This document shows positions 1 to 64,000 of a DNA stretch of 64,000 nucleotides, piece after piece (within the stretch, counting starts at the first letter, position 1; each line of letters starts with the position of its first letter). Location of the stretch: contig NZ_CP090059.1 in assembly GCF_021391395.1 (NCBI RefSeq), forward strand, positions 1,039,001-1,103,000, in the 5' to 3' direction. The position numbers were made by a program, and so were the translations under genes. The stretch is from Sphingomonas cannabina. Its GTDB lineage: Bacteria; Pseudomonadota; Alphaproteobacteria; Sphingomonadales; Sphingomonadaceae. A model generated the notes under the pieces. The model saw only the letters and a list, made by a program, of their open reading frames with translations, was not told where the DNA came from and made no database searches.

Positions 1-191
1 GCGTGGGTCAGCACGACCAGGTCGAGATCGCGCGGATCGAACGGCAGCAGCTCGTAGTTCAGCGTCTCCAGCGTGCGCGAGCCCTGGAACAGGCCGCAGT
101 CGACGAGCACGCGATGACGTGTTCCGCGCAGTTCCATGCATGACCCGGTGACCGCGCCGGCGGCGCCGTGGAAGATCAGTTCAAGCGGCAT
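1..191 (-). CDS. MBL-fold/beta-CASP metallohydrolase, 5' part only
   Basis: Only the first 63 codons are in the window; the rest lies to the left. The N-terminus begins MPLELIFHGAAGAVTGSC, then a strand with VLVDCGLFQGSR and, at the edge, LDLVVLTHA. This is the usual opening of metallo-beta-lactamase-fold RNA-processing exonuclease-like proteins, where the zinc-binding HxHxDH motif would follow directly. The ATG is preceded by a GAGG element and sits 10 bp after the BON-protein stop, so the two genes are probably co-transcribed. The family is known for mRNA 3' end nuclease activity; the substrate here cannot be inferred. Confidence 0.8.
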   Translation of the reverse strand, partial: MPLELIFHGAAGAVTGSCMELRGTRHRVLVDCGLFQGSRTLETLNYELLPFDPRDLDLVVLTH

Positions 192-201
192 GGGGAGGTC
201 C

Positions 202-849
202 TCAGGCGGCGTTCAGCAAATTCTCGACGCGGACAACGCCAGGCGCGGCGCGCGCAGCCTGTTCGGCTGCCTTGCGGCAGGCGGCGCCGTCGAGCGCGCC
301 GCGCAGCCGGACTACGCCCGCCTCGATCTCAATGTCGATCGCCGCCGCCTCGGCCTCGACGAGCTGCTCGAGTGCGGCGAGGATGCGGCCGCGCAGGTCG
401 GCGACGCTGGGCGGACCCGACACCTCGATTCGGTCGACGACGTGGGTCACCCCGCCGATGCGGGCCGCAGCGGATCGCGCCGCCTCGCGCTGATAGCCCC
501 AGTCCACGGCACCGCTGAGCGTCACTCGCCCCTCGGCGACGGCCACGTCGAGCACGCCCGCCGGCACGGCCGCGTCCAGCATAAGGATCGCCCGCACGCG
601 CTCGGCGATCTCTGCATCGGTGGGCGAGCCGAGCGCCGGGTCGATGGCGATGCCGTCGAAGGCGCGTCGCAGGGCCGGGACGCGGCGGGCGGCGGCGAGT
701 GCCGCCTGCTTGGCGGTGAGGTTGGGTAGGGAGCCCGATACCACGGCCACGCCATCGCTGACGGTCACATGCAGATGCGCCGCACCGACTCGCGCATCAT
801 GATCCAGCTCGTAGAGCACGTCCCGCTTCAATCGCGCATCGTCCGCCAT
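202..849 (-). CDS. Triple BON-domain protein
   Basis: The product is 215 aa. Three BON modules follow one another (about residues 5-70, 75-145 and 148-215), each with the pattern of a short helix, then xVxLxGxV and a conserved Gly. BON domains (as in OsmY) bind phospholipid or act as periplasmic attachment domains. I see no classical signal peptide on the chosen start. Start choice: the ATG at 849 has a strong GGAGGTG ribosome site; the open frame continues upstream but there it overlaps the repeat-bearing small gene in a different context. It is followed 10 bp later by the MBL-fold gene, a pairing typical of stress-related operons. The function is inferred from family only. Confidence 0.8.
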   Translation of the reverse strand: MADDARLKRDVLYELDHDARVGAAHLHVTVSDGVAVVSGSLPNLTAKQAALAAARRVPALRRAFDGIAIDPALGSPTDAEIAERVRAILMLDAAVPAGVLDVAVAEGRVTLSGAVDWGYQREAARSAAARIGGVTHVVDRIEVSGPPSVADLRGRILAALEQLVEAEAAAIDIEIEAGVVRLRGALDGAACRKAAEQAARAAPGVVRVENLLNAA

Positions 850-973
850 CTGCACCTCCCTCGACCGGGCCATGGTGGGCAATCCGGCGGTCGCGCTGAA
901 TCCGTGATCTGCCGGAGCATTTCGGCCGAGCGTCAAGAATGGCGCCTTGCAGCCGCGCCGCCGACGATAGCAA

Positions 974-1207
974 TCAAGCGCCATTGCCATTGCCATTGCC
1001 ATTGCCATTGCCATCGCCATCGCCGTCGCCGTCAGGTGCGGGCCGCTCCGGCGGCGCGGTGTCGGGCGATCCTTCCTCCGGCGCGGGGGGCGGGCATTCG
1101 GGCGCCGCCGGCGCGCCGCGTTCGGTCGGCCAATGCGGCGGCGGCGCCTCCGGCGGGGCGTGGGGATCGACCGTGTCGGGCGGCGGAATGAGCGGTGATT
1201 TTGCCAT
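974..1207 (-). CDS. Pro-rich small protein with Gly-Asn/Gly-Asp repeat tail
   Basis: A 77-aa product starting MAKSPLIPPPDTVDPHAPP. It is dominated by Pro, Glu and Ala and ends in an alternating Asp-Gly then Asn-Gly tail. The ATG is preceded by AAGGAG at good spacing, which supports translation. The sequence is low complexity and likely disordered; there is no signal peptide or membrane segment. Similar short Pro-rich reading frames occur in sphingomonads, as far as I recall, without known function. The tail is encoded by the hexanucleotide repeat at 981-1028, so its length can change in steps of two residues without a frameshift. Confidence 0.6.
   Translation of the reverse strand: MAKSPLIPPPDTVDPHAPPEAPPPHWPTERGAPAAPECPPPAPEEGSPDTAPPERPAPDGDGDGDGNGNGNGNGNGA
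981..1028. repeat. Hexanucleotide tandem repeat (CCATTG)n
   Basis: Five perfect CCATTG units are followed by two CCATCG and one CCGTCG unit. On the minus strand they encode the (Gly-Asn)/(Gly-Asp) tail of the small Pro-rich protein. Because the unit is six bases, slippage would change tail length but keep the frame. Confidence 0.95.
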
Positions 1208-1366
1208 CGTTCGGCTCCTTGGGGATATGGGCCGAAGATGCCGCGCTGGGCGTCCGAGGCCATCCGCAATCCTACGAAGCGGCGCCGAGCTCATCCGGGC
1301 AACTACGCATTGGGTTCGCGGCTCATTTTGGGTCTGATCTCCGTCGGCCTTTGATGGAGGAACCCA

Positions 1367-1690
1367 ATGAGACGCGTCATCCTCGCGACCCTGTTGCTTG
1401 CCGCCGCCTGCGACAAAGCCCCGACCGTCAACGACTCCGGGCCGGTGGCGGGTACGGCAACCAATGCAACCGCGGCAGTGTCCGGATTGTCCGATCCCCG
1501 GCGCCGGGCGGTGTTCCTGCGTGCGATCCGAGACGCCGGGATCGACTGCCAGGGCGTGACGGCCGCCGAGCAAATCGAGAGCCGCGGTGGACTGCCCCGG
1601 TGGCGTGCGCGCTGCACCGACGGCCGCCAATATCTGATCGATGTCGCGCCCGATGGCACCGCGCATATCCTGAGCCGCATCGAGCGCTGA
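1367..1690 (+). CDS. Small predicted lipoprotein
   Basis: A 107-aa product. The N-terminus MRRVILATLLLAAAC is a short lipoprotein-type signal ending in a Cys that could be lipidated (lipobox LAAAC, slightly degenerate). The mature part is hydrophilic with two further Cys residues (in GIDCQG and ARCTDG) that could form a disulfide in the periplasm. The ATG has a GGAGG site seven bases upstream. I do not recognise a named family; a PepSY-like or hypothetical envelope lipoprotein is possible. Confidence 0.65.
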   Translation: MRRVILATLLLAAACDKAPTVNDSGPVAGTATNATAAVSGLSDPRRRAVFLRAIRDAGIDCQGVTAAEQIESRGGLPRWRARCTDGRQYLIDVAPDGTAHILSRIER

Positions 1691-1693
1691 CCG

Positions 1694-1867
1694 ATGCCGA
1701 GGCGGCCTCTTGGCGTTTCGGCAGCGCGCCGGGCTCGCAGGCGACCGACGCTGAGCGATTGGACGATTGCGGCGGTCGCGCTGCTTGGGCTTCTCGTGCT
1801 GGCGCGCCTTGCCTGGATCGTGCTCAGCGACCTTTGGGTCTTCATCATTGCCTGGTCGCAGCCCTGA
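1694..1867 (+). CDS. Possible 57-aa single-pass membrane protein
   Basis: The frame opens three bases after the lipoprotein stop. It has an Arg-rich head (MPRRPLGVSAARRARRR) followed by one strong hydrophobic helix (WTIAAVALLGLLVLARLAW) and a second hydrophobic stretch. The arrangement is that of a small inner-membrane protein. No clear ribosome site is seen, so it may rely on coupling to the upstream gene. Its 3' end overlaps the probable start of the GH130 gene. No function is recognised. Confidence 0.35.
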   Translation: MPRRPLGVSAARRARRRPTLSDWTIAAVALLGLLVLARLAWIVLSDLWVFIIAWSQP

Positions 1868-3173
1868 GGCGGACGCCCCGCGCGAACTCGTCCAGCCGCT
1901 CGATCTCCTGCTTCGACCGGCGCCAGCGCGAGTCGTGCTGCGCCCGTTCGTGCCTGCCGAGAATGGCGGTATCGCGCACGGACCGACACGGCCGCGGGTC
2001 GCACGTATCCTCGATCGTGTGCTGTCGTTGAGCGACGCGGCGCTGCGTGCCGAGCTGGCGCGCGTGATCGCGAGCCTGTCGGACCGCCACCGCGATGTCG
2101 AGCCGGTCCTGCGGCGACGCTACTATGACCTGGTCGAGCCGCAGGCCGACGGCCGGGAGGTTAGCGCCGAGCAGGCGCTGCTCGCGGGCGCCTATTTCGT
2201 CGAAGAATATTCGTTCGAGGCCGCGGCGCTGTTCAACCCGAGCATCGTGCCACATCCCGACCAAGAGGACGTGGCGCCGGGCGCGATACGCGTGGTGCTG
2301 TCGCTGCGCGGCGTCGGCGAGGGCCATGTCTCGTCGATCATCTTCCGCACGGGGATCTTCTCCGAAGCAGGCACGCTCGTCATCGATCCGCCGAGTCCCC
2401 GCGCCGTGTCTCCCCAGATCGAGACGATCCCCGGCGGCGCCCCGGACGATCCCGGCGTGCGCTTCTACTATGGCGCGCACGAGGACCTCTCCGAGCTGGT
2501 GATCTTCCCCGTCACTTTCCGCCAGCGCCATGGCATCGAGGACCTGCGCCTTGTCCGCTTCACCGACGAGGATGGCCACGTCACCTATTTCGGGACCTAT
2601 ACCGCGTTCAGCGGTGAGGCGATCCGTCAGGAGCTGTTGCGGACACGCGACTTCGTGAGCTTCGAGCTGAGCGCACTGCGCGGCGCCATGAGTGGGACCA
2701 AAGGCATGGCGCTGTTCCCGCGCCGGGTCGGCGGCCATTATGCGATGCTCGGCCGCCAGGACCATGAGAATATCTGGCTGCTCAGGTCGAACGATATCTA
2801 CAGCTGGGAGAACGGCGACATCATCATTTCGCCGCGCTGGCCCTGGGAATTCATCCAGCTTGGGAACTCGAGCTCGCCGATCGAACTCGACGAGGGTTGG
2901 CTGGTCATCACCCACGGGGTGGGGCCGGTGCGCAACTATTGCATTGGTGCATGCTTGCTCGACAAGAAGGACCCCGCCAAGCTGTTGGCCCGCTCGAGCG
3001 AGCCCTTGATCCGGCCAAGCCCGGAAACCCGGGACGGCTATGTTCCCAACGTTGCCTACAGCTGCGGTGCGCTTGCGCTCGGCCGGGCGCTGCTGCTGCC
3101 TTATGGCGTGGCCGACTCGTTCACGGCGTTCGCGACGGTCTCGATCGACATGCTCCTTGCGGCGATGGACTGA
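1848..3173 (+). CDS. GH130-family glycosidase/phosphorylase
   Basis: The protein matches the GH130 fold (five-bladed beta-propeller; beta-mannoside phosphorylases and hydrolases). Signature pieces seen are FNPSIVPHPDQ, TYFGTYTAF, KGMALFPRRVGG, GWLVITHGVGP and YVPNVAYSCGA, ending near YGVADSFTAFA. A true phosphorylase places a phosphate through basic residues, and which subgroup this is cannot be settled by eye. The start is uncertain: no ATG precedes the conserved N-terminus in frame. The best candidate is TTG at 1848, inside the preceding small frame; GTG codons further in are alternatives. It appears cytoplasmic (no signal peptide). It stands alone, without neighbouring mannan genes. Confidence 0.75.
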   Translation: MPGRSPEADAPRELVQPLDLLLRPAPARVVLRPFVPAENGGIAHGPTRPRVARILDRVLSLSDAALRAELARVIASLSDRHRDVEPVLRRRYYDLVEPQADGREVSAEQALLAGAYFVEEYSFEAAALFNPSIVPHPDQEDVAPGAIRVVLSLRGVGEGHVSSIIFRTGIFSEAGTLVIDPPSPRAVSPQIETIPGGAPDDPGVRFYYGAHEDLSELVIFPVTFRQRHGIEDLRLVRFTDEDGHVTYFGTYTAFSGEAIRQELLRTRDFVSFELSALRGAMSGTKGMALFPRRVGGHYAMLGRQDHENIWLLRSNDIYSWENGDIIISPRWPWEFIQLGNSSSPIELDEGWLVITHGVGPVRNYCIGACLLDKKDPAKLLARSSEPLIRPSPETRDGYVPNVAYSCGALALGRALLLPYGVADSFTAFATVSIDMLLAAMD

Positions 3174-3701
3174 GCTTGCGTCGACCAACTGACTCTGGCC
3201 AGCTCTTCCGGTGCGGTGGATATCCGAGAGCGGAGGCGCCAGATCGGGTGTCCGACGGTCCTGGAAGTTGAGAAACGCGCCTGAGAACGCGCGCCGGACA
3301 TGCCGCCTTTAGGCTGCATCGATCCGGCCATCCAGCACCGCCGAACAGCGGAACGATAGAGGCGAACGCCGTTGGTCGGCAAGCCGGGGGATGTCACGCC
3401 CGATCCTGATTGCGGCGTCGCCTTGCATTTTGCGTTTTGCTCGTCCTAGTCTTGTGGTGCGCCGTAGGAGCGGCGCCGAGGCTTGAGAACCTCGACCTGA
3501 GAGGCAGGACCCGGCGCACCTCGTGCGGCCGGGTGACCGTCGCATCCGTACAGGCCGTTCGCGGCTAATGCGGGCGACGCATGTCTTCGGCGCGTTCTCG
3601 ACACCGGTTTTCGCCGGCGGCCTCGCAGATGGAGGCGGATCGGACATGGCGGATAGGCGTCGATCGCAGCGACATTCGGCCGGGCGGGCCCCGGTGAGGC
3701 C
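3174..3701. other. Intergenic region, no gene seen
   Basis: About 530 bp between the GH130 gene and the ECF sigma gene. Short open frames exist on both strands but none has a ribosome site or recognisable protein. A T-rich stretch at about 3425-3450 is the most promoter-like part. The promoter for the sigma/FecR/receptor/isopeptidase operon must lie in this region. Confidence 0.5.
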
Positions 3702-4301
3702 ATGCGTCTGAACCTGACCTCGGACGAGATCGGCGGCGCGTGCGGGACTGCGCGTCTCGCCGAGGGCGACCCGCTGCCGCCGGAGAACCGCGTCGTTCGC
3801 GTCGTTCCCGAGCGTTCCCTCGATGACCTCTATCGCGCCGAGACGCCACGGCTGATGCGATTCTTCTCCAGCCGCTCGGGCGGTGATGATCCGCGCGACC
3901 TCGTCCACGAGACCTTCGAGCGGCTGGTACGCAAGGGTGCCGCCTTCTTGTCCGCGCTCGACCGGCCCGAGGCCTATCTCAGCCGGATAGCGATTAACCT
4001 CGTGCGCGATCGGGCCAAGTTTGCGGTCAGGCATCACGCCGCAGCACACGTCCGGGCCGACGACGCATCGCTCGCGACCGGCGACCCGCATGATCGCCTC
4101 GAGGCGCGGGACATGATCAAACGCCTCGAAACCGCTATGAAGCGCCTGCGTCCACTTACGCGGGAGATCTTCATGGCCTGTCGCCTCGACGGATACAGCT
4201 ATGCCGAAGTTGCGGAACGGACCGGCCTCAGCGTGCGCGCGGTCCGCAAGCAGATGAGCCGGGCCATCGCCGAAATCGACCGCGCGCTGAGCGAAGACTG
4301 A
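3702..4301 (+). CDS. FecI-type ECF sigma factor of the lasso locus
   Basis: A 199-aa product. Region 2 is visible around residues 40-100 (LMRFFSSRSG...DLVHETFERLVRK, then AYLSRIAINLVRDRAK) and region 4 around 145-195 (LRPLTREIFMACRLDGYSYAEVAERTGLS). It would direct RNA polymerase to the promoter of the downstream receptor and isopeptidase when the cognate FecR and receptor sense a ligand. Its stop overlaps the FecR start (TGATG), which implies translational coupling and equal stoichiometry. In known sphingomonad and Caulobacter lasso loci a FecI/FecR pair occupies this position, so the ligand is probably a lasso peptide. That last point is inference. Confidence 0.9.
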   Translation: MRLNLTSDEIGGACGTARLAEGDPLPPENRVVRVVPERSLDDLYRAETPRLMRFFSSRSGGDDPRDLVHETFERLVRKGAAFLSALDRPEAYLSRIAINLVRDRAKFAVRHHAAAHVRADDASLATGDPHDRLEARDMIKRLETAMKRLRPLTREIFMACRLDGYSYAEVAERTGLSVRAVRKQMSRAIAEIDRALSED

Positions 4302-5332
4302 TGGCGAACCTCGGCGGCGGCGCCAAGTCAGGCGAGGTTGCGCGCCGCGAAGCGCGCGATTGGGTGGTGCTGATCCATGACTCCGGTGCCGAGGTCGATT
4401 GGGCGGCGTTCGAGCGCTGGCGCGCCGCCGATCCGCGCCATGGCGAAGCGTACGAGCGGGCCGAGCGCGCCTGGAACCAGTCCGGCTTGCTAGCCGAGAC
4501 CAGCTTCGGACAGACGCGCAACCTGCCCGAGCGGCGCCACGGGCGGTTCGGCCGGCCGGTGGGGTATACGCTGGCGGCCGCGGCGGCGCTGGCCGTCCTC
4601 TTCATCGGGCTGGCGATCGCACGGCCGGAGATGCTGCAGGGCCTGACCGGTGCCGGGTCGAGCGAATTCAGCGCGCCGGTGGGCGCGATCCGCACGGTCG
4701 CGCTCGACGACGGCTCGACCGTGACCCTCGATTCCGACAGCGCGCTTCGCGTCGCATTCGGCGCCAGCGAACGGCGGCTCGAACTGCTCAAGGGGCGGGC
4801 GCGGTTCGATGTCGCGCATGAGGCGGACCGTCCGTTCATCGTGGCCGCGGGCGGCGGCGCGGTCATCGCGCGGGGAACCCTGTTCGATGTCGGCCTTCAC
4901 GACGGGCAAGTGACGGTGACCCTGTTGCGCGGCGCCGTCGAGGTCCGCAACGCGGAGGCGATGCGATCGGCCACGCCGTCGCCGTCCAAGGTCAGAACGC
5001 TCCGACCCCAGCAGACGATTGCCTTCGTCGCCGCGGCGCCGCTGCCCGTGCCGCAGGCGGCAGCCAAGGCAGACGCGCAATGGACCTCCGGCATGCTGAC
5101 GTTCGACGCGACGCGCCTCGCCGAGGCTGTCGCCGAGATCAACCGCTATAGCGGGACCAAGATCGTCCTCGCTGATCCTGCCATCGCCGAGCTCCGCATC
5201 ACCGGCGCCTATCGTGCCAGCGACACTGCCGGATTCGCGCGGACCGTTGCGCAGTCGCTGCGATTGCGGGTCACGCGAACCCGAGAAGGCAACCTGCTTC
5301 TTTCTGCCTCGCCGGCCGGCTCGCCCAGCTGA
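4301..5332 (+). CDS. FecR-type anti-sigma/sigma regulator
   Basis: A 343-aa inner-membrane protein. Residues 10-55 carry the FecR N-terminal cytoplasmic domain (REARDWVVLIHDSG, FERWRAADPRHGEAYERAERAW). One transmembrane helix lies near 88-108 (YTLAAAAALAVLFIGLAIA). A periplasmic FecR domain follows (VALDDGSTVTLDSDSALRVAF, GRARFDVAHEADRPFIV). The C-terminal part (AVAEINRYSGTKIVLADP) interacts with the signalling domain of TonB receptors in this family. It receives the signal from the STN domain of the next gene and releases or activates the ECF sigma factor. It overlaps the sigma gene by one base. Confidence 0.9.
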   Translation: MANLGGGAKSGEVARREARDWVVLIHDSGAEVDWAAFERWRAADPRHGEAYERAERAWNQSGLLAETSFGQTRNLPERRHGRFGRPVGYTLAAAAALAVLFIGLAIARPEMLQGLTGAGSSEFSAPVGAIRTVALDDGSTVTLDSDSALRVAFGASERRLELLKGRARFDVAHEADRPFIVAAGGGAVIARGTLFDVGLHDGQVTVTLLRGAVEVRNAEAMRSATPSPSKVRTLRPQQTIAFVAAAPLPVPQAAAKADAQWTSGMLTFDATRLAEAVAEINRYSGTKIVLADPAIAELRITGAYRASDTAGFARTVAQSLRLRVTRTREGNLLLSASPAGSPS

Positions 5333-5390
5333 GATTTTTCTGACCGGGAAGGGGGGCCGACTTTCCCCCGCTGTCGTCAACCGCCTCGAA

Positions 5391-5412
5391 CGACGCGCGC
5401 GAACGCGCGTCG
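5391..5412 (+). promoter_or_regulatory. 5' UTR hairpin before the lasso receptor
   Basis: A perfect nine-base stem (CGACGCGCG/CGCGCGTCG) with a four-base loop lies between the FecR stop and the receptor's GGGGAGGAG ribosome site. The 100 bp gap also contains a G-run/C-run dyad at about 5349-5369 that could be part of an ECF promoter. It could be an mRNA-processing or attenuating element; this is read from sequence only. Confidence 0.4.
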
Positions 5413-5431
5413 CATCCGGGGGGAGGAGACG

Positions 5432-7993
5432 ATGACGGTCCGACGATTTCTCGGGAGTATGTGCGGCGCCGCAGCGCTGGCGATGGCGGCGGCGCCCGCA
5501 CCCGCGCAGCAGGTGGCTGAACAGGCCTATGACCTTCCAGCACAGCCGCTTGGCGACGCGCTGCGCGCGGTGGCGGTCGCGTCCGGCACCAGCATCATCG
5601 CGCCAGCGGTGCTGGTGGCCGGCAAGACCGCGCCGGCGTTGTCGGGCCAATTCACGCCGGCGGTTGCGGTTGCACTGCTGCTGCGCGGCTCGGGCCTGCG
5701 AGCACGGCAGGTCGGCGGCGACCTGATCGTCGAGCAGGACTCCGCGGAGCAGGACGCCGATGCCAGCACCTCGGATATCCTGGTGACCGGCTCGCGCATC
5801 CGCGGTGCTGCGGTCGCGTCGCCAGTGATCGGCATCGATCGGGAGCAGGTTCGCGACGCAGGCCAGGCGACCCTCGGCGATGTCGTGCGTGCGATTCCGC
5901 AGAGCTTCGGCGGCGGGCAGAACCCGGGGATCGGCATGAACGTCCCCTCCGGGAGCGGTGTCGATGTCGGTGGCGGCTCGTCGGTCAACCTTCGCGGGCT
6001 CGGCAGCGACGCGTCGCTTACGCTGCTGAATGGCCGCCGGCTCGCCTATACGGCCGTCAAGCAGAGCGTAGACGTCTCCGCGATTCCGCTGAGCGCGATA
6101 GAGCGGATCGAAGTCGTGCCCGACGGTGCGTCGGCGATCTACGGCTCCGATGCTGTCGCCGGGGTGGCGAACATCCTCCTCCGGCGTGACTATGAGGGCG
6201 TGGAAGCCAGCGCGCGTGTCGCGGCGTCGACCGAAGGCGGCAATGTCGAGCAGCAATATGGCGCGCTCGCCGGCACGCGCTGGTCAGGCGGCGGGGCACT
6301 GGTCGCCTATCAATATGGCGACAACACCGCGATCCGTGCGCGCGATCGCTCCTATGCCGCGCGCCGCTCGCCCGGTCTCGACCTTTATCCGGCGATGCGC
6401 CAGCACAGTGCCATCGCGACCGCGCACCAGTCGCTCGGGTCTGGGCTCTCGTTCGAGATCGACGGCCTCTACAACATCCGCTGGAGTGACCTCACCTTTC
6501 CGACCACGCCGACCGGCGATCTTCACGAGGGGCGGGCGACCTTCTCGTCGGTGGACAAGGCCTTCGCGATCGCGCCGGCCTTTCGCCTGGAACTTGCGCA
6601 CGACTGGCAGGTCACGCTCAGCGGCAACTATGGAAAGGACCGCGTCGATTATCGGCAGGTCGAGTGTGCGCTCGATGCCTGCAGGGATTCGGGGCCGGGC
6701 TTCTATCGAAACACGGCACAGGGTTTCGAGCTCAGCGGCAGCGGCAAGCTGTTTGCGCTGCCGGGCGGCGCCGCGAAACTGGCGCTCGGCGGCGGCTATC
6801 GGTCGATCGGCTTCCGGCGCTATTCCGCCGCCAATGCCGCGATCAACACGGCGCATGCGCAGGAGAGCTATTACGGGTTCGGCGAGCTCAGTCTCCCGCT
6901 GATCGGGCCTGGCGAGCACGTGCCGTTCGTGCACCGCATCGATGCCAGCGCGGCGCTACGCTACGAGCGCTATCCCGGCATCGACGACGTCGTGACACCG
7001 AAGCTCGGCCTGATCTGGTCCGTCAGCCCGGATATCGACTTCAAGGCGAGCTGGGGCAAATCCTTCCGCACGCCGACGCTCTATCAGCAGTATCAGCCGC
7101 GGGCGGTCTATCTCTATCCGCCGGCGGCGCTGGGCGCCACCGGTGCGCCTCCGGGGTCGGGCGCGCTCCTCATCGTTGGAGGCAATCCCGACCTCAAGCC
7201 GGAGCGGGCGACGACCTGGTCGGCGACGCTCGCACTGCATCCGCGCGCCCTCCCCGGGGCACGTCTTGAGATCAGCTATTTCGACGTGGCCTATCACGAC
7301 CGCATCGTCGCGCCGATCACGCTTGGACGCGAGGCGTTGAGCAATCCGATCTATCGTGACCAGATCACCCTCGATCCGGGCGCGGAGGACCAGGCTGCGG
7401 TGATCGCCGGCGCCGGCACGTTCCTCAACCTGACCGGCACGCCCTATGACCCGGCGCATGTGATTGCGATCGTCGACAATGCGAACGTCAATGCAGGTCG
7501 TCAGACCGCGCGCGGGGTCGACGTGCTCGCCAGTTACAGCGCGTCGATCGCATCGAACCAGACGCTCACCGTCTCGGCCAACCTTGCCTATCTGGACAGC
7601 ACACAGCAGCTCAGTCCGGACCAGCCGGTCCTGCCGCTCGCCGGCGTGATCTTCAATCCGCCGCATTGGCGCGGCCGCGCGACCGCCGGATGGTCGGGCG
7701 GACCGCTGACGCTGACCGCGGCAGTCAATCATGTCGGTGGGGTGCGCGACGTGCGGTTCGATCCGGCGGTTTCGATCGACAGGATGACCACCTTCGACCT
7801 GACCGCGCGCTACCGGGTCGAGGCGATCACGCCGGTGTTCGACGGTCTCGACCTGACCCTTTCGGTCCAGAACCTGTTCAACGATGAACCCGATCCGATC
7901 GCGGTCTCGATTCCCTACGACACGCCCTATGATTCGACCAACTACTCGCCGGTCGGGCGGCTGGTCGCGTTCCAGGTGCGCGCGTCATGGTGA
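5432..7993 (+). CDS. TonB-dependent receptor with STN signalling domain (lasso locus)
   Basis: An 853-aa outer-membrane protein. A signal peptide is present (cleavage near AAAPAPAQQ). The STN domain spans about residues 30-105 (YDLPAQPLGDALRAVAVASGTSI, VALLLRGSGL). The TonB-box-like region ILVTGSRIRG precedes the plug (VNLRGLGSDASLTLLNGRRL, RIEVVPDGASAIYGSDAVAGVANI). The remainder is beta-barrel, ending in an aromatic residue (VRASW). The STN domain marks a transducer that signals through FecR to the ECF sigma factor. The gene overlaps the isopeptidase start by seven bases, so import and cleavage are co-translated. The likely cargo is the matured lasso peptide made by the opposite arm; a related foreign lasso peptide is possible. 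Confidence 0.93.
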   Translation: MTVRRFLGSMCGAAALAMAAAPAPAQQVAEQAYDLPAQPLGDALRAVAVASGTSIIAPAVLVAGKTAPALSGQFTPAVAVALLLRGSGLRARQVGGDLIVEQDSAEQDADASTSDILVTGSRIRGAAVASPVIGIDREQVRDAGQATLGDVVRAIPQSFGGGQNPGIGMNVPSGSGVDVGGGSSVNLRGLGSDASLTLLNGRRLAYTAVKQSVDVSAIPLSAIERIEVVPDGASAIYGSDAVAGVANILLRRDYEGVEASARVAASTEGGNVEQQYGALAGTRWSGGGALVAYQYGDNTAIRARDRSYAARRSPGLDLYPAMRQHSAIATAHQSLGSGLSFEIDGLYNIRWSDLTFPTTPTGDLHEGRATFSSVDKAFAIAPAFRLELAHDWQVTLSGNYGKDRVDYRQVECALDACRDSGPGFYRNTAQGFELSGSGKLFALPGGAAKLALGGGYRSIGFRRYSAANAAINTAHAQESYYGFGELSLPLIGPGEHVPFVHRIDASAALRYERYPGIDDVVTPKLGLIWSVSPDIDFKASWGKSFRTPTLYQQYQPRAVYLYPPAALGATGAPPGSGALLIVGGNPDLKPERATTWSATLALHPRALPGARLEISYFDVAYHDRIVAPITLGREALSNPIYRDQITLDPGAEDQAAVIAGAGTFLNLTGTPYDPAHVIAIVDNANVNAGRQTARGVDVLASYSASIASNQTLTVSANLAYLDSTQQLSPDQPVLPLAGVIFNPPHWRGRATAGWSGGPLTLTAAVNHVGGVRDVRFDPAVSIDRMTTFDLTARYRVEAITPVFDGLDLTLSVQNLFNDEPDPIAVSIPYDTPYDSTNYSPVGRLVAFQVRASW

Positions 7994-10140
7994 GGGGGGC
8001 TTTCGCGTTGCTGGCGCCGCTCGCCGCCACCACGGCTCCGACCGCCGCCAGCGCGGCGTGTACGGGGATTCTTCCCGTCGCGACGGAGCAGTCGCAGCCG
8101 GCGCGTGCGATCTCCACGCGCGATCTTATCGAGATGCGCGAGATCGGCAGCCCCGACTCGGCCTCGTTCGCCAGCCCCAGCCCCTTTGCCGTATCGCCCG
8201 ACGGGACGCGTGTCGCGTACGTCGTCAACCAGGCGAACCTCGCCGCCAACGGCTATTGCCGCGCGCTGGTGGTGAGCGTCATTCGCGGCGCGGCGCCGCC
8301 GCGCGCGGTCGACCGCGGCGGCGAGCTCATCAAGCTGGTCGACGTCCAGCAGGGGTTCTACCTGCCGGCCGGCGCCACTGCGGTGGTCGTGCCGGTGTGG
8401 TCACCCGATGGGCGGAGCCTCGCCTATCTGCGCCGCGACGCCGGCCGGACCCGGGCCTGGGTGGCCGCGGCGGACGGGAGCAGCGCCCGTCCGGTTTCGC
8501 AGGCGGAGGTCGACGTGGTCGCGGTTGCGTGGAGCGGCGATGGCACGCGCCTGATCTATGGCACGCAGAAGGATCAGGCGGCGCTTGAGCGTGCGATCGA
8601 CGCGGAAGGCCAGCGGGGATGGCTGTACGACGAGCGCGTCACTCCTGAAATCTCGGCGCGACCGCGGCTGCGCGCCACCGACGCGCGCGATGTCTTCGCG
8701 GCCGACCTTGCGACTGGGCAGGTCCGCCCGGCTCAGCCGGAGGACGATGCGCGCCTCAGGAGCGCGCCGCCGTCCAGCTGGATGGTCGATCCTGCATCGA
8801 CCGCGCCCGATGGTCGCCGCGCGTGGGTCGAGCGTGACGCTGCCTCGCCGATGGCACCATCTGTCCTGATGGCGGCCGGGCTGGCGGGTACGACGATCCG
8901 CTGCGGCAGCGCATCATGCTCGAACGGTATCCTCTCGATCTGGTGGGACCAAGGCGCAGTGCTGTTCCTGCGCAGGGAGGGCTGGAACAAGGGAACGATG
9001 GCGCTCTATCGCTGGAAACCGGGGCCTAAGGAGCCGGTCGCGGTGCTGCGCACCGAGGACGTGCTCCATGGCTGCGTCATGGCGCCGCGCGAGCTCGTCT
9101 GTACGCGCGAGAACAGCCGGACCCCGCGCCGCGTGGTCGCGATCGACGTCAGGAGCGGGGCTGGCCGCGAGCTGTTCGACCCCAATCCGGAGTTCGCTGG
9201 CATCCGCCTCGGGCAGGTGCGGCGTCTTGAGTGGCGCAATGCCTATGGTCTTGAAGCATGGGGCGATCTGGTGCTGCCGCCAGATTATCGGCCCGGAACG
9301 CGCCTGCCGATGGTTGTCGTCCAGTACCATAGCGACGGCTTCCTGCGCGGAGGGACCGGCGACGAATATCCGATCTTCCTGCTGGCGGAGCGCGGCTTCG
9401 CCGTGCTCAGCGTCGAGCGGGTGCCGTTCTTTGCGTCCGCCTTTCCGGACCTCAAGAGCTGGGATGCGATCATTGCCGTCAATCAGAAGGACTGGTCGGA
9501 GCGCCGCAGCCTGCTGTCCTCCGTCCTCACCGGCGTGAGATTGGCGATTGACCAGGGCTATGCCGATCTCAGGCGGGTCGGCATCACCGGGCTCAGCGAT
9601 GGGGCGAGCACGGTCGCCTTCGCTCTGATCCATTCGGGAGTGTTCGCGGCGGCCGCGATGAGCACCTGCTGCACCGAGCCCAACACCACGATGACCTATG
9701 GCGGGATCGCCTGGGCGGACTGGCTGAGGAGCATCGGCTACCCTTCGGCGACCAGCGACGACCGCGCGTTCTGGCGCGATATGTCGCTCGCCCAGAATGC
9801 GGCGAGGATCGACACGCCATTGCTGATGCAGCTCTCGGATGTCGAGTTCCGGCTTGGGCTCGAGGCGTTCAGTGCGCTGCGTGAGCAGGGCAAGCCCGTC
9901 GAGATGTACGTCTTCCCCGACGAGGCGCACACCAAATGGCAGCCGGTGCATCGCCGCGCGGTGTACGAGCGCAATTTGGACTGGTTCTCGTTCTGGCTGC
10001 AGGGGCGGGAAGATGCCGGCTCGGCGAAAGGGGAGCAATATGCGCGCTGGCGCAGGATGCGGGAGGCGGCTCGCCAGCGACCCGAAGCTGCCGCTAATCC
10101 TGCGCGCGAGCCCAGGCCTCAGCGTCGACCAGTTCCATGA
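7987..10140 (+). CDS. Lasso peptide isopeptidase (S9 prolyl-oligopeptidase family, AtxE-like)
   Basis: A 717-aa exported protein (Ala-rich signal peptide ending near ASAAC). An N-terminal beta-propeller region (FAVSPDGTRVAYV, WSPDGRSLAYLRR) precedes an alpha/beta-hydrolase domain. The predicted triad is Ser537 (in GLSDGAS), Asp618 (SDVEFRLG) and His648 (DEAHTKW). Isopeptidases of this family hydrolyse the macrolactam bond of the cognate lasso peptide to a linear peptide. The position directly after an STN-type receptor and beside lasso A/B/C genes is the hallmark of such enzymes, so I prefer this over a generic dipeptidyl peptidase. Its 3' end overlaps the convergent cyclase gene by 47 bp. 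Confidence 0.88.
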   Translation: MVRGAFALLAPLAATTAPTAASAACTGILPVATEQSQPARAISTRDLIEMREIGSPDSASFASPSPFAVSPDGTRVAYVVNQANLAANGYCRALVVSVIRGAAPPRAVDRGGELIKLVDVQQGFYLPAGATAVVVPVWSPDGRSLAYLRRDAGRTRAWVAAADGSSARPVSQAEVDVVAVAWSGDGTRLIYGTQKDQAALERAIDAEGQRGWLYDERVTPEISARPRLRATDARDVFAADLATGQVRPAQPEDDARLRSAPPSSWMVDPASTAPDGRRAWVERDAASPMAPSVLMAAGLAGTTIRCGSASCSNGILSIWWDQGAVLFLRREGWNKGTMALYRWKPGPKEPVAVLRTEDVLHGCVMAPRELVCTRENSRTPRRVVAIDVRSGAGRELFDPNPEFAGIRLGQVRRLEWRNAYGLEAWGDLVLPPDYRPGTRLPMVVVQYHSDGFLRGGTGDEYPIFLLAERGFAVLSVERVPFFASAFPDLKSWDAIIAVNQKDWSERRSLLSSVLTGVRLAIDQGYADLRRVGITGLSDGASTVAFALIHSGVFAAAAMSTCCTEPNTTMTYGGIAWADWLRSIGYPSATSDDRAFWRDMSLAQNAARIDTPLLMQLSDVEFRLGLEAFSALREQGKPVEMYVFPDEAHTKWQPVHRRAVYERNLDWFSFWLQGREDAGSAKGEQYARWRRMREAARQRPEAAANPAREPRPQRRPVP

Positions 10141-11839
10141 TCCGCACGAAGCCGAAGTCGCGGGTCGGCCCGCTATGATCCAGCGCATCGGCGACGGCGC
10201 GCCTGTCAAGGAGTCCCGCTTCGGCCAGCGCGCCGCCGAGCAGCATGTTCCGGATGACAGACCGGTTCTGCTCGAAGATCGCCGCGACGAAGCCGGTCGG
10301 TGCCCCCTTGGAGCGGCGGTCGATGATTGCGGGTGGAAGGCTGGTCTCGAAGGCCCGGCGTGCCGCCGCGCGGTTTCGGCCTGGGGCGATCCATGACCAG
10401 CTCGGGACGCGCAGGCACGTTTCGACGACCGGTTGGCTGACCAGGGGAGACATTGACGGATAGCGCGCCTGCGCCTGCAATGCCTCGACGAGGTTCTGCG
10501 CCGGCGCCAGCAGGGCGATATGGCTGGCGCGTCCCGGCAGCACGCCTGGCGGCGGCGCGAACCAGGGGTGGCGCTCACGCGCCAACGCGGCTGCCTTGGC
10601 ATCCGCGGACAGGAAGGCGAGGTTCGGCGCGAGATGGGGCGGACGTGAGCGAAACCAGGCGCGCGCAATCGTCCTACGCAGCAAGGTCGCCGTTCCCGTT
10701 TGGGCGAGGTCGCCGAGCGCGCGCGCCGCGATCCAGAAGCGTTGATCGAAGCCGCTCGTGAGCAGGCAATCGGCGAGAATGCTGACGCTGCGCAAGCCGA
10801 AGAACACATTGTCGCCGCCGCCGCCGTCGACGATCAACTCGGCGCCCCGGGCTTCGGCCACTTCGATCGCGATGTCGTCGAGCGCCTGAGTGAAGCAGCG
10901 ATGCACCGGGTAGGGCATCTCCGCGGCGCCGGAACGGCGAACGTCGATCTTGTCCAGCGCGAAGCGGCGGCACTCGAGGTCGATTCCGAGGGATTGGGCA
11001 GCCAGGCTCGCGTAGCGCCACTCGTCGCTTGCGGCGTCATTCGCGATCAGATTGAGACCGCTGAAATCGGCATTTGCCTCGGCGAGCACCGCCGCGACGA
11101 TCGCAGAATCGAGGCCGCCCGAAAGCAGGAGCAGGCATGTCCTGTTCCTTGTCCGTGCCCTGACGGAGAGCTGTATCGCATCACACACGCGCCGGGCAGC
11201 GTCGTGCGGATCGTCGATCTGCAGCTCCTCGGCAACGAACCGCCAAGGCGACCAGATCGCCCGCGGCGTGATCCCGTCAGGTGTGATCCGCAGGCTGTCG
11301 CCGCCGCGCAGCTCCGACACCTCGCTGAGACAGGTCTCGTGCGAACGCCATTCGGGATAGGCGATGTGGCGTGCGAGAGCCGGGACATCGAGGCGGCGTT
11401 CAACATTGGCGATCGCGCACAGCAGCGGGAGATCGGACGCGACGAGCAGGGCAGCGCCGGAGCGAAGGTAATAGCAGCCGAGGTCGCCGAAGGGCGCGCG
11501 CACCAGGGTTGTTGCACCGCTGGAATTGATGACGACGGCGACATAGGCACCCCAGTAGGCCTCGACGAGCGTTTCGCCGCACGAGCGTTCGATGGCGATC
11601 GATGTGTCGGGACCCAACGACCGGCACGGTTTCGCCTCACCGCGCGCGAAGATCTCTCCGACGATGGCCGCACCCGGCAACCTGAGGCAGCTCTCCGGAC
11701 GATCGCTGAACAGAAGGACGCCGCCGGCGCCGAAAACGAGCGAGAACGATGCTGGAAGCGCCGCTTCGATCCCGGTTCTCGCCGGTTCTGCCTGCGCAGA
11801 TCCGCCCGGGAAGATCGCGGCGGCGTAGCGGGTGCGCAT
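10094..11839 (-). CDS. Lasso peptide macrolactam synthetase (C protein)
   Basis: A 581-aa asparagine-synthetase-like protein. The N-terminal half resembles the class II glutamine amidotransferase domain but the mature N-terminus is MRTRYAAAIF, with no Cys at position 2. This fits a lasso cyclase that does not use glutamine. The PP-loop SGGLDSA is at residues 240-246, and GGGGDNVFFG supplies the second ATP-site motif. In the family it adenylates the ring Asp/Glu side chain and closes it on Gly1. The start ATG overlaps the B-protein stop (TGATG), giving translational coupling. The other asparagine synthetase in the window (54094-56604) keeps Cys2 and is clearly different. Confidence 0.93.
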   Translation of the reverse strand: MRTRYAAAIFPGGSAQAEPARTGIEAALPASFSLVFGAGGVLLFSDRPESCLRLPGAAIVGEIFARGEAKPCRSLGPDTSIAIERSCGETLVEAYWGAYVAVVINSSGATTLVRAPFGDLGCYYLRSGAALLVASDLPLLCAIANVERRLDVPALARHIAYPEWRSHETCLSEVSELRGGDSLRITPDGITPRAIWSPWRFVAEELQIDDPHDAARRVCDAIQLSVRARTRNRTCLLLLSGGLDSAIVAAVLAEANADFSGLNLIANDAASDEWRYASLAAQSLGIDLECRRFALDKIDVRRSGAAEMPYPVHRCFTQALDDIAIEVAEARGAELIVDGGGGDNVFFGLRSVSILADCLLTSGFDQRFWIAARALGDLAQTGTATLLRRTIARAWFRSRPPHLAPNLAFLSADAKAAALARERHPWFAPPPGVLPGRASHIALLAPAQNLVEALQAQARYPSMSPLVSQPVVETCLRVPSWSWIAPGRNRAAARRAFETSLPPAIIDRRSKGAPTGFVAAIFEQNRSVIRNMLLGGALAEAGLLDRRAVADALDHSGPTRDFGFVRIMELVDAEAWARAQD

Positions 11840-12504
11840 CAGATCACCAGGATCGGCGTGAACATGCGGACCATGTCGAACCGGTCGTTCACCAGGTAGC
11901 CCTCGCGCTGGACCCAGCAATGGGCATTGAACGGCCCTAGCCGGACGCCGATGACCACGTTCGTCGATACGCCTTGCCTGAGCAGCCGTCCGGACACCGC
12001 GACCGATCGGGTCAGGCAATTGTCGAGGGCGCTGACGATGCCTTCCGCGCCTCGGAATGCAGCGACCGTCCGAAGCAGCCGCTTCGATACCTCCGCCTCA
12101 CCGGGCTCACGGAGCTTTGCCTTGCCGCGGCCGATCGCTGCCAGAGACCGGCGAAGACCCAGCAACTTCAATCGCGTGCGGCTGCTCGCGAGGCTGCCCA
12201 GCGCCGCCAATATCGACGGCGTGCTGACATGCGGGAGCGGCGCATCGAGCAGGCTCGCTTCGGGAACTTGCGGAGGCGTGCACGGTGCGAGCGGCGCGCA
12301 TCCCGGCTGCTCGGTCAGGATGCCGCTACGGCGCAGGGGTATAAGGTCGGACGAAACATCGCCGTGACCGCGTTCGACCAGCCGGGCGAAGCTTCTTTCG
12401 ATCGGCTCGGACAGGCAGAAGTAACGGTCGGCGGAAAGGTCGAGAAAGACCAGGCGATCGTCGGCACGGCAGAAGGAGACGCCGGGGCGAAGGCCAAAGG
12501 ACAT
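11839..12504 (-). CDS. Lasso peptide maturation protease (B protein, RRE fused to transglutaminase-like domain)
   Basis: A 221-aa protein combining both B functions. Residues 1-75 form a PqqD-like RiPP recognition element (FCRADDRLVFLDLSADRYFCL) that would bind the leader peptide. Residues 85-221 are the transglutaminase-like cysteine protease (lasso B2) with a predicted triad of Cys163 (DNCLTRS), His195 (NAHCWV) and Asp207 (LVNDRF). It removes the leader so that Gly1 can be cyclised. The single-chain form is typical of proteobacterial clusters. No obvious ribosome site precedes the ATG, and a strong palindrome lies just upstream, so expression probably depends on read-through from the precursor gene. 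Confidence 0.92.
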   Translation of the reverse strand: MSFGLRPGVSFCRADDRLVFLDLSADRYFCLSEPIERSFARLVERGHGDVSSDLIPLRRSGILTEQPGCAPLAPCTPPQVPEASLLDAPLPHVSTPSILAALGSLASSRTRLKLLGLRRSLAAIGRGKAKLREPGEAEVSKRLLRTVAAFRGAEGIVSALDNCLTRSVAVSGRLLRQGVSTNVVIGVRLGPFNAHCWVQREGYLVNDRFDMVRMFTPILVI

Positions 12505-12522
12505 GGGGCGGCACCGGAAAGA

Positions 12523-12550
12523 GACGCGCGGCCCGGCCGGGCCGCGCGTC
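12523..12550. terminator. 28-bp perfect palindrome between lasso precursor and B gene
   Basis: The two 14-base halves are exact reverse complements, all but two pairs G-C. It sits four bases after the precursor stop and 18 bases before the B start. It lacks a T-tract, so it is more likely an mRNA 3'-stabiliser or partial attenuator that makes precursor transcripts more abundant than enzyme transcripts. Stem-loops at this position are known from other proteobacterial lasso operons. Confidence 0.75.
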
Positions 12551-12554
12551 GAGA

Positions 12555-12674
12555 TCAGTCGTTGGCAAGGCCGAACGGCTCCTGGCCGTTCCGGAGGTCG
12601 ATCGGCAGGCCCACGCTGCCCTTGGTTTCGATGCTCGCGGTGCCGAGCTCGATCACATCATCTTCGCGTTCCAT
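12555..12674 (-). CDS. Lasso peptide precursor (A)
   Basis: A 39-aa product. The leader is MEREDDVIELGTASIETK, with the Thr at the penultimate leader position that the maturation enzymes require. Cleavage after Lys18 gives a 21-residue core: ring segment GSVGLPID and tail LRNGQEPFGLAND. Gly1 and Asp8 would close an eight-residue macrolactam. The alternative acceptor Glu14 would give an impossibly large ring. The ring size, core length and acidic C-terminus with FGL resemble sphingonodin-type lasso peptides as I remember them. A ribosome site (AGGAG) lies eight bases before the ATG. No ABC exporter gene is present, as is usual for clusters that carry an isopeptidase. Confidence 0.93.
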   Translation of the reverse strand: MEREDDVIELGTASIETKGSVGLPIDLRNGQEPFGLAND

Positions 12675-12734
12675 AACTGCTCTCCTGCTGTGCTGCACGT
12701 GACGCAGCCTCGAGAGAGTACGCAGTCCGCGAAG

Positions 12735-12763
12735 ATACACGAAGTATATAATCCGGATATATG
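12735..12763. promoter_or_regulatory. Candidate operator/promoter of the lasso precursor
   Basis: The 111-bp gap between the GntR gene and the precursor contains an AT-rich island in otherwise GC-rich DNA. It holds two overlapping dyads: ATAC-N5-GTAT at 12735-12747 and an imperfect palindrome centred on TCCGGA at about 12745-12763. GntR-family operators are often dyads of this kind. A minus-strand -10-like TATACT lies in the same stretch, so a bound repressor would block initiation. No decisive -35 is seen. Confidence 0.4.
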
Positions 12764-12785
12764 TCGAATGTTGGCCCGGTGATCC

Positions 12786-13397
12786 TCAGGTCCCGACGGA
12801 TTTATGAAGAATCCGAGCGATCTCCATCAACGAACGTTGCCGACGCCGATGGTAACTCAGGACAAGTCGACGCAACTCTGAGGCAATTCCGCGCGCCAGT
12901 GCGGCTTCGATTTCGGAGATTTCCTTGTGCCAATCTTTGAACAGGAGCGACTCGCACATGCGAGCCGCGTAAAGGCGATCATTGACCGAGCTGATCTCTC
13001 GTTGAAACTCCGAATTGCCGGTGCATGATCCGATATAAGCGAAGGCGGTGCCGACGCGTTCGCCTGCCTCGGCGGGTAAGCCATCGGAGCCCGGTATTCC
13101 TGCGGCAGCCGTATTCCATTTCCTGAGCGCCAGCAGCAGAATTTGACCGCTCCAGGCGTAGAGATCGCGCAGCGCTGGCGTGTCGAGTTGCGCGACATGG
13201 AAGCCGTCGCCAGCCCGCGTCTCGATCAGGCGCTCGCCGGCGAGAAGGTGAAGCGCGTCGCGAACGGGGGTGGCGCTGCTGCTCAGCTGCTGCGCCAGCG
13301 CCGCTGCATCGATCCGTTCTCCTGGCCGATAGATACCGGACAGGATCCGCCGCTTGACTGCATCATAGACGCGTTCGGCGGTTGCTCCGGAGTTCAT
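12786..13397 (-). CDS. GntR-family transcriptional regulator
   Basis: A 203-aa protein. The N-terminal winged helix is clear (VYDAVKRRILSGIYRPGERI, LAQQLSSSATPVRDALHLLAGERLI). The C-terminal half is helical and resembles an FCD-type effector domain, though short. It would bind a small effector and control the operon that follows. Its ATG overlaps the stop of the dioxygenase gene (ATGA), so it is co-translated with the quorum-sensing genes. The nearest downstream gene is the lasso precursor, which makes it the prime candidate for lasso regulation (inference). Confidence 0.85.
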   Translation of the reverse strand: MNSGATAERVYDAVKRRILSGIYRPGERIDAAALAQQLSSSATPVRDALHLLAGERLIETRAGDGFHVAQLDTPALRDLYAWSGQILLLALRKWNTAAAGIPGSDGLPAEAGERVGTAFAYIGSCTGNSEFQREISSVNDRLYAARMCESLLFKDWHKEISEIEAALARGIASELRRLVLSYHRRRQRSLMEIARILHKSVGT

Positions 13398-14269
13398 CGG
13401 ACATCAGCCTGTTCTTCGGCGTAGGCATTGATCATTGCCTGCTGGTCGGGTCGCAGTGCATCCACGGCGGCAAGCGGCTCGCCGGCATAGTCACCGAGCA
13501 GCACCGACGGGCATTGTCCCTCGAAATTCCCGAGATTGGGACGATGCTGACGGTAGCCGGCGAGGGCGGCAAGCTCAGGTGACAAGCGCCGGGCGACCTC
13601 CGGCGGATAGGCGAGCCAGGGGTTTTCATAAGGTTTGAGCCAGCCCAGCGAGTAGCCGACCACGACTCCTCGGCGAACTTCACCGCTCTCGTTCGCTCCT
13701 GCGCTGTGCAGGGTCGATCCGAGGAACACGACTGCCGATCCGGGCGCCATCTCGGCAGCGACCGGCGCGCGGTCAGGTTCGGGCAGAAGCGCCTGCGCTC
13801 CGTGGCTACGCGGCCAGATCCGTGTCGCGCCGTTCTCGGCGCGAAACGGCGTGAGCGGCCAGATCACGTTGACCAGATATTCGATCTCGCCCTTGGGGGC
13901 TGCCCACATGTCTTGGTCCCGGTGCGGAAACTGCGCGGGCGCACCAGGATGGACGGCGATCGCCTGTGTCGTGTTGAGTTGGATGCAATCGCACCAGGGA
14001 CTGAGGATCGCCTCGGTGATGCCGAGAATGACAGAATGCTGGACGAGCGCAGCGGCGTGGGCGGATCGCGCCAGCAGCCGTCCAAACCTTTTGGTGGTCG
14101 CGCCATAGAAGCCGCCCTTGCAGAACGGCGTACGTTCGAAGGTCTCGGCAAGGTCGGCATCTAGCGCGGCGATCGTTGCCGGCGGCAGCGCATCGGGGAT
14201 GATGCACCAGCCCTCGCACCGGAGCTCGGTGCACCATGCGGCGACGATATCGTCGTGGGCGTTGGTCAT
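13394..14269 (-). CDS. Phytanoyl-CoA dioxygenase (PhyH)-like Fe(II)/2-oxoglutarate oxygenase
   Basis: A 291-aa protein. The iron ligands are visible as HRD (in FPHRDQDMW) and a distal His (STLHSAG); the Arg of EVRRGVVVGY would bind 2-oxoglutarate. The start at 14269 has AGAGGG six bases upstream. An ATG at 14287 that overlaps the luxI stop is an alternative and would add six residues. A PhyH-like gene directly after luxI is a recurring arrangement in sphingomonads as I recall. It may oxidise the acyl chain of the signal, but that is inference. Coupling: luxI stop just upstream, GntR start overlapping downstream. Confidence 0.85.
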   Translation of the reverse strand: MTNAHDDIVAAWCTELRCEGWCIIPDALPPATIAALDADLAETFERTPFCKGGFYGATTKRFGRLLARSAHAAALVQHSVILGITEAILSPWCDCIQLNTTQAIAVHPGAPAQFPHRDQDMWAAPKGEIEYLVNVIWPLTPFRAENGATRIWPRSHGAQALLPEPDRAPVAAEMAPGSAVVFLGSTLHSAGANESGEVRRGVVVGYSLGWLKPYENPWLAYPPEVARRLSPELAALAGYRQHRPNLGNFEGQCPSVLLGDYAGEPLAAVDALRPDQQAMINAYAEEQADVR

Positions 14270-14286
14270 GTTCGGCCCTCTGCGCA

Positions 14287-14907
14287 TCAGGCGGCGGCGC
14301 GACCGGCGCCGGCGAAGAGCATAGGCCGCGCGACAATGCCGGCGGCAGCGAGAAGGCCAGGCGTTTCGGCGGTGATCTCAATGTCGAGCGCGATGAGCGT
14401 TGCGCCGCCAGTCATCTGTGGCAGGCCGAGCGGCCGGCATCGCCAGCCGAACGTGAGAATCTGCTGGAACCAGCCCATCTCGGCGATCGCGGTGTAGCGG
14501 GCGATACCGTTGGCGAACGCATGATCGGCAAGCGCCATCACCAGCGTGTCGCGCACGGCGCGGCGCTCGGATGCCCGCAAGCCGCGGTCGAGGCAGAACC
14601 GACTCACTTCCCATATGTCTCCCCCGCGCGGAGGCGTGACGGAGCACAGGTGATCGTAGAGGCTGTCGAGGAGGTGTGGTCGGGTGGTCGGCAGCAACCG
14701 TGCCGAACCGAGATGACCACCCCGGTGATCGGTGAGCACCAGATAGCAGGCGTGCTCGTCGTCGAATTGGTCAATTTCATATCTGCCGTCGAGGACCGGC
14801 ACGTCCCACTTCAGCAGATCGACGAATACACGCTTGCGCGCGGCGAACATTGCACGAAGCACGCCGTCCGGCGTGGGCTGCGCATCGAACTGAAGCACAT
14901 GCAGCAT
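14287..14907 (-). CDS. LuxI-family acyl-homoserine-lactone synthase
   Basis: A 206-aa protein with the conserved LuxI positions: RKRVFVDLLKW near residues 24-34, EIDQFDDEH near 44-52, GSARLLPT near 63-70, and WEVSRFCLD near 99. It joins an acyl chain from acyl-ACP to S-adenosylmethionine to make the diffusible AHL signal. A GGGAG ribosome site lies about 11 bases before the ATG. It follows luxR by 78 bp on the same strand and precedes the dioxygenase with overlapping or near-overlapping codons. I could not identify a convincing lux box in the short gap. Confidence 0.93.
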   Translation of the reverse strand: MLHVLQFDAQPTPDGVLRAMFAARKRVFVDLLKWDVPVLDGRYEIDQFDDEHACYLVLTDHRGGHLGSARLLPTTRPHLLDSLYDHLCSVTPPRGGDIWEVSRFCLDRGLRASERRAVRDTLVMALADHAFANGIARYTAIAEMGWFQQILTFGWRCRPLGLPQMTGGATLIALDIEITAETPGLLAAAGIVARPMLFAGAGRAAA

Positions 14908-14985
14908 GGCTCGGGCTCCCTGACCGTGGTCGGATCAAGGATCGGCCGGGACGGCGAAGCGGTGCTATTCCGGAAAAGGGTAATA

Positions 14986-15735
14986 TCAGCGGCCGAAAAT
15001 ATCGCTGAAGGTGATCGTTCCGTCGAACAGGACCCGGGCGATCAGCGATGTCCGCTTGCTCAGATCGTAACGCTCGCACGCCATCTTGACGTGCCGGGCA
15101 ACTGTTTCCTCGCTGACGCCCAGGATGCGGCTGATCTCCCAGTCGCCCTTGCCGCGCGCCGCCCACAGCACGCATTCGCGTTGCCGGTCGGTGAGCGCGG
15201 GCGGCGGCGGTATCGGCAGATGCCCACGCGTGGTCCACAGGCGCCGCGCGGCTTCGAACGCGAAGGCACCGGCAAGCTGCGCAACCGGCAGCATGTCCTG
15301 CGGCATTGGCTGGTTCGCTTCGTTGGCGAACGAGCAGGAGCCGCGGGCCTCGCCGGGCACATGCGCCGGCACGGTGAAGCCGTCGCCGATTCCCTCCTCG
15401 CGCCCAAGCGCGAGAACGCGTCGGTCCTTGGCGGTCAGTGGAATCATCTGAGGCATGCGCGACCAGCAGAAGCCAACGCTGGTCACATGGCTGGCACGGT
15501 GGACAGGATCGGAGACGCCCAGCGCCTGCCGGTCATAATAGTCGGCCCACCGTGCCGGATAGTTGTGGATGCGGATGGCATTGCCCACCGCGGCGACATC
15601 GACGTGGTGGCTAAGCGCGAAATATTGAAAGCCCAGCCGCGCCGCCACGATCGCCATCGCGGCCGTCATGTCGTCGACGCTGCGGACCCCCTCGACGATG
15701 CGGATGAGCTGCATCGCCGTCAGATGTATGTCCAT
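14986..15735 (-). CDS. LuxR-family AHL-responsive regulator
   Basis: A 249-aa protein. The autoinducer-binding domain occupies residues 15-165 and keeps the usual ligand contacts (WADYY, SDPVHRA, WSR). The C-terminal HTH domain reads LTDRQRECVLWAARGKGDWEIS...TVARHVKMACERY. With the adjacent luxI it forms a complete quorum-sensing pair, expected to activate transcription when AHL accumulates. It is transcribed away from the FseA-like gene across a 250-bp divergent region, so it could control both directions. The ATG is preceded only by a weak ribosome site. Confidence 0.92.
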   Translation of the reverse strand: MDIHLTAMQLIRIVEGVRSVDDMTAAMAIVAARLGFQYFALSHHVDVAAVGNAIRIHNYPARWADYYDRQALGVSDPVHRASHVTSVGFCWSRMPQMIPLTAKDRRVLALGREEGIGDGFTVPAHVPGEARGSCSFANEANQPMPQDMLPVAQLAGAFAFEAARRLWTTRGHLPIPPPPALTDRQRECVLWAARGKGDWEISRILGVSEETVARHVKMACERYDLSKRTSLIARVLFDGTITFSDIFGR

Positions 15736-15986
15736 CGGCTCGCATGCCGACCGCAGGCGGTGTCTCAGGCCGCCGGGGATCCCGCGATCGCCCTTATCGC
15801 TGCGTGCCGACCGAACGGCGGTTTCTCACGCTGCCGTCCGGCGACTCATGTCACGAAATCAACATATCATAGCTGGCTAGCGAAAAGAAACCGGCGGCAG
15901 AGCCTGCTATACGGTGATTGCCGGTTGCTACGCCACGGATCGCGCCCTGGCGCGAAGTCCCGCTGCTTCGCGGCACGGAACAGGTA

Positions 15987-16788
15987 GTGATCTCGCCGTC
16001 TGATAAGGGGACGCCCGATTGGCGCGATCCCGCGGACTACGCGCGCCTCGCTCGTATCGATCGAGCCGGACTTATGTGGGAATGGCTGCGCCGCGATCCG
16101 GACTATATCGCTTGGCATGCTCGCGCGAGCGTCGCGACGCGCGGTGTATCCGGCATCGGTCCCGATCCTTCGCGATGGGGCCTTCACTTTCGCTGAGGAG
16201 CCGGCTCGCCACGCCCCCGAGGCGCGTATTATTTGGCGTGCCGATCTCGATCCGGGCACGCTCGATGTGGTGGTCGTTTCTGCCGATTGCGCCGATTCGG
16301 ATCACGTTATGCTGGAGGAGCTTGCGCCTTGGCTCACGGTCGTGGCCGGTCCCGACGGGCGGGAGCACGCTGTTCTCTCGGACGGTTGGCATCACATCCG
16401 CCTAGACGTCGAAACGGGGAGCCTCGCCCGGGGTGGGCGGGTCCTCCTCCTCTATCGACTGCAAGGCTTGGTCAGTGCTCGCCCGCGGTTGCTGCCGCTG
16501 AGGCGCTTCCTCGACCTTGTCGAGCATCACCGCTTTGCCGCCTCGCTGTTTCCGCGCGATCCATACATTGCTCGTTGGCTGGTGTTATTGCGCGTCCACG
16601 ATGCGCTCGCAGCGGGCGCGAGCCAACGCGAGATCGCCGAGGTCCTGCTCGGTGCCGGACATGTCGGCGATTGGAAAAGTCGATCGGATTGGGTGCGCTC
16701 GCGCGTGCGGCGGTTAGTACGCGGTGCGGGAGCAATGGCGCGAGGCGGCTATCGCTCGCTAATGCGGCATGGTCGGACTTCGCGATAA
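15987..16788 (+). CDS. FseA-like regulator encoded in two frames (DUF6499-type N-part joined by +1 shift to DUF2285 part)
   Basis: The first frame (to a TGA at 16194-16196) has DWRDPADYARL, GLMWEWLRRDPDYIAWHA and ends RWGLHFR. The second frame continues AEEPARHAPEARIIWRADLDP and runs to 16788 as a DUF2285 protein (residues DVVVVSAD, RLLPLRRFLDLVEHHRF, QREIAEVLLGAGHVGDW). Reading TTT, skipping C16191 and resuming at GCT gives one continuous 266-aa protein with the normal domain order. In Mesorhizobium ICEMlSymR7A, msi172 and msi171 are fused in the same way to make FseA, an activator of excisionase transcription. The first-frame start is uncertain: GTG 15987 is chosen because it begins just before the conserved part; TTG 15918 is possible. 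The second frame has its own ATG at 16117. A simple mutation remains the alternative. Confidence 0.72.
16185..16196 (+). promoter_or_regulatory. Putative +1 programmed ribosomal frameshift site (TTT-C ... TGA)
   Basis: Codons are CAC TTT CGC TGA in the first frame. A tRNA-Phe on TTT can move one base to TTC, a better match to its GAA anticodon, and then read GCT GAG GAG. Slippage of tRNA-Phe from UUU to UUC is the mechanism established for FseA. The in-frame stop two codons later limits the unshifted product. Confidence 0.65.
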
Positions 16789-16845
16789 GAAATGTAAGGG
16801 GGCTCGAGGCTCGAGAGATGATTATGCACCTCAATGCCACAGTTG

Positions 16846-17010
16846 TCAGAGCTTCCGTCTCAAGGAGGGCGGCCGAAAGTTCGGGTTCTTTGGATCGCAG
16901 CGCCCCGCCCAAATCTTCCATGCGTCGGCAATCCGTATAGCGGCGACGCCAGCAAAGATTGCTCCGACACCGCCTGTGATGCGATCGCGGCTGCCACCTC
17001 CAGCATGCAT
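16846..17010 (-). CDS. Possible 54-aa membrane-spanning small protein
   Basis: The ATG follows an AGGAG ribosome site at five bases. The product has one hydrophobic stretch (ITGGVGAIFAGVAAIRIA) followed by a basic, Pro-rich tail. It lies 61 bp after the 17072-17263 gene on the same strand, with a 20-codon frame in between that overlaps both (TAATG at its start, TGATG at its end). No family is recognised. It could be a small holin-like or regulatory protein, or non-coding. Confidence 0.3.
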   Translation of the reverse strand: MHAGGGSRDRITGGVGAIFAGVAAIRIADAWKIWAGRCDPKNPNFRPPSLRRKL

Positions 17011-17071
17011 CAAGCTCCTAGCACGAGATCGATGGATGCGTCGGCGTATGCCAAGACGGTGGTCTCACTCA

Positions 17072-17263
17072 TTACTCCGCCCCTTCGTCACGGGCCATTG
17101 AGCGATAACCGTGCTTGTCCAACGCGGCTTCCACAACGTTCCATTCGACGCCTGGAGCGACGATCCTAAAACCTTCATCATGACTTGCATTCGGTAAGAC
17201 TTGAGCTGTAACCCCGCCTTCCGCAAGCAATACACGGATCCGTTCCGCCTCGCTTTCGCGCAT
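17072..17263 (-). CDS. Hypothetical 63-aa protein
   Basis: The product begins MRESEAERIRVLLAEGGVTAQ and has a mixed alpha/beta composition (RIVAPGVEWNVVEAALDKHGY) like a compact cytosolic domain. An AAGAGA element lies five bases upstream of the ATG. It is divergent from the Lrp gene across a 240-bp, noticeably AT-rich region that could hold promoters in both directions. No function is recognised. Confidence 0.45.
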   Translation of the reverse strand: MRESEAERIRVLLAEGGVTAQVLPNASHDEGFRIVAPGVEWNVVEAALDKHGYRSMARDEGAE

Positions 17264-17506
17264 ATATTCTCTTGTAGTTTTTAGATTCCAAATATTTCTA
17301 ATGATCCATGAGACAGGAAGGAAGATACCTGGACCGAAATATTCAGCGGACTTGCTATCGATTCGATCGAAGCGCCGATCTCATCCTGTCCCGCGGCATG
17401 CTGCAGTTGCGAAGTGAAGGGTATCAGCAATGCGGTTGCGCTTCCCGCCCTTTTGCAACAGCCTCAGCGGGGTATTTCTCCACTTGCAACAAGAAAGGGG
17501 AGTTTT

Positions 17507-18031
17507 GTGATCGAATCCGTTAGTGAGCCGCTGGACGCTACCGATTACCGCATTCTCCAGGAGCTATCCGTCGACGGACGCGTGTCCGACGTCGCGCTGG
17601 GAGAGCGCGTCCATCTGTCGAGTACCGCCGCGGCGCGGAGGCGCAAGATCCTGGAAGAGCAGGGAGCGATCCGCGGGTACAACGCCGACCTCGACCTCGG
17701 GCGGCTCGGTCTCCACATTGTCGTACTGGTCGCGATCGAGCTGAGCTCGCAGGCCGAGCAGGTGCTCAACGAATTCGAGACGGCGGTGGTGCGCTGCCCT
17801 TCGATGTCGTTCTGCAGCTTCGTATCGGGCGACACCGACTTCGTCATGATCGTGCACGTCCGATCGTTCGAGGATTATGACCGGATCTATCGCAGCGAGC
17901 TCTCGACGCTGCCGCATGTCGCGCGCATCCGCAGCAGCTTCGTAATGCGCCAGGTGGCGCAGCGGACGGCGCCGCCGATCCTGTTCGGGAACAGCGGCCG
18001 AAATTCGTCGTCCAGAAGCGAATCGGCGTAG
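17507..18031 (+). CDS. Lrp/AsnC-family transcriptional regulator
   Basis: A 174-aa protein. The AsnC-type HTH is at residues 9-60 (LDATDYRILQELSVDGRVSDVALGERVHLSSTAAARRRKILEE, written here as the region), followed by an RAM/ACT-like effector domain (IVVLVAIELSSQ, VSGDTDFVMIVHV). The start is GTG, with AAAGGGGAG just upstream; an earlier in-frame start has no ribosome site. Such regulators sense amino acids or peptides. It precedes a TonB receptor and an exported amidohydrolase on the same strand, so it probably controls them. Confidence 0.88.
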   Translation: MIESVSEPLDATDYRILQELSVDGRVSDVALGERVHLSSTAAARRRKILEEQGAIRGYNADLDLGRLGLHIVVLVAIELSSQAEQVLNEFETAVVRCPSMSFCSFVSGDTDFVMIVHVRSFEDYDRIYRSELSTLPHVARIRSSFVMRQVAQRTAPPILFGNSGRNSSSRSESA

Positions 18032-18299
18032 ATTTTTCTTCCATGCCCCGCTGCGGTTGATGAAAAGCGTCGAAAAGCAGGTGAAGTGTGATGAAATTCT
18101 GCTTCGTATACCGCTTTCGACGTAATATTTCCTGAGAAGCTGCGCGCGGTTTCCGATAATTTTGTTTCGAGAACAGGCCGGATCGCAGCGTCGCTGGAAT
18201 GCCAGGGCAGCGGGAACGGCAGCTTAATTCCAGCAGAGAGGAGGACAACGACCCAGGGAGGGGGTGCCGAGACGGACAAGGCCAACAAAAGGGGCTGTC

Positions 18300-21200
18300 A
18301 TGACGCATCTCGGCAATATCGTTGCGCGCAATTCGAAAACCCGGGCGTTCCGGCACGCCATTCTCGCTACTGTCGGTACGGCCCCATTGTGGCTCGCCGG
18401 CGCCGCCGCCGCACAGAGCGCCGATGCTCAGAACACCGAGCCCCCCTCGGCGCAGCAGGTCCTGCCTCAGGGCGGGCCGATCCGCTCCTCCAATACGGAC
18501 ACGCAGACGGTGAACGAGGCCGGGGGGCGCCCGGTCGATGCCGAAACCGGCGAGTCGCTGTCCGACGGTTCCCAGCCCAGTGCCGGCGTGGGCGAGATCG
18601 TCGTGACCGGCAGCCGCATCGTCCGCGACGGCTACAGCGCGCCAACGCCGGTCAGCGTGATCGGCACGGCCGACATCCAGGCCAATGCCCCCGCCAACCT
18701 CGCCGATTTCGTCAATACGCTGCCGGCGATCGCGGGCAGCTCGACGCCGGCCAACAGCTCGGGTTCGCTGTCGAACGGCAATGCCGGCATCAACGCGCTC
18801 AACCTGCGCTCGCTCGGCACCAACCGAACGCTGGTGCTGCTCGACGGTCAGCGCTCGGTCGCGTCGAGCGTCAACGGGACGGTCGACATCAACACCTTTC
18901 CGCAGGAGCTGGTGGAGCGGGTCGAGGTCGTCACCGGCGGCGCCTCGTCCGCCTACGGCTCCGACGCGGTCGGCGGCGTCGTCAACTTCATCCTCAACAA
19001 GAACTACCAGGGCTTCAAGGCGTCTGCCGAGTCGGGCATCACCACCTACGGCGACACGCCCACCTACAAGCTCACCATGACCGCCGGGAAAAGGTTCCTC
19101 GACGACCGGCTGCGCGTCATCGTCAGCGGCGAATATTTCAAGCAGGATGGCCGGCACACCATCGACCGCGACTGGAACAAGAGCCGCACCTTCCTGATCA
19201 CCAATCCCGACTATACCGCGACCAACGGCCTGCCGCAGTATATCGTCGCCTCGAACGTCGGGCTCAACCAGATGACGCCGGGCGGCCTGATCCGCCAGAT
19301 CGGCGCGACCGCGGGCGCCTATGCCGGGCCGCTCGAGGGCACCTATTTCGGCCTGATCGACCCGGCGACGGGTGTCGCGACCACCGGCATCCTCAACTTC
19401 GGTGCGCAGAGCGCGCCGTACATGGTCGGTGGAGACGCCGCCTATACGCTGAGCTCGCACCTCGGCACCAACACGCTGTCGCCGGACGAGGAGCGGATCA
19501 CCGGCTTCGGCCGGGTCAGCTTCGACGTCACCGACAGCTTCCAGATATTCGGCCAGGTCAGCTACAATCGCTACGAGGGTCTGTCCTACTACCAGGCCTC
19601 GCGCACGCCCTCGGTGACGATCGCGGCCGACAACGCCTATCTGCCCGCGTCCGTCCGCACCGCGCTGGCGGCGGGCGGCTACGGCTCGCTGATCATGGGC
19701 ACCACCAACGCCGGCATCCCGGCGGCCGGCAGCCACAACACGCGCGAGGTGTTCCGCTACGTCGCCGGCGCCAACGGCAGCTTCGGGATCGGCGGGGGCC
19801 AGTGGAAGTGGGACGCCTATTACCAGAAGGGCGTGATGAAGGCGCACGAGCTGCTGGTGAACACCTGGAACACCGCGCGGCTCGCGCTCGCCACCGACGC
19901 GGTGTTCGCGCCGGCGGGGAATGCGGCGGGGCTCGCCGCCGGCACGATCGTCTGCCGCTCGACGCTGACCGATCCGGCCAACGGCTGCGTGCCCATCAAC
20001 CGCATCGGCGTCGGCGGCATCACCCAAGAGGCTCTCGACTATATCTTCGGTCCCGGCCAGCCGGAGCGTTTCCAGACGATCAAGCAGGACGTGGCGGCGG
20101 TGAGCGTCAACGGCACGCTGTTCCGCCTGCCCGCCGGCCCGGTCGCGGTCGCCTTCGGCGGCGAGTGGCGGCGCGAGCAGGTCGACGGCACCGTCGACCC
20201 GCTCTACCAGTCGGGCTGGCAGTACGGGAACTATCAGGTCAATCGCGGCTCCTACGACGTGACCGAAGGCTTCGTCGAGCTGGCGGTGCCGGTCTTCACC
20301 GGCTTCGACGTCAACGCGGCCGGCCGCTTCACCCACTACAGCACCTCGGGCGACGTCCAGACCTGGAAGGTCGGCGCGACCTGGCAGCCGATCAAGGACA
20401 TCAGGCTGCGCGGCACCATCAGCCGCGACATCCGCGCGCCCAACCTCAACGAGCTGTTCGCCAGCGGCACGCGCCGCACCAACACCGTGCAGATCCCGCT
20501 CGCCAACGGCACCTTCCGGCCCGACACCTTCCTCGAGAACACCACAGGCAACCTCGACCTCCAGCCGGAGAAGGCCGACAGCTGGAGCGTCGGCGCGGTG
20601 CTGACGCCGACCTTCCTGCCCGGCTTTGCGCTGTCGGCGGACTATTTCGACATCTCGATCAAGGACGCGATCGGCGTCATCTCCGCCGACAACACCGCGA
20701 TCCTCTGCTACGTGCAGAACGTCCAGTCATTCTGCGACAACATCATCGTCGATCCGGCGACGGGCCTCACCCAGCAGATCAACCTCAAGCCGATCAACTT
20801 CTCGTCGCAGAAGGCGCGCGGGCTCGACATCGAGACCAGCTATCGCGTGCGGCTCGACGAGATCGCGTCGGGCCTGCCCGGCGACCTCACGCTGCGTGGC
20901 CTTGTCACCTACAATATCGAGAACACGACCGACAACGGTATCAACCTGCCGGTCGACGGCGCAGGATCCAACACCGGCAACGGCCCGCCGAGCTGGGTCT
21001 ACAACGTCAGCGCCACCTACAGCGTCGCCGACCTGACCTTCAACCTGACCGGCCGCGGCATCAGCGACGGCGTCTACAACAACAACTATGTCGAGTGTAC
21101 CAGCGGCTGCCCGGCATCGACCGCGGACAACCGCACGATCAACGACAACCACATCGACGGCGCGCTGTTCGTCGACACCTCGATCACGGTGAAGTTCCCG

Positions 21201-21377
21201 GCCTGGGCCGGGCAGGGATCGCTGCAGCTCGCGATCCGCAACCTGTTCGACAAGGACCCGGTGATCATCGGCAACGGTCCGAGCCAGGACAACACCACCG
21301 CCTATCCGCAGACCAACCGCAACTTCTACGACACGCTGGGCCGCACCTTCCGCGTGGTGGCGCGCATCGCGCTCTGA
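18300..21377 (+). CDS. TonB-dependent receptor (large, no STN)
   Basis: A 1026-aa outer-membrane receptor. A long signal peptide ends near AGAAAAQS. A Gln/Pro-rich linker leads to the TonB-box-like IVVTGSRIVRDG and the plug (LNLRSLGTNRTLVLLDGQRS, RVEVVTGGASSAYGSDAVGGVVN). The barrel includes FGRVSFDVTDSFQIFGQVSY and ends ...VVARIAL. The size and pattern match the oligopeptide/saccharide-type receptors common in sphingomonads. The ATG has an AAAGGGG ribosome site. The gene 25 bp downstream encodes a secreted amidohydrolase, so the cargo is likely an amide- or peptide-containing compound. Confidence 0.93.
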   Translation: MTHLGNIVARNSKTRAFRHAILATVGTAPLWLAGAAAAQSADAQNTEPPSAQQVLPQGGPIRSSNTDTQTVNEAGGRPVDAETGESLSDGSQPSAGVGEIVVTGSRIVRDGYSAPTPVSVIGTADIQANAPANLADFVNTLPAIAGSSTPANSSGSLSNGNAGINALNLRSLGTNRTLVLLDGQRSVASSVNGTVDINTFPQELVERVEVVTGGASSAYGSDAVGGVVNFILNKNYQGFKASAESGITTYGDTPTYKLTMTAGKRFLDDRLRVIVSGEYFKQDGRHTIDRDWNKSRTFLITNPDYTATNGLPQYIVASNVGLNQMTPGGLIRQIGATAGAYAGPLEGTYFGLIDPATGVATTGILNFGAQSAPYMVGGDAAYTLSSHLGTNTLSPDEERITGFGRVSFDVTDSFQIFGQVSYNRYEGLSYYQASRTPSVTIAADNAYLPASVRTALAAGGYGSLIMGTTNAGIPAAGSHNTREVFRYVAGANGSFGIGGGQWKWDAYYQKGVMKAHELLVNTWNTARLALATDAVFAPAGNAAGLAAGTIVCRSTLTDPANGCVPINRIGVGGITQEALDYIFGPGQPERFQTIKQDVAAVSVNGTLFRLPAGPVAVAFGGEWRREQVDGTVDPLYQSGWQYGNYQVNRGSYDVTEGFVELAVPVFTGFDVNAAGRFTHYSTSGDVQTWKVGATWQPIKDIRLRGTISRDIRAPNLNELFASGTRRTNTVQIPLANGTFRPDTFLENTTGNLDLQPEKADSWSVGAVLTPTFLPGFALSADYFDISIKDAIGVISADNTAILCYVQNVQSFCDNIIVDPATGLTQQINLKPINFSSQKARGLDIETSYRVRLDEIASGLPGDLTLRGLVTYNIENTTDNGINLPVDGAGSNTGNGPPSWVYNVSATYSVADLTFNLTGRGISDGVYNNNYVECTSGCPASTADNRTINDNHIDGALFVDTSITVKFPAWAGQGSLQLAIRNLFDKDPVIIGNGPSQDNTTAYPQTNRNFYDTLGRTFRVVARIAL

Positions 21378-21401
21378 TCTTCAGAACGAGGGGAAAGAAC
21401 A

Positions 21402-22979
21402 ATGAGGACGTTTTCGCTTGCCGCCGCCGCGCTTCTGCTGGCGGGCACGACCCTTTCCGCACCGGCCTTCGCCGACGCGAGCCCGAAGCTGAAATCCGAA
21501 GCGGAGGTCGGTGTCGATGCGCGGGCGAAGCTTGCGCAGGAGATGGTCGATTCCATCTTCAGCTTCGCCGAGCCCGGCTTCCAGGAGTTCAGGACGTCCG
21601 ACTATATCACCGACATCCTCGCCAAGAACGGCTTCAAGATCGAAAAGGGCGTCGCCGGCATCCCCACCGCCTGGACCGCGACCTGGGGCGAGGGCGGGCC
21701 GCTGATCGCGCTCGGCTCGGACATCGACGGGCTGCTGGGGCTGTCGCAGGTGCCGGGCATCCCGACGATCAAGCCGCAGGTCGAAGGCGCGCCGGGCCAT
21801 GGTGAGGGGCACAACTCCGGCATGCCGCTGGTCGTCGTCGCCGCGCTGGCGGCGAAGGACGTGATGGAGAAGCACGGCATCAAGGGCCGGCTGATGATCT
21901 GGCCGGGCGTCGCGGAGGAACTGCTCGCCACCAAGGCCTTCTATGTCCGTGACGGCCTGTTCAACGGCGTCGACGCGTGCATCTTCACCCATGTCAGCCG
22001 CGACTTCAGTACCGCCTGGGGGCCGCTGCCCAGCAACGGCATGGTCTCCGTCGAATATACCTTCAAGGGCAAGACCGCCCATGCCGCCGGCCAGCCCTGG
22101 GCCGGGCGCAGCGCGCTCGACGGCGTCGAGCTGATGGATATCGCCTGGAACATGCGGCGCGAGCATCTGCCGCTCACCCAGCGCTCGCACTACGTCATCA
22201 CCAACGGCGGCGGCCAGCCCAACGTCGTGCCCGGCGAGGCGTCGGTCTGGTATTATTTCCGCGAGCAGACCTTCAAGTCGATCCGCGAGCTGTTCCAGAC
22301 CGGCAACGAGATCTCCGAAGCCGCCGCCAAGGCAACGGGCACCACCGTCTCGCGCCGCATCCTCGGCTATGCCGCGCCCAACTATGGCAACCGGCCGCTC
22401 GCCGAGGCGGCGTTCCGGAACATCGAGCGCGTCGGCATGCCCAAATGGACCGCCGACGACCAGGCCTTTGCCAAGGCGGTGCAGCAGGCCAACGGCTTCG
22501 AGCTCGAACCGCTCGCGACCAAGGTGACGCCGCTCTCCACGCCTGAGAAGCGCGGCCCGTCGATGGGCGGCGGCTCCGACGACATCGGCGACATCATGTG
22601 GACCGTGCCGACCATCACGATCCGCTATCCGTCGAACATCCCCAATGCGATTGGCCACAACGTGACCTCGGCGATGGCGATGGCGACCCCGATCGCACAC
22701 AAGGGCGTGGTGGCGGGCGCCAAGGCGCTGTCGATGACCATCCTCGACCTGATGACGACGCCCAAGCTGGTCGCGGACGCGAAGGCCTATTTCAACGACG
22801 TCCAGCTCAAGGACCAGAAATATGATCCGGTGCTGACCGCCGAGGACAAGCCGGCGATTCACCTCAACACCGAGGTCATGCGGCGGCTGCGGCCGGAGAT
22901 GGAGAAGAATTACTACGATCCGGCGAAGTACCCGACCTACCTGGATCAGTTGGGCATCGCCTATCCCCGAACCAAGTAA
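21402..22979 (+). CDS. Exported M20-family amidohydrolase (AbgB-like)
   Basis: A 525-aa protein with a signal peptide (MRTFSLAAAALLLAGTTLSA, cleavage near AFA). Metal-site segments of the M20 amidohydrolase class are visible: GSDIDGL, EGHNSGM and GVAEE; the dimerisation lid starts near VSVEYTFKGKTAHAAG. The relatives cleave p-aminobenzoyl-glutamate and other N-acyl amino acids. Being periplasmic and coupled to a TonB receptor, it probably hydrolyses an imported amide. The substrate cannot be deduced. Confidence 0.88.
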   Translation: MRTFSLAAAALLLAGTTLSAPAFADASPKLKSEAEVGVDARAKLAQEMVDSIFSFAEPGFQEFRTSDYITDILAKNGFKIEKGVAGIPTAWTATWGEGGPLIALGSDIDGLLGLSQVPGIPTIKPQVEGAPGHGEGHNSGMPLVVVAALAAKDVMEKHGIKGRLMIWPGVAEELLATKAFYVRDGLFNGVDACIFTHVSRDFSTAWGPLPSNGMVSVEYTFKGKTAHAAGQPWAGRSALDGVELMDIAWNMRREHLPLTQRSHYVITNGGGQPNVVPGEASVWYYFREQTFKSIRELFQTGNEISEAAAKATGTTVSRRILGYAAPNYGNRPLAEAAFRNIERVGMPKWTADDQAFAKAVQQANGFELEPLATKVTPLSTPEKRGPSMGGGSDDIGDIMWTVPTITIRYPSNIPNAIGHNVTSAMAMATPIAHKGVVAGAKALSMTILDLMTTPKLVADAKAYFNDVQLKDQKYDPVLTAEDKPAIHLNTEVMRRLRPEMEKNYYDPAKYPTYLDQLGIAYPRTK

Positions 22980-22984
22980 CCCTC

Positions 22985-23009
22985 GGGCCCACGGCGCTCC
23001 CGCGGGCCC
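22985..23009 (+). terminator. Hairpin after the amidohydrolase gene
   Basis: GGGCCC-A-CGG pairs with CCG-C-GGGCCC around a five-base loop. No T-tract follows, so it may be a weak or factor-dependent terminator. Confidence 0.45.
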
Positions 23010-23048
23010 CATGTCACCCTCGCGTCACTTTCGCCGCAAGGAGAAACG

Positions 23049-23273
23049 ATGCCCAAGTCCATGGTCACGCTTCCGCCCGATATTGTGCAGCATTTGATCA
23101 CCAATTGCCCGGGCCGTACCGACGAAGCACTGCAGCCTAGATTTGGGATCAGCTACAACACATGGCGGCAGATCGAACGGGGCGCAGCGCTTCGCCGATC
23201 GCTTGCGGAGCGCCTTATCCGGAGGATCTCGGCGGAACGTGAAAGGTCCGGAAGCGACCAAACAGGTAGATAG
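23049..23273 (+). CDS. Small HTH-like protein
   Basis: A 74-aa basic protein with an excellent ribosome site (AAGGAG, five bases before ATG). The centre reads FGISYNTWRQIERGAALRRSLAERLIRRI, which resembles a short helix-turn-helix that recognises DNA, without a partner domain. It is alone on the strand, with a hairpin upstream and no clear partner. The family is not recognised. Confidence 0.55.
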   Translation: MPKSMVTLPPDIVQHLITNCPGRTDEALQPRFGISYNTWRQIERGAALRRSLAERLIRRISAERERSGSDQTGR

Positions 23274-23466
23274 GCGGCTGGGGTCAATATTCCGCCGCCG
23301 CGGCGCGAAGCGTTCCCGCAAATTGATCGTATGGGATAATCGCATGTTAGCTAACGTATTGTAGCCGCACATTACCGGTCCAAACGATGGCTATTTCGAC
23401 CCTGCTTCAAACCCGTCAGCCCGCTTTCAGCCCATTTCACGCCATTTGAGCTCGGGCCGCGATCAT

Positions 23467-23500
23467 GTCCGCTTTGGCGCTTAGGGGTCGAAAAGCGGAC
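23467..23500. repeat. Perfect 9-bp inverted repeat
   Basis: GTCCGCTTT and AAAGCGGAC are separated by 16 bases. As RNA it would form a stable stem-loop. It lies about 120 bp before the orphan terminator, consistent with both belonging to one small transcript. Confidence 0.6.
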
Positions 23501-23622
23501 AGCCGGCAGCCGGCCCAATTCGAGACTTTCCGCTGCATCATGCGCGTACGCGCGTCAGAGCACGCCGACACATGAAGCGTGTCCCCGCAACCATCACTAG
23601 AGCAGCCGCTGACTGCGCTTTA

Positions 23623-23647
23623 GCCGTCCCTCGTGGGCGGCTTTTTT
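23623..23647 (+). terminator. Rho-independent terminator
   Basis: A 7-bp stem (GCCGTCC/GGGCGGC, one G-U pair), loop CTCGT, then six T residues. It reads on the plus strand and precedes the pseudogene. Confidence 0.75.
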
Positions 23648-23792
23648 GCGCTTGGGCTCGACCGAGCCTGAGCCGACGCGTCCCCGGCAGCACCTTCAAA
23701 CTTTCGCCGTTCGGTCATCAAAGTGAAGAATGCGCTGACTAGCGCCGCCCCGAACCCGGAACGATCACGTCCGGGGAAGTTCAGGGGACTTC

Positions 23793-25603
23793 ATGAAGAT
23801 CACCGCAGGCGCGATCGTGGCGCTGGGCGCGGCTTGCACGCCCGCGATGGCGCAAACCTCGACCGCCGATGCCGATGACACGATCGTCGTGACCGGCACG
23901 CGCGAACGCTCGCGCACCCAGTTCGACACCCTCGCCCCCGTCGACGTGCTGTCGGCGGATGGCGTGCGCTCCAGCGTGTCGGGCGATATGTCCGATACGC
24001 TCGCCTAGCTGCTTTCCCTCGTTCAACGTCCAGCGCCTGCCCGCGGCGGACGGCCAGGCGTTCGTGCGCCCGGCAACGCCGCGCGGGCTGTCGGCGGATC
24101 AGACGCTCGTGCTCGTGAACGGCAAGCGCTATCATCGTTCGGCGCTGCTCGGCACGCGCAGCGCGCATGCGCCCGACCTCGCGAGCATCCCGTCGCTGGC
24201 GATCAAGCGGATCGAGGTGCTGCGCGACGGCGCCTCGGCGCAATATGGATCGGATGTGATCGCCGGCGTGATCAACATCACCCCCGACCAGCCGGCATGG
24301 ACGCGTTCGGCCAGTTTTCCCAGTAAGGAATATCAGGCGGGAGCCCGCGGAGGTATCGCGCCCGGCGACCGCGGCAGCATCGTCTTAACCGGCGAGTACG
24401 ACAAGTCCGAAGCGACCTCGCGTACGCGCCAGCGGCCGGACGCGATCGCCTTCCAGGCCGCCAACCCGACCATCGCAGTGCTCAATCCCGTGCAGCGCTG
24501 GGGACAGCCCGACGAGGAGCGCATCCGCGGCGCCATCGACGCGCGCTACCGGCTCGACGATGTCGCGACGCTCTACCTGTTCAGCACCGCCCAGTCGGCC
24601 GATGGCGTGACCGACTTCAACTGGCGCAACCCCGCCGGCACGGCCAACGTCTACAACTCCAGCAGCGCCTTTCCGGGCTTCTCGTTCAGAACGCTCTATC
24701 CAGCCGGGTTCACGCCGCGCTTCGGCACCGAATTCAGCGACTATCAGGCGGATACGGGCGTGCGCGGCGAGCTCGGCGAGCGCTTCCGTTACGACGTGAG
24801 CGTCGGCCTCGGCCGGAGCCGGATCGACTATACCATGCGCGAGAGCCTCAACGCCTCGCTGAATGCCGCGGCATTCGAGGCGAATCCGCAGCTGCGGCTG
24901 GTGCTGCTGACGCATCTCAGCCACCGCACCGGCTTGGTTCTGCCGGTGCGCGAGATTGCGGCGCTAGCGCGTGCCCGCGGCATCGACGCGATCGTCGACG
25001 CGGCGCACAGCTGGGGGGCAGCTCGACATGACGCTCGCCGATCTCGATTGCGATTTCGTCGGCATCAACTGCCACAATGGCTTGGCGCGCCGCTCGGCGT
25101 CGGGGCGATCCATATCCGCAGGCGTGCGCTGAGCCGTATCGACCGCGATCCCGCCGAGTCGGCAAACGGTCGCGACGGCGTGCAGGCCCGCGTCCATACC
25201 GGCACAGCCGATTTCGCCGCGATCCTCACCGTCCCGGATGCGCTCGCCTTTCAGCAGGCGATCGGCCGCACGCGCCGCGCGGCGCGGCTGCGGGCATTAC
25301 GCGACCGTTGGGTTTCCGCCGTCCGTCCCCTGCCTGGTATCGAGATACTCACGCCCGATGAGCCCGATCTGCACGGCGGCATCACCGCGTTCCGCCTGTG
25401 TGGCCTCACCAGCGTCGGGGACAATGCGGCGCTGTCCGCCCGGCTCCTCGACCGCCACCGCATCTTCACCGTGCATCGCGATGGCCCCGCTAAGGGAGCC
25501 TGCGTGCGCGTGACCCCGGCTTTATTCAAATATGGATGCTCTGGCGCGCGCGCTCGCGGTCGAAGTGGGGCCGATTTCAGCCGTCAATGCGGAGCGGCGA
25601 TAG
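23793..25603 (+). pseudogene. Hybrid pseudogene: TonB-dependent receptor 5' part joined to class V aminotransferase 3' part
   Basis: The 5' part encodes a signal peptide (MKITAGAIVALGAACTPAMA), IVVTGTRERS and a TonB plug (LVNGKRYHRSALLGTR, IEVLRDGASAQYGSDVIAGVINI) plus barrel strands. It carries a TAG stop at 24006 and a one-base shift just after it. Around 24860-24895 the protein changes abruptly to an isopenicillin-N-epimerase-like class V aminotransferase (LVLLTHLSHRTG, IDAIVDAAHSWG). That half has an extra G in the G-run at about 25012-25019 and a lost base at about 25077, inside the codon for the PLP-binding Lys (CHK-WLGAPLGVG). A last shift near 25530 precedes ALARALAVEVG and the final stop. 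Receptor and aminotransferase were probably neighbours that fused by deletion and then decayed. Confidence 0.85.
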
Positions 25604-25628
25604 AGCGCTCCATCCATGCGCGCGCGTT

Positions 25629-28583
25629 TCAGAAGGCCAGCCTCGCGCCGATGGAGATGTAGCGGCCGATCACGTCGTAGAAGGGTGAGTAGAGCGACCC
25701 GTTTGGCGCCTGCTTGTCGAGCAGGTTGGTCACGCTGCCGTAGACCTCCATCTTCGCCGACGCGCTCGCCGCGACGCGTACCCGTGCGAGAAGGTCGAGA
25801 TAGGTATAGGCCCGAATGTGATTGTTGAGCAGCTTGACCGTCGAGTTGAAGTTGCCGGGAGAAATGTAACGCGCGCGCAGCTGGGCTCCGAAACTGTCGC
25901 TGTCGTAGCCGATACTGCCGTTGATCCGCCACCTGGGCATGCCGAGGCTGAACGAATTGCCCTGGGATCCGACATATTCGATCGCCGCGACGCCGTCGCC
26001 GACCTTGAGGCTGTCGATCCAGCTCGCCAGCAGCCGCAGCGTGAGCGTGCCGGGCAGGTCGGCGAAGGTACGGAGCGGCAGCGTCTGGGAGAGCTCGGCG
26101 TCGATCCCATCAGTCCGGTATTCCGAGAGGTTCAGATAAGAGGTGACGGTGCGGGTGATATTGCCGTTCGCATCCCGCTCGACATAGGCACATAGTGCCC
26201 GATTGCCGTTGAAGCAGCGCGTGACCAGATCCTGGGCCGAGAGCAGCGTGATCACGTCGTCGATGCGAATCCGGTAATAATCGAGCGACAGGCGGAGGCC
26301 GGAAATCGCCGGCGGCGCATAGAGGAAGCCGGCGGTGAGGGTGGTTGCGGTCTCAGGCCGCAGGTCGGGATTGCCCGAGCTGTTGTTCGGGACATAGACG
26401 CTGGTCCCCTTCTCAGGGTCGGTGAGCGTGTTGAAGCCGACCGTGAGCTGCGTGAAGAGCTCCGCGAGATTGGCCGAGCGGATATCGCGCGAGCGGGTGA
26501 AGCGCGCGCGGAAGCCGGGAAAGACCTCGTTCGTCGCACCCAGCTTCCAGGACCAGATCGTGCCGGTCGTGTCATAGTCCGACAGGCGCACCGCGGCGTT
26601 CAGCTCCAGCTTGCGCAGCAGAGGCCGATCGCGCGCCAGCGGGACCAGGATCTCGCCGAAGGCCTCCCTGACGGTGAAGCCGCCGGAGATCGGGGCGAAG
26701 TTGAACGAGCGGAATGCTCGGGCGAGGTCGAGCTCGCCCACCGTCTGCTCGATCGCCTCGTGCCGCGTCTCGATGCCCGCGGCGATCGAGACGGGGCCTG
26801 CCCAGAGTGTGAATGGCTCGCCGCGCAGGCTGATTCCCGCCACGTCCAGCTTCGTCGTGGCGCGCTGGCGCGGCGTGCCGGTGACATAGGCGAGCGCCTC
26901 CGCCGTGGGCGAGCCTTCGCCGAACAGGTTGATGGGCACGCAGGCGCTCGACGGATCGGTGAGCTTGACGCGGCAGATCGGCTGGCCCGTCGCCGGATCT
27001 CGCACCGCATCTACCGCCTGGTTGAAATTGGCGCCGATCACGAAGCCGGGCGTGTCGATGTCGTTGCGATATTCGCCGTGGCTGTAATAGCCGCTCCAGC
27101 GCCAGCGCTTGCCGATCGTCCCGTCCAGCGCAATCGTCCCCTGCGTCGTCACCCGCTCGAAATCGATGCGGGGGAAGGGGAAATCGGAGTTGAACCGGCC
27201 CATGGTGAAGCCGGCTTCCCCGGCCGCGAGCAGCTGCGCGCTGATGGCCGGCGACAGGAAGGCATTGTCCCGCGAGATGACGATGTTGCCGCGATTGTGG
27301 TCGCCAAACCAGATATAGTCGTTCCACATGCGCGAGTGGCGCAGCTCCGCGGTGACCTTCACGGCGTCGGTCGCGTCGAAGCTGACGTGGCCGAGTGCGC
27401 TGTACCGTCGCTGCGGCGTGACCAGTGCGCTGAGGTTGTCGTTTGACGGCCCCTCGCCGCCGATCATGTCGCTGCCGACCACGGTGCCGTAGCGGAAGTC
27501 GCGCAGCGATCCGTCCGGGTTGAAGACCTGGCCCGCCAGGACGCCGCTCAGGATCAGGCCGCCGGGGGCCGCATTGGAGAACCCGACGTCGGGCGTCAGC
27601 CTGAAATAGCCGTTTCCCGCAGACACGCTGACCCAGCGCCCGACGCTGGACCGGGACGTCTTGGGGATGATGCCGTCATTGCCGAGATATTCGGCGCCGA
27701 GGATCACATGGCCGCGACCTCCGGCGAAGGGCGTGCCGAACGCGCTCTCGAAACGGTGTTCGGCCGCGTCGCCTCGCGAGGAAATCCCCGCCTGGGCGCC
27801 GAGCTTGAGGCCGTCGAGCTCTCCGTCGAGGACGATGTTGACCACGCCAGCGACCGCGCCGGAGCCCCAGGCCGCGGAGGCGCCGCCGGTCACGACGTCG
27901 ACCGACTTGATCAGCACGGTCGGCACCGTGTTGAGATCGTTGTCGCTCGAGAAGCGCCGCCCATCGAGCAGCACGAGCGTGCGGTTGATGCCGAGGCCGC
28001 GCAGGTCGACCGGCGCCATGCCCGCGCTCGTGTTGGTACCGCTGGTTTGCGGCGAGATGGTTCCACGGAACTGCGGCAGGTCGTTCAATGCGGCGGCGAC
28101 GTTCGAGCGCGCGCCGACGTCGAGGTCCATTCTGGTTATATGCGAGGTCGGGGTCGGGGCCTCGAAGCCTGGCACGTCGATGCGTGAACCGGTGACGACG
28201 ATATCGGCGACGTCATCGATCTTCACCGGCGCAGGCTCGGGAATGACCGCCACGCGGTACTCGCGTCGCGGCGGGGATGCTCGCTTGGAGATGACGTAGG
28301 AACCGCCGGCGGTGACGGTGAAGTCGAGCCCCGATCCCCTGAGCAGGCGGCGCACCGCCTCGGCGGCGCTGTAGGTGCCATTGAGCGCCGGAGCGATGCG
28401 CCCCCTGGCGGCGCTTGGCACGAAGATGACGTTGGTGCGGGTGATGGTCGCCACCGCCTCGAGCGACAGCGACAGGTCCTGCCGGGGCAGCGAGAAACGG
28501 AACCTGGCGGCAGTCTGTGCCTCAGCGGCCGTCGCGGCCATGCACGCGAACACAGACAGCGATATCGCCAATCCCCGTATCAT
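25629..28583 (-). CDS. TonB-dependent receptor with STN domain (second FecI/FecR unit)
   Basis: A 984-aa outer-membrane protein. The signal peptide ends near AAEAQTA. The STN domain lies at about 28-105 (FSLPRQDLSLSLEAVATITRTNV, RRLLRGSGLDFTV). The TonB region IVVTGSRIDVPG and plug (VDLRGLGINRTLVLLDGRRF, VDVVTGGASAAWGSGAVAGVVN) follow, then the barrel, ending ISIGARLAF. The STN domain makes it a signalling receptor for the FecR encoded upstream. It is closely similar to the receptor at 33122-35848, which lacks STN, so the two are probably paralogues with related cargo. Confidence 0.92.
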   Translation of the reverse strand: MIRGLAISLSVFACMAATAAEAQTAARFRFSLPRQDLSLSLEAVATITRTNVIFVPSAARGRIAPALNGTYSAAEAVRRLLRGSGLDFTVTAGGSYVISKRASPPRREYRVAVIPEPAPVKIDDVADIVVTGSRIDVPGFEAPTPTSHITRMDLDVGARSNVAAALNDLPQFRGTISPQTSGTNTSAGMAPVDLRGLGINRTLVLLDGRRFSSDNDLNTVPTVLIKSVDVVTGGASAAWGSGAVAGVVNIVLDGELDGLKLGAQAGISSRGDAAEHRFESAFGTPFAGGRGHVILGAEYLGNDGIIPKTSRSSVGRWVSVSAGNGYFRLTPDVGFSNAAPGGLILSGVLAGQVFNPDGSLRDFRYGTVVGSDMIGGEGPSNDNLSALVTPQRRYSALGHVSFDATDAVKVTAELRHSRMWNDYIWFGDHNRGNIVISRDNAFLSPAISAQLLAAGEAGFTMGRFNSDFPFPRIDFERVTTQGTIALDGTIGKRWRWSGYYSHGEYRNDIDTPGFVIGANFNQAVDAVRDPATGQPICRVKLTDPSSACVPINLFGEGSPTAEALAYVTGTPRQRATTKLDVAGISLRGEPFTLWAGPVSIAAGIETRHEAIEQTVGELDLARAFRSFNFAPISGGFTVREAFGEILVPLARDRPLLRKLELNAAVRLSDYDTTGTIWSWKLGATNEVFPGFRARFTRSRDIRSANLAELFTQLTVGFNTLTDPEKGTSVYVPNNSSGNPDLRPETATTLTAGFLYAPPAISGLRLSLDYYRIRIDDVITLLSAQDLVTRCFNGNRALCAYVERDANGNITRTVTSYLNLSEYRTDGIDAELSQTLPLRTFADLPGTLTLRLLASWIDSLKVGDGVAAIEYVGSQGNSFSLGMPRWRINGSIGYDSDSFGAQLRARYISPGNFNSTVKLLNNHIRAYTYLDLLARVRVAASASAKMEVYGSVTNLLDKQAPNGSLYSPFYDVIGRYISIGARLAF

Positions 28584-28668
28584 GGACCCCTACCCCGCAT
28601 CGCCGGATGGTTCCGGTCGATCGGCGGATGATAGATCGCGATACGCCGCGGATGGCAGGGAGATGTGC

Positions 28669-29604
28669 TCAAGGCGTCAAAAGCACCGCTTTGTCCTCGC
28701 GCCGCACCTTGAGGCCGTGCAGCTGCGCCACCGCTGCGGCGAACTCCGCCGGATCGTCGTTTGCGAACACGCCTGAGATGGGTAGCGCGCCCAACCGCGC
28801 ATCGTTCACCACCACGCGTTCCCGACCGTATCGGTTCACCTCGGCGACCGCTTCCGACAAGGGCGTGTTGCGGAACAGGAGCTCGCCACGGCGCCAGGCG
28901 GTGACCGCATCGAGCGCCGGCCGATCGAGCAGCGGCGCCGCCTCCGGACTCGCCGAAACGCGCTCACCCGGTGCGAGGACGGCGAGTAACCGTGGACGCT
29001 CGCCGATACGCATGACCTCGACCTTGCCACGCAGCAGCGTGACGCGGACCCGCTCGCCATCGCGCCGTACCACGAAGCTGGTGCCGACCGCCTTGATCTG
29101 CTCGTCGCCGGCCCTGACGACGAATGGCCGTTTGGCATCATGCGCCACGTCGAACATCGCCTCGCCGCGGTCGAGCAGCACCTCGCGCTCGTCGCGGTCG
29201 AACTTCACCGTGATGTGGCTGTCGGTGTTGAGCGCGATCCGGCTGCCGTCGTCCAGGGTTGCGGTGCGTTGCTCCCCGGCGCGGGTATCGAAGGTCGGTG
29301 CCTGGTTGAGATAGAAGGTGATCGCTCCCGCACCTGCCAGCGCGGCCACCGATGCGGCGAGCGCCAGCGGCACGAAGCGCCTTCGCGCCGGGCTCCGCGG
29401 TTCCTCGTCGAGTTCGACCGCGCCGGGCAGCAGCTCCCACAGCTCGGTGGCGCGCTCGAATGCCTCCTGGTGCGCGGGATCGACCTTGAGCCAGTCCTGC
29501 AGCGCTCCCTCGGCCTCACGCCCGCGCGGGCCGTGCAGCCTGGCGAGCCATGCCGACGCCTCCGCGTTCAGGCGCGTTCGCTCCTCCTTCGAGCGGATCA
29601 CCAT
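28669..29604 (-). CDS. FecR-type sigma regulator
   Basis: A 311-aa single-pass membrane protein. The cytoplasmic N-terminus contains ASAWLARLHGP and DWLKVDPAHQEAFERATELW. A transmembrane helix lies near 75-95 (FVPLALAASVAALAGAGAI). The FecR domain follows (ATLDDGSRIALNTDSHITV, RGEAMFDVAHDAKRPFVV), then the C-terminal receptor-contact segment (LSEAVAEVNRYGRERVVV). It relays the signal from the downstream STN receptor. It overlaps the sigma gene by seven bases. Confidence 0.9.
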   Translation of the reverse strand: MVIRSKEERTRLNAEASAWLARLHGPRGREAEGALQDWLKVDPAHQEAFERATELWELLPGAVELDEEPRSPARRRFVPLALAASVAALAGAGAITFYLNQAPTFDTRAGEQRTATLDDGSRIALNTDSHITVKFDRDEREVLLDRGEAMFDVAHDAKRPFVVRAGDEQIKAVGTSFVVRRDGERVRVTLLRGKVEVMRIGERPRLLAVLAPGERVSASPEAAPLLDRPALDAVTAWRRGELLFRNTPLSEAVAEVNRYGRERVVVNDARLGALPISGVFANDDPAEFAAAVAQLHGLKVRREDKAVLLTP

Positions 29605-30071
29605 TGTTCCATCCAGTTCATCATCTCCAGGGTCGCTCGGGCGACCTGCTTCTCCACTGCGGGGATCGACATCCCTTCTTCTTCGGCGATTGTCGCGTAG
29701 TTGACTCCGTCCAGCCGGCGGCGGAGCAGGATGCGGCGGGTGCGCTCGGGCAGGCGCGCCAGGCCGGCGGCGGCGTGCTTCAGCCGTGCCTGGGATTGCA
29801 GCACCTGCTCCGGGTCCGGCGCCGCATCGGCGATGCTGAACACGTTTCCGGCGGAGAAGGGCGCCCGGCGCTCCCGGCGCTCGGTGTCGATCGACAGGTT
29901 GACCGCCGCCTTGACCAACAGCGCTTCCTGCGAGCGTACCGCGTGCTTCTGCTCGTAGCGCTCCACCTTCAGGAAGGCTTCGTGCACCAGATCCTCGGCA
30001 TCCTGATCCGCGACGCCACGCCGCCTGAGCACGGATCGGACATGCCGCAACATCTCGTTCAACTGGCTCAT
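29598..30071 (-). CDS. ECF sigma factor (FecI-like)
   Basis: A 157-aa protein. Region 2 is at 10-75 (HVRSVLRRRGVADQDAEDLVHEAFLKVERYE) and region 4 at 105-155 (LARLPERTRRILLRRRLDGVNYATIAEEEGMSIPAVEKQVARA), quoted here as regions. It should drive the STN receptor 1 kb downstream. The ATG at 30071 follows a GGGAG ribosome site; an upstream in-frame start lacks one. It is 54 bp downstream of the amidohydrolase stop on the same strand, so it may share transcripts with the peptidase genes. Confidence 0.88.
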   Translation of the reverse strand: MSQLNEMLRHVRSVLRRRGVADQDAEDLVHEAFLKVERYEQKHAVRSQEALLVKAAVNLSIDTERRERRAPFSAGNVFSIADAAPDPEQVLQSQARLKHAAAGLARLPERTRRILLRRRLDGVNYATIAEEEGMSIPAVEKQVARATLEMMNWMEQW

Positions 30072-30126
30072 CGCGCTCCCTGGCCGTTTCCTACACGATG
30101 CGGTGGACGAAATCCGAGACCCTTTC

Positions 30127-31112
30127 TCAACGGCCGACATTGTGGGCGATCGTCCGCCATTCGATCTCAGACAGCGGAAGGGTGGCGAGCGCGGCGTAAT
30201 AGGCGCCGAGGTCGCGCGCGAACGGCCAGTCCGATGCCGGCAGGAAGTGCCCCGGCCCGATCCTGCGTATCAGGGCGACCAGCGCCGCCTTGTCCTGACC
30301 CGATGCCTCGGCAGGCTTGATGGCGGCGAGGTCGAAATAGAGATCGGCACAGAGCGTCCGGTCCTGCTCGCAGGCACCGGCGAAGACGCCGAGCGCGTCG
30401 AGCGTCGCGGCATCGATGCCGCCCCAGCCTGCGGCATGTGCGATCTGTACCGTCGTGCCGCGTGCGGCCGGCAGCACTTGGTCCACGAAGATGCGCGCTT
30501 CCTCCGCGCCATAGCCGGTCGCCCGGTTGCGCATGTGGATCATGATGCGCAGATGCGCGGCCGCCGCGGCGCGGAGGGTCTCCGTCAGCATCCTCACCTG
30601 ATCGGGCCGATGATAGTCGAAGCGCGAGTTGGCGAGATGCAGCTTGATTCCGGCGACGTGGCGATCGCCCCGCCAGCGCTCGATCTCCGGCAGCGCCGTC
30701 GCGGTGAGCGGATTGACGCCGATATAGGCTTCGAGCCTGTCCGGATGGGCGCGGGCCAGTGCTACAGTGAAGTCGTTCGCCTTGCGGACGATCTCCGCGT
30801 GATCCGGGACAGGCGGCACCATCATCGGGCTTTCCGCCAGATAGGCGGTCGACATCACCCGCGCGCGCCTGATCCCGGCGGCGTCCATGGCCCGCAGCAG
30901 GTCGGTCACGGTGAGCGGGCTGGTGAACTCGGGATCGCATTTGCTGGTCCTGCCCGGGCTCGCGCAATAAGCGGGCAGGAAGGCGAGGATCGCGGGCGAA
31001 TGCACATGCACGTGGTGGTCGACGAGCACCGCCGGCGGTCGACGGTCCGCTGCGCCTAGCAACGCAGCGGACAGCAGGACCGTCGCGGCGATCGCGAGCC
31101 CGCGGACGAAGA

Positions 31113-31116
<4 letters not shown>
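30127..31116 (-). CDS. Exported amidohydrolase-family (TIM-barrel) hydrolase
   Basis: A 329-aa protein. The N-terminus is a signal peptide (LIFVRGLAIAATVLLSAALLG). The metal-binding HxH motif is in DHHVHVHSP; later His residues occur in IKLHLAN, IMIHMRN and IAHAAGWGG, with an Asp in PASDWPFARD. It belongs to the amidohydrolase-2/ACMSD-like group. The start is TTG, overlapping the S9 peptidase stop (TTGA), with GGGAGG just upstream. The two products are therefore made together, and both look periplasmic. Confidence 0.8.
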
Positions 31117-33059
<1,943 letters not shown>

Positions 33060-33080
33060 CGGGCAGTCTCCAGAACCGGA

Positions 33081-33106
33081 ACCGCCCGGCAGCTGGGCCG
33101 GGCGGT
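33081..33106 (-). terminator. Intercistronic hairpin between TonB receptor and S9 peptidase
   Basis: A 9-bp perfect stem (ACCGCCCGG/CCGGGCGGT) with an eight-base loop lies just after the receptor stop. No T-tract follows. It probably reduces expression of the downstream enzymes relative to the receptor. Confidence 0.5.
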
Positions 33107-33121
33107 CGGTAGTCGCGACGA

Positions 33122-35848
33122 TCAGAAGCGGATGCGGGCGCCGAGCGTGAAGTAGCGCCCGAACACATCGTAATAGGGCGAATAGAGCGACCCCGGCGGC
33201 GGGTCCTTGTCGAACAGGTTGGTGATGTTGCCGTAGAGCTCCATCTCCCGCCCGTCGGTCACCGGCACCTTCACCTGCGCCTGCAGGTCGAAATAGGTGT
33301 AGGCGCCGATGTGGTTGTTGGTGAGCGGGATCTGGTTGTTGTACTCGCCGGGCGAGATGTAGCGGGCGCGGACGAGCCCCGAGAAGCTCTGGTTCTCGTA
33401 GCCGACCGATCCGTTCACCCGCCACGCCGGCACGCCGAGGCCGAACGAATAGCCCTGCGAGCGGACATATTCGAGCTTCAGTTCGCCGTCATCGGTGGTG
33501 AGGCTGTCGACCCAGGTGCCGAGCAGGCGGAACTTCATCCTGCCGTCGGCGGAGGCGAACAGGCGGTTCAGCGGCAGGATGTAGGAGAGTTCGGCGTCGA
33601 TGCCGTTGGTCTTATAGCTTGCCAGGTTCACGTATGTAGAGACGGTGCGGGTGATCTCGCCGTTCCCGTCGCGCTCGACGCGCGAGCACAACGCGACATT
33701 GCCTCTGAAACAGCGTGTGACCAGGTCCTGTGCGGAGATGGTGGTGATGACATCGTCGACGGAAATGTCGAAATAGTCGACCGACAGGTTGAGACCGCCG
33801 ATCGCCGGTGGCGAATAGGTGAAGCCGAATGTCCACGTGTCGGCTTTCTCCGGCTCCAGGTTCGGGTTGCCGCCGCCGTTGCTGAGGACATAGACGGTCT
33901 TGTCCTTCTCCGGGTCGTAGAGGGTGTTATAGCCGGTCGTCGTCTGGGTGTAGAGCTCGCTGAGATTGGCCGAGCGGATGTCGCGCGAGCGCGTCACCCG
34001 GCCGCGGAAGCCGGGGAAGAACTCGTTGGTGGCGCCGAGCTTCCACGACCAGATCGCGCCGGTCGTGCTGTAGTCGCTGACGCGCACCGCGCCGTTGAAC
34101 TCCAGCTGGCGCAGCAGCGGCGTGTCGTGGATCAGCGGCACCAGGATCTCGCCGAATGCCTCCTTCACGGTGAAATGGCCCGACATCGCCGAGAAGCTGA
34201 AGGTGCGGAACGCCTTGGCGGCGTCCTGCGCGCCGACGGTCTGGACGATCCCTTCCCGGCGCGCCTCGATGCCGACCGCGAAGGAGACCGCGCCGGCGGG
34301 CAGCTCGAACGGCTCGCCGCGCAGGCTCACGCCGCCGACGTCGAGCTTGGTCGTGGCGCGCTGGCTGGGCGTGCCGGTGACATAGTCGATCGCCTCGTGC
34401 GACGGTGCGCCCTGGCCGAACAGGTTGATCGGGACGCAGTTGGTGCCCGGGTTGGTCAGCGCGATCCGGCAGATCGGCGTACCGCCCGGCCCGGTCACCG
34501 AATCGACCGCGTTGGCGAACTCCTGCGTCAGCAGGAAGCCGGGGGTGTCGATGTTGTTCTGATATTCGCCGTGGCTGTAATAGGCACTCCAGCGCAGGTT
34601 CGACCCGACCTTGCCGTCGAGCGCCAGCGTGCCCTGAGTCACCTTCCGCTCGAAATCGATGTACGGATAGGAAAGATCGCTGTTGAACCGGCCCATGTAG
34701 AAGCTGGTCTCTCCGGCATTGGCGAGTGCGGTGCGCACCTCGTCCGACAGGAAGGCGTTGTCCGACCGGATCAGTATTCCCGCCGGTGTCGTGCTGGTCA
34801 GCGTGTTGCCCTGCACATGGTCGCCGAACCAGATGTAGTTGTTCCACATGCGCGAGTGGCGCAGTTCCGCGGTGACCTTGATCGACGGCGTGATGTCGTA
34901 AGTCAGGCGCCCGAGCGCGCTATAGCGGCGCTGCGGAGTGACGAGCGGGCTCAGGTCGTCGTTGGACGATCCTTCGCCGCCCGTCATGTAGCCGGCGATC
35001 ACCCGGCCGTAGTCGAAATCGCGCAGCGAGCCGTCGGGATTGAACGTCTTGCCCTTCAGCGCACCCGAGGTGATCAGGCCCCCAGGGGCCGAGGTGGAGA
35101 AGCCCACGTCCGGTGTCATCGCGCCGCCGAACGGCGCCCAGCGGCCGACGTTCTTGCGGGCGGTCTTCGGCACGATGCCGTCGCTGTTGAAATATTCGCC
35201 GCCGATCACGAAGTGGCCGCGGTCGTCGTCAAAGCCGAAGCCGGCCTTGCCCTGGAAGCGATGCTGCGCGGCGTCGCCGTATCGCGAAATGCCGGCCTCG
35301 GCGCCGAGCTGCAGTCCGTTGAACTTCTCGTCGATTCCGAGATTGACCACGCCCGCCACCGCGCCCGAGCCCCAGGCGGCCGAGGCGCCGCCGGTCACGA
35401 CCTGCGCGCTGCGGATCATGATGTTCGGGATAGTGTTGAGGTCGTTGTCGCTGACGATGCGGCGGCCGTCGACCAGCACCAGCGTGCGGTTGATGCCGAG
35501 GCCGCGCAAGTCGACCGGCGCGTTGCCGGCGCCGGTGTTGGTGCCGGTGGTCTGCGCCGATGTGGTCGCGCGGAACTGCGGCAGATCGTTGAGCGCCGCG
35601 GCGACGTTCGGGCGCGCGCCGACCGAGAGGTCTTCGGCGGTCACGGTCAGCGTCGGCGTCGGCGTGTCGAAATTACGGTCGATGCGCGATCCGGTGACGA
35701 TGATCTCGCCGCCGTCCGCGGCCGGCGTATCCGCCGGAGCTGACTGCTCCTGCGCTGCCGTCTGAGCCGAAACGCCTGCAGCGGCGAAGATCGCCGCGCA
35801 CGCCCCGATGACACTGCCAAACCGGATGAGACTGCCAGATCGCGTCAT
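33122..35848 (-). CDS. TonB-dependent receptor
   Basis: A 908-aa outer-membrane receptor without STN domain. The signal peptide ends near AAGVSAQTA. EIIVTGSRIDR is the TonB-box region. The plug (VDLRGLGINRTLVLVDGRRI, AQVVTGGASAAWGSGAVAGVVN) and barrel closely parallel the receptor at 25629-28583, and both end in FTLGARIRF/ISIGARLAF-type strands. A GGGGGT site precedes the ATG at 35848. It heads an apparent operon with the S9 peptidase, amidohydrolase and ECF sigma genes, which suggests peptide uptake and breakdown. Confidence 0.92.
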   Translation of the reverse strand: MTRSGSLIRFGSVIGACAAIFAAAGVSAQTAAQEQSAPADTPAADGGEIIVTGSRIDRNFDTPTPTLTVTAEDLSVGARPNVAAALNDLPQFRATTSAQTTGTNTGAGNAPVDLRGLGINRTLVLVDGRRIVSDNDLNTIPNIMIRSAQVVTGGASAAWGSGAVAGVVNLGIDEKFNGLQLGAEAGISRYGDAAQHRFQGKAGFGFDDDRGHFVIGGEYFNSDGIVPKTARKNVGRWAPFGGAMTPDVGFSTSAPGGLITSGALKGKTFNPDGSLRDFDYGRVIAGYMTGGEGSSNDDLSPLVTPQRRYSALGRLTYDITPSIKVTAELRHSRMWNNYIWFGDHVQGNTLTSTTPAGILIRSDNAFLSDEVRTALANAGETSFYMGRFNSDLSYPYIDFERKVTQGTLALDGKVGSNLRWSAYYSHGEYQNNIDTPGFLLTQEFANAVDSVTGPGGTPICRIALTNPGTNCVPINLFGQGAPSHEAIDYVTGTPSQRATTKLDVGGVSLRGEPFELPAGAVSFAVGIEARREGIVQTVGAQDAAKAFRTFSFSAMSGHFTVKEAFGEILVPLIHDTPLLRQLEFNGAVRVSDYSTTGAIWSWKLGATNEFFPGFRGRVTRSRDIRSANLSELYTQTTTGYNTLYDPEKDKTVYVLSNGGGNPNLEPEKADTWTFGFTYSPPAIGGLNLSVDYFDISVDDVITTISAQDLVTRCFRGNVALCSRVERDGNGEITRTVSTYVNLASYKTNGIDAELSYILPLNRLFASADGRMKFRLLGTWVDSLTTDDGELKLEYVRSQGYSFGLGVPAWRVNGSVGYENQSFSGLVRARYISPGEYNNQIPLTNNHIGAYTYFDLQAQVKVPVTDGREMELYGNITNLFDKDPPPGSLYSPYYDVFGRYFTLGARIRF

Positions 35849-35971
35849 GTGACCCCCTGTTCCAGCCGGCGGTCCATCGCCGCGGGCTTCCACAGGGGAA
35901 GACGAACGGATTTCACAAAACCGACATATTTTCGAAAAATCTTCGGATCGGATCGACATTCAGCAATTTAG

Positions 35972-36071
35972 CCCCTCCCCTTCAGGGGAGGGGTTGGGGG
36001 TGGGGCAGTGCGGCGGGCCAGGTCGCTTGGGGCCAGGCCCCACCCCAACCCCTCCCCTGAAGGGGAGAGGC
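35972..36071. repeat. Imperfect ~35-bp inverted repeat
   Basis: Left arm 35972-36006 and right arm 36037-36071 are near-complements around a ~30-base loop. Each arm also contains a smaller palindrome (CCCCTCCCCTTCAGGGGAGGGG). It ends nine bases after the 36080 gene and likely serves as its terminator. Related short pieces occur at about 54043-54058. Confidence 0.75.
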
Positions 36072-36079
36072 TTAAGGCC

Positions 36080-38038
36080 CTAGATCTCCCCCGTCAGGGT
36101 GAGCGTGAGTACGCGCGGGATGTTCTGGGTGAGCAGGCCGGAGTTGCTGACGTTCCAGGCGAACCGGTTCGTGAGGTTCGCCACGCGGGCGCGGAGCGTG
36201 ACCGAATGGTCCCCGATCGCGAAACGCTGCCTCAGGCCGAGATTGACTATCGCATAGCCGGGAAGCGTCACGCGATTTTCGCGATCGGCATAGCGCTCGC
36301 CGCGGATGCTGACGCCGCCGTCGAGCGTAAGCCCCGCGACGCCGGGCACGCGCCAGGTAAGATTGGCGAGCGCCATCACCTCGGGGCGTCCGATCGGACG
36401 CGCGCCGACCAATCCGCGATCGACGAGCTCGCCTTCGGTCCGTGCATCAAGATAGGTCGCGCCGAGCACCGCACCCAACCGAGGAGTGATCGGTCCGGCG
36501 AGGGACAGTTCGGCGCCGCGATGCCGCACCCGGCCGACGAAGTCGAACGCGCCGCCGGCGTCGATGCCCGGCAGCGGCTTTGAAAGGTCGAACACGCCGG
36601 CGATCAGCGTCGGTCCGCCGGCGATGGCGTATTTCATGCCGAGCTCGGCCTGGCGCGAGATTGCGGCAGGCAGCACCGCGCCGCGGTTCACCGCATTGGC
36701 CGGCGCGACCCCGGCCTCCTCCAGCCCGCGCGCATAGCTGGCGAAGCCGGTCAGCGCGCGCGTGAACCCGACCGACAGCGCGCCGCCATAGAGCCACGGC
36801 CGGCTCGTCTGGTGCTCCGAGCTTCCGTCGAGCGCGCGCGCCTGCTTGCGATATTCCACACGCTGGACGTCGGCGCGCAGCTCCGCGAAGCTGCCGATCG
36901 ACAGCCGATAGCCAAGCCCGCCCGTCCATTGCTCCACCTCATCCCGAAGACGCAGCGGATTGAGGCTGACCGGCGGCCGGGGAAGGGCGGGCGGCCGATC
37001 GATATCGGGATAGTGGCCAAGCGTGAAGGCCGCGCCCGGATCGCTGAGCACCACGCTGTCGCGTCGCCGTATCGCGGCGATCAGGCGATGATCCAGTGCG
37101 CCGGTGGTGAAGCGCTTGGCGGCCGTGATCTCGGCAGAGAAGGACCGGCGGTTCTCTTCGCCGAACAACAGGCCGCTCACCTCGGCTCCGGTGCCGGCAT
37201 CGGACAACCGGATCAGGTTGAACACGTTGCGCCGATAGGCGAGTTCCGACCGGAAGGCCGACGCGCCCAGGCTCCAGCCGTCTCCTGCATCGATGTCGAG
37301 GATCGCGCCCGACAGATCGCTCTCGTTGCTGGCGTCCATCCACGACTGGGTGCGATCGATGCCGAGCGATATGCGCGCCGGCGGCGTACCCGCGCTGGCG
37401 AAAGTGGTGTCGGCACCGCGCGTGTACCAATTATGGCCCCAGACGCCGGCCAGCCGGATGCCCGCCGCCGGCGTCCAGCGCGGGACGAGGCCCACCGCGA
37501 TGAAGTCGCCGCCGGTGCCGTCGGTATAGCGTTGCCCGACGCTCAGCTGGAGGCCGCCGGCGATGCTCAGCCGGCTGTCCTGCGTGCCGCCCGCGAAACG
37601 CGTCAGCACGATCGGTCCCGACCCGCCCCACCAGCCGGCCTCGATCGTCGCCTGCATTCCCGGCACGCCGTCGGGAAGGTCGTATTGCACGACGCCGGAC
37701 GGGGCGGCGAAGTCGGTGCGCAACCCGTTGGCGCCGACGCGGATGGCGGTGCCTTCGGTCAACGGCTGAAGCATCCCGGCCGCCCGGACGAAATAATGAT
37801 CCTCGATCCGGTAATTGCCGGCACTCTGCAGATCGAATCCGCGCACCTCGCTTTCGGTGTAGAGCCCGACTTCCTCGACGCCGATGCGCCGGCCGAAGGC
37901 GTCGTCCGCGGCCCGCACCACGTCGCGGTTCTGCGGCTGGGCCGGCGGTGAGATCGCGATCTGGGCATGGGCAGCGGGCGCCGCGAGCAGCGACAGACAG
38001 CAGATGGAGCAACGCATGATTCGCAATCCCGATGACAT
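36080..38038 (-). CDS. TonB-dependent receptor (compact)
   Basis: A 652-aa receptor with signal peptide (CCLSLLAAPAAHAQ). It has a short plug (VEEVGLYTESEVRGFDL, GVVQYDLPDG) and a barrel with Tyr/Trp-rich strands (NLTWRVPGVAGLTLDGGVS, VTLRARVANLTNRFAWNVS). It ends ...TLTLTGEI. It belongs to a siderophore-receptor-like subgroup distinct from the two peptide-type receptors to its left. A start at 38017 is equally possible. The LytTR gene is divergent from it across 118 bp, so it may be its regulator. Confidence 0.85.
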   Translation of the reverse strand: MSSGLRIMRCSICCLSLLAAPAAHAQIAISPPAQPQNRDVVRAADDAFGRRIGVEEVGLYTESEVRGFDLQSAGNYRIEDHYFVRAAGMLQPLTEGTAIRVGANGLRTDFAAPSGVVQYDLPDGVPGMQATIEAGWWGGSGPIVLTRFAGGTQDSRLSIAGGLQLSVGQRYTDGTGGDFIAVGLVPRWTPAAGIRLAGVWGHNWYTRGADTTFASAGTPPARISLGIDRTQSWMDASNESDLSGAILDIDAGDGWSLGASAFRSELAYRRNVFNLIRLSDAGTGAEVSGLLFGEENRRSFSAEITAAKRFTTGALDHRLIAAIRRRDSVVLSDPGAAFTLGHYPDIDRPPALPRPPVSLNPLRLRDEVEQWTGGLGYRLSIGSFAELRADVQRVEYRKQARALDGSSEHQTSRPWLYGGALSVGFTRALTGFASYARGLEEAGVAPANAVNRGAVLPAAISRQAELGMKYAIAGGPTLIAGVFDLSKPLPGIDAGGAFDFVGRVRHRGAELSLAGPITPRLGAVLGATYLDARTEGELVDRGLVGARPIGRPEVMALANLTWRVPGVAGLTLDGGVSIRGERYADRENRVTLPGYAIVNLGLRQRFAIGDHSVTLRARVANLTNRFAWNVSNSGLLTQNIPRVLTLTLTGEI

Positions 38039-38156
38039 CCGGTCGCCGGGCCGGATGCCCCGGCCGCGGCGGCATCGGGAGCCGGTTGGGACGAACGGCG
38101 CGCGGACGTGACGAACGGCAGTTCGCGCGCGCGCGCTCGTAGGCTATCGTCGGACC

Positions 38157-38996
38157 ATGGCGGCTGATGTTCGAGAGTCGATCTGGGAGCGGCAGATCCC
38201 GCTGAGCGCCGGCGTGGCTATGGGCCTGCTCGGCTTCCTGCTCGGCTACGCCATGGGCGGCATCGGAACGCCGGTCGATCCGTTCGTCGCCGAGCGGCCG
38301 GAAGAAGCGCGGCTCGCCAATCTGCTGGTCTGGGGGCTCACGCTCACGATCGGCTTCGCTTGCCGGGAGCCGGTCGGCGAGCTCGTCTCCGCGCCGCAGC
38401 GATCACCGCTGCTGCTCGCCGTTCTCGCCTTCGCTCCCGTGACGGTTGCCGATCTGCTCGCGTCCCAGTTCGCGATCGCGATATCCGGCGATCTTCGTTG
38501 CGCCCCGGGCATGCCGCCGCTGCCATCCATCTTCAGCTTCCTGCCGCGGGCAGCGATTCTGGGTACGACCGTGCTGCTGGCGCTGCTGGCCTGGGGGCGG
38601 CACCTCGAAAATCATGCGCGCCGGGAATCGGACGATATGGCGTTCACGCCGTCGCCGGAGGCGTATTCGGCGGTACCGGGCGAATGGCTCCACCTGCCCG
38701 AGGCGCCCTTTCTGCGGGTGCGCGTCCAGGACGTGGCGCTGATCCGCTCGGCCGGCAATTACAGCGAGATCGTCGCCAACGGCCGTGTCCATCTGGTGCG
38801 GGCAACGCTGAGCGAGTTGGCGCACCGCTTTGCCCCTCTCGGCTTCGTGCGCGTTCATCGCCAGACCGTCGTCAATGCGCGGCAGGTCCGCGAAATCCGA
38901 CGCGAGCCGAGCGGGCGGCCGGTCGTCCATCTTGCCTGCGGAACGCCGATCCCGCTCGGCCGGCGCTTCAGGTCCGCCGTGGAGGCGCTGGGCTAG
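38157..38996 (+). CDS. Membrane-anchored LytTR transcriptional regulator
   Basis: A 279-aa protein. Four hydrophobic helices fill residues 15-150 (AGVAMGLLGFLLGYAMGG, LVWGLTLTIGFAC, LLAVLAFAPVTVADLLA, AAILGTTVLLALLAW). The C-terminal LytTR DNA-binding domain spans about 180-278 (FLRVRVQDVALIRSAGNYSEIV, GFVRVHRQTVVNARQVREIRR). LytTR proteins bind direct repeats upstream of target genes. Joining the domain to a membrane sensor rather than a response-regulator receiver implies envelope sensing. It is divergent from a TonB receptor, its probable target. Confidence 0.85.
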   Translation: MAADVRESIWERQIPLSAGVAMGLLGFLLGYAMGGIGTPVDPFVAERPEEARLANLLVWGLTLTIGFACREPVGELVSAPQRSPLLLAVLAFAPVTVADLLASQFAIAISGDLRCAPGMPPLPSIFSFLPRAAILGTTVLLALLAWGRHLENHARRESDDMAFTPSPEAYSAVPGEWLHLPEAPFLRVRVQDVALIRSAGNYSEIVANGRVHLVRATLSELAHRFAPLGFVRVHRQTVVNARQVREIRREPSGRPVVHLACGTPIPLGRRFRSAVEALG

Positions 38997-39021
38997 GATC
39001 CAGACCCTGGAGAGGCGAGGA

Positions 39022-39486
39022 TCAGACGGGCAGGGCAGTGGTCGCCTTGATCTCCGAAAGGGCGACGGTCGAATTGATCTCCTGCACGCCGGGAAGGCGC
39101 GACAGCTTCTCGAAGAAGAAGCGCTCATAGGCCTCGATGTCGGCGGCGACGACGCGCAGCATGAAATCGACCGGTCCCATGAGGACATAGCATTCGAGCA
39201 CCTCCGGCAGCTCGCGGATCGAGGCGGTGAACTCGTCGAGGTTGGCGCGGCCATGGGCATTGAGCTTCACCGTCGCGAAGACCTGGGCGTTGAGGCCGAT
39301 CTTGCGGCGGTCGACCAGCGCGACCCTGCGCTTTACGAAGCCTTCGCGCTCGAGCCGGTCGATGCGGCGCCAGCAGGGCGAGGCGGACATCCCGACCGCC
39401 TCGGCGATCGCCGCAGTGGAGAGCGACGCGTCGTCCTGCAGCAGGCGCAGGATCTTTCGGTCGAAATTATCCAGGTTGTCCGGCAC
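39022..39486 (-). CDS. Lrp/AsnC-family regulator
   Basis: A 154-aa protein of normal family length. The HTH lies at 8-55 (NFDRKILRLLQDDASLSTAAIAEAVGMS, with SPCWRRIDRLE) and the effector-binding domain at 65-150 (VFATVKLNAHGRAN, GPVDFMLRVVA). The GTG at 39486 is chosen because GAGAAAG lies just upstream and it begins directly before the HTH; longer starts add unrelated sequence. It is divergent from the small ACT protein and DctA, so amino-acid or dicarboxylate metabolism is a plausible target. Confidence 0.88.
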   Translation of the reverse strand: MPDNLDNFDRKILRLLQDDASLSTAAIAEAVGMSASPCWRRIDRLEREGFVKRRVALVDRRKIGLNAQVFATVKLNAHGRANLDEFTASIRELPEVLECYVLMGPVDFMLRVVAADIEAYERFFFEKLSRLPGVQEINSTVALSEIKATTALPV

Positions 39487-39612
39487 GATCTTTCTCGGAT
39501 TGACGATTTTCAGGTCAGAATATTCGATATTCCGCCGAATTGCAGCGGGATTGGGTAAGAAATTCCCGCTTCTCATGGATATCCTCCCCGGATTGGGGAA
39601 GGAACCTGCACG

Positions 39613-39690
39613 ATGGATCACGCGCAACCGACGGAAGAGCCCGAAGAGGCGGTGCACCTCGACGATCTTCGGACGGCGCGCGCGGCGTGA
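39613..39690 (+). CDS. Possible 25-aa small ORF or leader peptide
   Basis: The frame starts MDHAQPTEEPEEAVHLDD and ends LRTARAA. A GGAAGG element is suitably placed upstream. It stops eight bases before the ACT-domain gene. It could be a regulatory leader or a genuine small acidic protein; composition alone does not decide. Confidence 0.35.
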   Translation: MDHAQPTEEPEEAVHLDDLRTARAA

Positions 39691-39698
39691 TTCCGGTC

Positions 39699-39965
39699 AT
39701 GGCCACCAGACGTGCGCCGAGGGTCGACACGCGCGCAGCCGTCTTCGCGATCACGGCGGATCGGTGCGCGCAGGTGCTCAGTCGCCTGCTCGCGCTGATT
39801 GCGCAGCAGGATCGTGTGATCGAACGGGCGCAGGTCGAATGCTCGGCCAGGATCTGCCGCATTTCGCTCACGGTCCGCGACATCGATCCGCATCGCGCGG
39901 AGATCGTCGCCGAGAAGATGCGCAGCCTCGTCAGGGTCCGCAGAGTCCGGCTGCGCCTTCCCTGA
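39699..39965 (+). CDS. Small ACT-domain-like protein
   Basis: An 88-aa product. It opens with a basic stretch (MATRRAPRVDTRAAV), then FAITADRCAQVLSRLLALIAQQDRVIERAQVE (as a region) and ICRISLTVRDIDPHRAEIVAEKM. The pattern of a beta-strand, helix, two strands and a helix resembles the ACT fold of acetolactate synthase small subunits (IlvM-like), with IlvM-like length. It stands apart from any acetolactate synthase, so it may be a free-standing regulator. Similarity is judged by eye and modest. Confidence 0.5.
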   Translation: MATRRAPRVDTRAAVFAITADRCAQVLSRLLALIAQQDRVIERAQVECSARICRISLTVRDIDPHRAEIVAEKMRSLVRVRRVRLRLP

Positions 39966-40058
39966 TCCGATCGCGGGAGAGCCGCGCGCCTAGCGCTGTA
40001 TGACGATGATGTCGGGGACCCGATTGTCCTTTGAGCGGGGCTGGGGCATCAGGGACGG

Positions 40059-41390
40059 GTGGCGATCGTGTCCGTTCCAGCTGCTTTGCCGAAGCGCCGT
40101 CCTTTATATGCCCATCTGTACGTGCAGGTGCTGGTGGCGATCGTGTGCGGTGCGGTGGTGGGGCATGTGTGGCCCGGGGTGGGCGAGGCGCTGCGGCCGT
40201 TGGGGGACGGCTTCATCAAGCTGGTGAAGATGGTGATCGCGCCGGTGATCTTCCTCACCGTCGTGACCGGCATCGCGGGGATGCGTGAGCTGGCGGCGGT
40301 AGGCCGGGTGGCGGCGAAGGCGTTCGGCTATTTCGTGGTGGTGTCGACGCTGGCGCTGTTGGTGGGGCTGCTGGTCGCCAATGTCGTGCAGCCGGGGGCG
40401 GGGATGCATGTCGATCCCAGGACGCTCAACCAGAGCGCGGTCGCCGGCTATGCCCATCAGGCGCATGAGAGCAGCGTCGCCGGCTTCATCATGGCGGTGA
40501 TCCCTGAAACGATGGTGTCGGCGCTGACCTCGGGCTCGATCCTGCAGACCTTGTTCGTGGCGATCCTGTTCGGCATCGCCTTGAGCCTGGTCGGTGAGCC
40601 GGCGCGGCCGGTGCTCGATCTGGCCGAGCGGGTGATGCTGGTGGTGTTCCGCCTGGTCGCGATCCTGATGCGGGCGGCGCCGGTCGGTGCATTCGGGGCG
40701 ATCGCGTTTACTGTCGGCAAGTACGGCGCCGGCAGCTTGATCGGCCTCGGCGGTCTCGTCGCCACCTTCTACCTGACCTCGATCCTGTTCGTGCTCGTCG
40801 TGCTCGGCGCGATCGCCTGGGCGCACGGCTTCTCGATCCTGCGCCTCATCGCCTACCTCAAGGCCGAGCTGCTGCTCGTGCTCGGCACCTCCTCGTCCGA
40901 GGCGGCGCTGCCCAGCCTGATCGACAAGCTTGAGCGCGCGGGCTGCGACAAGGGCGTGGTCGGCCTCGTCGTCCCCACCGGCTACAGCTTCAACCTCGAC
41001 GGCACCAACATCTACATGACCCTTGCCGCGCTGTTCATCGCGCAAGCGTGCGGCATCCATCTCTCCTGGGGCGAGCAGTTCGCCCTGCTCGGCGTCGCCA
41101 TGCTCTCGTCGAAGGGGGCCGCCGGCGTCACCGGCGCCGGCTTCATCACGCTGGCCGCCACCCTCTCCATCGTCCCGGCCGTCCCCGTCGCCGGCATGGC
41201 TCTCATCCTCGGCGTCGACCGCTTCATGTCCGAATGCCGATCCCTCACCAACTTCATCGGCAACGCCACCGCCGCCATCGTGGTCGCCACTTGGGAACGC
41301 AAGATAGACACCCGGCAACTCGACGCCGCTCTTGCGGGAGGCGATCGGGGGACCGCCGATGCACCGGTTGGCGAGTCGGCCGTGGTATGA
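40059..41390 (+). CDS. dctA: Dicarboxylate/amino-acid:cation symporter (DctA family)
   Basis: A 443-aa inner-membrane transporter of the DAACS family. Characteristic motifs are [10 protein letters not shown] (re-entrant loop HP1) and [19 protein letters not shown] (TM7), with [15 protein letters not shown] in HP2. It imports C4-dicarboxylates such as succinate and malate with protons or sodium. The start is GTG with an AGGGA element upstream. The last codon overlaps the start of the SGNH hydrolase gene (ATGA). Confidence 0.92.
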
Positions 41391-42241
41391 AAACTGCGCT
41401 GCTGGTTCTTGCCTGCCTGTTGCTGGGGGCAGCAGCGCCCGGGGCACCGCGAACGATCCTATTCGTCGGCAACAGCTTCACGTTCGGTGCGGGGTCGCCG
41501 GTGATGCGCTATCGGCCCGACAGCGTGACCGATCTCAATCATGACGGTGTCGGCGGCGTGCCGGCGCTGTTCAAGGCCTTCACCGAGCAGGCGGGGCTCG
41601 ACTATGCGGTGAGCCTCGAGACCTCGCCCGGCAAAGGCTTCGATTTCCATGTTCGTGAGAAGCGCGCATTGATCGCCCGCCGCTGGGACGTGGTCGTGCT
41701 CCAGGGCTACAGCACGCTCGACAGGGACAAGCCGGGAGATCCGGCGATCCATATCGCCAATGCCAAGCTGCTGGCCGAGATGGTCAGCCGCGCCAATCCC
41801 CAAGTCGACGTCGAGCTGGTTTCGACCTGGACGCGCGCCGACCTTACCTATCCGCCCGGCCGGCGCTGGTCGGGAAAGCCGGTGACCGCAATGGCGCTCG
41901 ACCTGCGCGCAGCCTCCGAGCTTGCGCGTCGCGCCGTACCGGACATCGATGGAATAGTACCGGTCGGCGAAGCGTGGAATCGAGCGATCTCGGCTGGCAT
42001 TGCCGATCCCAATCCCTATGACGGCCTTACCTATGGCCAGATCGATCTGTGGACATGGGACCAGTATCACGCGAGCGCCTATGGCTATTATCTGGAGGCA
42101 TTGATGGTGTTCGGCCGAGTGACAGGTGTCGATCCGCGCGTGCTCGGCGAGCGAGAGCGCGCGGCCAATGACCTCGGCCTCGAACCGCGCGTGGTGAAGG
42201 CGCTTCAGCAGATTGCCTTCGACCAGCTGCAGGCAGGCTGA
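41387..42241 (+). CDS. Exported SGNH/GDSL-like hydrolase
   Basis: A 284-aa protein with signal peptide ([19 protein letters not shown]). Block I reads VGNSFTFGA, with the nucleophile Ser in GNS. The catalytic Asp/His pair is in WTWDQYHAS near the C-terminus. Such enzymes deacetylate or de-esterify carbohydrates or lipids. It is translationally coupled to DctA and precedes a ROK kinase by two bases, forming a three-gene run, although the substrate link is not obvious. Confidence 0.8.
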
Positions 42242-42243
42242 CG

Positions 42244-43110
42244 ATGGCGTTTCTGGGTATCGAGACCGGCGGCACCAAGATTCTGGCGCGCGTGGTGGCG
42301 GAGGACGGCATCGTCGTCGGCGAGGGACGCTGGTCGACCACCACGCCGGATGCCGCCGCGGATGCGATCCTCGGCTGTGTGGAGACGGCGGGCGTCGCGG
42401 TCACGGCAGCCGGCATCGCGGCCTTCGGCCCGCTGATCGTCAATCCGGCGCTGCCGAACTATGGCGAGATGCTCGACACCCCGAAGCCCGGCTGGACCGG
42501 GTCGAACCTGCGTGTAGTGCTCGCCGGCCGGCTGGATTGCCCGGTTGCGGTCGATACCGACGTCAATGTCGCCGCCATTGCGGAGCAGGCGCTGGGGGCG
42601 GGGCAAGGGCTCGGCAGCGTCGCCTATGTGACGGTCGGCACCGGCATCGGCGCGGGGCTGGCGATCGACGGGCGCGCGCTGGTGGGAGCGCTGCACCCCG
42701 AGGCGGGGCACATCCGTCTCGTGCGGGCCGCCGGAGACGATGCGCCGAGCACCTGCCCCTTCCATCCCGACTGTGCGGAGGGGTTGACTGCCGGACCGGC
42801 CGTGCAGCAGCGGCTGAAGGGGCGGACCCTGCCCGAGGCTCCCGAGGTGGCGGCGCTGGTCGCCCATTATCTGGGGCAGCTCCTGGCGGCGCTGGTGTTC
42901 GCCTGGTCGCCGCAGCGGATCGTGATGGGCGGCGGGGTGATGACGACGCCCGGGCTGCTCGAGGCGACTTCCGGGGAATTGCGCGCGGCGCTCGGCGGCT
43001 ATGGTGTCGGGCCGGCGGCGAACGCGCCGGATTTCGTCGTGCCGGCGATGCTGGAGAATGCCGGGCTGGAGGGTGCGCTGCTGATGGCGCGCCGCGCGGT
43101 CAGTTCGTGA
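42244..43110 (+). CDS. ROK-family sugar kinase (probable fructokinase)
   Basis: A 288-aa cytosolic kinase. The ATP motif is GIETGGTK at the N-terminus, and the catalytic Asp is in [16 protein letters not shown] and HPEAGHI are present. The segment [11 protein letters not shown] is the zinc-binding element typical of ROK fructokinases (Mak type). It would phosphorylate fructose or a similar hexose. Its 3' end overlaps the convergent chemoreceptor by 11 bp. Confidence 0.87.
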
Positions 43111-44530
43111 ACGCCATCTCGAAATTGCCCCAGCGGCGGCCGTTGATCCACAGCGGCACGAACACGCTCTTGACCGCACGATAGCGGCCCTGACCGAGGT
43201 CCTGGCAATAGGTGACGAGCATGAAGTCGCCCTCGAACGCGATGGCGCGGGCGGTCGCCTCGTCCATGAACATGCGGCGATTTCGGCAGTTCTCGGCATT
43301 CCATGCCGGATCGCCGGGCCGCTGCGGCAGCGACTTCCATGACATGTGGGTCGGCAGGTAGGCGTTGATGTCGGTCGCGGCGAGGCCGAGGATATGGGTC
43401 TCGTCGGACTTGGCGATGCGGTCGAGCACCGGCTGAATGGCGCGATCGGCGAAGGCGTTGAAGCGGTTCGTATATTGCACCGGGTCGGTGCCGGGGATCG
43501 GCCGGTAGTCGGTGTCGAACACCTCGTCGGCGCTGACCTCGCCCGCCGCCAGCGCCCGTTCGACGATCGCCTTGACCTCCTTCATGCCGGCGACGGTAAT
43601 CTCGACGAAGCCGGTGTCGTCGATCGCCACGCCCGAATGGGCGAGCTGGTCGAGCATCCCGCTCGACATCGTCTCGAGCCGCAGGATGCGCTCGCGGGCG
43701 CTGGCGAGCTGGGCGCCGCTCTCGCGCGCATGGGTGCCGAAGCCGGTGAGCGTGTCGCGCACGCGCGCGACGCTGTTGCTGGTGACCTCGGTCGAGCGCT
43801 CGATGTCGTCGGTGAGGCGGTCGACCTGGCCGACGATGTCGGCGACCTCCAGCACGGTCTGGTTGATCTGCGCGACGCCCTTCTGCGCGAGCACGCTCTG
43901 ACGCACGCCATCATCGATCTCGTGCATCACCGTGCCCGCCTCGCGCACGAAGCTGTCCATGGTGCGGGTGATCTCGTCGGTCGCCTGGCGCGTCTCCAGC
44001 GCGAGCTTCTTCACCTCGGCCGCGACCACGGCGAAGGTGCGGCCGGCGTCGCCGGCGCGCTGCGCCTCGATGGTGGCGTTGAGCGCGAGCAAATTGGTCT
44101 TGCGCGCGATGTCGTCGATCGCGCTGGAGACGCGCTGGACCTGCGCCATCGCCGCCGCGAAATCGGTCATGCGGGTGCCGAGATTGGTGATGAGCTCCGT
44201 CAGCGCGCCGAAATCGGCGACCGAGCTCACGATCAGCGACGCCTCGCGCTCCAGCGTGGCGCGGGCCTGGTCGGACAGGCGGCGCGCCTCGCTGGTCGCC
44301 TCGGCGACGGTGCGCTGGTCGGCTTCGAGCGCCGCGGTGACGCCTTCCAGGTCGGCGAGCGCCTCGAGCTGGGTGGCGATGCGTTCCGAGACGCCGGCGA
44401 TATGGCCGGAGGCATCGCTGCAGCCGACCGCAAGCTGTCCGCAATCGCGCGCCACCGCGCGGATCGCATCGCCGTCGAGTTCCTGCGCCATCGCGTGCGC
44501 GGTTGCCATGCGCCTGTCAGCCCTCTTCAC
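43100..44530 (-). CDS. Soluble methyl-accepting chemotaxis-type protein with C-terminal sensor
   Basis: A 476-aa protein without membrane segment. Coiled-coil signalling helices fill residues 20-320; the hairpin tip that contacts CheA/CheW is [23 protein letters not shown], quoted as a region. The C-terminal 130 residues ([49 protein letters not shown]) form a PAS-like ligand domain, so order is reversed compared with common receptors. The start is GTG 44530, or ATG 44509. No che genes are in the window. Confidence 0.85.
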
Positions 44531-44581
44531 GTAACCGGATGCTGGTAACCTGCTACGGTAAAGGACAGTTTAACCAGAAGG

Positions 44582-45637
44582 TCAGGCAGTGAGACGCCGC
44601 CGCGCCGCACGGGCGCGGCCGACCAGGCCCGAGAGCAGGAGGTCGTCGATGCCGGCATGGCCGAGCCCGAGATGATCGGGCCGCACCGCGAGCGCGTCTG
44701 TAAGGCCGAGCGCGCCGGACCTCACCGCTCGCCGGCCGATCCGCCACCACAGCCGCGCCGTCTCCCAACGGATCAGCTTGATGCTCTCGCGATCGAAGCT
44801 GCCGCTGTCGAGATAGCTCGCCTGGAGCATCGCGATTAGCGTGCCGAGCTGGCGCAGCGCGTCGCGGCTGGCCACCGGCACGCCGGCCATGACATGGCGT
44901 GCGATCAGCGCGGCCGCCTCCTCCGCACTGTCGCCGAGCAGAGGGGCATAGGCCTCGCCGAGCACGGTCTCGGCGCTGTCGATCATCCGCGCGGTGTGGC
45001 ATTGCGAGGCGCCGCCCGGATGGCTGCGATAGGTGATCAGCGGCTCGTCGATCCGCGCGATCGCGCCGTAGCGGCGCAGGCGGTGATAGAGATCGAAATC
45101 CTCGGCGTAGAGGATCTCGGGTCGGGTGAAGGGATCGAGCTCGCGCGCGACATCGCCGCGCAGCATCACCGACGACCAGACCAGTGGGTTCATGATCTGG
45201 AGCAGCCAGCCGATCAGCGCAGGCGTGGTGTTGGCGGGCAGGCGCGAGCGGCGGATCGCGCCGTCCTCGAGGATATTGGCGGCGGCGGCGACCAGCACGA
45301 CGCGGCTGTTCGCCTCCAGATAGGCGACCTGGCGCTGGAGCCGGTCCGGCCGGCAGAGATCGTCTTGGTCGAGGCCGGCGATATAGCGGCCGCGCGCCTC
45401 CGCGAGGGCGCGGTTGCGCGCGCGCACCGGCCCGCCGTTCGCCTCCGCTTCGACCAACCGGACACGCGGATCGGACCAGCCGCGCAGGATTTCCCGCGTG
45501 TCGTCGGTCGAGCAGTCGTCGACGACGATCACCTCGAAATCGGCGAGCGTCTGCTTCTCCAGGCTGACGAGCGTCTCTTCGATCAGCCCGGCGCCGTTAT
45601 AGGCTGCCATGATGACGCTGACCGTGGGTGTGTTCAT
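44582..45637 (-). CDS. GT2-family glycosyltransferase
   Basis: A 351-aa protein. The GT-A domain starts VSVIMAAYNGAGLIEETL, contains DDCSTDDT and the metal/nucleotide DxD-type GLDQDDLC, and ends around EDFDLYHRL. It would transfer a sugar from a nucleotide donor onto a lipid or polysaccharide. Its ATG overlaps the stop of the aminotransferase/FAD fusion (ATGA), so both act in one pathway, likely glycan or glycolipid synthesis. Confidence 0.87.
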   Translation of the reverse strand: MNTPTVSVIMAAYNGAGLIEETLVSLEKQTLADFEVIVVDDCSTDDTREILRGWSDPRVRLVEAEANGGPVRARNRALAEARGRYIAGLDQDDLCRPDRLQRQVAYLEANSRVVLVAAAANILEDGAIRRSRLPANTTPALIGWLLQIMNPLVWSSVMLRGDVARELDPFTRPEILYAEDFDLYHRLRRYGAIARIDEPLITYRSHPGGASQCHTARMIDSAETVLGEAYAPLLGDSAEEAAALIARHVMAGVPVASRDALRQLGTLIAMLQASYLDSGSFDRESIKLIRWETARLWWRIGRRAVRSGALGLTDALAVRPDHLGLGHAGIDDLLLSGLVGRARAARRRLTA

Positions 45638-48099
45638 GCCGCTGCTTGTGCCCGGTTGGCGAGGATCGCTTCGACGATCATGCGCCCGACATCGTTCTGC
45701 CACAACCATAAGCCGTTGGCTTGACCGCGAAAACTCCTCTCTCCGCCGAGCGCGCCCGACGGAACGAAGCCGGCGGCGAGGCCGATGCCGTAGACGCCGG
45801 GAAGCGGCATGCCGTCGGCGCCGAGCACGCGGCAGCGATCGTCGACCATGGCGTCGCCCTGGTCCGCGGCGAGCGTGATCGGCGTCCCTGCCGCGTCCTG
45901 GAGCGGTAGCGCACGTGGACGGTAGCCGAGGGCCGCGACGACGATGTCAGCCCCGTCGAGGATCGCGAGCGCCTGCGGGTCCTCGTCGGCGATACGGTGC
46001 ACGGCGACGCGCGGGTCGGGCGCGCGCCCGTCGACGCCGAGGATGCGCAGCACCAGCTCGCGCGCCTCCAGCCGGAAGCCTGCGAGACGATAGACGAAGC
46101 CCGACAGCGGACAGATGTCGTCGGGGCCGAAATCGGTGAAACCCTCCGCATGGGCCGCCTCGACGGAAGGGTAGAAGGGGCGGAGCGGCCGGCGATGGAG
46201 CAGGGTGATCCCGCCCGCGCCGAACGGGATGCCGGGCCGCGAGCGCAGCAGCAGCGCGACGGTGGTGAGAGCGCTGGTCGAGCCGCCGATCACCGCGATG
46301 CGCGGGTCGCGCTTGCCGGCGAGCAGGTCGGCGACCTTGTCGAGCCCGCCGAGCGCGAGCACCTCGTCCGATTGGAGCAGCCGGTCGCCGACGCGCCGGA
46401 TCAGCGGTTCGCCCGCGACCTGCTGACCGGCGAGGCGGTCGAGCGGCTGATAACCGCCGGTGGCGACGACGAGATTGCGCGCCGCGGCCTCGAAGCGATG
46501 ATCGTCCTCGAGCCGGCGCATGGCGACGTGCCACAGTCCGCCGGACCGGCGCGCGCCGAGCACCTCGTGGCCGGTCAGCACCTGGCCGCCGCCGCGCTCG
46601 ACCGCCAGGGCGAGCCGTTCGCCGATCACGTCGAGGAACGGACCGGTGGCGGCGAGCGGTACGCCCAGTTTGTCGCGCCATTCCTCGATCGTCTGGACCG
46701 CAGGGTGGCCGGCGAGATCGGGCTGCGCCTCGAGCGCGGTGAGGAAGGTCTGCGCGGTGCTGTCCGATGCGATCGCGTAGCGTGCGAGCCGGCCGGAGCC
46801 GAGATGGCCGCCGCGCTCGACGATAGTGAGGCCGCCGGCCGCCAGCTCGGCGAGCCGGCCGGCCTTGGCCGCGGCGATGAGGATGGCGGTCCCGGCCGGT
46901 CCGCCGCCGACGATCAGCGTCTCGGCGACGGGCGTGCGCGGCTCGCTGGTCCGGAGCAGGCCGCACGCCTCGCGCACCGCCGCCGCGATGGTGCGCACGT
47001 CGGCGGGGATCATGTCGTCGGTGGCAGGCAGCGAGAGGATGCGCGCGGCGATGTCATCGGCGACGGGGGTGTCGGTCAGCCGTGCGTGCTGCCGGAACAA
47101 GAGCTGCTGCCCGAGGTGCGGGCTGAAATAGTGCGCGGCCCCGATCCCGCGCGCGGCCAGCGCCTCGACGATCGCAGCGCGGCGGGGCGCCAGCGCCGGC
47201 GGCAGCAGCGCGGGCATGAAGCCGAGCGCGCGGCGGCGGCCCGAGACGCGCTGGACGCCGAAGCCGTCGAGCGCCTCGCGATAGCTCTCCTCGAGCAGCG
47301 CGCGGCGTTCGCTGATCTCCTCGATCTCCTCGAGCTTGGCCGAGGCGATGGCGGCCAGCACCTCGGGCAGCTTGGCGTTGAGGCCCGGCAGCGAGGCGCT
47401 GCGGGGCGCCTCGAAGCCGAAGTTGGCCATGGCGCGCAGCCGTTCGATCAGCGCGGTGTCGCCGGAGTGGACGACGGCGCCTTCGGCGACGGCGAAGGGC
47501 TTGGTCGCCTGCATCGAGAAGACGACGGCGTGGGGGGAACCCGCGCCGAAGCCGATGCCGTCGTCGTCGAGCGTGCCCAGCGATGCGGCCGCGTCGATCA
47601 CCACGCCGACGCCGTGACGTTCGGCGTATCGCCGGTAGCGGGCGAGGTCGATCGCGTTGCCGAAGGTGGCATAGGGGACGACCACCGCGATCCGCTCACC
47701 ATGTTCGGCGAGCAAGGCCTCCTCGGCGTGCGCCGCTGCGGCCCAGTCTTCGGGATCGATGTCGCAGAGGAGCGGCGTGAGACCGGCCCACATCGCCGCC
47801 TCGGCGGTCGCGGCGAAGGTGAAGGCGGGGATCAACGCATAGCCGCCCGGCCGGCCCGCGCGATCGGCGGCATCGCGGATCGCGAGCATCAGGCCGAGCG
47901 TCGCATTGGCGAGCGTCAGGCTGGCGCCGCGCCCGGCGAACATCCGCTCGGTGATCGCGGCCTCGAAGCGGCGTACTTCGGGCCCATGGTTGCTGTAGGT
48001 GCCGGTCGCCTCGATGCGGGCGAACACGTCCCCCAATTGGCTCGGGCGCGGCGGGCGCGGGGCGATCAGCGGATAGCGCAGGCGTCGGGCGATCGTCAT
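45634..48099 (-). CDS. Bifunctional fusion: DegT/DnrJ-type aminotransferase + FAD/NAD(P)-binding enzyme
   Basis: An 821-aa single chain. Residues 1-385 follow the DegT/DnrJ/EryC1 sugar-aminotransferase fold (TYSNHGPEVRRFEAAI, IPAFTFAATAEA, VVIDAAASLGT) with the PLP Lys in SMQATKPFAVAEGAVV. After a short linker, residues 395-821 are an FAD-linked domain: TLIVGGGPAGTAILIAAAKAG, VATGGYQPLDR, IAVIGGSTSALTTVALLL and PLPGVYGIGLAAGF, like lysine/ornithine-type monooxygenases and related flavoproteins. The pair suggests making, then oxidising, an amino group on a sugar or amine. It is coupled to the GT2 gene. Fusion order and partner are unusual to me. Confidence 0.85.
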   Translation of the reverse strand: MTIARRLRYPLIAPRPPRPSQLGDVFARIEATGTYSNHGPEVRRFEAAITERMFAGRGASLTLANATLGLMLAIRDAADRAGRPGGYALIPAFTFAATAEAAMWAGLTPLLCDIDPEDWAAAAHAEEALLAEHGERIAVVVPYATFGNAIDLARYRRYAERHGVGVVIDAAASLGTLDDDGIGFGAGSPHAVVFSMQATKPFAVAEGAVVHSGDTALIERLRAMANFGFEAPRSASLPGLNAKLPEVLAAIASAKLEEIEEISERRALLEESYREALDGFGVQRVSGRRRALGFMPALLPPALAPRRAAIVEALAARGIGAAHYFSPHLGQQLLFRQHARLTDTPVADDIAARILSLPATDDMIPADVRTIAAAVREACGLLRTSEPRTPVAETLIVGGGPAGTAILIAAAKAGRLAELAAGGLTIVERGGHLGSGRLARYAIASDSTAQTFLTALEAQPDLAGHPAVQTIEEWRDKLGVPLAATGPFLDVIGERLALAVERGGGQVLTGHEVLGARRSGGLWHVAMRRLEDDHRFEAAARNLVVATGGYQPLDRLAGQQVAGEPLIRRVGDRLLQSDEVLALGGLDKVADLLAGKRDPRIAVIGGSTSALTTVALLLRSRPGIPFGAGGITLLHRRPLRPFYPSVEAAHAEGFTDFGPDDICPLSGFVYRLAGFRLEARELVLRILGVDGRAPDPRVAVHRIADEDPQALAILDGADIVVAALGYRPRALPLQDAAGTPITLAADQGDAMVDDRCRVLGADGMPLPGVYGIGLAAGFVPSGALGGERSFRGQANGLWLWQNDVGRMIVEAILANRAQAAA

Positions 48100-48192
48100 G
48101 GCCGCGCACCATGCACGCCGCCTGCTAACAAATGCCTATCCCGCTGATGGCGCCGGCTATAGGAGCGGGCGGACCGAGCAAACGGGGGTGAC

Positions 48193-49056
48193 ATGGGCGG
48201 CTGGACGATCGGAATCATCGGCGGGTCGGGACTCTACGCGATCGACGGGGTCGAGGGCGAATGGGTCGAGGTGGAGACGCCGTGGGGCAGGCCGTCCGAC
48301 GCGATCTTCCGGGGGCGGTTGGGCGAGGTCGGCGTCGCCTTCCTGCCGCGCCACGGCCGCGGGCACCGTATCGCGCCGGGCGAGCTCAACGCGCGTGCCA
48401 ACATCGACGCGCTGAAGCGGCTCGGCGTCACCGACGTGCTGTCGATCTCCTCGGTCGGCGGGCTGCAGGAGGAGCGGGCGCCGGGGACCTTCACCATCGT
48501 CGACCAGTTCATCGATCGTACCAAGGGGCGGCCGTCGAGCTTCTTCGGCACCGGCATGGTCGCGCACGTCTCGATGGCCGATCCGGTGTGCCCGCGGCTC
48601 GCCGGCATGGCGGCGGAGGCTGCGCATGCCGGGGGCGCCGAGGTGCATGAGGGCGGCACCTGCATCGTCATGGAGGGCCCGCAATTCTCGACCCGCGCCG
48701 AAAGCAACCTCTACCGCAGCTGGGGCGCGCATGTGATCGGTATGACCGCGCTGCCCGAAGCCAAGCTGTGCCGCGAGGCGGAGCTGCCCTATGCGATGGT
48801 GGCGATGGTCACCGACTACGACTGCTGGCACGACGCGCACGAGGACGTCAGCGTCGCCCAGGTGATCCGACAGCTCAATGCCAATGCGGAGAAGGCGCGA
48901 GCGTTGGTCGGCCATTTGCTGCGGGGCCTGCCGGCGGAGCGGGCGCCGTCGCCGATCGACACCTGCCTCGATACGGCGCTGATCACCGCGCCCGACGTGC
49001 GCGATCCGGCATTGCTGGCGAAGCTCGACGCGGTGGCGGGGCGGGTGCTGGGATGA
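48193..49056 (+). CDS. mtnP: S-methyl-5'-thioadenosine phosphorylase
   Basis: A 287-aa enzyme of the methionine salvage pathway; it phosphorolyses methylthioadenosine to adenine and methylthioribose-1-phosphate. Motifs are GIIGGSGLY, ISSVGGLQEE, CIVMEGPQFSTRAESNLY and MVTDYDCWHD. Interestingly, methylthioadenosine is the by-product of AHL synthesis by LuxI elsewhere in the window, though the genes are far apart. Its last codons overlap the GFA gene (ATGA). Confidence 0.93.
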   Translation: MGGWTIGIIGGSGLYAIDGVEGEWVEVETPWGRPSDAIFRGRLGEVGVAFLPRHGRGHRIAPGELNARANIDALKRLGVTDVLSISSVGGLQEERAPGTFTIVDQFIDRTKGRPSSFFGTGMVAHVSMADPVCPRLAGMAAEAAHAGGAEVHEGGTCIVMEGPQFSTRAESNLYRSWGAHVIGMTALPEAKLCREAELPYAMVAMVTDYDCWHDAHEDVSVAQVIRQLNANAEKARALVGHLLRGLPAERAPSPIDTCLDTALITAPDVRDPALLAKLDAVAGRVLG

Positions 49057-49469
49057 GCGGGCCGGTCCGCTATTCCGGCGGCTGCCTGTGCGGCGCGATC
49101 CGCTGGGAGGCGTGGGGCGAGCCGGACAATATGGGCATCTGCTGCTGCGCCGATTGCCGCAAGGCGTCGGGATCGGGGTTCATCCCGTTCATGGGCTTCG
49201 CCTCCGCCGATCTGAGTTTCAGCGGCGAGCCGCGCCAATATCGCTCGCCCGCTTTCCGTGGCGGCGAGGCGACCCGCAACTTCTGCCCGCAGTGCGGCGG
49301 GCTCGTCTTCGGCGGCGGGATCGGCGAGACCGATTCGCATACCATCTACGCGGGCTCGCTCGACGATGCGTCGCTGTTCCGCCCGACCATGGCGCTGTTC
49401 GTGCGCGATCGGCCGGCGTGGGTCGAGCTGCCGACTGGTCTCACACTGTTTGAGACGATGCCGGAGTAG
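49053..49469 (+). CDS. GFA-family (CENP-V-like) zinc protein
   Basis: A 138-aa cytosolic protein. Zinc ligands are present as C-x-C (GGCLCGAI), CCCADCRKASG and FCPQCGG, the standard pattern of the glutathione-dependent formaldehyde-activating family. Real activity of most members is unknown. It is translationally coupled to mtnP and ends in a strong inverted repeat that probably terminates transcription from both sides. Confidence 0.88.
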   Translation: MSGPVRYSGGCLCGAIRWEAWGEPDNMGICCCADCRKASGSGFIPFMGFASADLSFSGEPRQYRSPAFRGGEATRNFCPQCGGLVFGGGIGETDSHTIYAGSLDDASLFRPTMALFVRDRPAWVELPTGLTLFETMPE

Positions 49470-49485
49470 AATCGGATTGAATCCG

Positions 49486-49552
49486 TTCCCCGGCGAAGGC
49501 CGGGGCCGAGTATCAAACCGCTCGCAACTGGGCTCCGGCCTTCGCCGGGGAA
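49486..49552. terminator. Bidirectional terminator/REP-like inverted repeat
   Basis: The arms are 22 bases (49486-49507 and 49531-49552) with one mismatch and a 23-base loop. Each arm contains CCCCGGCGAAGGCCGG. It lies between convergent genes GFA and the ABM protein. It resembles repeated intergenic palindromes of sphingomonads. Confidence 0.75.
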
Positions 49553-49580
49553 CAGCAGCTTCAAACCGGATCGATCAATC

Positions 49581-49954
49581 CTACAGCCCCTTGCCGCCCA
49601 CCGGCCGGGTGGTCGCGGCGGTGTCGAAGCCGGCGATCAGTGGCATCGCGGCCTTGATCGCCGCATTCACCTGCGGGAGCTGGAGCGAGGCCTTGTGGCT
49701 CGCCTCGCTGTTCCACACCTCGGTCACCCAGATCGCGTCCGGGTCGCCGATGTCCTCGGCGACGATGTAGCTGAGGCAGCCGGGCATGTCGGCCGAGCCC
49801 TGGAGCAGCAGCTCGAGCAGCGCGGCGCGCTGGCCCGGCTTGGCGGCGATCTTGCCGATCATGCCGTACATCTGCCCGTCTCCCGCGGCGAAGGCGGCGC
49901 GGCCGGTGAGCGCGAGGGCCAGGCCGCCCGCGATCGCCCCGCGCCGCGCGATGC

Positions 49955-49958
<4 letters not shown>
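49581..49958 (-). CDS. Exported antibiotic-biosynthesis-monooxygenase (ABM)-domain protein
   Basis: A 125-aa product. The N-terminus [23 protein letters not shown] (as a region) is a twin-arginine-like signal (RRG). The mature part is a single ABM fold: [36 protein letters not shown], and SEASHKASL. Relatives are quinol monooxygenases or heme-degrading enzymes. The start is GTG and overlaps the aconitase stop (GTGA), so translation depends on aconitase. Confidence 0.78.
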
Positions 49959-52630
<2,672 letters not shown>

Positions 52631-53099
52631 GGGCGGCGGGTCCTTTCCAGTTGCGGCCAGTCGCGGGAGCGCGGCGGGGAGACGAGCGACGCGCCGGTTG
52701 GCCGGCGGAGCCACTCGCGCGAGGCGCGCCCGGACGGGCGGATGCGAGAGTCGAAGGGGCCGATAGCAGGGTGGGGGGTGAGGGGGAAGGGTGTGGGGGC
52801 GAGGATGTCGTGGCGGCGGGGTGCGTCCATTGGTGCGGCGCAGCGTACATCGGTTCGCCGCAGGAGACACTCGAACTGTCGGCCCGCCGAACAGAGGTCT
52901 CGGAAGTGTTCATGTGCCCGCAAGGTTGGGCTCAACACGCTGAAAGTCCCTAGTGCTCAGGTACAGCTATGAGACGCACATCCAGATGAAGATTGATGGA
53001 GCGGGTTCCGACAGCCGAATACCGTATCACGACGACGGCGATCGGACGGCGAGCTGCGATCACTTGGGCTTGATTGATCGAATTTGAAGGAGCAATGCA
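52631..53099. other. Intergenic region, no gene seen
   Basis: About 470 bp between the divergent aconitase and OmpA genes. I see no supported reading frame; promoters for both genes must lie here. Confidence 0.5.
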
Positions 53100-53978
53100 A
53101 TGAGTGTCCTTTCCAAAAGCTCGAGAATTCTGTTGCTGCTTGCTGCGTCTGCCGGCTCGGCCAGCCTGTATGCGCAGGAGCAACCGGCCCCGAGCGAGCC
53201 ATCTCCGGACATAACCGTGAGCGCCTCGGCGCCGGCCGACCTGTCCGGCATGCCGGAGGGACCCGAGGTCGAAGGCTTCATCTCCGCGCGCAAGGACGGG
53301 AAGATGCAGGTCACGACCGCCGGCGGCACGAAGACGATGGTCTTCCTCAGCGAAGGAACCAAGATCAAGTCGAGCGGAGGCTTCCTGGGCCTCGATCGCG
53401 ACAAGCTGGCCGCGGACTCGCTGCTCAACGGCCTGCCGGTCAGCGTCAAGACGGTGCAATGGGCGGACGGCCTGGTCGCGAGCCAGATCGCGCTCAAGAA
53501 CAAGGACCTCAGGACCGCGTCGATGATCCGCAACGGCACCGAACAGGGCTTTGCGGACCAGACCGCGGCAACGGAAGCGCTGCGCGGGCGCGTCGGTGAC
53601 ATCGACCAGTATAATGTCAAAGGCACGACCAACGTGAATTTCGACACCGGCAAGGCGGTGCTGTCCGAGCAGGCGAAAGCCGATCTCTGCGCCGCGGCGA
53701 CTTCGGCCGAGGCGATGGACAATGCCCTGCTGCTCGTCGTCGGTTACACCGATTCGACGGGAAGCCAGGATTTCAACCAGACCCTCAGCGAGAGGCGGGC
53801 CGCGAAGGTCGTCAACTATCTCCAGCAGGCCTGCCACTGGAAGCCGTATCGCATGCTGACCCCCACCGGGATGGCCGAGGCGGATCCGGCGGCAAGCAAC
53901 GATACACCCGACGGCAAGGCGCAGAACCGCCGCGTCGCGGTGAATATCCTGGTGAGCAAGGCCGTCGACGGCCTGTAA
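53100..53978 (+). CDS. OmpA-family outer-membrane protein
   Basis: A 292-aa exported protein with a signal peptide (ILLLLAASAGSASLYAQ). The first half is a beta-rich domain (VEGFISARKDGKMQVTT, TMVFLSEGTKIKS). The C-terminal OmpA domain, which binds peptidoglycan, runs from about 180 (TTNVNFDTGKAVLSEQAKADL) through VVGYTDSTGSQDFNQTLSERRAAKV (as a region) to AQNRRVAVNI. A GAAGGAG site lies before the ATG. It ends in a strong hairpin. Confidence 0.9.
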   Translation: MSVLSKSSRILLLLAASAGSASLYAQEQPAPSEPSPDITVSASAPADLSGMPEGPEVEGFISARKDGKMQVTTAGGTKTMVFLSEGTKIKSSGGFLGLDRDKLAADSLLNGLPVSVKTVQWADGLVASQIALKNKDLRTASMIRNGTEQGFADQTAATEALRGRVGDIDQYNVKGTTNVNFDTGKAVLSEQAKADLCAAATSAEAMDNALLLVVGYTDSTGSQDFNQTLSERRAAKVVNYLQQACHWKPYRMLTPTGMAEADPAASNDTPDGKAQNRRVAVNILVSKAVDGL

Positions 53979-53987
53979 GAGGCCCCT

Positions 53988-54015
53988 CGGGGGTGGGCTT
54001 CGCCCACCCCCGTTT
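53988..54015 (+). terminator. Hairpin terminator after OmpA gene
   Basis: An exact 11-bp stem (CGGGGGTGGGC/GCCCACCCCCG) with loop TTC, then TTT. It may also stop the convergent asparagine-synthetase transcript. Confidence 0.7.
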
Positions 54016-54093
54016 CCCGCTTGGGGTCGCGAGCCGCTTAAGCCCCTCCCCTGAAGGCGGGCTTGATTCAACCTGATCGAACCCGGGCTTAGT

Positions 54094-56604
<2,511 letters not shown>

Positions 56605-56759
56605 CGTCGTTCGGATCCTTTCGCCCCGGCGTCCCCCTAGCACAGGACGGGAAATTGCACAGCGTTAACCGCCGCATAGCCGCAACGATCGACCCTAAGG
56701 CCGATGCCCGGGCGGGAATCTGCGGATGTGATGTTGTAACTTGCCCTCAATGAGCATAG

Positions 56760-57146
56760 ATGGCGGCGATCATGGCGTTCGCGTTCCGCTCAAGCTGGTA
56801 TCACGGCCTCGATCGCTGGGCGATCGGGCTCAGCGGGCTGTGCATGGTGCATTGCCTGGCGACGTCGGTGCTGCTCGCGCTGGCCTCGACCGCGGGCGGG
56901 CTGCTGCTCGCGCCGTGGATCCATGAGGTGGGGCTGATGGTCGCGATCCTGCTCGGCGCGCTGGCGCTGGGGCGGGGGATGTTCGCGCACGGCTATATGA
57001 TGCCGTCGGCGATCGGGGCGCTCGGGATCGGCGTGATGGCGGGGGCGTTGTCGCTGCCGCACGACGGGGCCGAGACCTTCTACACGCTGGTCGGCGTGGG
57101 CCTGCTCGCGCTGGGGCACGACCTCAACCGGCGGGCGGTGATCTAG
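56760..57146 (+). CDS. MerC-domain membrane protein
   Basis: A 128-aa protein with four hydrophobic helices (LSGLCMVHCLATSVLLALAST region, GLMVAILLGALALGRG, AIGALGIGVMAGALS, FYTLVGVGLLALGHD). The Cys pair CMVHC in helix one is the metal-binding feature of MerC proteins. MerC imports mercuric ion, but chromosomal MerC-domain proteins without a mer operon are common and their function is uncertain. No other mer genes are near. A start at 56772 is possible. Confidence 0.78.
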   Translation: MAAIMAFAFRSSWYHGLDRWAIGLSGLCMVHCLATSVLLALASTAGGLLLAPWIHEVGLMVAILLGALALGRGMFAHGYMMPSAIGALGIGVMAGALSLPHDGAETFYTLVGVGLLALGHDLNRRAVI

Positions 57147-57384
57147 GCTGTAGATTCGTAAGATCGAGCGGCCGGAATCGGGTGGAAAGCTGGCCCGCTT
57201 TCGAGTTTGCAGATCGCATTAGCGACCCGAGGCTTGGTCCTCTAATACAGCCAGCCCTCCGCCAGTCCGTGCGTTTACAAACGGGAGGAAATCCCTCGAT
57301 CCGACAACCAAGGCATCACCTATGCGCTAAGCCGGATCGTCACTACACCCGTCACGGCGAGCAGCGGAATTTGAGGAGTGCGTG

Positions 57385-57900
57385 ATGCGTCATTGGACTT
57401 TGTCGGCGGCGATCGGAGCTTTCATCTTGAGCTCTAGCTCAGGCTCCGCGAGCCCAGTGCAAGGTGTGGTTTCAGGCATCTATGTTCTGGACGAGGAACG
57501 GAGCGACAACGCCTTTCAAGCGATCGAGAGCGCTATTGCAAGCCTTTCCAACGCCAAGCGCCCTCTCGCTCGCATGAGGCTGCGCAAGTCCATTGCGGTA
57601 AATAGAATTAGAATTTCGAGTGCAGGAAGTCGGTTGGGGATCGCGTATGATGCCAAAGCACCTATCGTCGTTTGGCTAGGCGGAGAGCCGATCAAGTGGA
57701 AGCTCGTGGAAGGGCTTGTCTTTGACGTGTCGGCAAAATCTAATGGTGATGCCATTTCTCTAACATTCCATGGCGATGACATCGAGCGGACCACAACGTA
57801 TCGTAGTGTTGGTCAGGATTTGGTGGAGGATACCACCATTGTCAGTCCACTTCTCTCTACACCGATTGTCTATAAGCAGGTCTATAACCGAGCGCACTGA
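57385..57900 (+). CDS. Secreted hypothetical protein
   Basis: A 171-aa product. The signal peptide is MRHWTLSAAIGAFILSSSSG. The mature sequence is beta-rich (VVSGIYVLDEERSD, RLGIAYDAKAPIVVWLGG, ISLTFHGDDIERTT). GAGGAG six bases before ATG 57385 decides the start over GTG 57382. Its codons use A/T at third positions far more than the neighbours, so it is a probable transfer. No family is recognised. Confidence 0.6.
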   Translation: MRHWTLSAAIGAFILSSSSGSASPVQGVVSGIYVLDEERSDNAFQAIESAIASLSNAKRPLARMRLRKSIAVNRIRISSAGSRLGIAYDAKAPIVVWLGGEPIKWKLVEGLVFDVSAKSNGDAISLTFHGDDIERTTTYRSVGQDLVEDTTIVSPLLSTPIVYKQVYNRAH

Positions 57901-58069
57901 CAAGATTTACGAGGAAGCTTTCTGGTGAGATGCCGTTGAACGGTCTTCGTCTTGTAGATGCGGATGCCGGTCAAGATGGTCTCTCCACCGTCTGCTTTAA
58001 GGCGCGCTACGACCGTGAACGAACGGCAGCAACCAGGGCGTTAGCTGCCATTCTCGTTTCCGGCCTAAC

Positions 58070-58987
58070 CTATCGCGCCGACGTCGCCGCCACCCGATTG
58101 GCCGCGACGAAGAAGTCGATGAAGGCCCGCACCGCCGGCCGCACCTGGCGGCGGCTGAGGTGGTAGAGGAAGAAGCCGGGGAACGGCGGGCAATGGTCGG
58201 GGAACAGCTCGACCAGCCGGCCGGCGGCGAGATCGTCGGCGATGCGTGCCTCGTAGAGGAAGGCGATCCCCGCGCCGCTGAGCGCGGCCTGATAGGCGAG
58301 CTGGTCGTCGTTGGTGGTCATCGCCGCCACCATGTCGGACAGCGTGACCTCCGCGCCGTCGCGCTCGACTTCCCAGGCATAGACGTTGCCGCCGGTGAAG
58401 CGGCGCTGGATGCAGCGGTGCTCGGCCAGCGCCTCGAGCGTCGCCGGGCGGCCGTGGCACGCGAGATAGTCGGGCGCCGCGACGATGGTGAAGCGCTGCG
58501 GCGGGCCGATGCGCACCGCGATCATGTCCGGCTGCAGCGATTCGCCCAGGCGCAAGCCGACGTCGAACCGCTCCGCGACGATGTCGACGAAGCGATCCTC
58601 GACGATGATGTCGAGCGAGATCGACGGATAGGCCCGGGCGAACGCGCCAAGGTGGGGCCTCAGCAGCATATAGGCGCTCGACGCCGTCGCCGTGACGCGC
58701 ACGCGGCCCGACGGGTCGCCGTCCGCGTCGCGCGCCTCGCGCATCCCTTCCGCGATCTCGGCCAGCGCCGGCTCGAGCCGGCCGAGCAGCCGCTGGCCCG
58801 CATCGGTCAGCGACAGGCTGCGCGTCGAGCGGTTGAGCAGCCGCACGCCCAGCCGCTCCTCCAGCGCGCCGACGCTGTGGCTGACCGCCGACGGCGACAG
58901 CCCGAGCGACCGCGCCGCCGCCCGGAACCCGCCCGCGCGGACCACCGCGGCGAACAGCGTCAGATGCGGCAGCTGGTCGCGGTCCAT
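58070..58987 (-). CDS. LysR-family transcriptional regulator
   Basis: A 305-aa regulator. The winged HTH is at 5-65 (LTLFAAVVRAGGFRAAARSLGLS, VSHSVGALEERLGVRLLNRS). The periplasmic-binding-like effector domain follows (GRVRVTATASSAYMLL, VGLRLGESL). It belongs to the PecT/AaeR-like subgroup that often controls oxidoreductases. It is divergent from the aldo-keto reductase gene, its probable target. Confidence 0.9.
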   Translation of the reverse strand: MDRDQLPHLTLFAAVVRAGGFRAAARSLGLSPSAVSHSVGALEERLGVRLLNRSTRSLSLTDAGQRLLGRLEPALAEIAEGMREARDADGDPSGRVRVTATASSAYMLLRPHLGAFARAYPSISLDIIVEDRFVDIVAERFDVGLRLGESLQPDMIAVRIGPPQRFTIVAAPDYLACHGRPATLEALAEHRCIQRRFTGGNVYAWEVERDGAEVTLSDMVAAMTTNDDQLAYQAALSGAGIAFLYEARIADDLAAGRLVELFPDHCPPFPGFFLYHLSRRQVRPAVRAFIDFFVAANRVAATSAR

Positions 58988-58993
58988 TGTGCA

Positions 58994-59010
58994 ATCCTAT
59001 CGAACAGGAT
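58994..59010. promoter_or_regulatory. Candidate LysR operator
   Basis: ATCCT-N7-AGGAT is a perfect 5-bp dyad in the 96-bp divergent region, just upstream of the LysR ATG. LysR proteins typically bind T-N11-A dyads there. The spacing fits only roughly. Confidence 0.35.
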
Positions 59011-59083
59011 GTGCTTCATAGCGCGGGTAATCTGAACAGGACAGCGCGCTACATCGGGTCGGCCCCACCCAGAGGAGGACGAT

Positions 59084-60076
59084 ATGGAACAGCGTAGATT
59101 GGGCAGCCTGCAGATCTCGGCGATCGGCCTCGGCTGCATGGGCTTCACTGCGGCCTATGGCGGGCAGGACGAGGCGGCGTCGATCGCGACGCTCCACCGC
59201 GCGGTCGAGCTCGGCGTCACTTTGTTCGATACCGCCGAGGTCTATGGCCCTTATGAGAATGAGGAGATCGTCGGGCGGGCGCTGCGCGAGGTGCGCGACC
59301 GGGTGGTGATCGCCACCAAGTTCGGCTTCACCATCGGCGACCAGGGCATCGGCTTCCAGCGCACGACCGGGCTCGACGGCAGCCCGGCCAATGCGCGGCG
59401 GGTCGCGGAGGCGTCGCTCGGGCGGCTGGGCATCGAGACGATCGACCTGTTCTACCTGCACCGGCCCGATCCGGCGGTGCCGATCGAGGAATCGGTCGGC
59501 GGCATGGCCGAGCTGGTGCGCGAGGGCAAGGTGCGCGCGATCGGCCTGTCGGAGGTGACCGCCGACCAGCTGCGGCGCGCCCATACCGTCCACCCCATCG
59601 CCGCGCTGCAGAGCGAATATTCGCTGTGGTTCCGCGAGGTGGAGGACACGGTGCTGCCCGTCTGCCGCGAGCTCGGCATCGGCTTCGTGCCCTACAGCCC
59701 GCTGGGGCGCGGCTTCCTGACCGGCAGCATCCGCAGCCGCGACGATTTGGAGCAGAACGACTTCCGCGCCGGGCTGCCGCGCTTCGCCGAGGGCAATCTG
59801 GAGGCGAACCTCGCGCTGGTCGACCGGCTGAAGGCGCTGGCCGAGGCGCGGGGCGCGACCGCGGCGCAGCTCGCCCTCGCCTGGGTGCTGGCGCAGGGCG
59901 ACGACATCGTTCCCATCCCGGGTGCGCGCAAGATCGCCAACCTGGAGGCGAACGTCGCCGCGGTCGACCTCCGCCTCTCGCCGGAGGAATTGGCGGCGAT
60001 CGGGGAGGTCATGACCGACGTCCAGGGTGCCCGCTATGGCGAGCGGGAGGTCGCGCGGCTGGTCGGGCAGCGGTAA
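59084..60076 (+). CDS. Aldo/keto reductase
   Basis: A 330-aa NADPH-dependent TIM-barrel oxidoreductase. The catalytic tetrad is visible: Asp in LFDTAEVYG, Tyr in the same segment, Lys in IATKFGF and His in FYLHRPDP. The coenzyme loop reads PIPGARKIANLEANV. Subfamily AKR13-like by MEQRRLGSLQISAIGLGCMG (as a region). It probably reduces aldehydes or ketones. It is divergent from the LysR gene and ends directly before a long repeat. Confidence 0.9.
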   Translation: MEQRRLGSLQISAIGLGCMGFTAAYGGQDEAASIATLHRAVELGVTLFDTAEVYGPYENEEIVGRALREVRDRVVIATKFGFTIGDQGIGFQRTTGLDGSPANARRVAEASLGRLGIETIDLFYLHRPDPAVPIEESVGGMAELVREGKVRAIGLSEVTADQLRRAHTVHPIAALQSEYSLWFREVEDTVLPVCRELGIGFVPYSPLGRGFLTGSIRSRDDLEQNDFRAGLPRFAEGNLEANLALVDRLKALAEARGATAAQLALAWVLAQGDDIVPIPGARKIANLEANVAAVDLRLSPEELAAIGEVMTDVQGARYGEREVARLVGQR

Positions 60077-60089
60077 TCTTCGGTTCTTT

Positions 60090-60232
60090 CCCCTCTCCCA
60101 TTGGGAGAGGGGAGGGGCCCGCTCGGGCGTAGCCCGAGTGGGAGGGGTGAGGGTGACCTCGCTGGCCGCAGTCACCCCCTCACCCTCCCGCCGCTTCGCG
60201 GCTCCTTCCCTCTCCCAGAGGGAGAGGGACAG
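60090..60232. repeat. Intergenic repeat copy 1 (before fur)
   Basis: A ~143-bp run of nested inverted repeats, beginning CCCTCTCCCATTGGGAGAGG and ending in CCCTCTCCCAGAGGGAGAGG. It is highly similar to copy 2 after the fur gene, in the same orientation. Confidence 0.8.
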
Positions 60233-60295
60233 TAGGGAGCATCCGCTGCCCCCGCCCGCCTTGCCGCGGTGGCTGCGGAAGCCTACATTCACGGC

Positions 60296-60757
60296 ATGGC
60301 CGCGCACCATCATCACGAACCCCATGGCGCCGCGCTGACGCGCGCTGCCGAGACGGCGCTGACCAGGGCCGGCGAGCAATGGACGCCGATGCGCTCGCGC
60401 GTGTTCGAGGCGCTGGCCGGGTTCGAGAAGCCGGCATCCGCCTATGACATCGCCGAGGCGGTATCGAAGGCGGAGGGGCGCCGCGTCGCCGCCAACAGCG
60501 TCTACCGCATCCTCGACCTATTCGTCGGCGCCAATGTCGCGCGGCGGGTGGAGAGCGCCAACGCCTATATCGCCAACGCGCATCCCGACTGCCTGCACGA
60601 CTGCATCTTCCTGGTTTGCGACGTGTGCGGGCAGACCACGCACATCGACGACGACGCGATCACCCGCACGGTACGGCAGGCGGCGAAGGGGGCGGGATTC
60701 TCGCCCGAGCGGCCGGTGATCGAGGTGCGGGGGAAGTGCGCGGACTGCGAGGGGTAG
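60296..60757 (+). CDS. Fur-family metalloregulator (Zur-like)
   Basis: A 153-aa protein. A His-rich N-terminus (MAAHHHHEPHG) is followed by the winged HTH (WTPMRSRVFEALAGFEKPAS, NSVYRILDLFVGANVARRVE). The metal region has HPDCLHDCIFLVCDVCG and a final CADC, the structural-zinc Cys pairs. The sequence fits a zinc-responsive Zur more than an iron Fur, but that is judged on the His-rich head alone. ATG 60296 is preferred to GTG 60269. The gene sits between two related repeats. Confidence 0.85.
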   Translation: MAAHHHHEPHGAALTRAAETALTRAGEQWTPMRSRVFEALAGFEKPASAYDIAEAVSKAEGRRVAANSVYRILDLFVGANVARRVESANAYIANAHPDCLHDCIFLVCDVCGQTTHIDDDAITRTVRQAAKGAGFSPERPVIEVRGKCADCEG

Positions 60758-60767
60758 TACCTTCACA

Positions 60768-60905
60768 CCTCTCCCATTGGGAGAGGGAGGGGCCCGCTCA
60801 GGCGTAGCCTGAGTGGGAGGGTGAGGGTGACCTCGCCGGCCGCAGCCACCCTCACCCTCCCGCGCCTCCGGCGCTCCTTCCCTCTCCCAAAGGGAGAGGG
60901 ACAGT
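60768..60905. repeat. Intergenic repeat copy 2 (after fur)
   Basis: A ~138-bp near-duplicate of the 60090-60232 element, same orientation. It lies between the convergent fur and pectate lyase genes and can form several hairpins, so it may end transcription on both sides. Confidence 0.8.
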
Positions 60906-60916
60906 GGGGCGTCGCC

Positions 60917-62221
60917 TCAAGGGCCGGCCGGCCTGGCCAGCTCGTTGAGATAATCCTCGATCGCCGTGAAGCCGTTGCCGTCGCGGTCGCTCGCGCTGTC
61001 ATCGCGGCGCGGGTCGAGGCCGTGGCGGCGTTCCCATTCGTCCGGCATTCCGTCGTGGTCGCTGTCCTTCGGCGTGGGGAGCGACTTGAGGTCGGGCCAG
61101 CCGCCGTCCTGCGACTGGGTGTCGATCTGGCGGCCGGTGCGGGTGCGCACGCCTTCGACGACGCGGCGGTCGACCGCGTCGCGGACGCGCGAGGCTCCGG
61201 CTTCGGCCAGCACGCGGGGGTAGGCCGACGGCGCGGGATCGGGGGTTACCGGAGCGACGTCGAGCGGTGCGGACAGGCGATAGCCGTCCGGCTGGATGCC
61301 CGACACCAGCGACCATTGGTCGGCGGGAATGGCGCCGTTCATGCTGTTGCCCGACCAATAGGCCCTGGCCAGCGTGTTGGATTCGTTGAACGCGATCGGC
61401 TTGTCCGAATCCGGGCCGCTCAGATAACTGTTGTCGACGAAATTGTAGCGGGCGAGCGTGGCCTTGTCGGCGTTGTAGCCCGAGTGGCTGCCGCCCCAGT
61501 TGTAGAAGACGTTCGAGCGGAAATCGAAGAAGGCGCCTTCGGGATCGGCGTCAGGGCCGCTGTAGTTGCCCGGGCGCGGCATCCGCGCTTCGTGATTGGC
61601 CCAGAGATTATGGTGGAAGCTGATCCGCGAGCCGCGCCCGCCGCGGATCAGGCTGCCGTAGCCGTGCTCGCCCTTGGCATGGAGCGAGTGGGTGAGCGAA
61701 TCCGCGATGATCGACCATTGGACGGTCAAGTCCCAGAAGCCTTCGCCGGGCCGCGTGTAGTTGGCCGAGGCGGACAGCGTCTCGTCGACCGACCAGCTCG
61801 CCGAGACATGGTCGAGGATGATGCGGCGGCCGCCGAGAATCCAGATCGCGTCGGATTCGGATTTGGATTCGTCACCGAGACGCGAGCGGATGTAGCGGAT
61901 CACGACATCGTCGGCGGCGACCTCCAGCGGGTGATCGCGGAGCGTAATGCCGTCGCCGGGGGCCGACTGGCCGGCGATCGTCACCTGGCCTTCTCTAATG
62001 CGGAGCGGGCGCGCGAGGCGGATCGTGCCGGAGATGGCGAAGACGATGATGCGGGGGCCCGGCGTCTCAACCGCGGTGCGCAGCGAGCCGGGGCCGTCGT
62101 CGGCGAGCGTGGTGACGATCATCACCTTGCCGCCACGCCCGCCGCGCGCGAAGCGGCCGGCGCCCTCCGCGCCGGGGAAGGCGAGCTGCTGCACGACGGG
62201 CGGCGTGTCGGCGATCATCAT
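60917..62221 (-). CDS. Pectate-lyase-like protein (right-handed beta-helix, PL1 type)
   Basis: A 434-aa protein. PL1/pectate-lyase features are GAEGAGRFARGGRGGK at the start, VFAISGTIRLARPL, ILDHVSASWSVDE and FHHNLWANHEARMPR. The C-terminus carries an EF-hand/thrombospondin-type calcium motif (DSDHDGMPDEWE). It would cleave polygalacturonate by beta-elimination. The start chosen (ATG 62221) leaves no signal peptide, odd for an extracellular enzyme. It follows the CE12 gene by only seven bases. Confidence 0.8.
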   Translation of the reverse strand: MMIADTPPVVQQLAFPGAEGAGRFARGGRGGKVMIVTTLADDGPGSLRTAVETPGPRIIVFAISGTIRLARPLRIREGQVTIAGQSAPGDGITLRDHPLEVAADDVVIRYIRSRLGDESKSESDAIWILGGRRIILDHVSASWSVDETLSASANYTRPGEGFWDLTVQWSIIADSLTHSLHAKGEHGYGSLIRGGRGSRISFHHNLWANHEARMPRPGNYSGPDADPEGAFFDFRSNVFYNWGGSHSGYNADKATLARYNFVDNSYLSGPDSDKPIAFNESNTLARAYWSGNSMNGAIPADQWSLVSGIQPDGYRLSAPLDVAPVTPDPAPSAYPRVLAEAGASRVRDAVDRRVVEGVRTRTGRQIDTQSQDGGWPDLKSLPTPKDSDHDGMPDEWERRHGLDPRRDDSASDRDGNGFTAIEDYLNELARPAGP

Positions 62222-62228
62222 TCTGCGA

Positions 62229-63008
62229 TCACTCGTAGAGCAGGCGGGCGGTGTCGGGCGCGGCGATGGCGAGCTCGTGCGCGACCATCGCCGAGAAATA
62301 GTCGGCGCCCTTGCGGCCCAGGTGCGTGCGGTCGAACGACAGCTTGCGCCGGGCGAAGGGGCTGTCGTTGACCTCGGTCGCGGTGGTGTCGCCGGCCGGC
62401 GCGGCGCCCTTGGGGAGCTGGGCGAGCGTATCGGCCTCGGCCTCGCCCATCGCCTGCACCGCGGCGGCGCTCTTCGCGTTGAGGTCGACGAGCGGGACCT
62501 TGAGCTCGGCGGCGACCCTGCGCACCGCGTCGGCCCAGGGATCGAGGTCGCGGTCCAGCTGGCCGTTCTTGAAGGTGCGGCGGGTGAGCGGGGTCACCAG
62601 CACGGGAATCGCGCCCGCCGCGCGGGTCTCCTCGACGTAGCGGCGCAGGTTCGCGGGGAATTCGGTGGCGAGATCGGTCGAGCGGCCGGGCTTGCCGGGC
62701 TGGTCATTGTGGCCGAACTGGATCAGCACCCATGTTTTGGTGAAACCGGGCGTTTTCATCTCGGCGAGCGCCAGATCCCATGAACCCTCGGCGCGGTAGC
62801 TGCCCGAGCTCCGTCCGCCGCGCGCCAGGTTGACGCAGGCGACGAACGAGGTGACGTGATCCGCGCAGAAGGCGCCGCCCCATCCGCCGGCGACGGCGGT
62901 GGTGGAATCGCCGACCAGGACGATCTTGGAGGCGCGGATCGGTTGGGCCGGCGACGGCGTCGTCGTCGGGGCGGCTTGCGCGGCGAGCGCGGCGGCGAGC
63001 AGCAGCAT
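62229..63008 (-). CDS. Rhamnogalacturonan acetylesterase (SGNH, CE12)
   Basis: A 259-aa enzyme with signal peptide (MLLLAAALAAQAA). The nucleophile Ser35 is in VGDSTT, with GGRSSGSYRAEG, QFGHNDQPG and the Asp/His pair in FDRTHLG. It removes acetyl groups from pectin side regions so lyases can act. The ATG overlaps the GH43 stop (TGATG) and the pectate lyase follows closely, so the three form an operon. Confidence 0.88.
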   Translation of the reverse strand: MLLLAAALAAQAAPTTTPSPAQPIRASKIVLVGDSTTAVAGGWGGAFCADHVTSFVACVNLARGGRSSGSYRAEGSWDLALAEMKTPGFTKTWVLIQFGHNDQPGKPGRSTDLATEFPANLRRYVEETRAAGAIPVLVTPLTRRTFKNGQLDRDLDPWADAVRRVAAELKVPLVDLNAKSAAAVQAMGEAEADTLAQLPKGAAPAGDTTATEVNDSPFARRKLSFDRTHLGRKGADYFSAMVAHELAIAAPDTARLLYE

Positions 63009-64000
63009 CACAGCGCGCGGAACCGGAAATCGCGGAAGCGCGCCGCGCCGGCGCCTGCCGAATAGAGACCGGGTCTGAGCATCAGGAAACCTCCTCTGAC
63101 ATTGTGGTGATAGCCCGACACCTCCATGCCGCGGTCGAAGCGTTGCCAGGTGCGGCCACCGTCGCCGCTGGTGTGGATGGCGACGACATGTTCCTTGTTG
63201 GCGAGGCGGATGCGCATGCGGCGGCCGTGCGGGTTCTTGGGGCGGCCGCGCTCGATGCCGTATTGGTGGGTGACGAAGTTGCGCTCGTCGAAGCCGAGGC
63301 CGCAGTAGAGCTTGTCGTCGTAGAAGAGGACGAGGCCGGCGGTGCCGCCGGGCGCGATCTCGACGTCGCAGTCGAACTCGTAGGCGGGGTCGCCGGCGAT
63401 GAGGAGCAGGGGGGAGGAGTCGCTCGGGGCCTTGCCGACCGCCGTCAGCACCAGCGCGCCGTTCTCGACGCGGGCACGGTCGCGTTCGGCGGGGCCGGGG
63501 CGGAAGAAGTTCCACTTGCGGCCGAGCTCCAGCGTGCGGAAGTCGTCGGAGAGGGGCTGGCCGTGGGGGAGCGCGGTGCCGCCCTTGGGCTTGGCGATCG
63601 GCTGGGAGAGGTCGCCGCCGGTCATGCGGAACCAGCCGTCGTCGGTCCAGCGGATCGGGTCGAGCAGCGTCTGGCGGCCGAGCGTCCAGAAGCCGTTCTC
63701 ATAGCCGTGGTAGACCGACCACCAGCCGCCGTCCGGCGCCTCGACCAGCGAGGCGTGGCCGCGCGACCACCATTTCTCGTCGCGGCTCTTGGTGTGGACG
63801 AGGGGGTTGGCGGGGTCGTTCTGCCACGGCCCGTGGATCGAGCGCGAGCGGGCGGCGATCACCATGTGCCCGGTCGGCGGGCCGGCGGTGCCGCCGACCG
63901 CGGTGATCATGTAGAACCAGCCGCCATGGCGGACGATCTTGGGGCCTTCGGGCGCGAAGCCCTCGACGTCCCAGTCGTCGGGGTAGCGCCAGGGGTCGTA
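63008..64000 (-). CDS. GH43-family glycoside hydrolase, C-terminal part
   Basis: 331 codons of a larger gene whose start is beyond the right edge. The visible portion begins YDPWRYPDDWDVEGFAPEGP, where Glu of FAPEGP is a likely catalytic acid. It continues KWWSRGHASLVEAPDGGWWSVYHGYENG, quoted as a region. A C-terminal beta-sandwich follows (DFRTLELGRKWNFFRPG, VLFYDDKLYCGLGFDERNF). The family cleaves arabinose- or xylose-containing polymers. It heads the pectin operon with the CE12 and PL1 genes. Confidence 0.85.
   Translation of the reverse strand, partial: YDPWRYPDDWDVEGFAPEGPKIVRHGGWFYMITAVGGTAGPPTGHMVIAARSRSIHGPWQNDPANPLVHTKSRDEKWWSRGHASLVEAPDGGWWSVYHGYENGFWTLGRQTLLDPIRWTDDGWFRMTGGDLSQPIAKPKGGTALPHGQPLSDDFRTLELGRKWNFFRPGPAERDRARVENGALVLTAVGKAPSDSSPLLLIAGDPAYEFDCDVEIAPGGTAGLVLFYDDKLYCGLGFDERNFVTHQYGIERGRPKNPHGRRMRIRLANKEHVVAIHTSGDGGRTWQRFDRGMEVSGYHHNVRGGFLMLRPGLYSAGAGAARFRDFRFRAL

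Follow-up and report, generated by a model that had tools for sequence, protein, structure and literature searches.

A frameshifted fseA-like gene beside quorum-sensing and lasso peptide genes in a sphingomonad, with an ICE excision gene as its candidate target

In a stretch of 64,000 nucleotides of a sphingomonad chromosome (hereafter the window), a gene divided over two reading frames lies next to a luxR/luxI pair and a lasso peptide cluster, which raises the questions of whether it is a genuine fseA with programmed +1 frameshifting and of which genes its product would act on. A preliminary description had proposed that the gene was freed from a mobile element and now acts on the neighbouring lasso genes. 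The features concerned are as follows (positions in the window).

3702..4301, plus strand: ECF-type sigma factor
4301..5332, plus strand: FecR-like anti-sigma regulator
5432..7993, plus strand: TonB-dependent receptor
7987..10140, plus strand: S9 peptidase (PF00326), probable lasso isopeptidase, judging by the type of cluster
10094..12019, minus strand: lasC, asparagine-synthetase-like lasso cyclase (PF00733), 181-nt overlap with lasB
11839..12504, minus strand: lasB, transglutaminase-like leader peptidase (PF13471)
12555..12674, minus strand: lasA, lasso precursor, predicted core GSVGLPIDLRNGQEPFGLAND, ring Gly1-Asp8
12786..13397, minus strand: GntR-family regulator, 4-nt overlap with phyH
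13394..14287, minus strand: phyH dioxygenase, 1-nt overlap with luxI
14287..14907, minus strand: luxI, AHL synthase (PF00765)
14986..15735, minus strand: luxR (PF03472 and PF00196)
15748..15858, minus strand: luxR leader, two predicted hairpins, each with a TGAG loop, on either side of a Shine-Dalgarno-like stretch; the leader stops 12 nt short of the luxR ATG
15987..16788, plus strand: fseA-like gene, whole, with GTG start (our choice of start codon), +1 shift at C16191, stop at 16786-16788 and a fused product of 266 aa
15987..16196, plus strand: 0-frame part of the gene with DUF6499 (PF20109), ending in TGA
16188..16191, plus strand: slip site TTT C
16192..16788, plus strand: +1-frame part with the DUF2285/RovC DNA-binding domain (PF10074)

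The 0 frame of the fseA-like gene runs from GTG 15987 to CTT CAC TTT CGC TGA, with its stop at 16194-16196; if C16191 is skipped, the frame continues as GCT GAG to the stop at 16786-16788. The exact slip, by tRNA-Phe, has reportedly been shown for FseA. The N-terminal domain of FseA was found in the 0 frame as PF20109, which we take to be the former DUF6499 (E = 6e-16, scanned as 15918-16196), and the C-terminal domain, DUF2285, in the +1 frame as PF10074 (E = 7.5e-18); as the preliminary description had stated, the two stand on one protein only if one base is skipped at TTT-C. Residues 196-257 of the fused product matched RovC (PDB 6xz5; E = 1.6e-4), the sole PDB match up to E = 10. RovC of Yersinia shares the DUF2285-type DNA-binding domain with the window protein but is distant, activates a secretion system and has no frameshift described in the accessible text on it. 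The sequence MWEWLRRD of the window protein resembles the AWEFLRRN motif given in the accessible portion of PMC10359603.

Conservation of the shift was assessed with a protein search of 151 genomes of the genus, which gave matches in 62, and with a scan of named genomes, which gave 20 loci in Sphingomonas, Sphingobium, Novosphingobium, Sandaracinobacter, Sandaracinobacteroides and Stakelama. Regions were taken for the stronger and some of the weaker matches (weaker genomes without fetched regions include G012, G048, G052, G059, G062, G075, G079, G095, G106, G120, G129, G130 and G143), and a program that allows for frameshifts was used to align the query with 64 homologous loci. Of these, 56 called for a net forward shift between query residues 40 and 80 (55 at +1, one at +2), while eight showed none, two of them (L143 and L144) with a -1 step elsewhere. 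In 53 of the 56 shifted loci the first +1 codon is immediately preceded by TTTC, in two by TTTT, and in L150 the site is displaced; none of the eight unshifted loci has TTT at the aligned position, and the conservation of TTTC that the preliminary description had suggested checking was thus borne out. L103 and L105, which were lost to an overlap filter and stand outside the 64-locus count, both shift by +1 at TTTC. The count also leaves out four weak matches with no DUF2285 match at 1e-6 (L154, L158, L160 and L161) and two more distant copies from the genome that contains the window, L001 (aligned site TTTT, with shifts placed elsewhere) and L002 (no shift). Conservation did not extend to the stop codon: the TGA two codons past the slip is a feature of the window copy, as described, but of 38 distinct homologues, selected because they have the site, only that copy and L037, L042 and L043 show it, the others having 10 to 393 codons between slip and stop. 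The accessible text of PMC10359603 reports 4709 FseA homologues, about 61% of them with a conserved +1 site. Because homologues of the window gene share a conserved +1 site between the two domains, and because the published family has such a site, the window gene is, as judged from sequence, a genuine fseA and belongs to a known family that uses programmed +1 frameshifting.

Among homologues the slip site lies in the context TGG GGG NTN CAC TTT C, and the Gly codon before it is GGG in 47 of the 55 frameshifted homologues with Gly there, as against 254 of 1138 at other Gly codons of the same genes (Fisher p = 7.5e-22, with kinship ignored). On account of this excess, the G run appears to be selected as nucleotides, and it suggests a Shine-Dalgarno-like stimulator; the window fseA has GGC at this codon.

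As had been described, luxR and luxI are divergent from fseA in the window and lie beside lasso genes. The genes luxR-luxI-phyH-gntR-lasA-lasB-lasC are all on the minus strand, and luxR to lasC are likely to form a single transcript. Comparison of 36 loci placed LuxR, LuxI, PhyH, GntR, lasB, lasC, the S9 peptidase and the TonB receptor at near-constant distances upstream of fseA, and ArdC, DUF2958, ParB, DUF736, S26/TraF, SLT and DUF3363 were found downstream of fseA in many relatives. Among 63 loci (L094, a second copy of L045, is in the 64-locus set and was dropped here), 55 had the forward shift, 53 luxR or luxI, 44 lasso genes, 39 at least one of these seven ICE families and 32 at least three. 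For the 43 closest loci, the corresponding counts were 43 for the forward shift, 42 for luxR/luxI, 32 for lasso genes within 13 kb, and 33 and 26 for at least one and at least three of the seven ICE families within 15 kb; the sole close homologue without luxR/luxI sits at a contig start. All of these counts, from which L103 and L105 are excluded, are lower bounds, since some loci reach the end of a contig and flanks extended over 10 kb. In six of the 43 close homologues (the window, L044, L047, L048, L054 and L102), luxR/luxI-fseA is accompanied by none of the seven ICE families despite about 10 kb on each side. A LuxI search of the same 151 genomes gave matches in 46, and its best places adjoin the fseA matches; a search of a plasmid collection gave partial matches in two records only. 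No LuxR binding site could be named from the list of 20-bp palindromes or from the alignment of the luxR-fseA intergenic region.

Several loci depart from this arrangement. L162, L163 and L164 have the block of lasso genes, gntR, phyH, luxI and luxR with no fseA match in 20 kb, and L098 has tandem fseA-like genes at 10930 and 12068, one frameshifted and one single-frame. In the window itself, a second lasC-like (asparagine-synthetase-like) match lies at 55486 (minus strand), an ARAGORN tRNA-Leu call at 8728-8810 (plus strand) falls inside the S9 peptidase ORF and is probably false, and an ORF at 23959-25662 (plus strand), which may be a fusion product of decayed genes, encodes a TonB plug domain and, after it, a domain of class-V aminotransferases.

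The lasso cluster has, by sequence, a precursor with Thr at position -2, B and C enzymes, and a ring acid at core position 7-9; its product is a predicted one. Precursor candidates were found in 41 of the 45 loci with gntR and lasB/lasC (three had none and one was spurious), and 29 of the 41 were compared, the other 12 being copies or more distant types. In these 29, the last 11 leader residues are on average 71% identical, compared with 21% for the 13 core residues after Gly1, and core position 8 is acidic in every one of them; in the precursors of L147, L148 and L149, outside the 29, the acid is at position 9. A hypervariable core behind a conserved leader peptide would fit diversifying selection on the lasso peptide.

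Within the luxR-fseA intergenic region, approximately 110 bp next to luxR are conserved and can be drawn on the luxR strand as two hairpins 61 nt apart that flank GAAAGG. In an alignment of 22 rows, anchored on the fixed spacing of 61 (other spacings, three near-identical rows, two spurious rows and one truncated row were left out), 24 pairs were recognised, 13 of them with two-sided changes, and 90.9% of cells were paired as compared with 29-55% in slid controls. Cells with two-sided changes numbered 56, against a mean of 17.2 in shuffled alignments and at most 10 when slid; the count of pair types was a weak measure, reached by 23 of 500 shuffles. A covariance model of the leader matched 36 of 72 sources at E < 1e-8, 11 of which were neither training rows nor near-copies, and under stricter filters gave 23 matches in 21 of the 151 whole genomes; 22 of the 23 have an fseA-like gene no more than 3 kb away, and the remaining one adjoins broken luxI pieces (G045). 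Searches of the window, L038, L041 and L089 against Rfam gave no match that reached the gathering threshold; two weak Rfam matches at 15.6-17.1 kb, neither on the leader, were judged to be chance. The Shine-Dalgarno-like stretch precedes the second hairpin and is brought by it close to the start of luxR, so that changes to this hairpin could set luxR translation. The dyads may instead be DNA operators for LuxR or another regulator, a reading that we hold to be the less probable one, though it deserves weight: the arms of palindromic operators also change symmetrically, a spacing of exactly 61 bp had served to define the dyads, and folding of three single luxR-strand sequences was weak (z from -0.44 to -1.82). 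However, across the 22 rows the TGAG loop core shows little or no change, unlike the arms, the outer 10-pair helix covaries as well, G-U pairs are present, and GAAAGG lies between the hairpins.

In ICEMlSymR7A, rdfS is the first gene of an operon that also contains traF and is located upstream of the relaxase gene (accessible part of PMC11963761), and the site bound by FseA before rdfS is a pair of inverted hexamers, 28 bp in total with 15-16 bp between them (accessible part of PMC10359603). The genome studied here has HTH_17 genes directly 5′ of traF at 957,868 and 3,652,007, the rdfS order described for ICEMlSymR7A in that portion of PMC11963761, and the promoters of both share GTCG-N20-CGAC, the two repeats being located at 958,138 and 3,652,273. 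The repeat GTCG-N19 to N21-CGAC was found in 29 of 32 rdfS-like promoters (all except those of L096, L152 and L157), compared with 6.4% of random 235-nt stretches from the same loci with the same three spacings. It agrees with the FseA box, as given in the accessible text of PMC10359603, in its total length of 28 bp and its spacer of 15-16 bp, a likeness of geometry only. A weight matrix was built from 20 distinct 28-bp boxes with spacing 20 only; one training box (L140), with a score of -7.5, probably matched by chance. Over 244 kb of chromosome (899,001-1,143,000), the matrix gave one strong box, at 958,138 before rdfS (42.7 bits; the next scored 7.0), and over 3,590,000-3,709,999 again one strong box (34.8 bits). 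Both were training members, and what is new is therefore the absence of others and the score of 33.0 for the L096 promoter, which was outside the training set. The box at 958,138 lies 97 kb from fseA and is taken to belong to the same element. Elsewhere in the genome, two DUF2285 matches (L001 and L005, G000:C1:3809008-3810441) lie beside an HTH_17 gene, possibly a QseM-like/FseA-like pair in a third element.

The window contains no match to PF00589 (tyrosine integrase) or to HTH_17 (rdfS-type), in agreement with the earlier remark that no integrase or excisionase is in view. ICE genes do lie on the same stretch of chromosome: T4SS-type genes at 929-941 kb (one ORF, at 934.5-937.1 kb, has a CagE_TrbE_VirB match, and the others were named by match to a second ICE), a DUF3363 protein at 950-952 kb (503 bits, with a relaxase-domain match below the Pfam cut-off), SLT, traF and DUF736 at 956-959 kb, with rdfS-traF at 957-958 kb, and parB and ardC at 995-998 kb, these last broken over several frames. 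The relaxase match and 10 of 11 T4SS-region matches are free of stops. The fseA-lasso block starts at 1,042.7 kb; it is open, lies 44 kb from the broken ardC/parB, and is inverted relative to the ICE genes when compared with a second copy at 3,659-3,673 kb, which inversion or separate insertion would explain; no ends of the element were found. The nearest PF00589 matches are at 696,155 and 1,954,968, with no tyrosine integrase found in the interval, and an integrase, relaxase, T4SS and intact accessory genes do not occur together in one unit of the carrier. This carrier ICE is probably rearranged and decaying. The second copy of the quorum-lasso-fseA block belongs to a more complete ICE at 3.61-3.67 Mb, which has an integrase beside a tRNA-Gln gene. 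No parB match was found in 20 kb around this copy, and no second copy of the tRNA-Gln 3′ end was found in the genome; one 16-base direct repeat was considered as an end of this ICE and judged to be chance.

We regard as the best explanation, and as a probable one, that the window gene is a genuine fseA, driven by AHL and gated by the slip, which acts on the rdfS boxes of sphingomonad ICEs from a rearranged, decaying carrier. LuxI would make AHL, and LuxR with AHL would switch on both the divergent fseA and the run from luxR to lasC, as the gene order and the control of fseA by TraR in Mesorhizobium suggest. A minority of ribosomes would slip one base at TTT-C to give full FseA, which, by analogy with the published box, would bind the GTCG-N19/20-CGAC inverted repeat before rdfS-traF and turn on the excision and transfer genes of the ICE. 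Because rdfS-traF, the relaxase and the T4SS parts lie 97-126 kb from fseA, the window FseA would act at a distance on the rdfS at 958,138, and possibly in trans on the second ICE. As the interval from 696 to 1,955 kb yielded no tyrosine integrase, the carrier may have lost the ability to excise, and its FseA may have little to do. We consider it rather unlikely that the gene is a relic, with an open frameshift gene and no working output; the broken parB and ardC and the distance of fseA from the nearest PF00589 matches (approximately 0.36 Mb and 0.90 Mb) agree with such a state, whereas the reading frames, the slip site, the luxR leader and a strong rdfS box have all been retained, and a second ICE with an rdfS box is present in the same cell.

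A domesticated regulator that controls the neighbouring lasso genes by FseA binding, as the preliminary description had it, is improbable. The lasso genes do adjoin fseA, an fseA-like gene stays beside gntR-lasso genes in L147, L148, L149 and L159 with no luxR/luxI match, so that the lasso partner persists without the quorum genes, and among weaker extra boxes in three relatives (L098 at 11,651, between its two fseA copies, 17.6 bits; L090 at 16,426, 14.0 bits; L104 at 16,055, 10.1 bits) that of L090 lies near the 3′ end of lasC. However, the weight matrix found no repeat scoring at least 4 in the 64-kb window, and the GTCG-N18, N19 and N21-CGAC variants at 3.5-17.5 kb all fall inside coding genes; the best candidate target of the window FseA would thus be the element's own excision gene rather than the lasso genes. 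Moreover, because the block borders ICE genes in most close relatives, and since a decayed ICE lies on the same chromosome stretch, the block is not a domesticated remnant, and the domestication model loses to the simpler one of an ICE switch block in a rearranged element. The preliminary description therefore stands as to an FseA-like +1 frameshift gene by luxR/luxI and lasso genes, and finds no support as to a gene that was freed and acts on the latter. Finally, a sequencing error or pseudogene, which one gene in two frames might suggest and for which the extra C would have to be an artefact, is refuted by the identical shift and TTTC in tens of other genomes and has next to no probability.

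The arrangement resembles ICEMlSymR7A of Mesorhizobium japonicum, which, in the accessible portions of PMC10359603 and PMC11963761, has a DUF6499-DUF2285 product made by +1 frameshifting (FseA, msi172-msi171), LuxR-type quorum control, and an rdfS-traF operon with a 27-28 bp inverted repeat upstream and the relaxase further on. Unlike ICEMlSymR7A, the window has fseA divergent from luxR-luxI, which are followed on their own strand by phyH, gntR and the lasso cluster, a two-hairpin luxR leader and a rearranged carrier ICE, and a DUF2285 search of the genome gave no lone DUF2285 (QseM-like) gene near it. The sphingomonad luxR-luxI-phyH "topology T" likewise has luxI followed by phyH, with virB genes and mobile elements nearby, but has double luxR genes, and the main text of that paper, in its accessible part, mentions neither DUF2285 nor asparagine synthetase (PMC4288048). 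The sphingocin cluster of Sphingomonas BPH shares the leader type (LIDLG...ETK|G), the C-terminal GLSDD and the B and C genes, while luxR, homoserine lactone and the word mobile do not occur in the accessible main text of its paper (PMC11006600).

Frameshifted FseA, quorum control of ICE transfer, sphingomonad luxI-phyH and lasso clusters were thus already known, and a search of one library of open-licence papers found no description of a lasso cluster that regularly accompanies the luxR-luxI-fseA block in sphingomonad ICEs. In several sphingomonad genera, lasso genes recur within the block of conjugative elements that holds their quorum and frameshift control, a new setting for a known frameshift in which one quorum module would serve both the transfer of the element and a variable peptide. 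The block provides a candidate regulator for lasso clusters of this type, its luxR leader may be an RNA switch, and a joint decision on element transfer and a variable secreted peptide is now testable. More speculatively, and with the odds against it, a sphingomonad ICE family may have built a lasso system into its quorum switch, such that one AHL circuit, with luxR gated by a new RNA leader, drives both FseA-gated transfer and a hypervariable peptide with its own importer and isopeptidase; if so, each element type would have a private peptide for kin recognition, for killing non-carriers, or for mate signalling.
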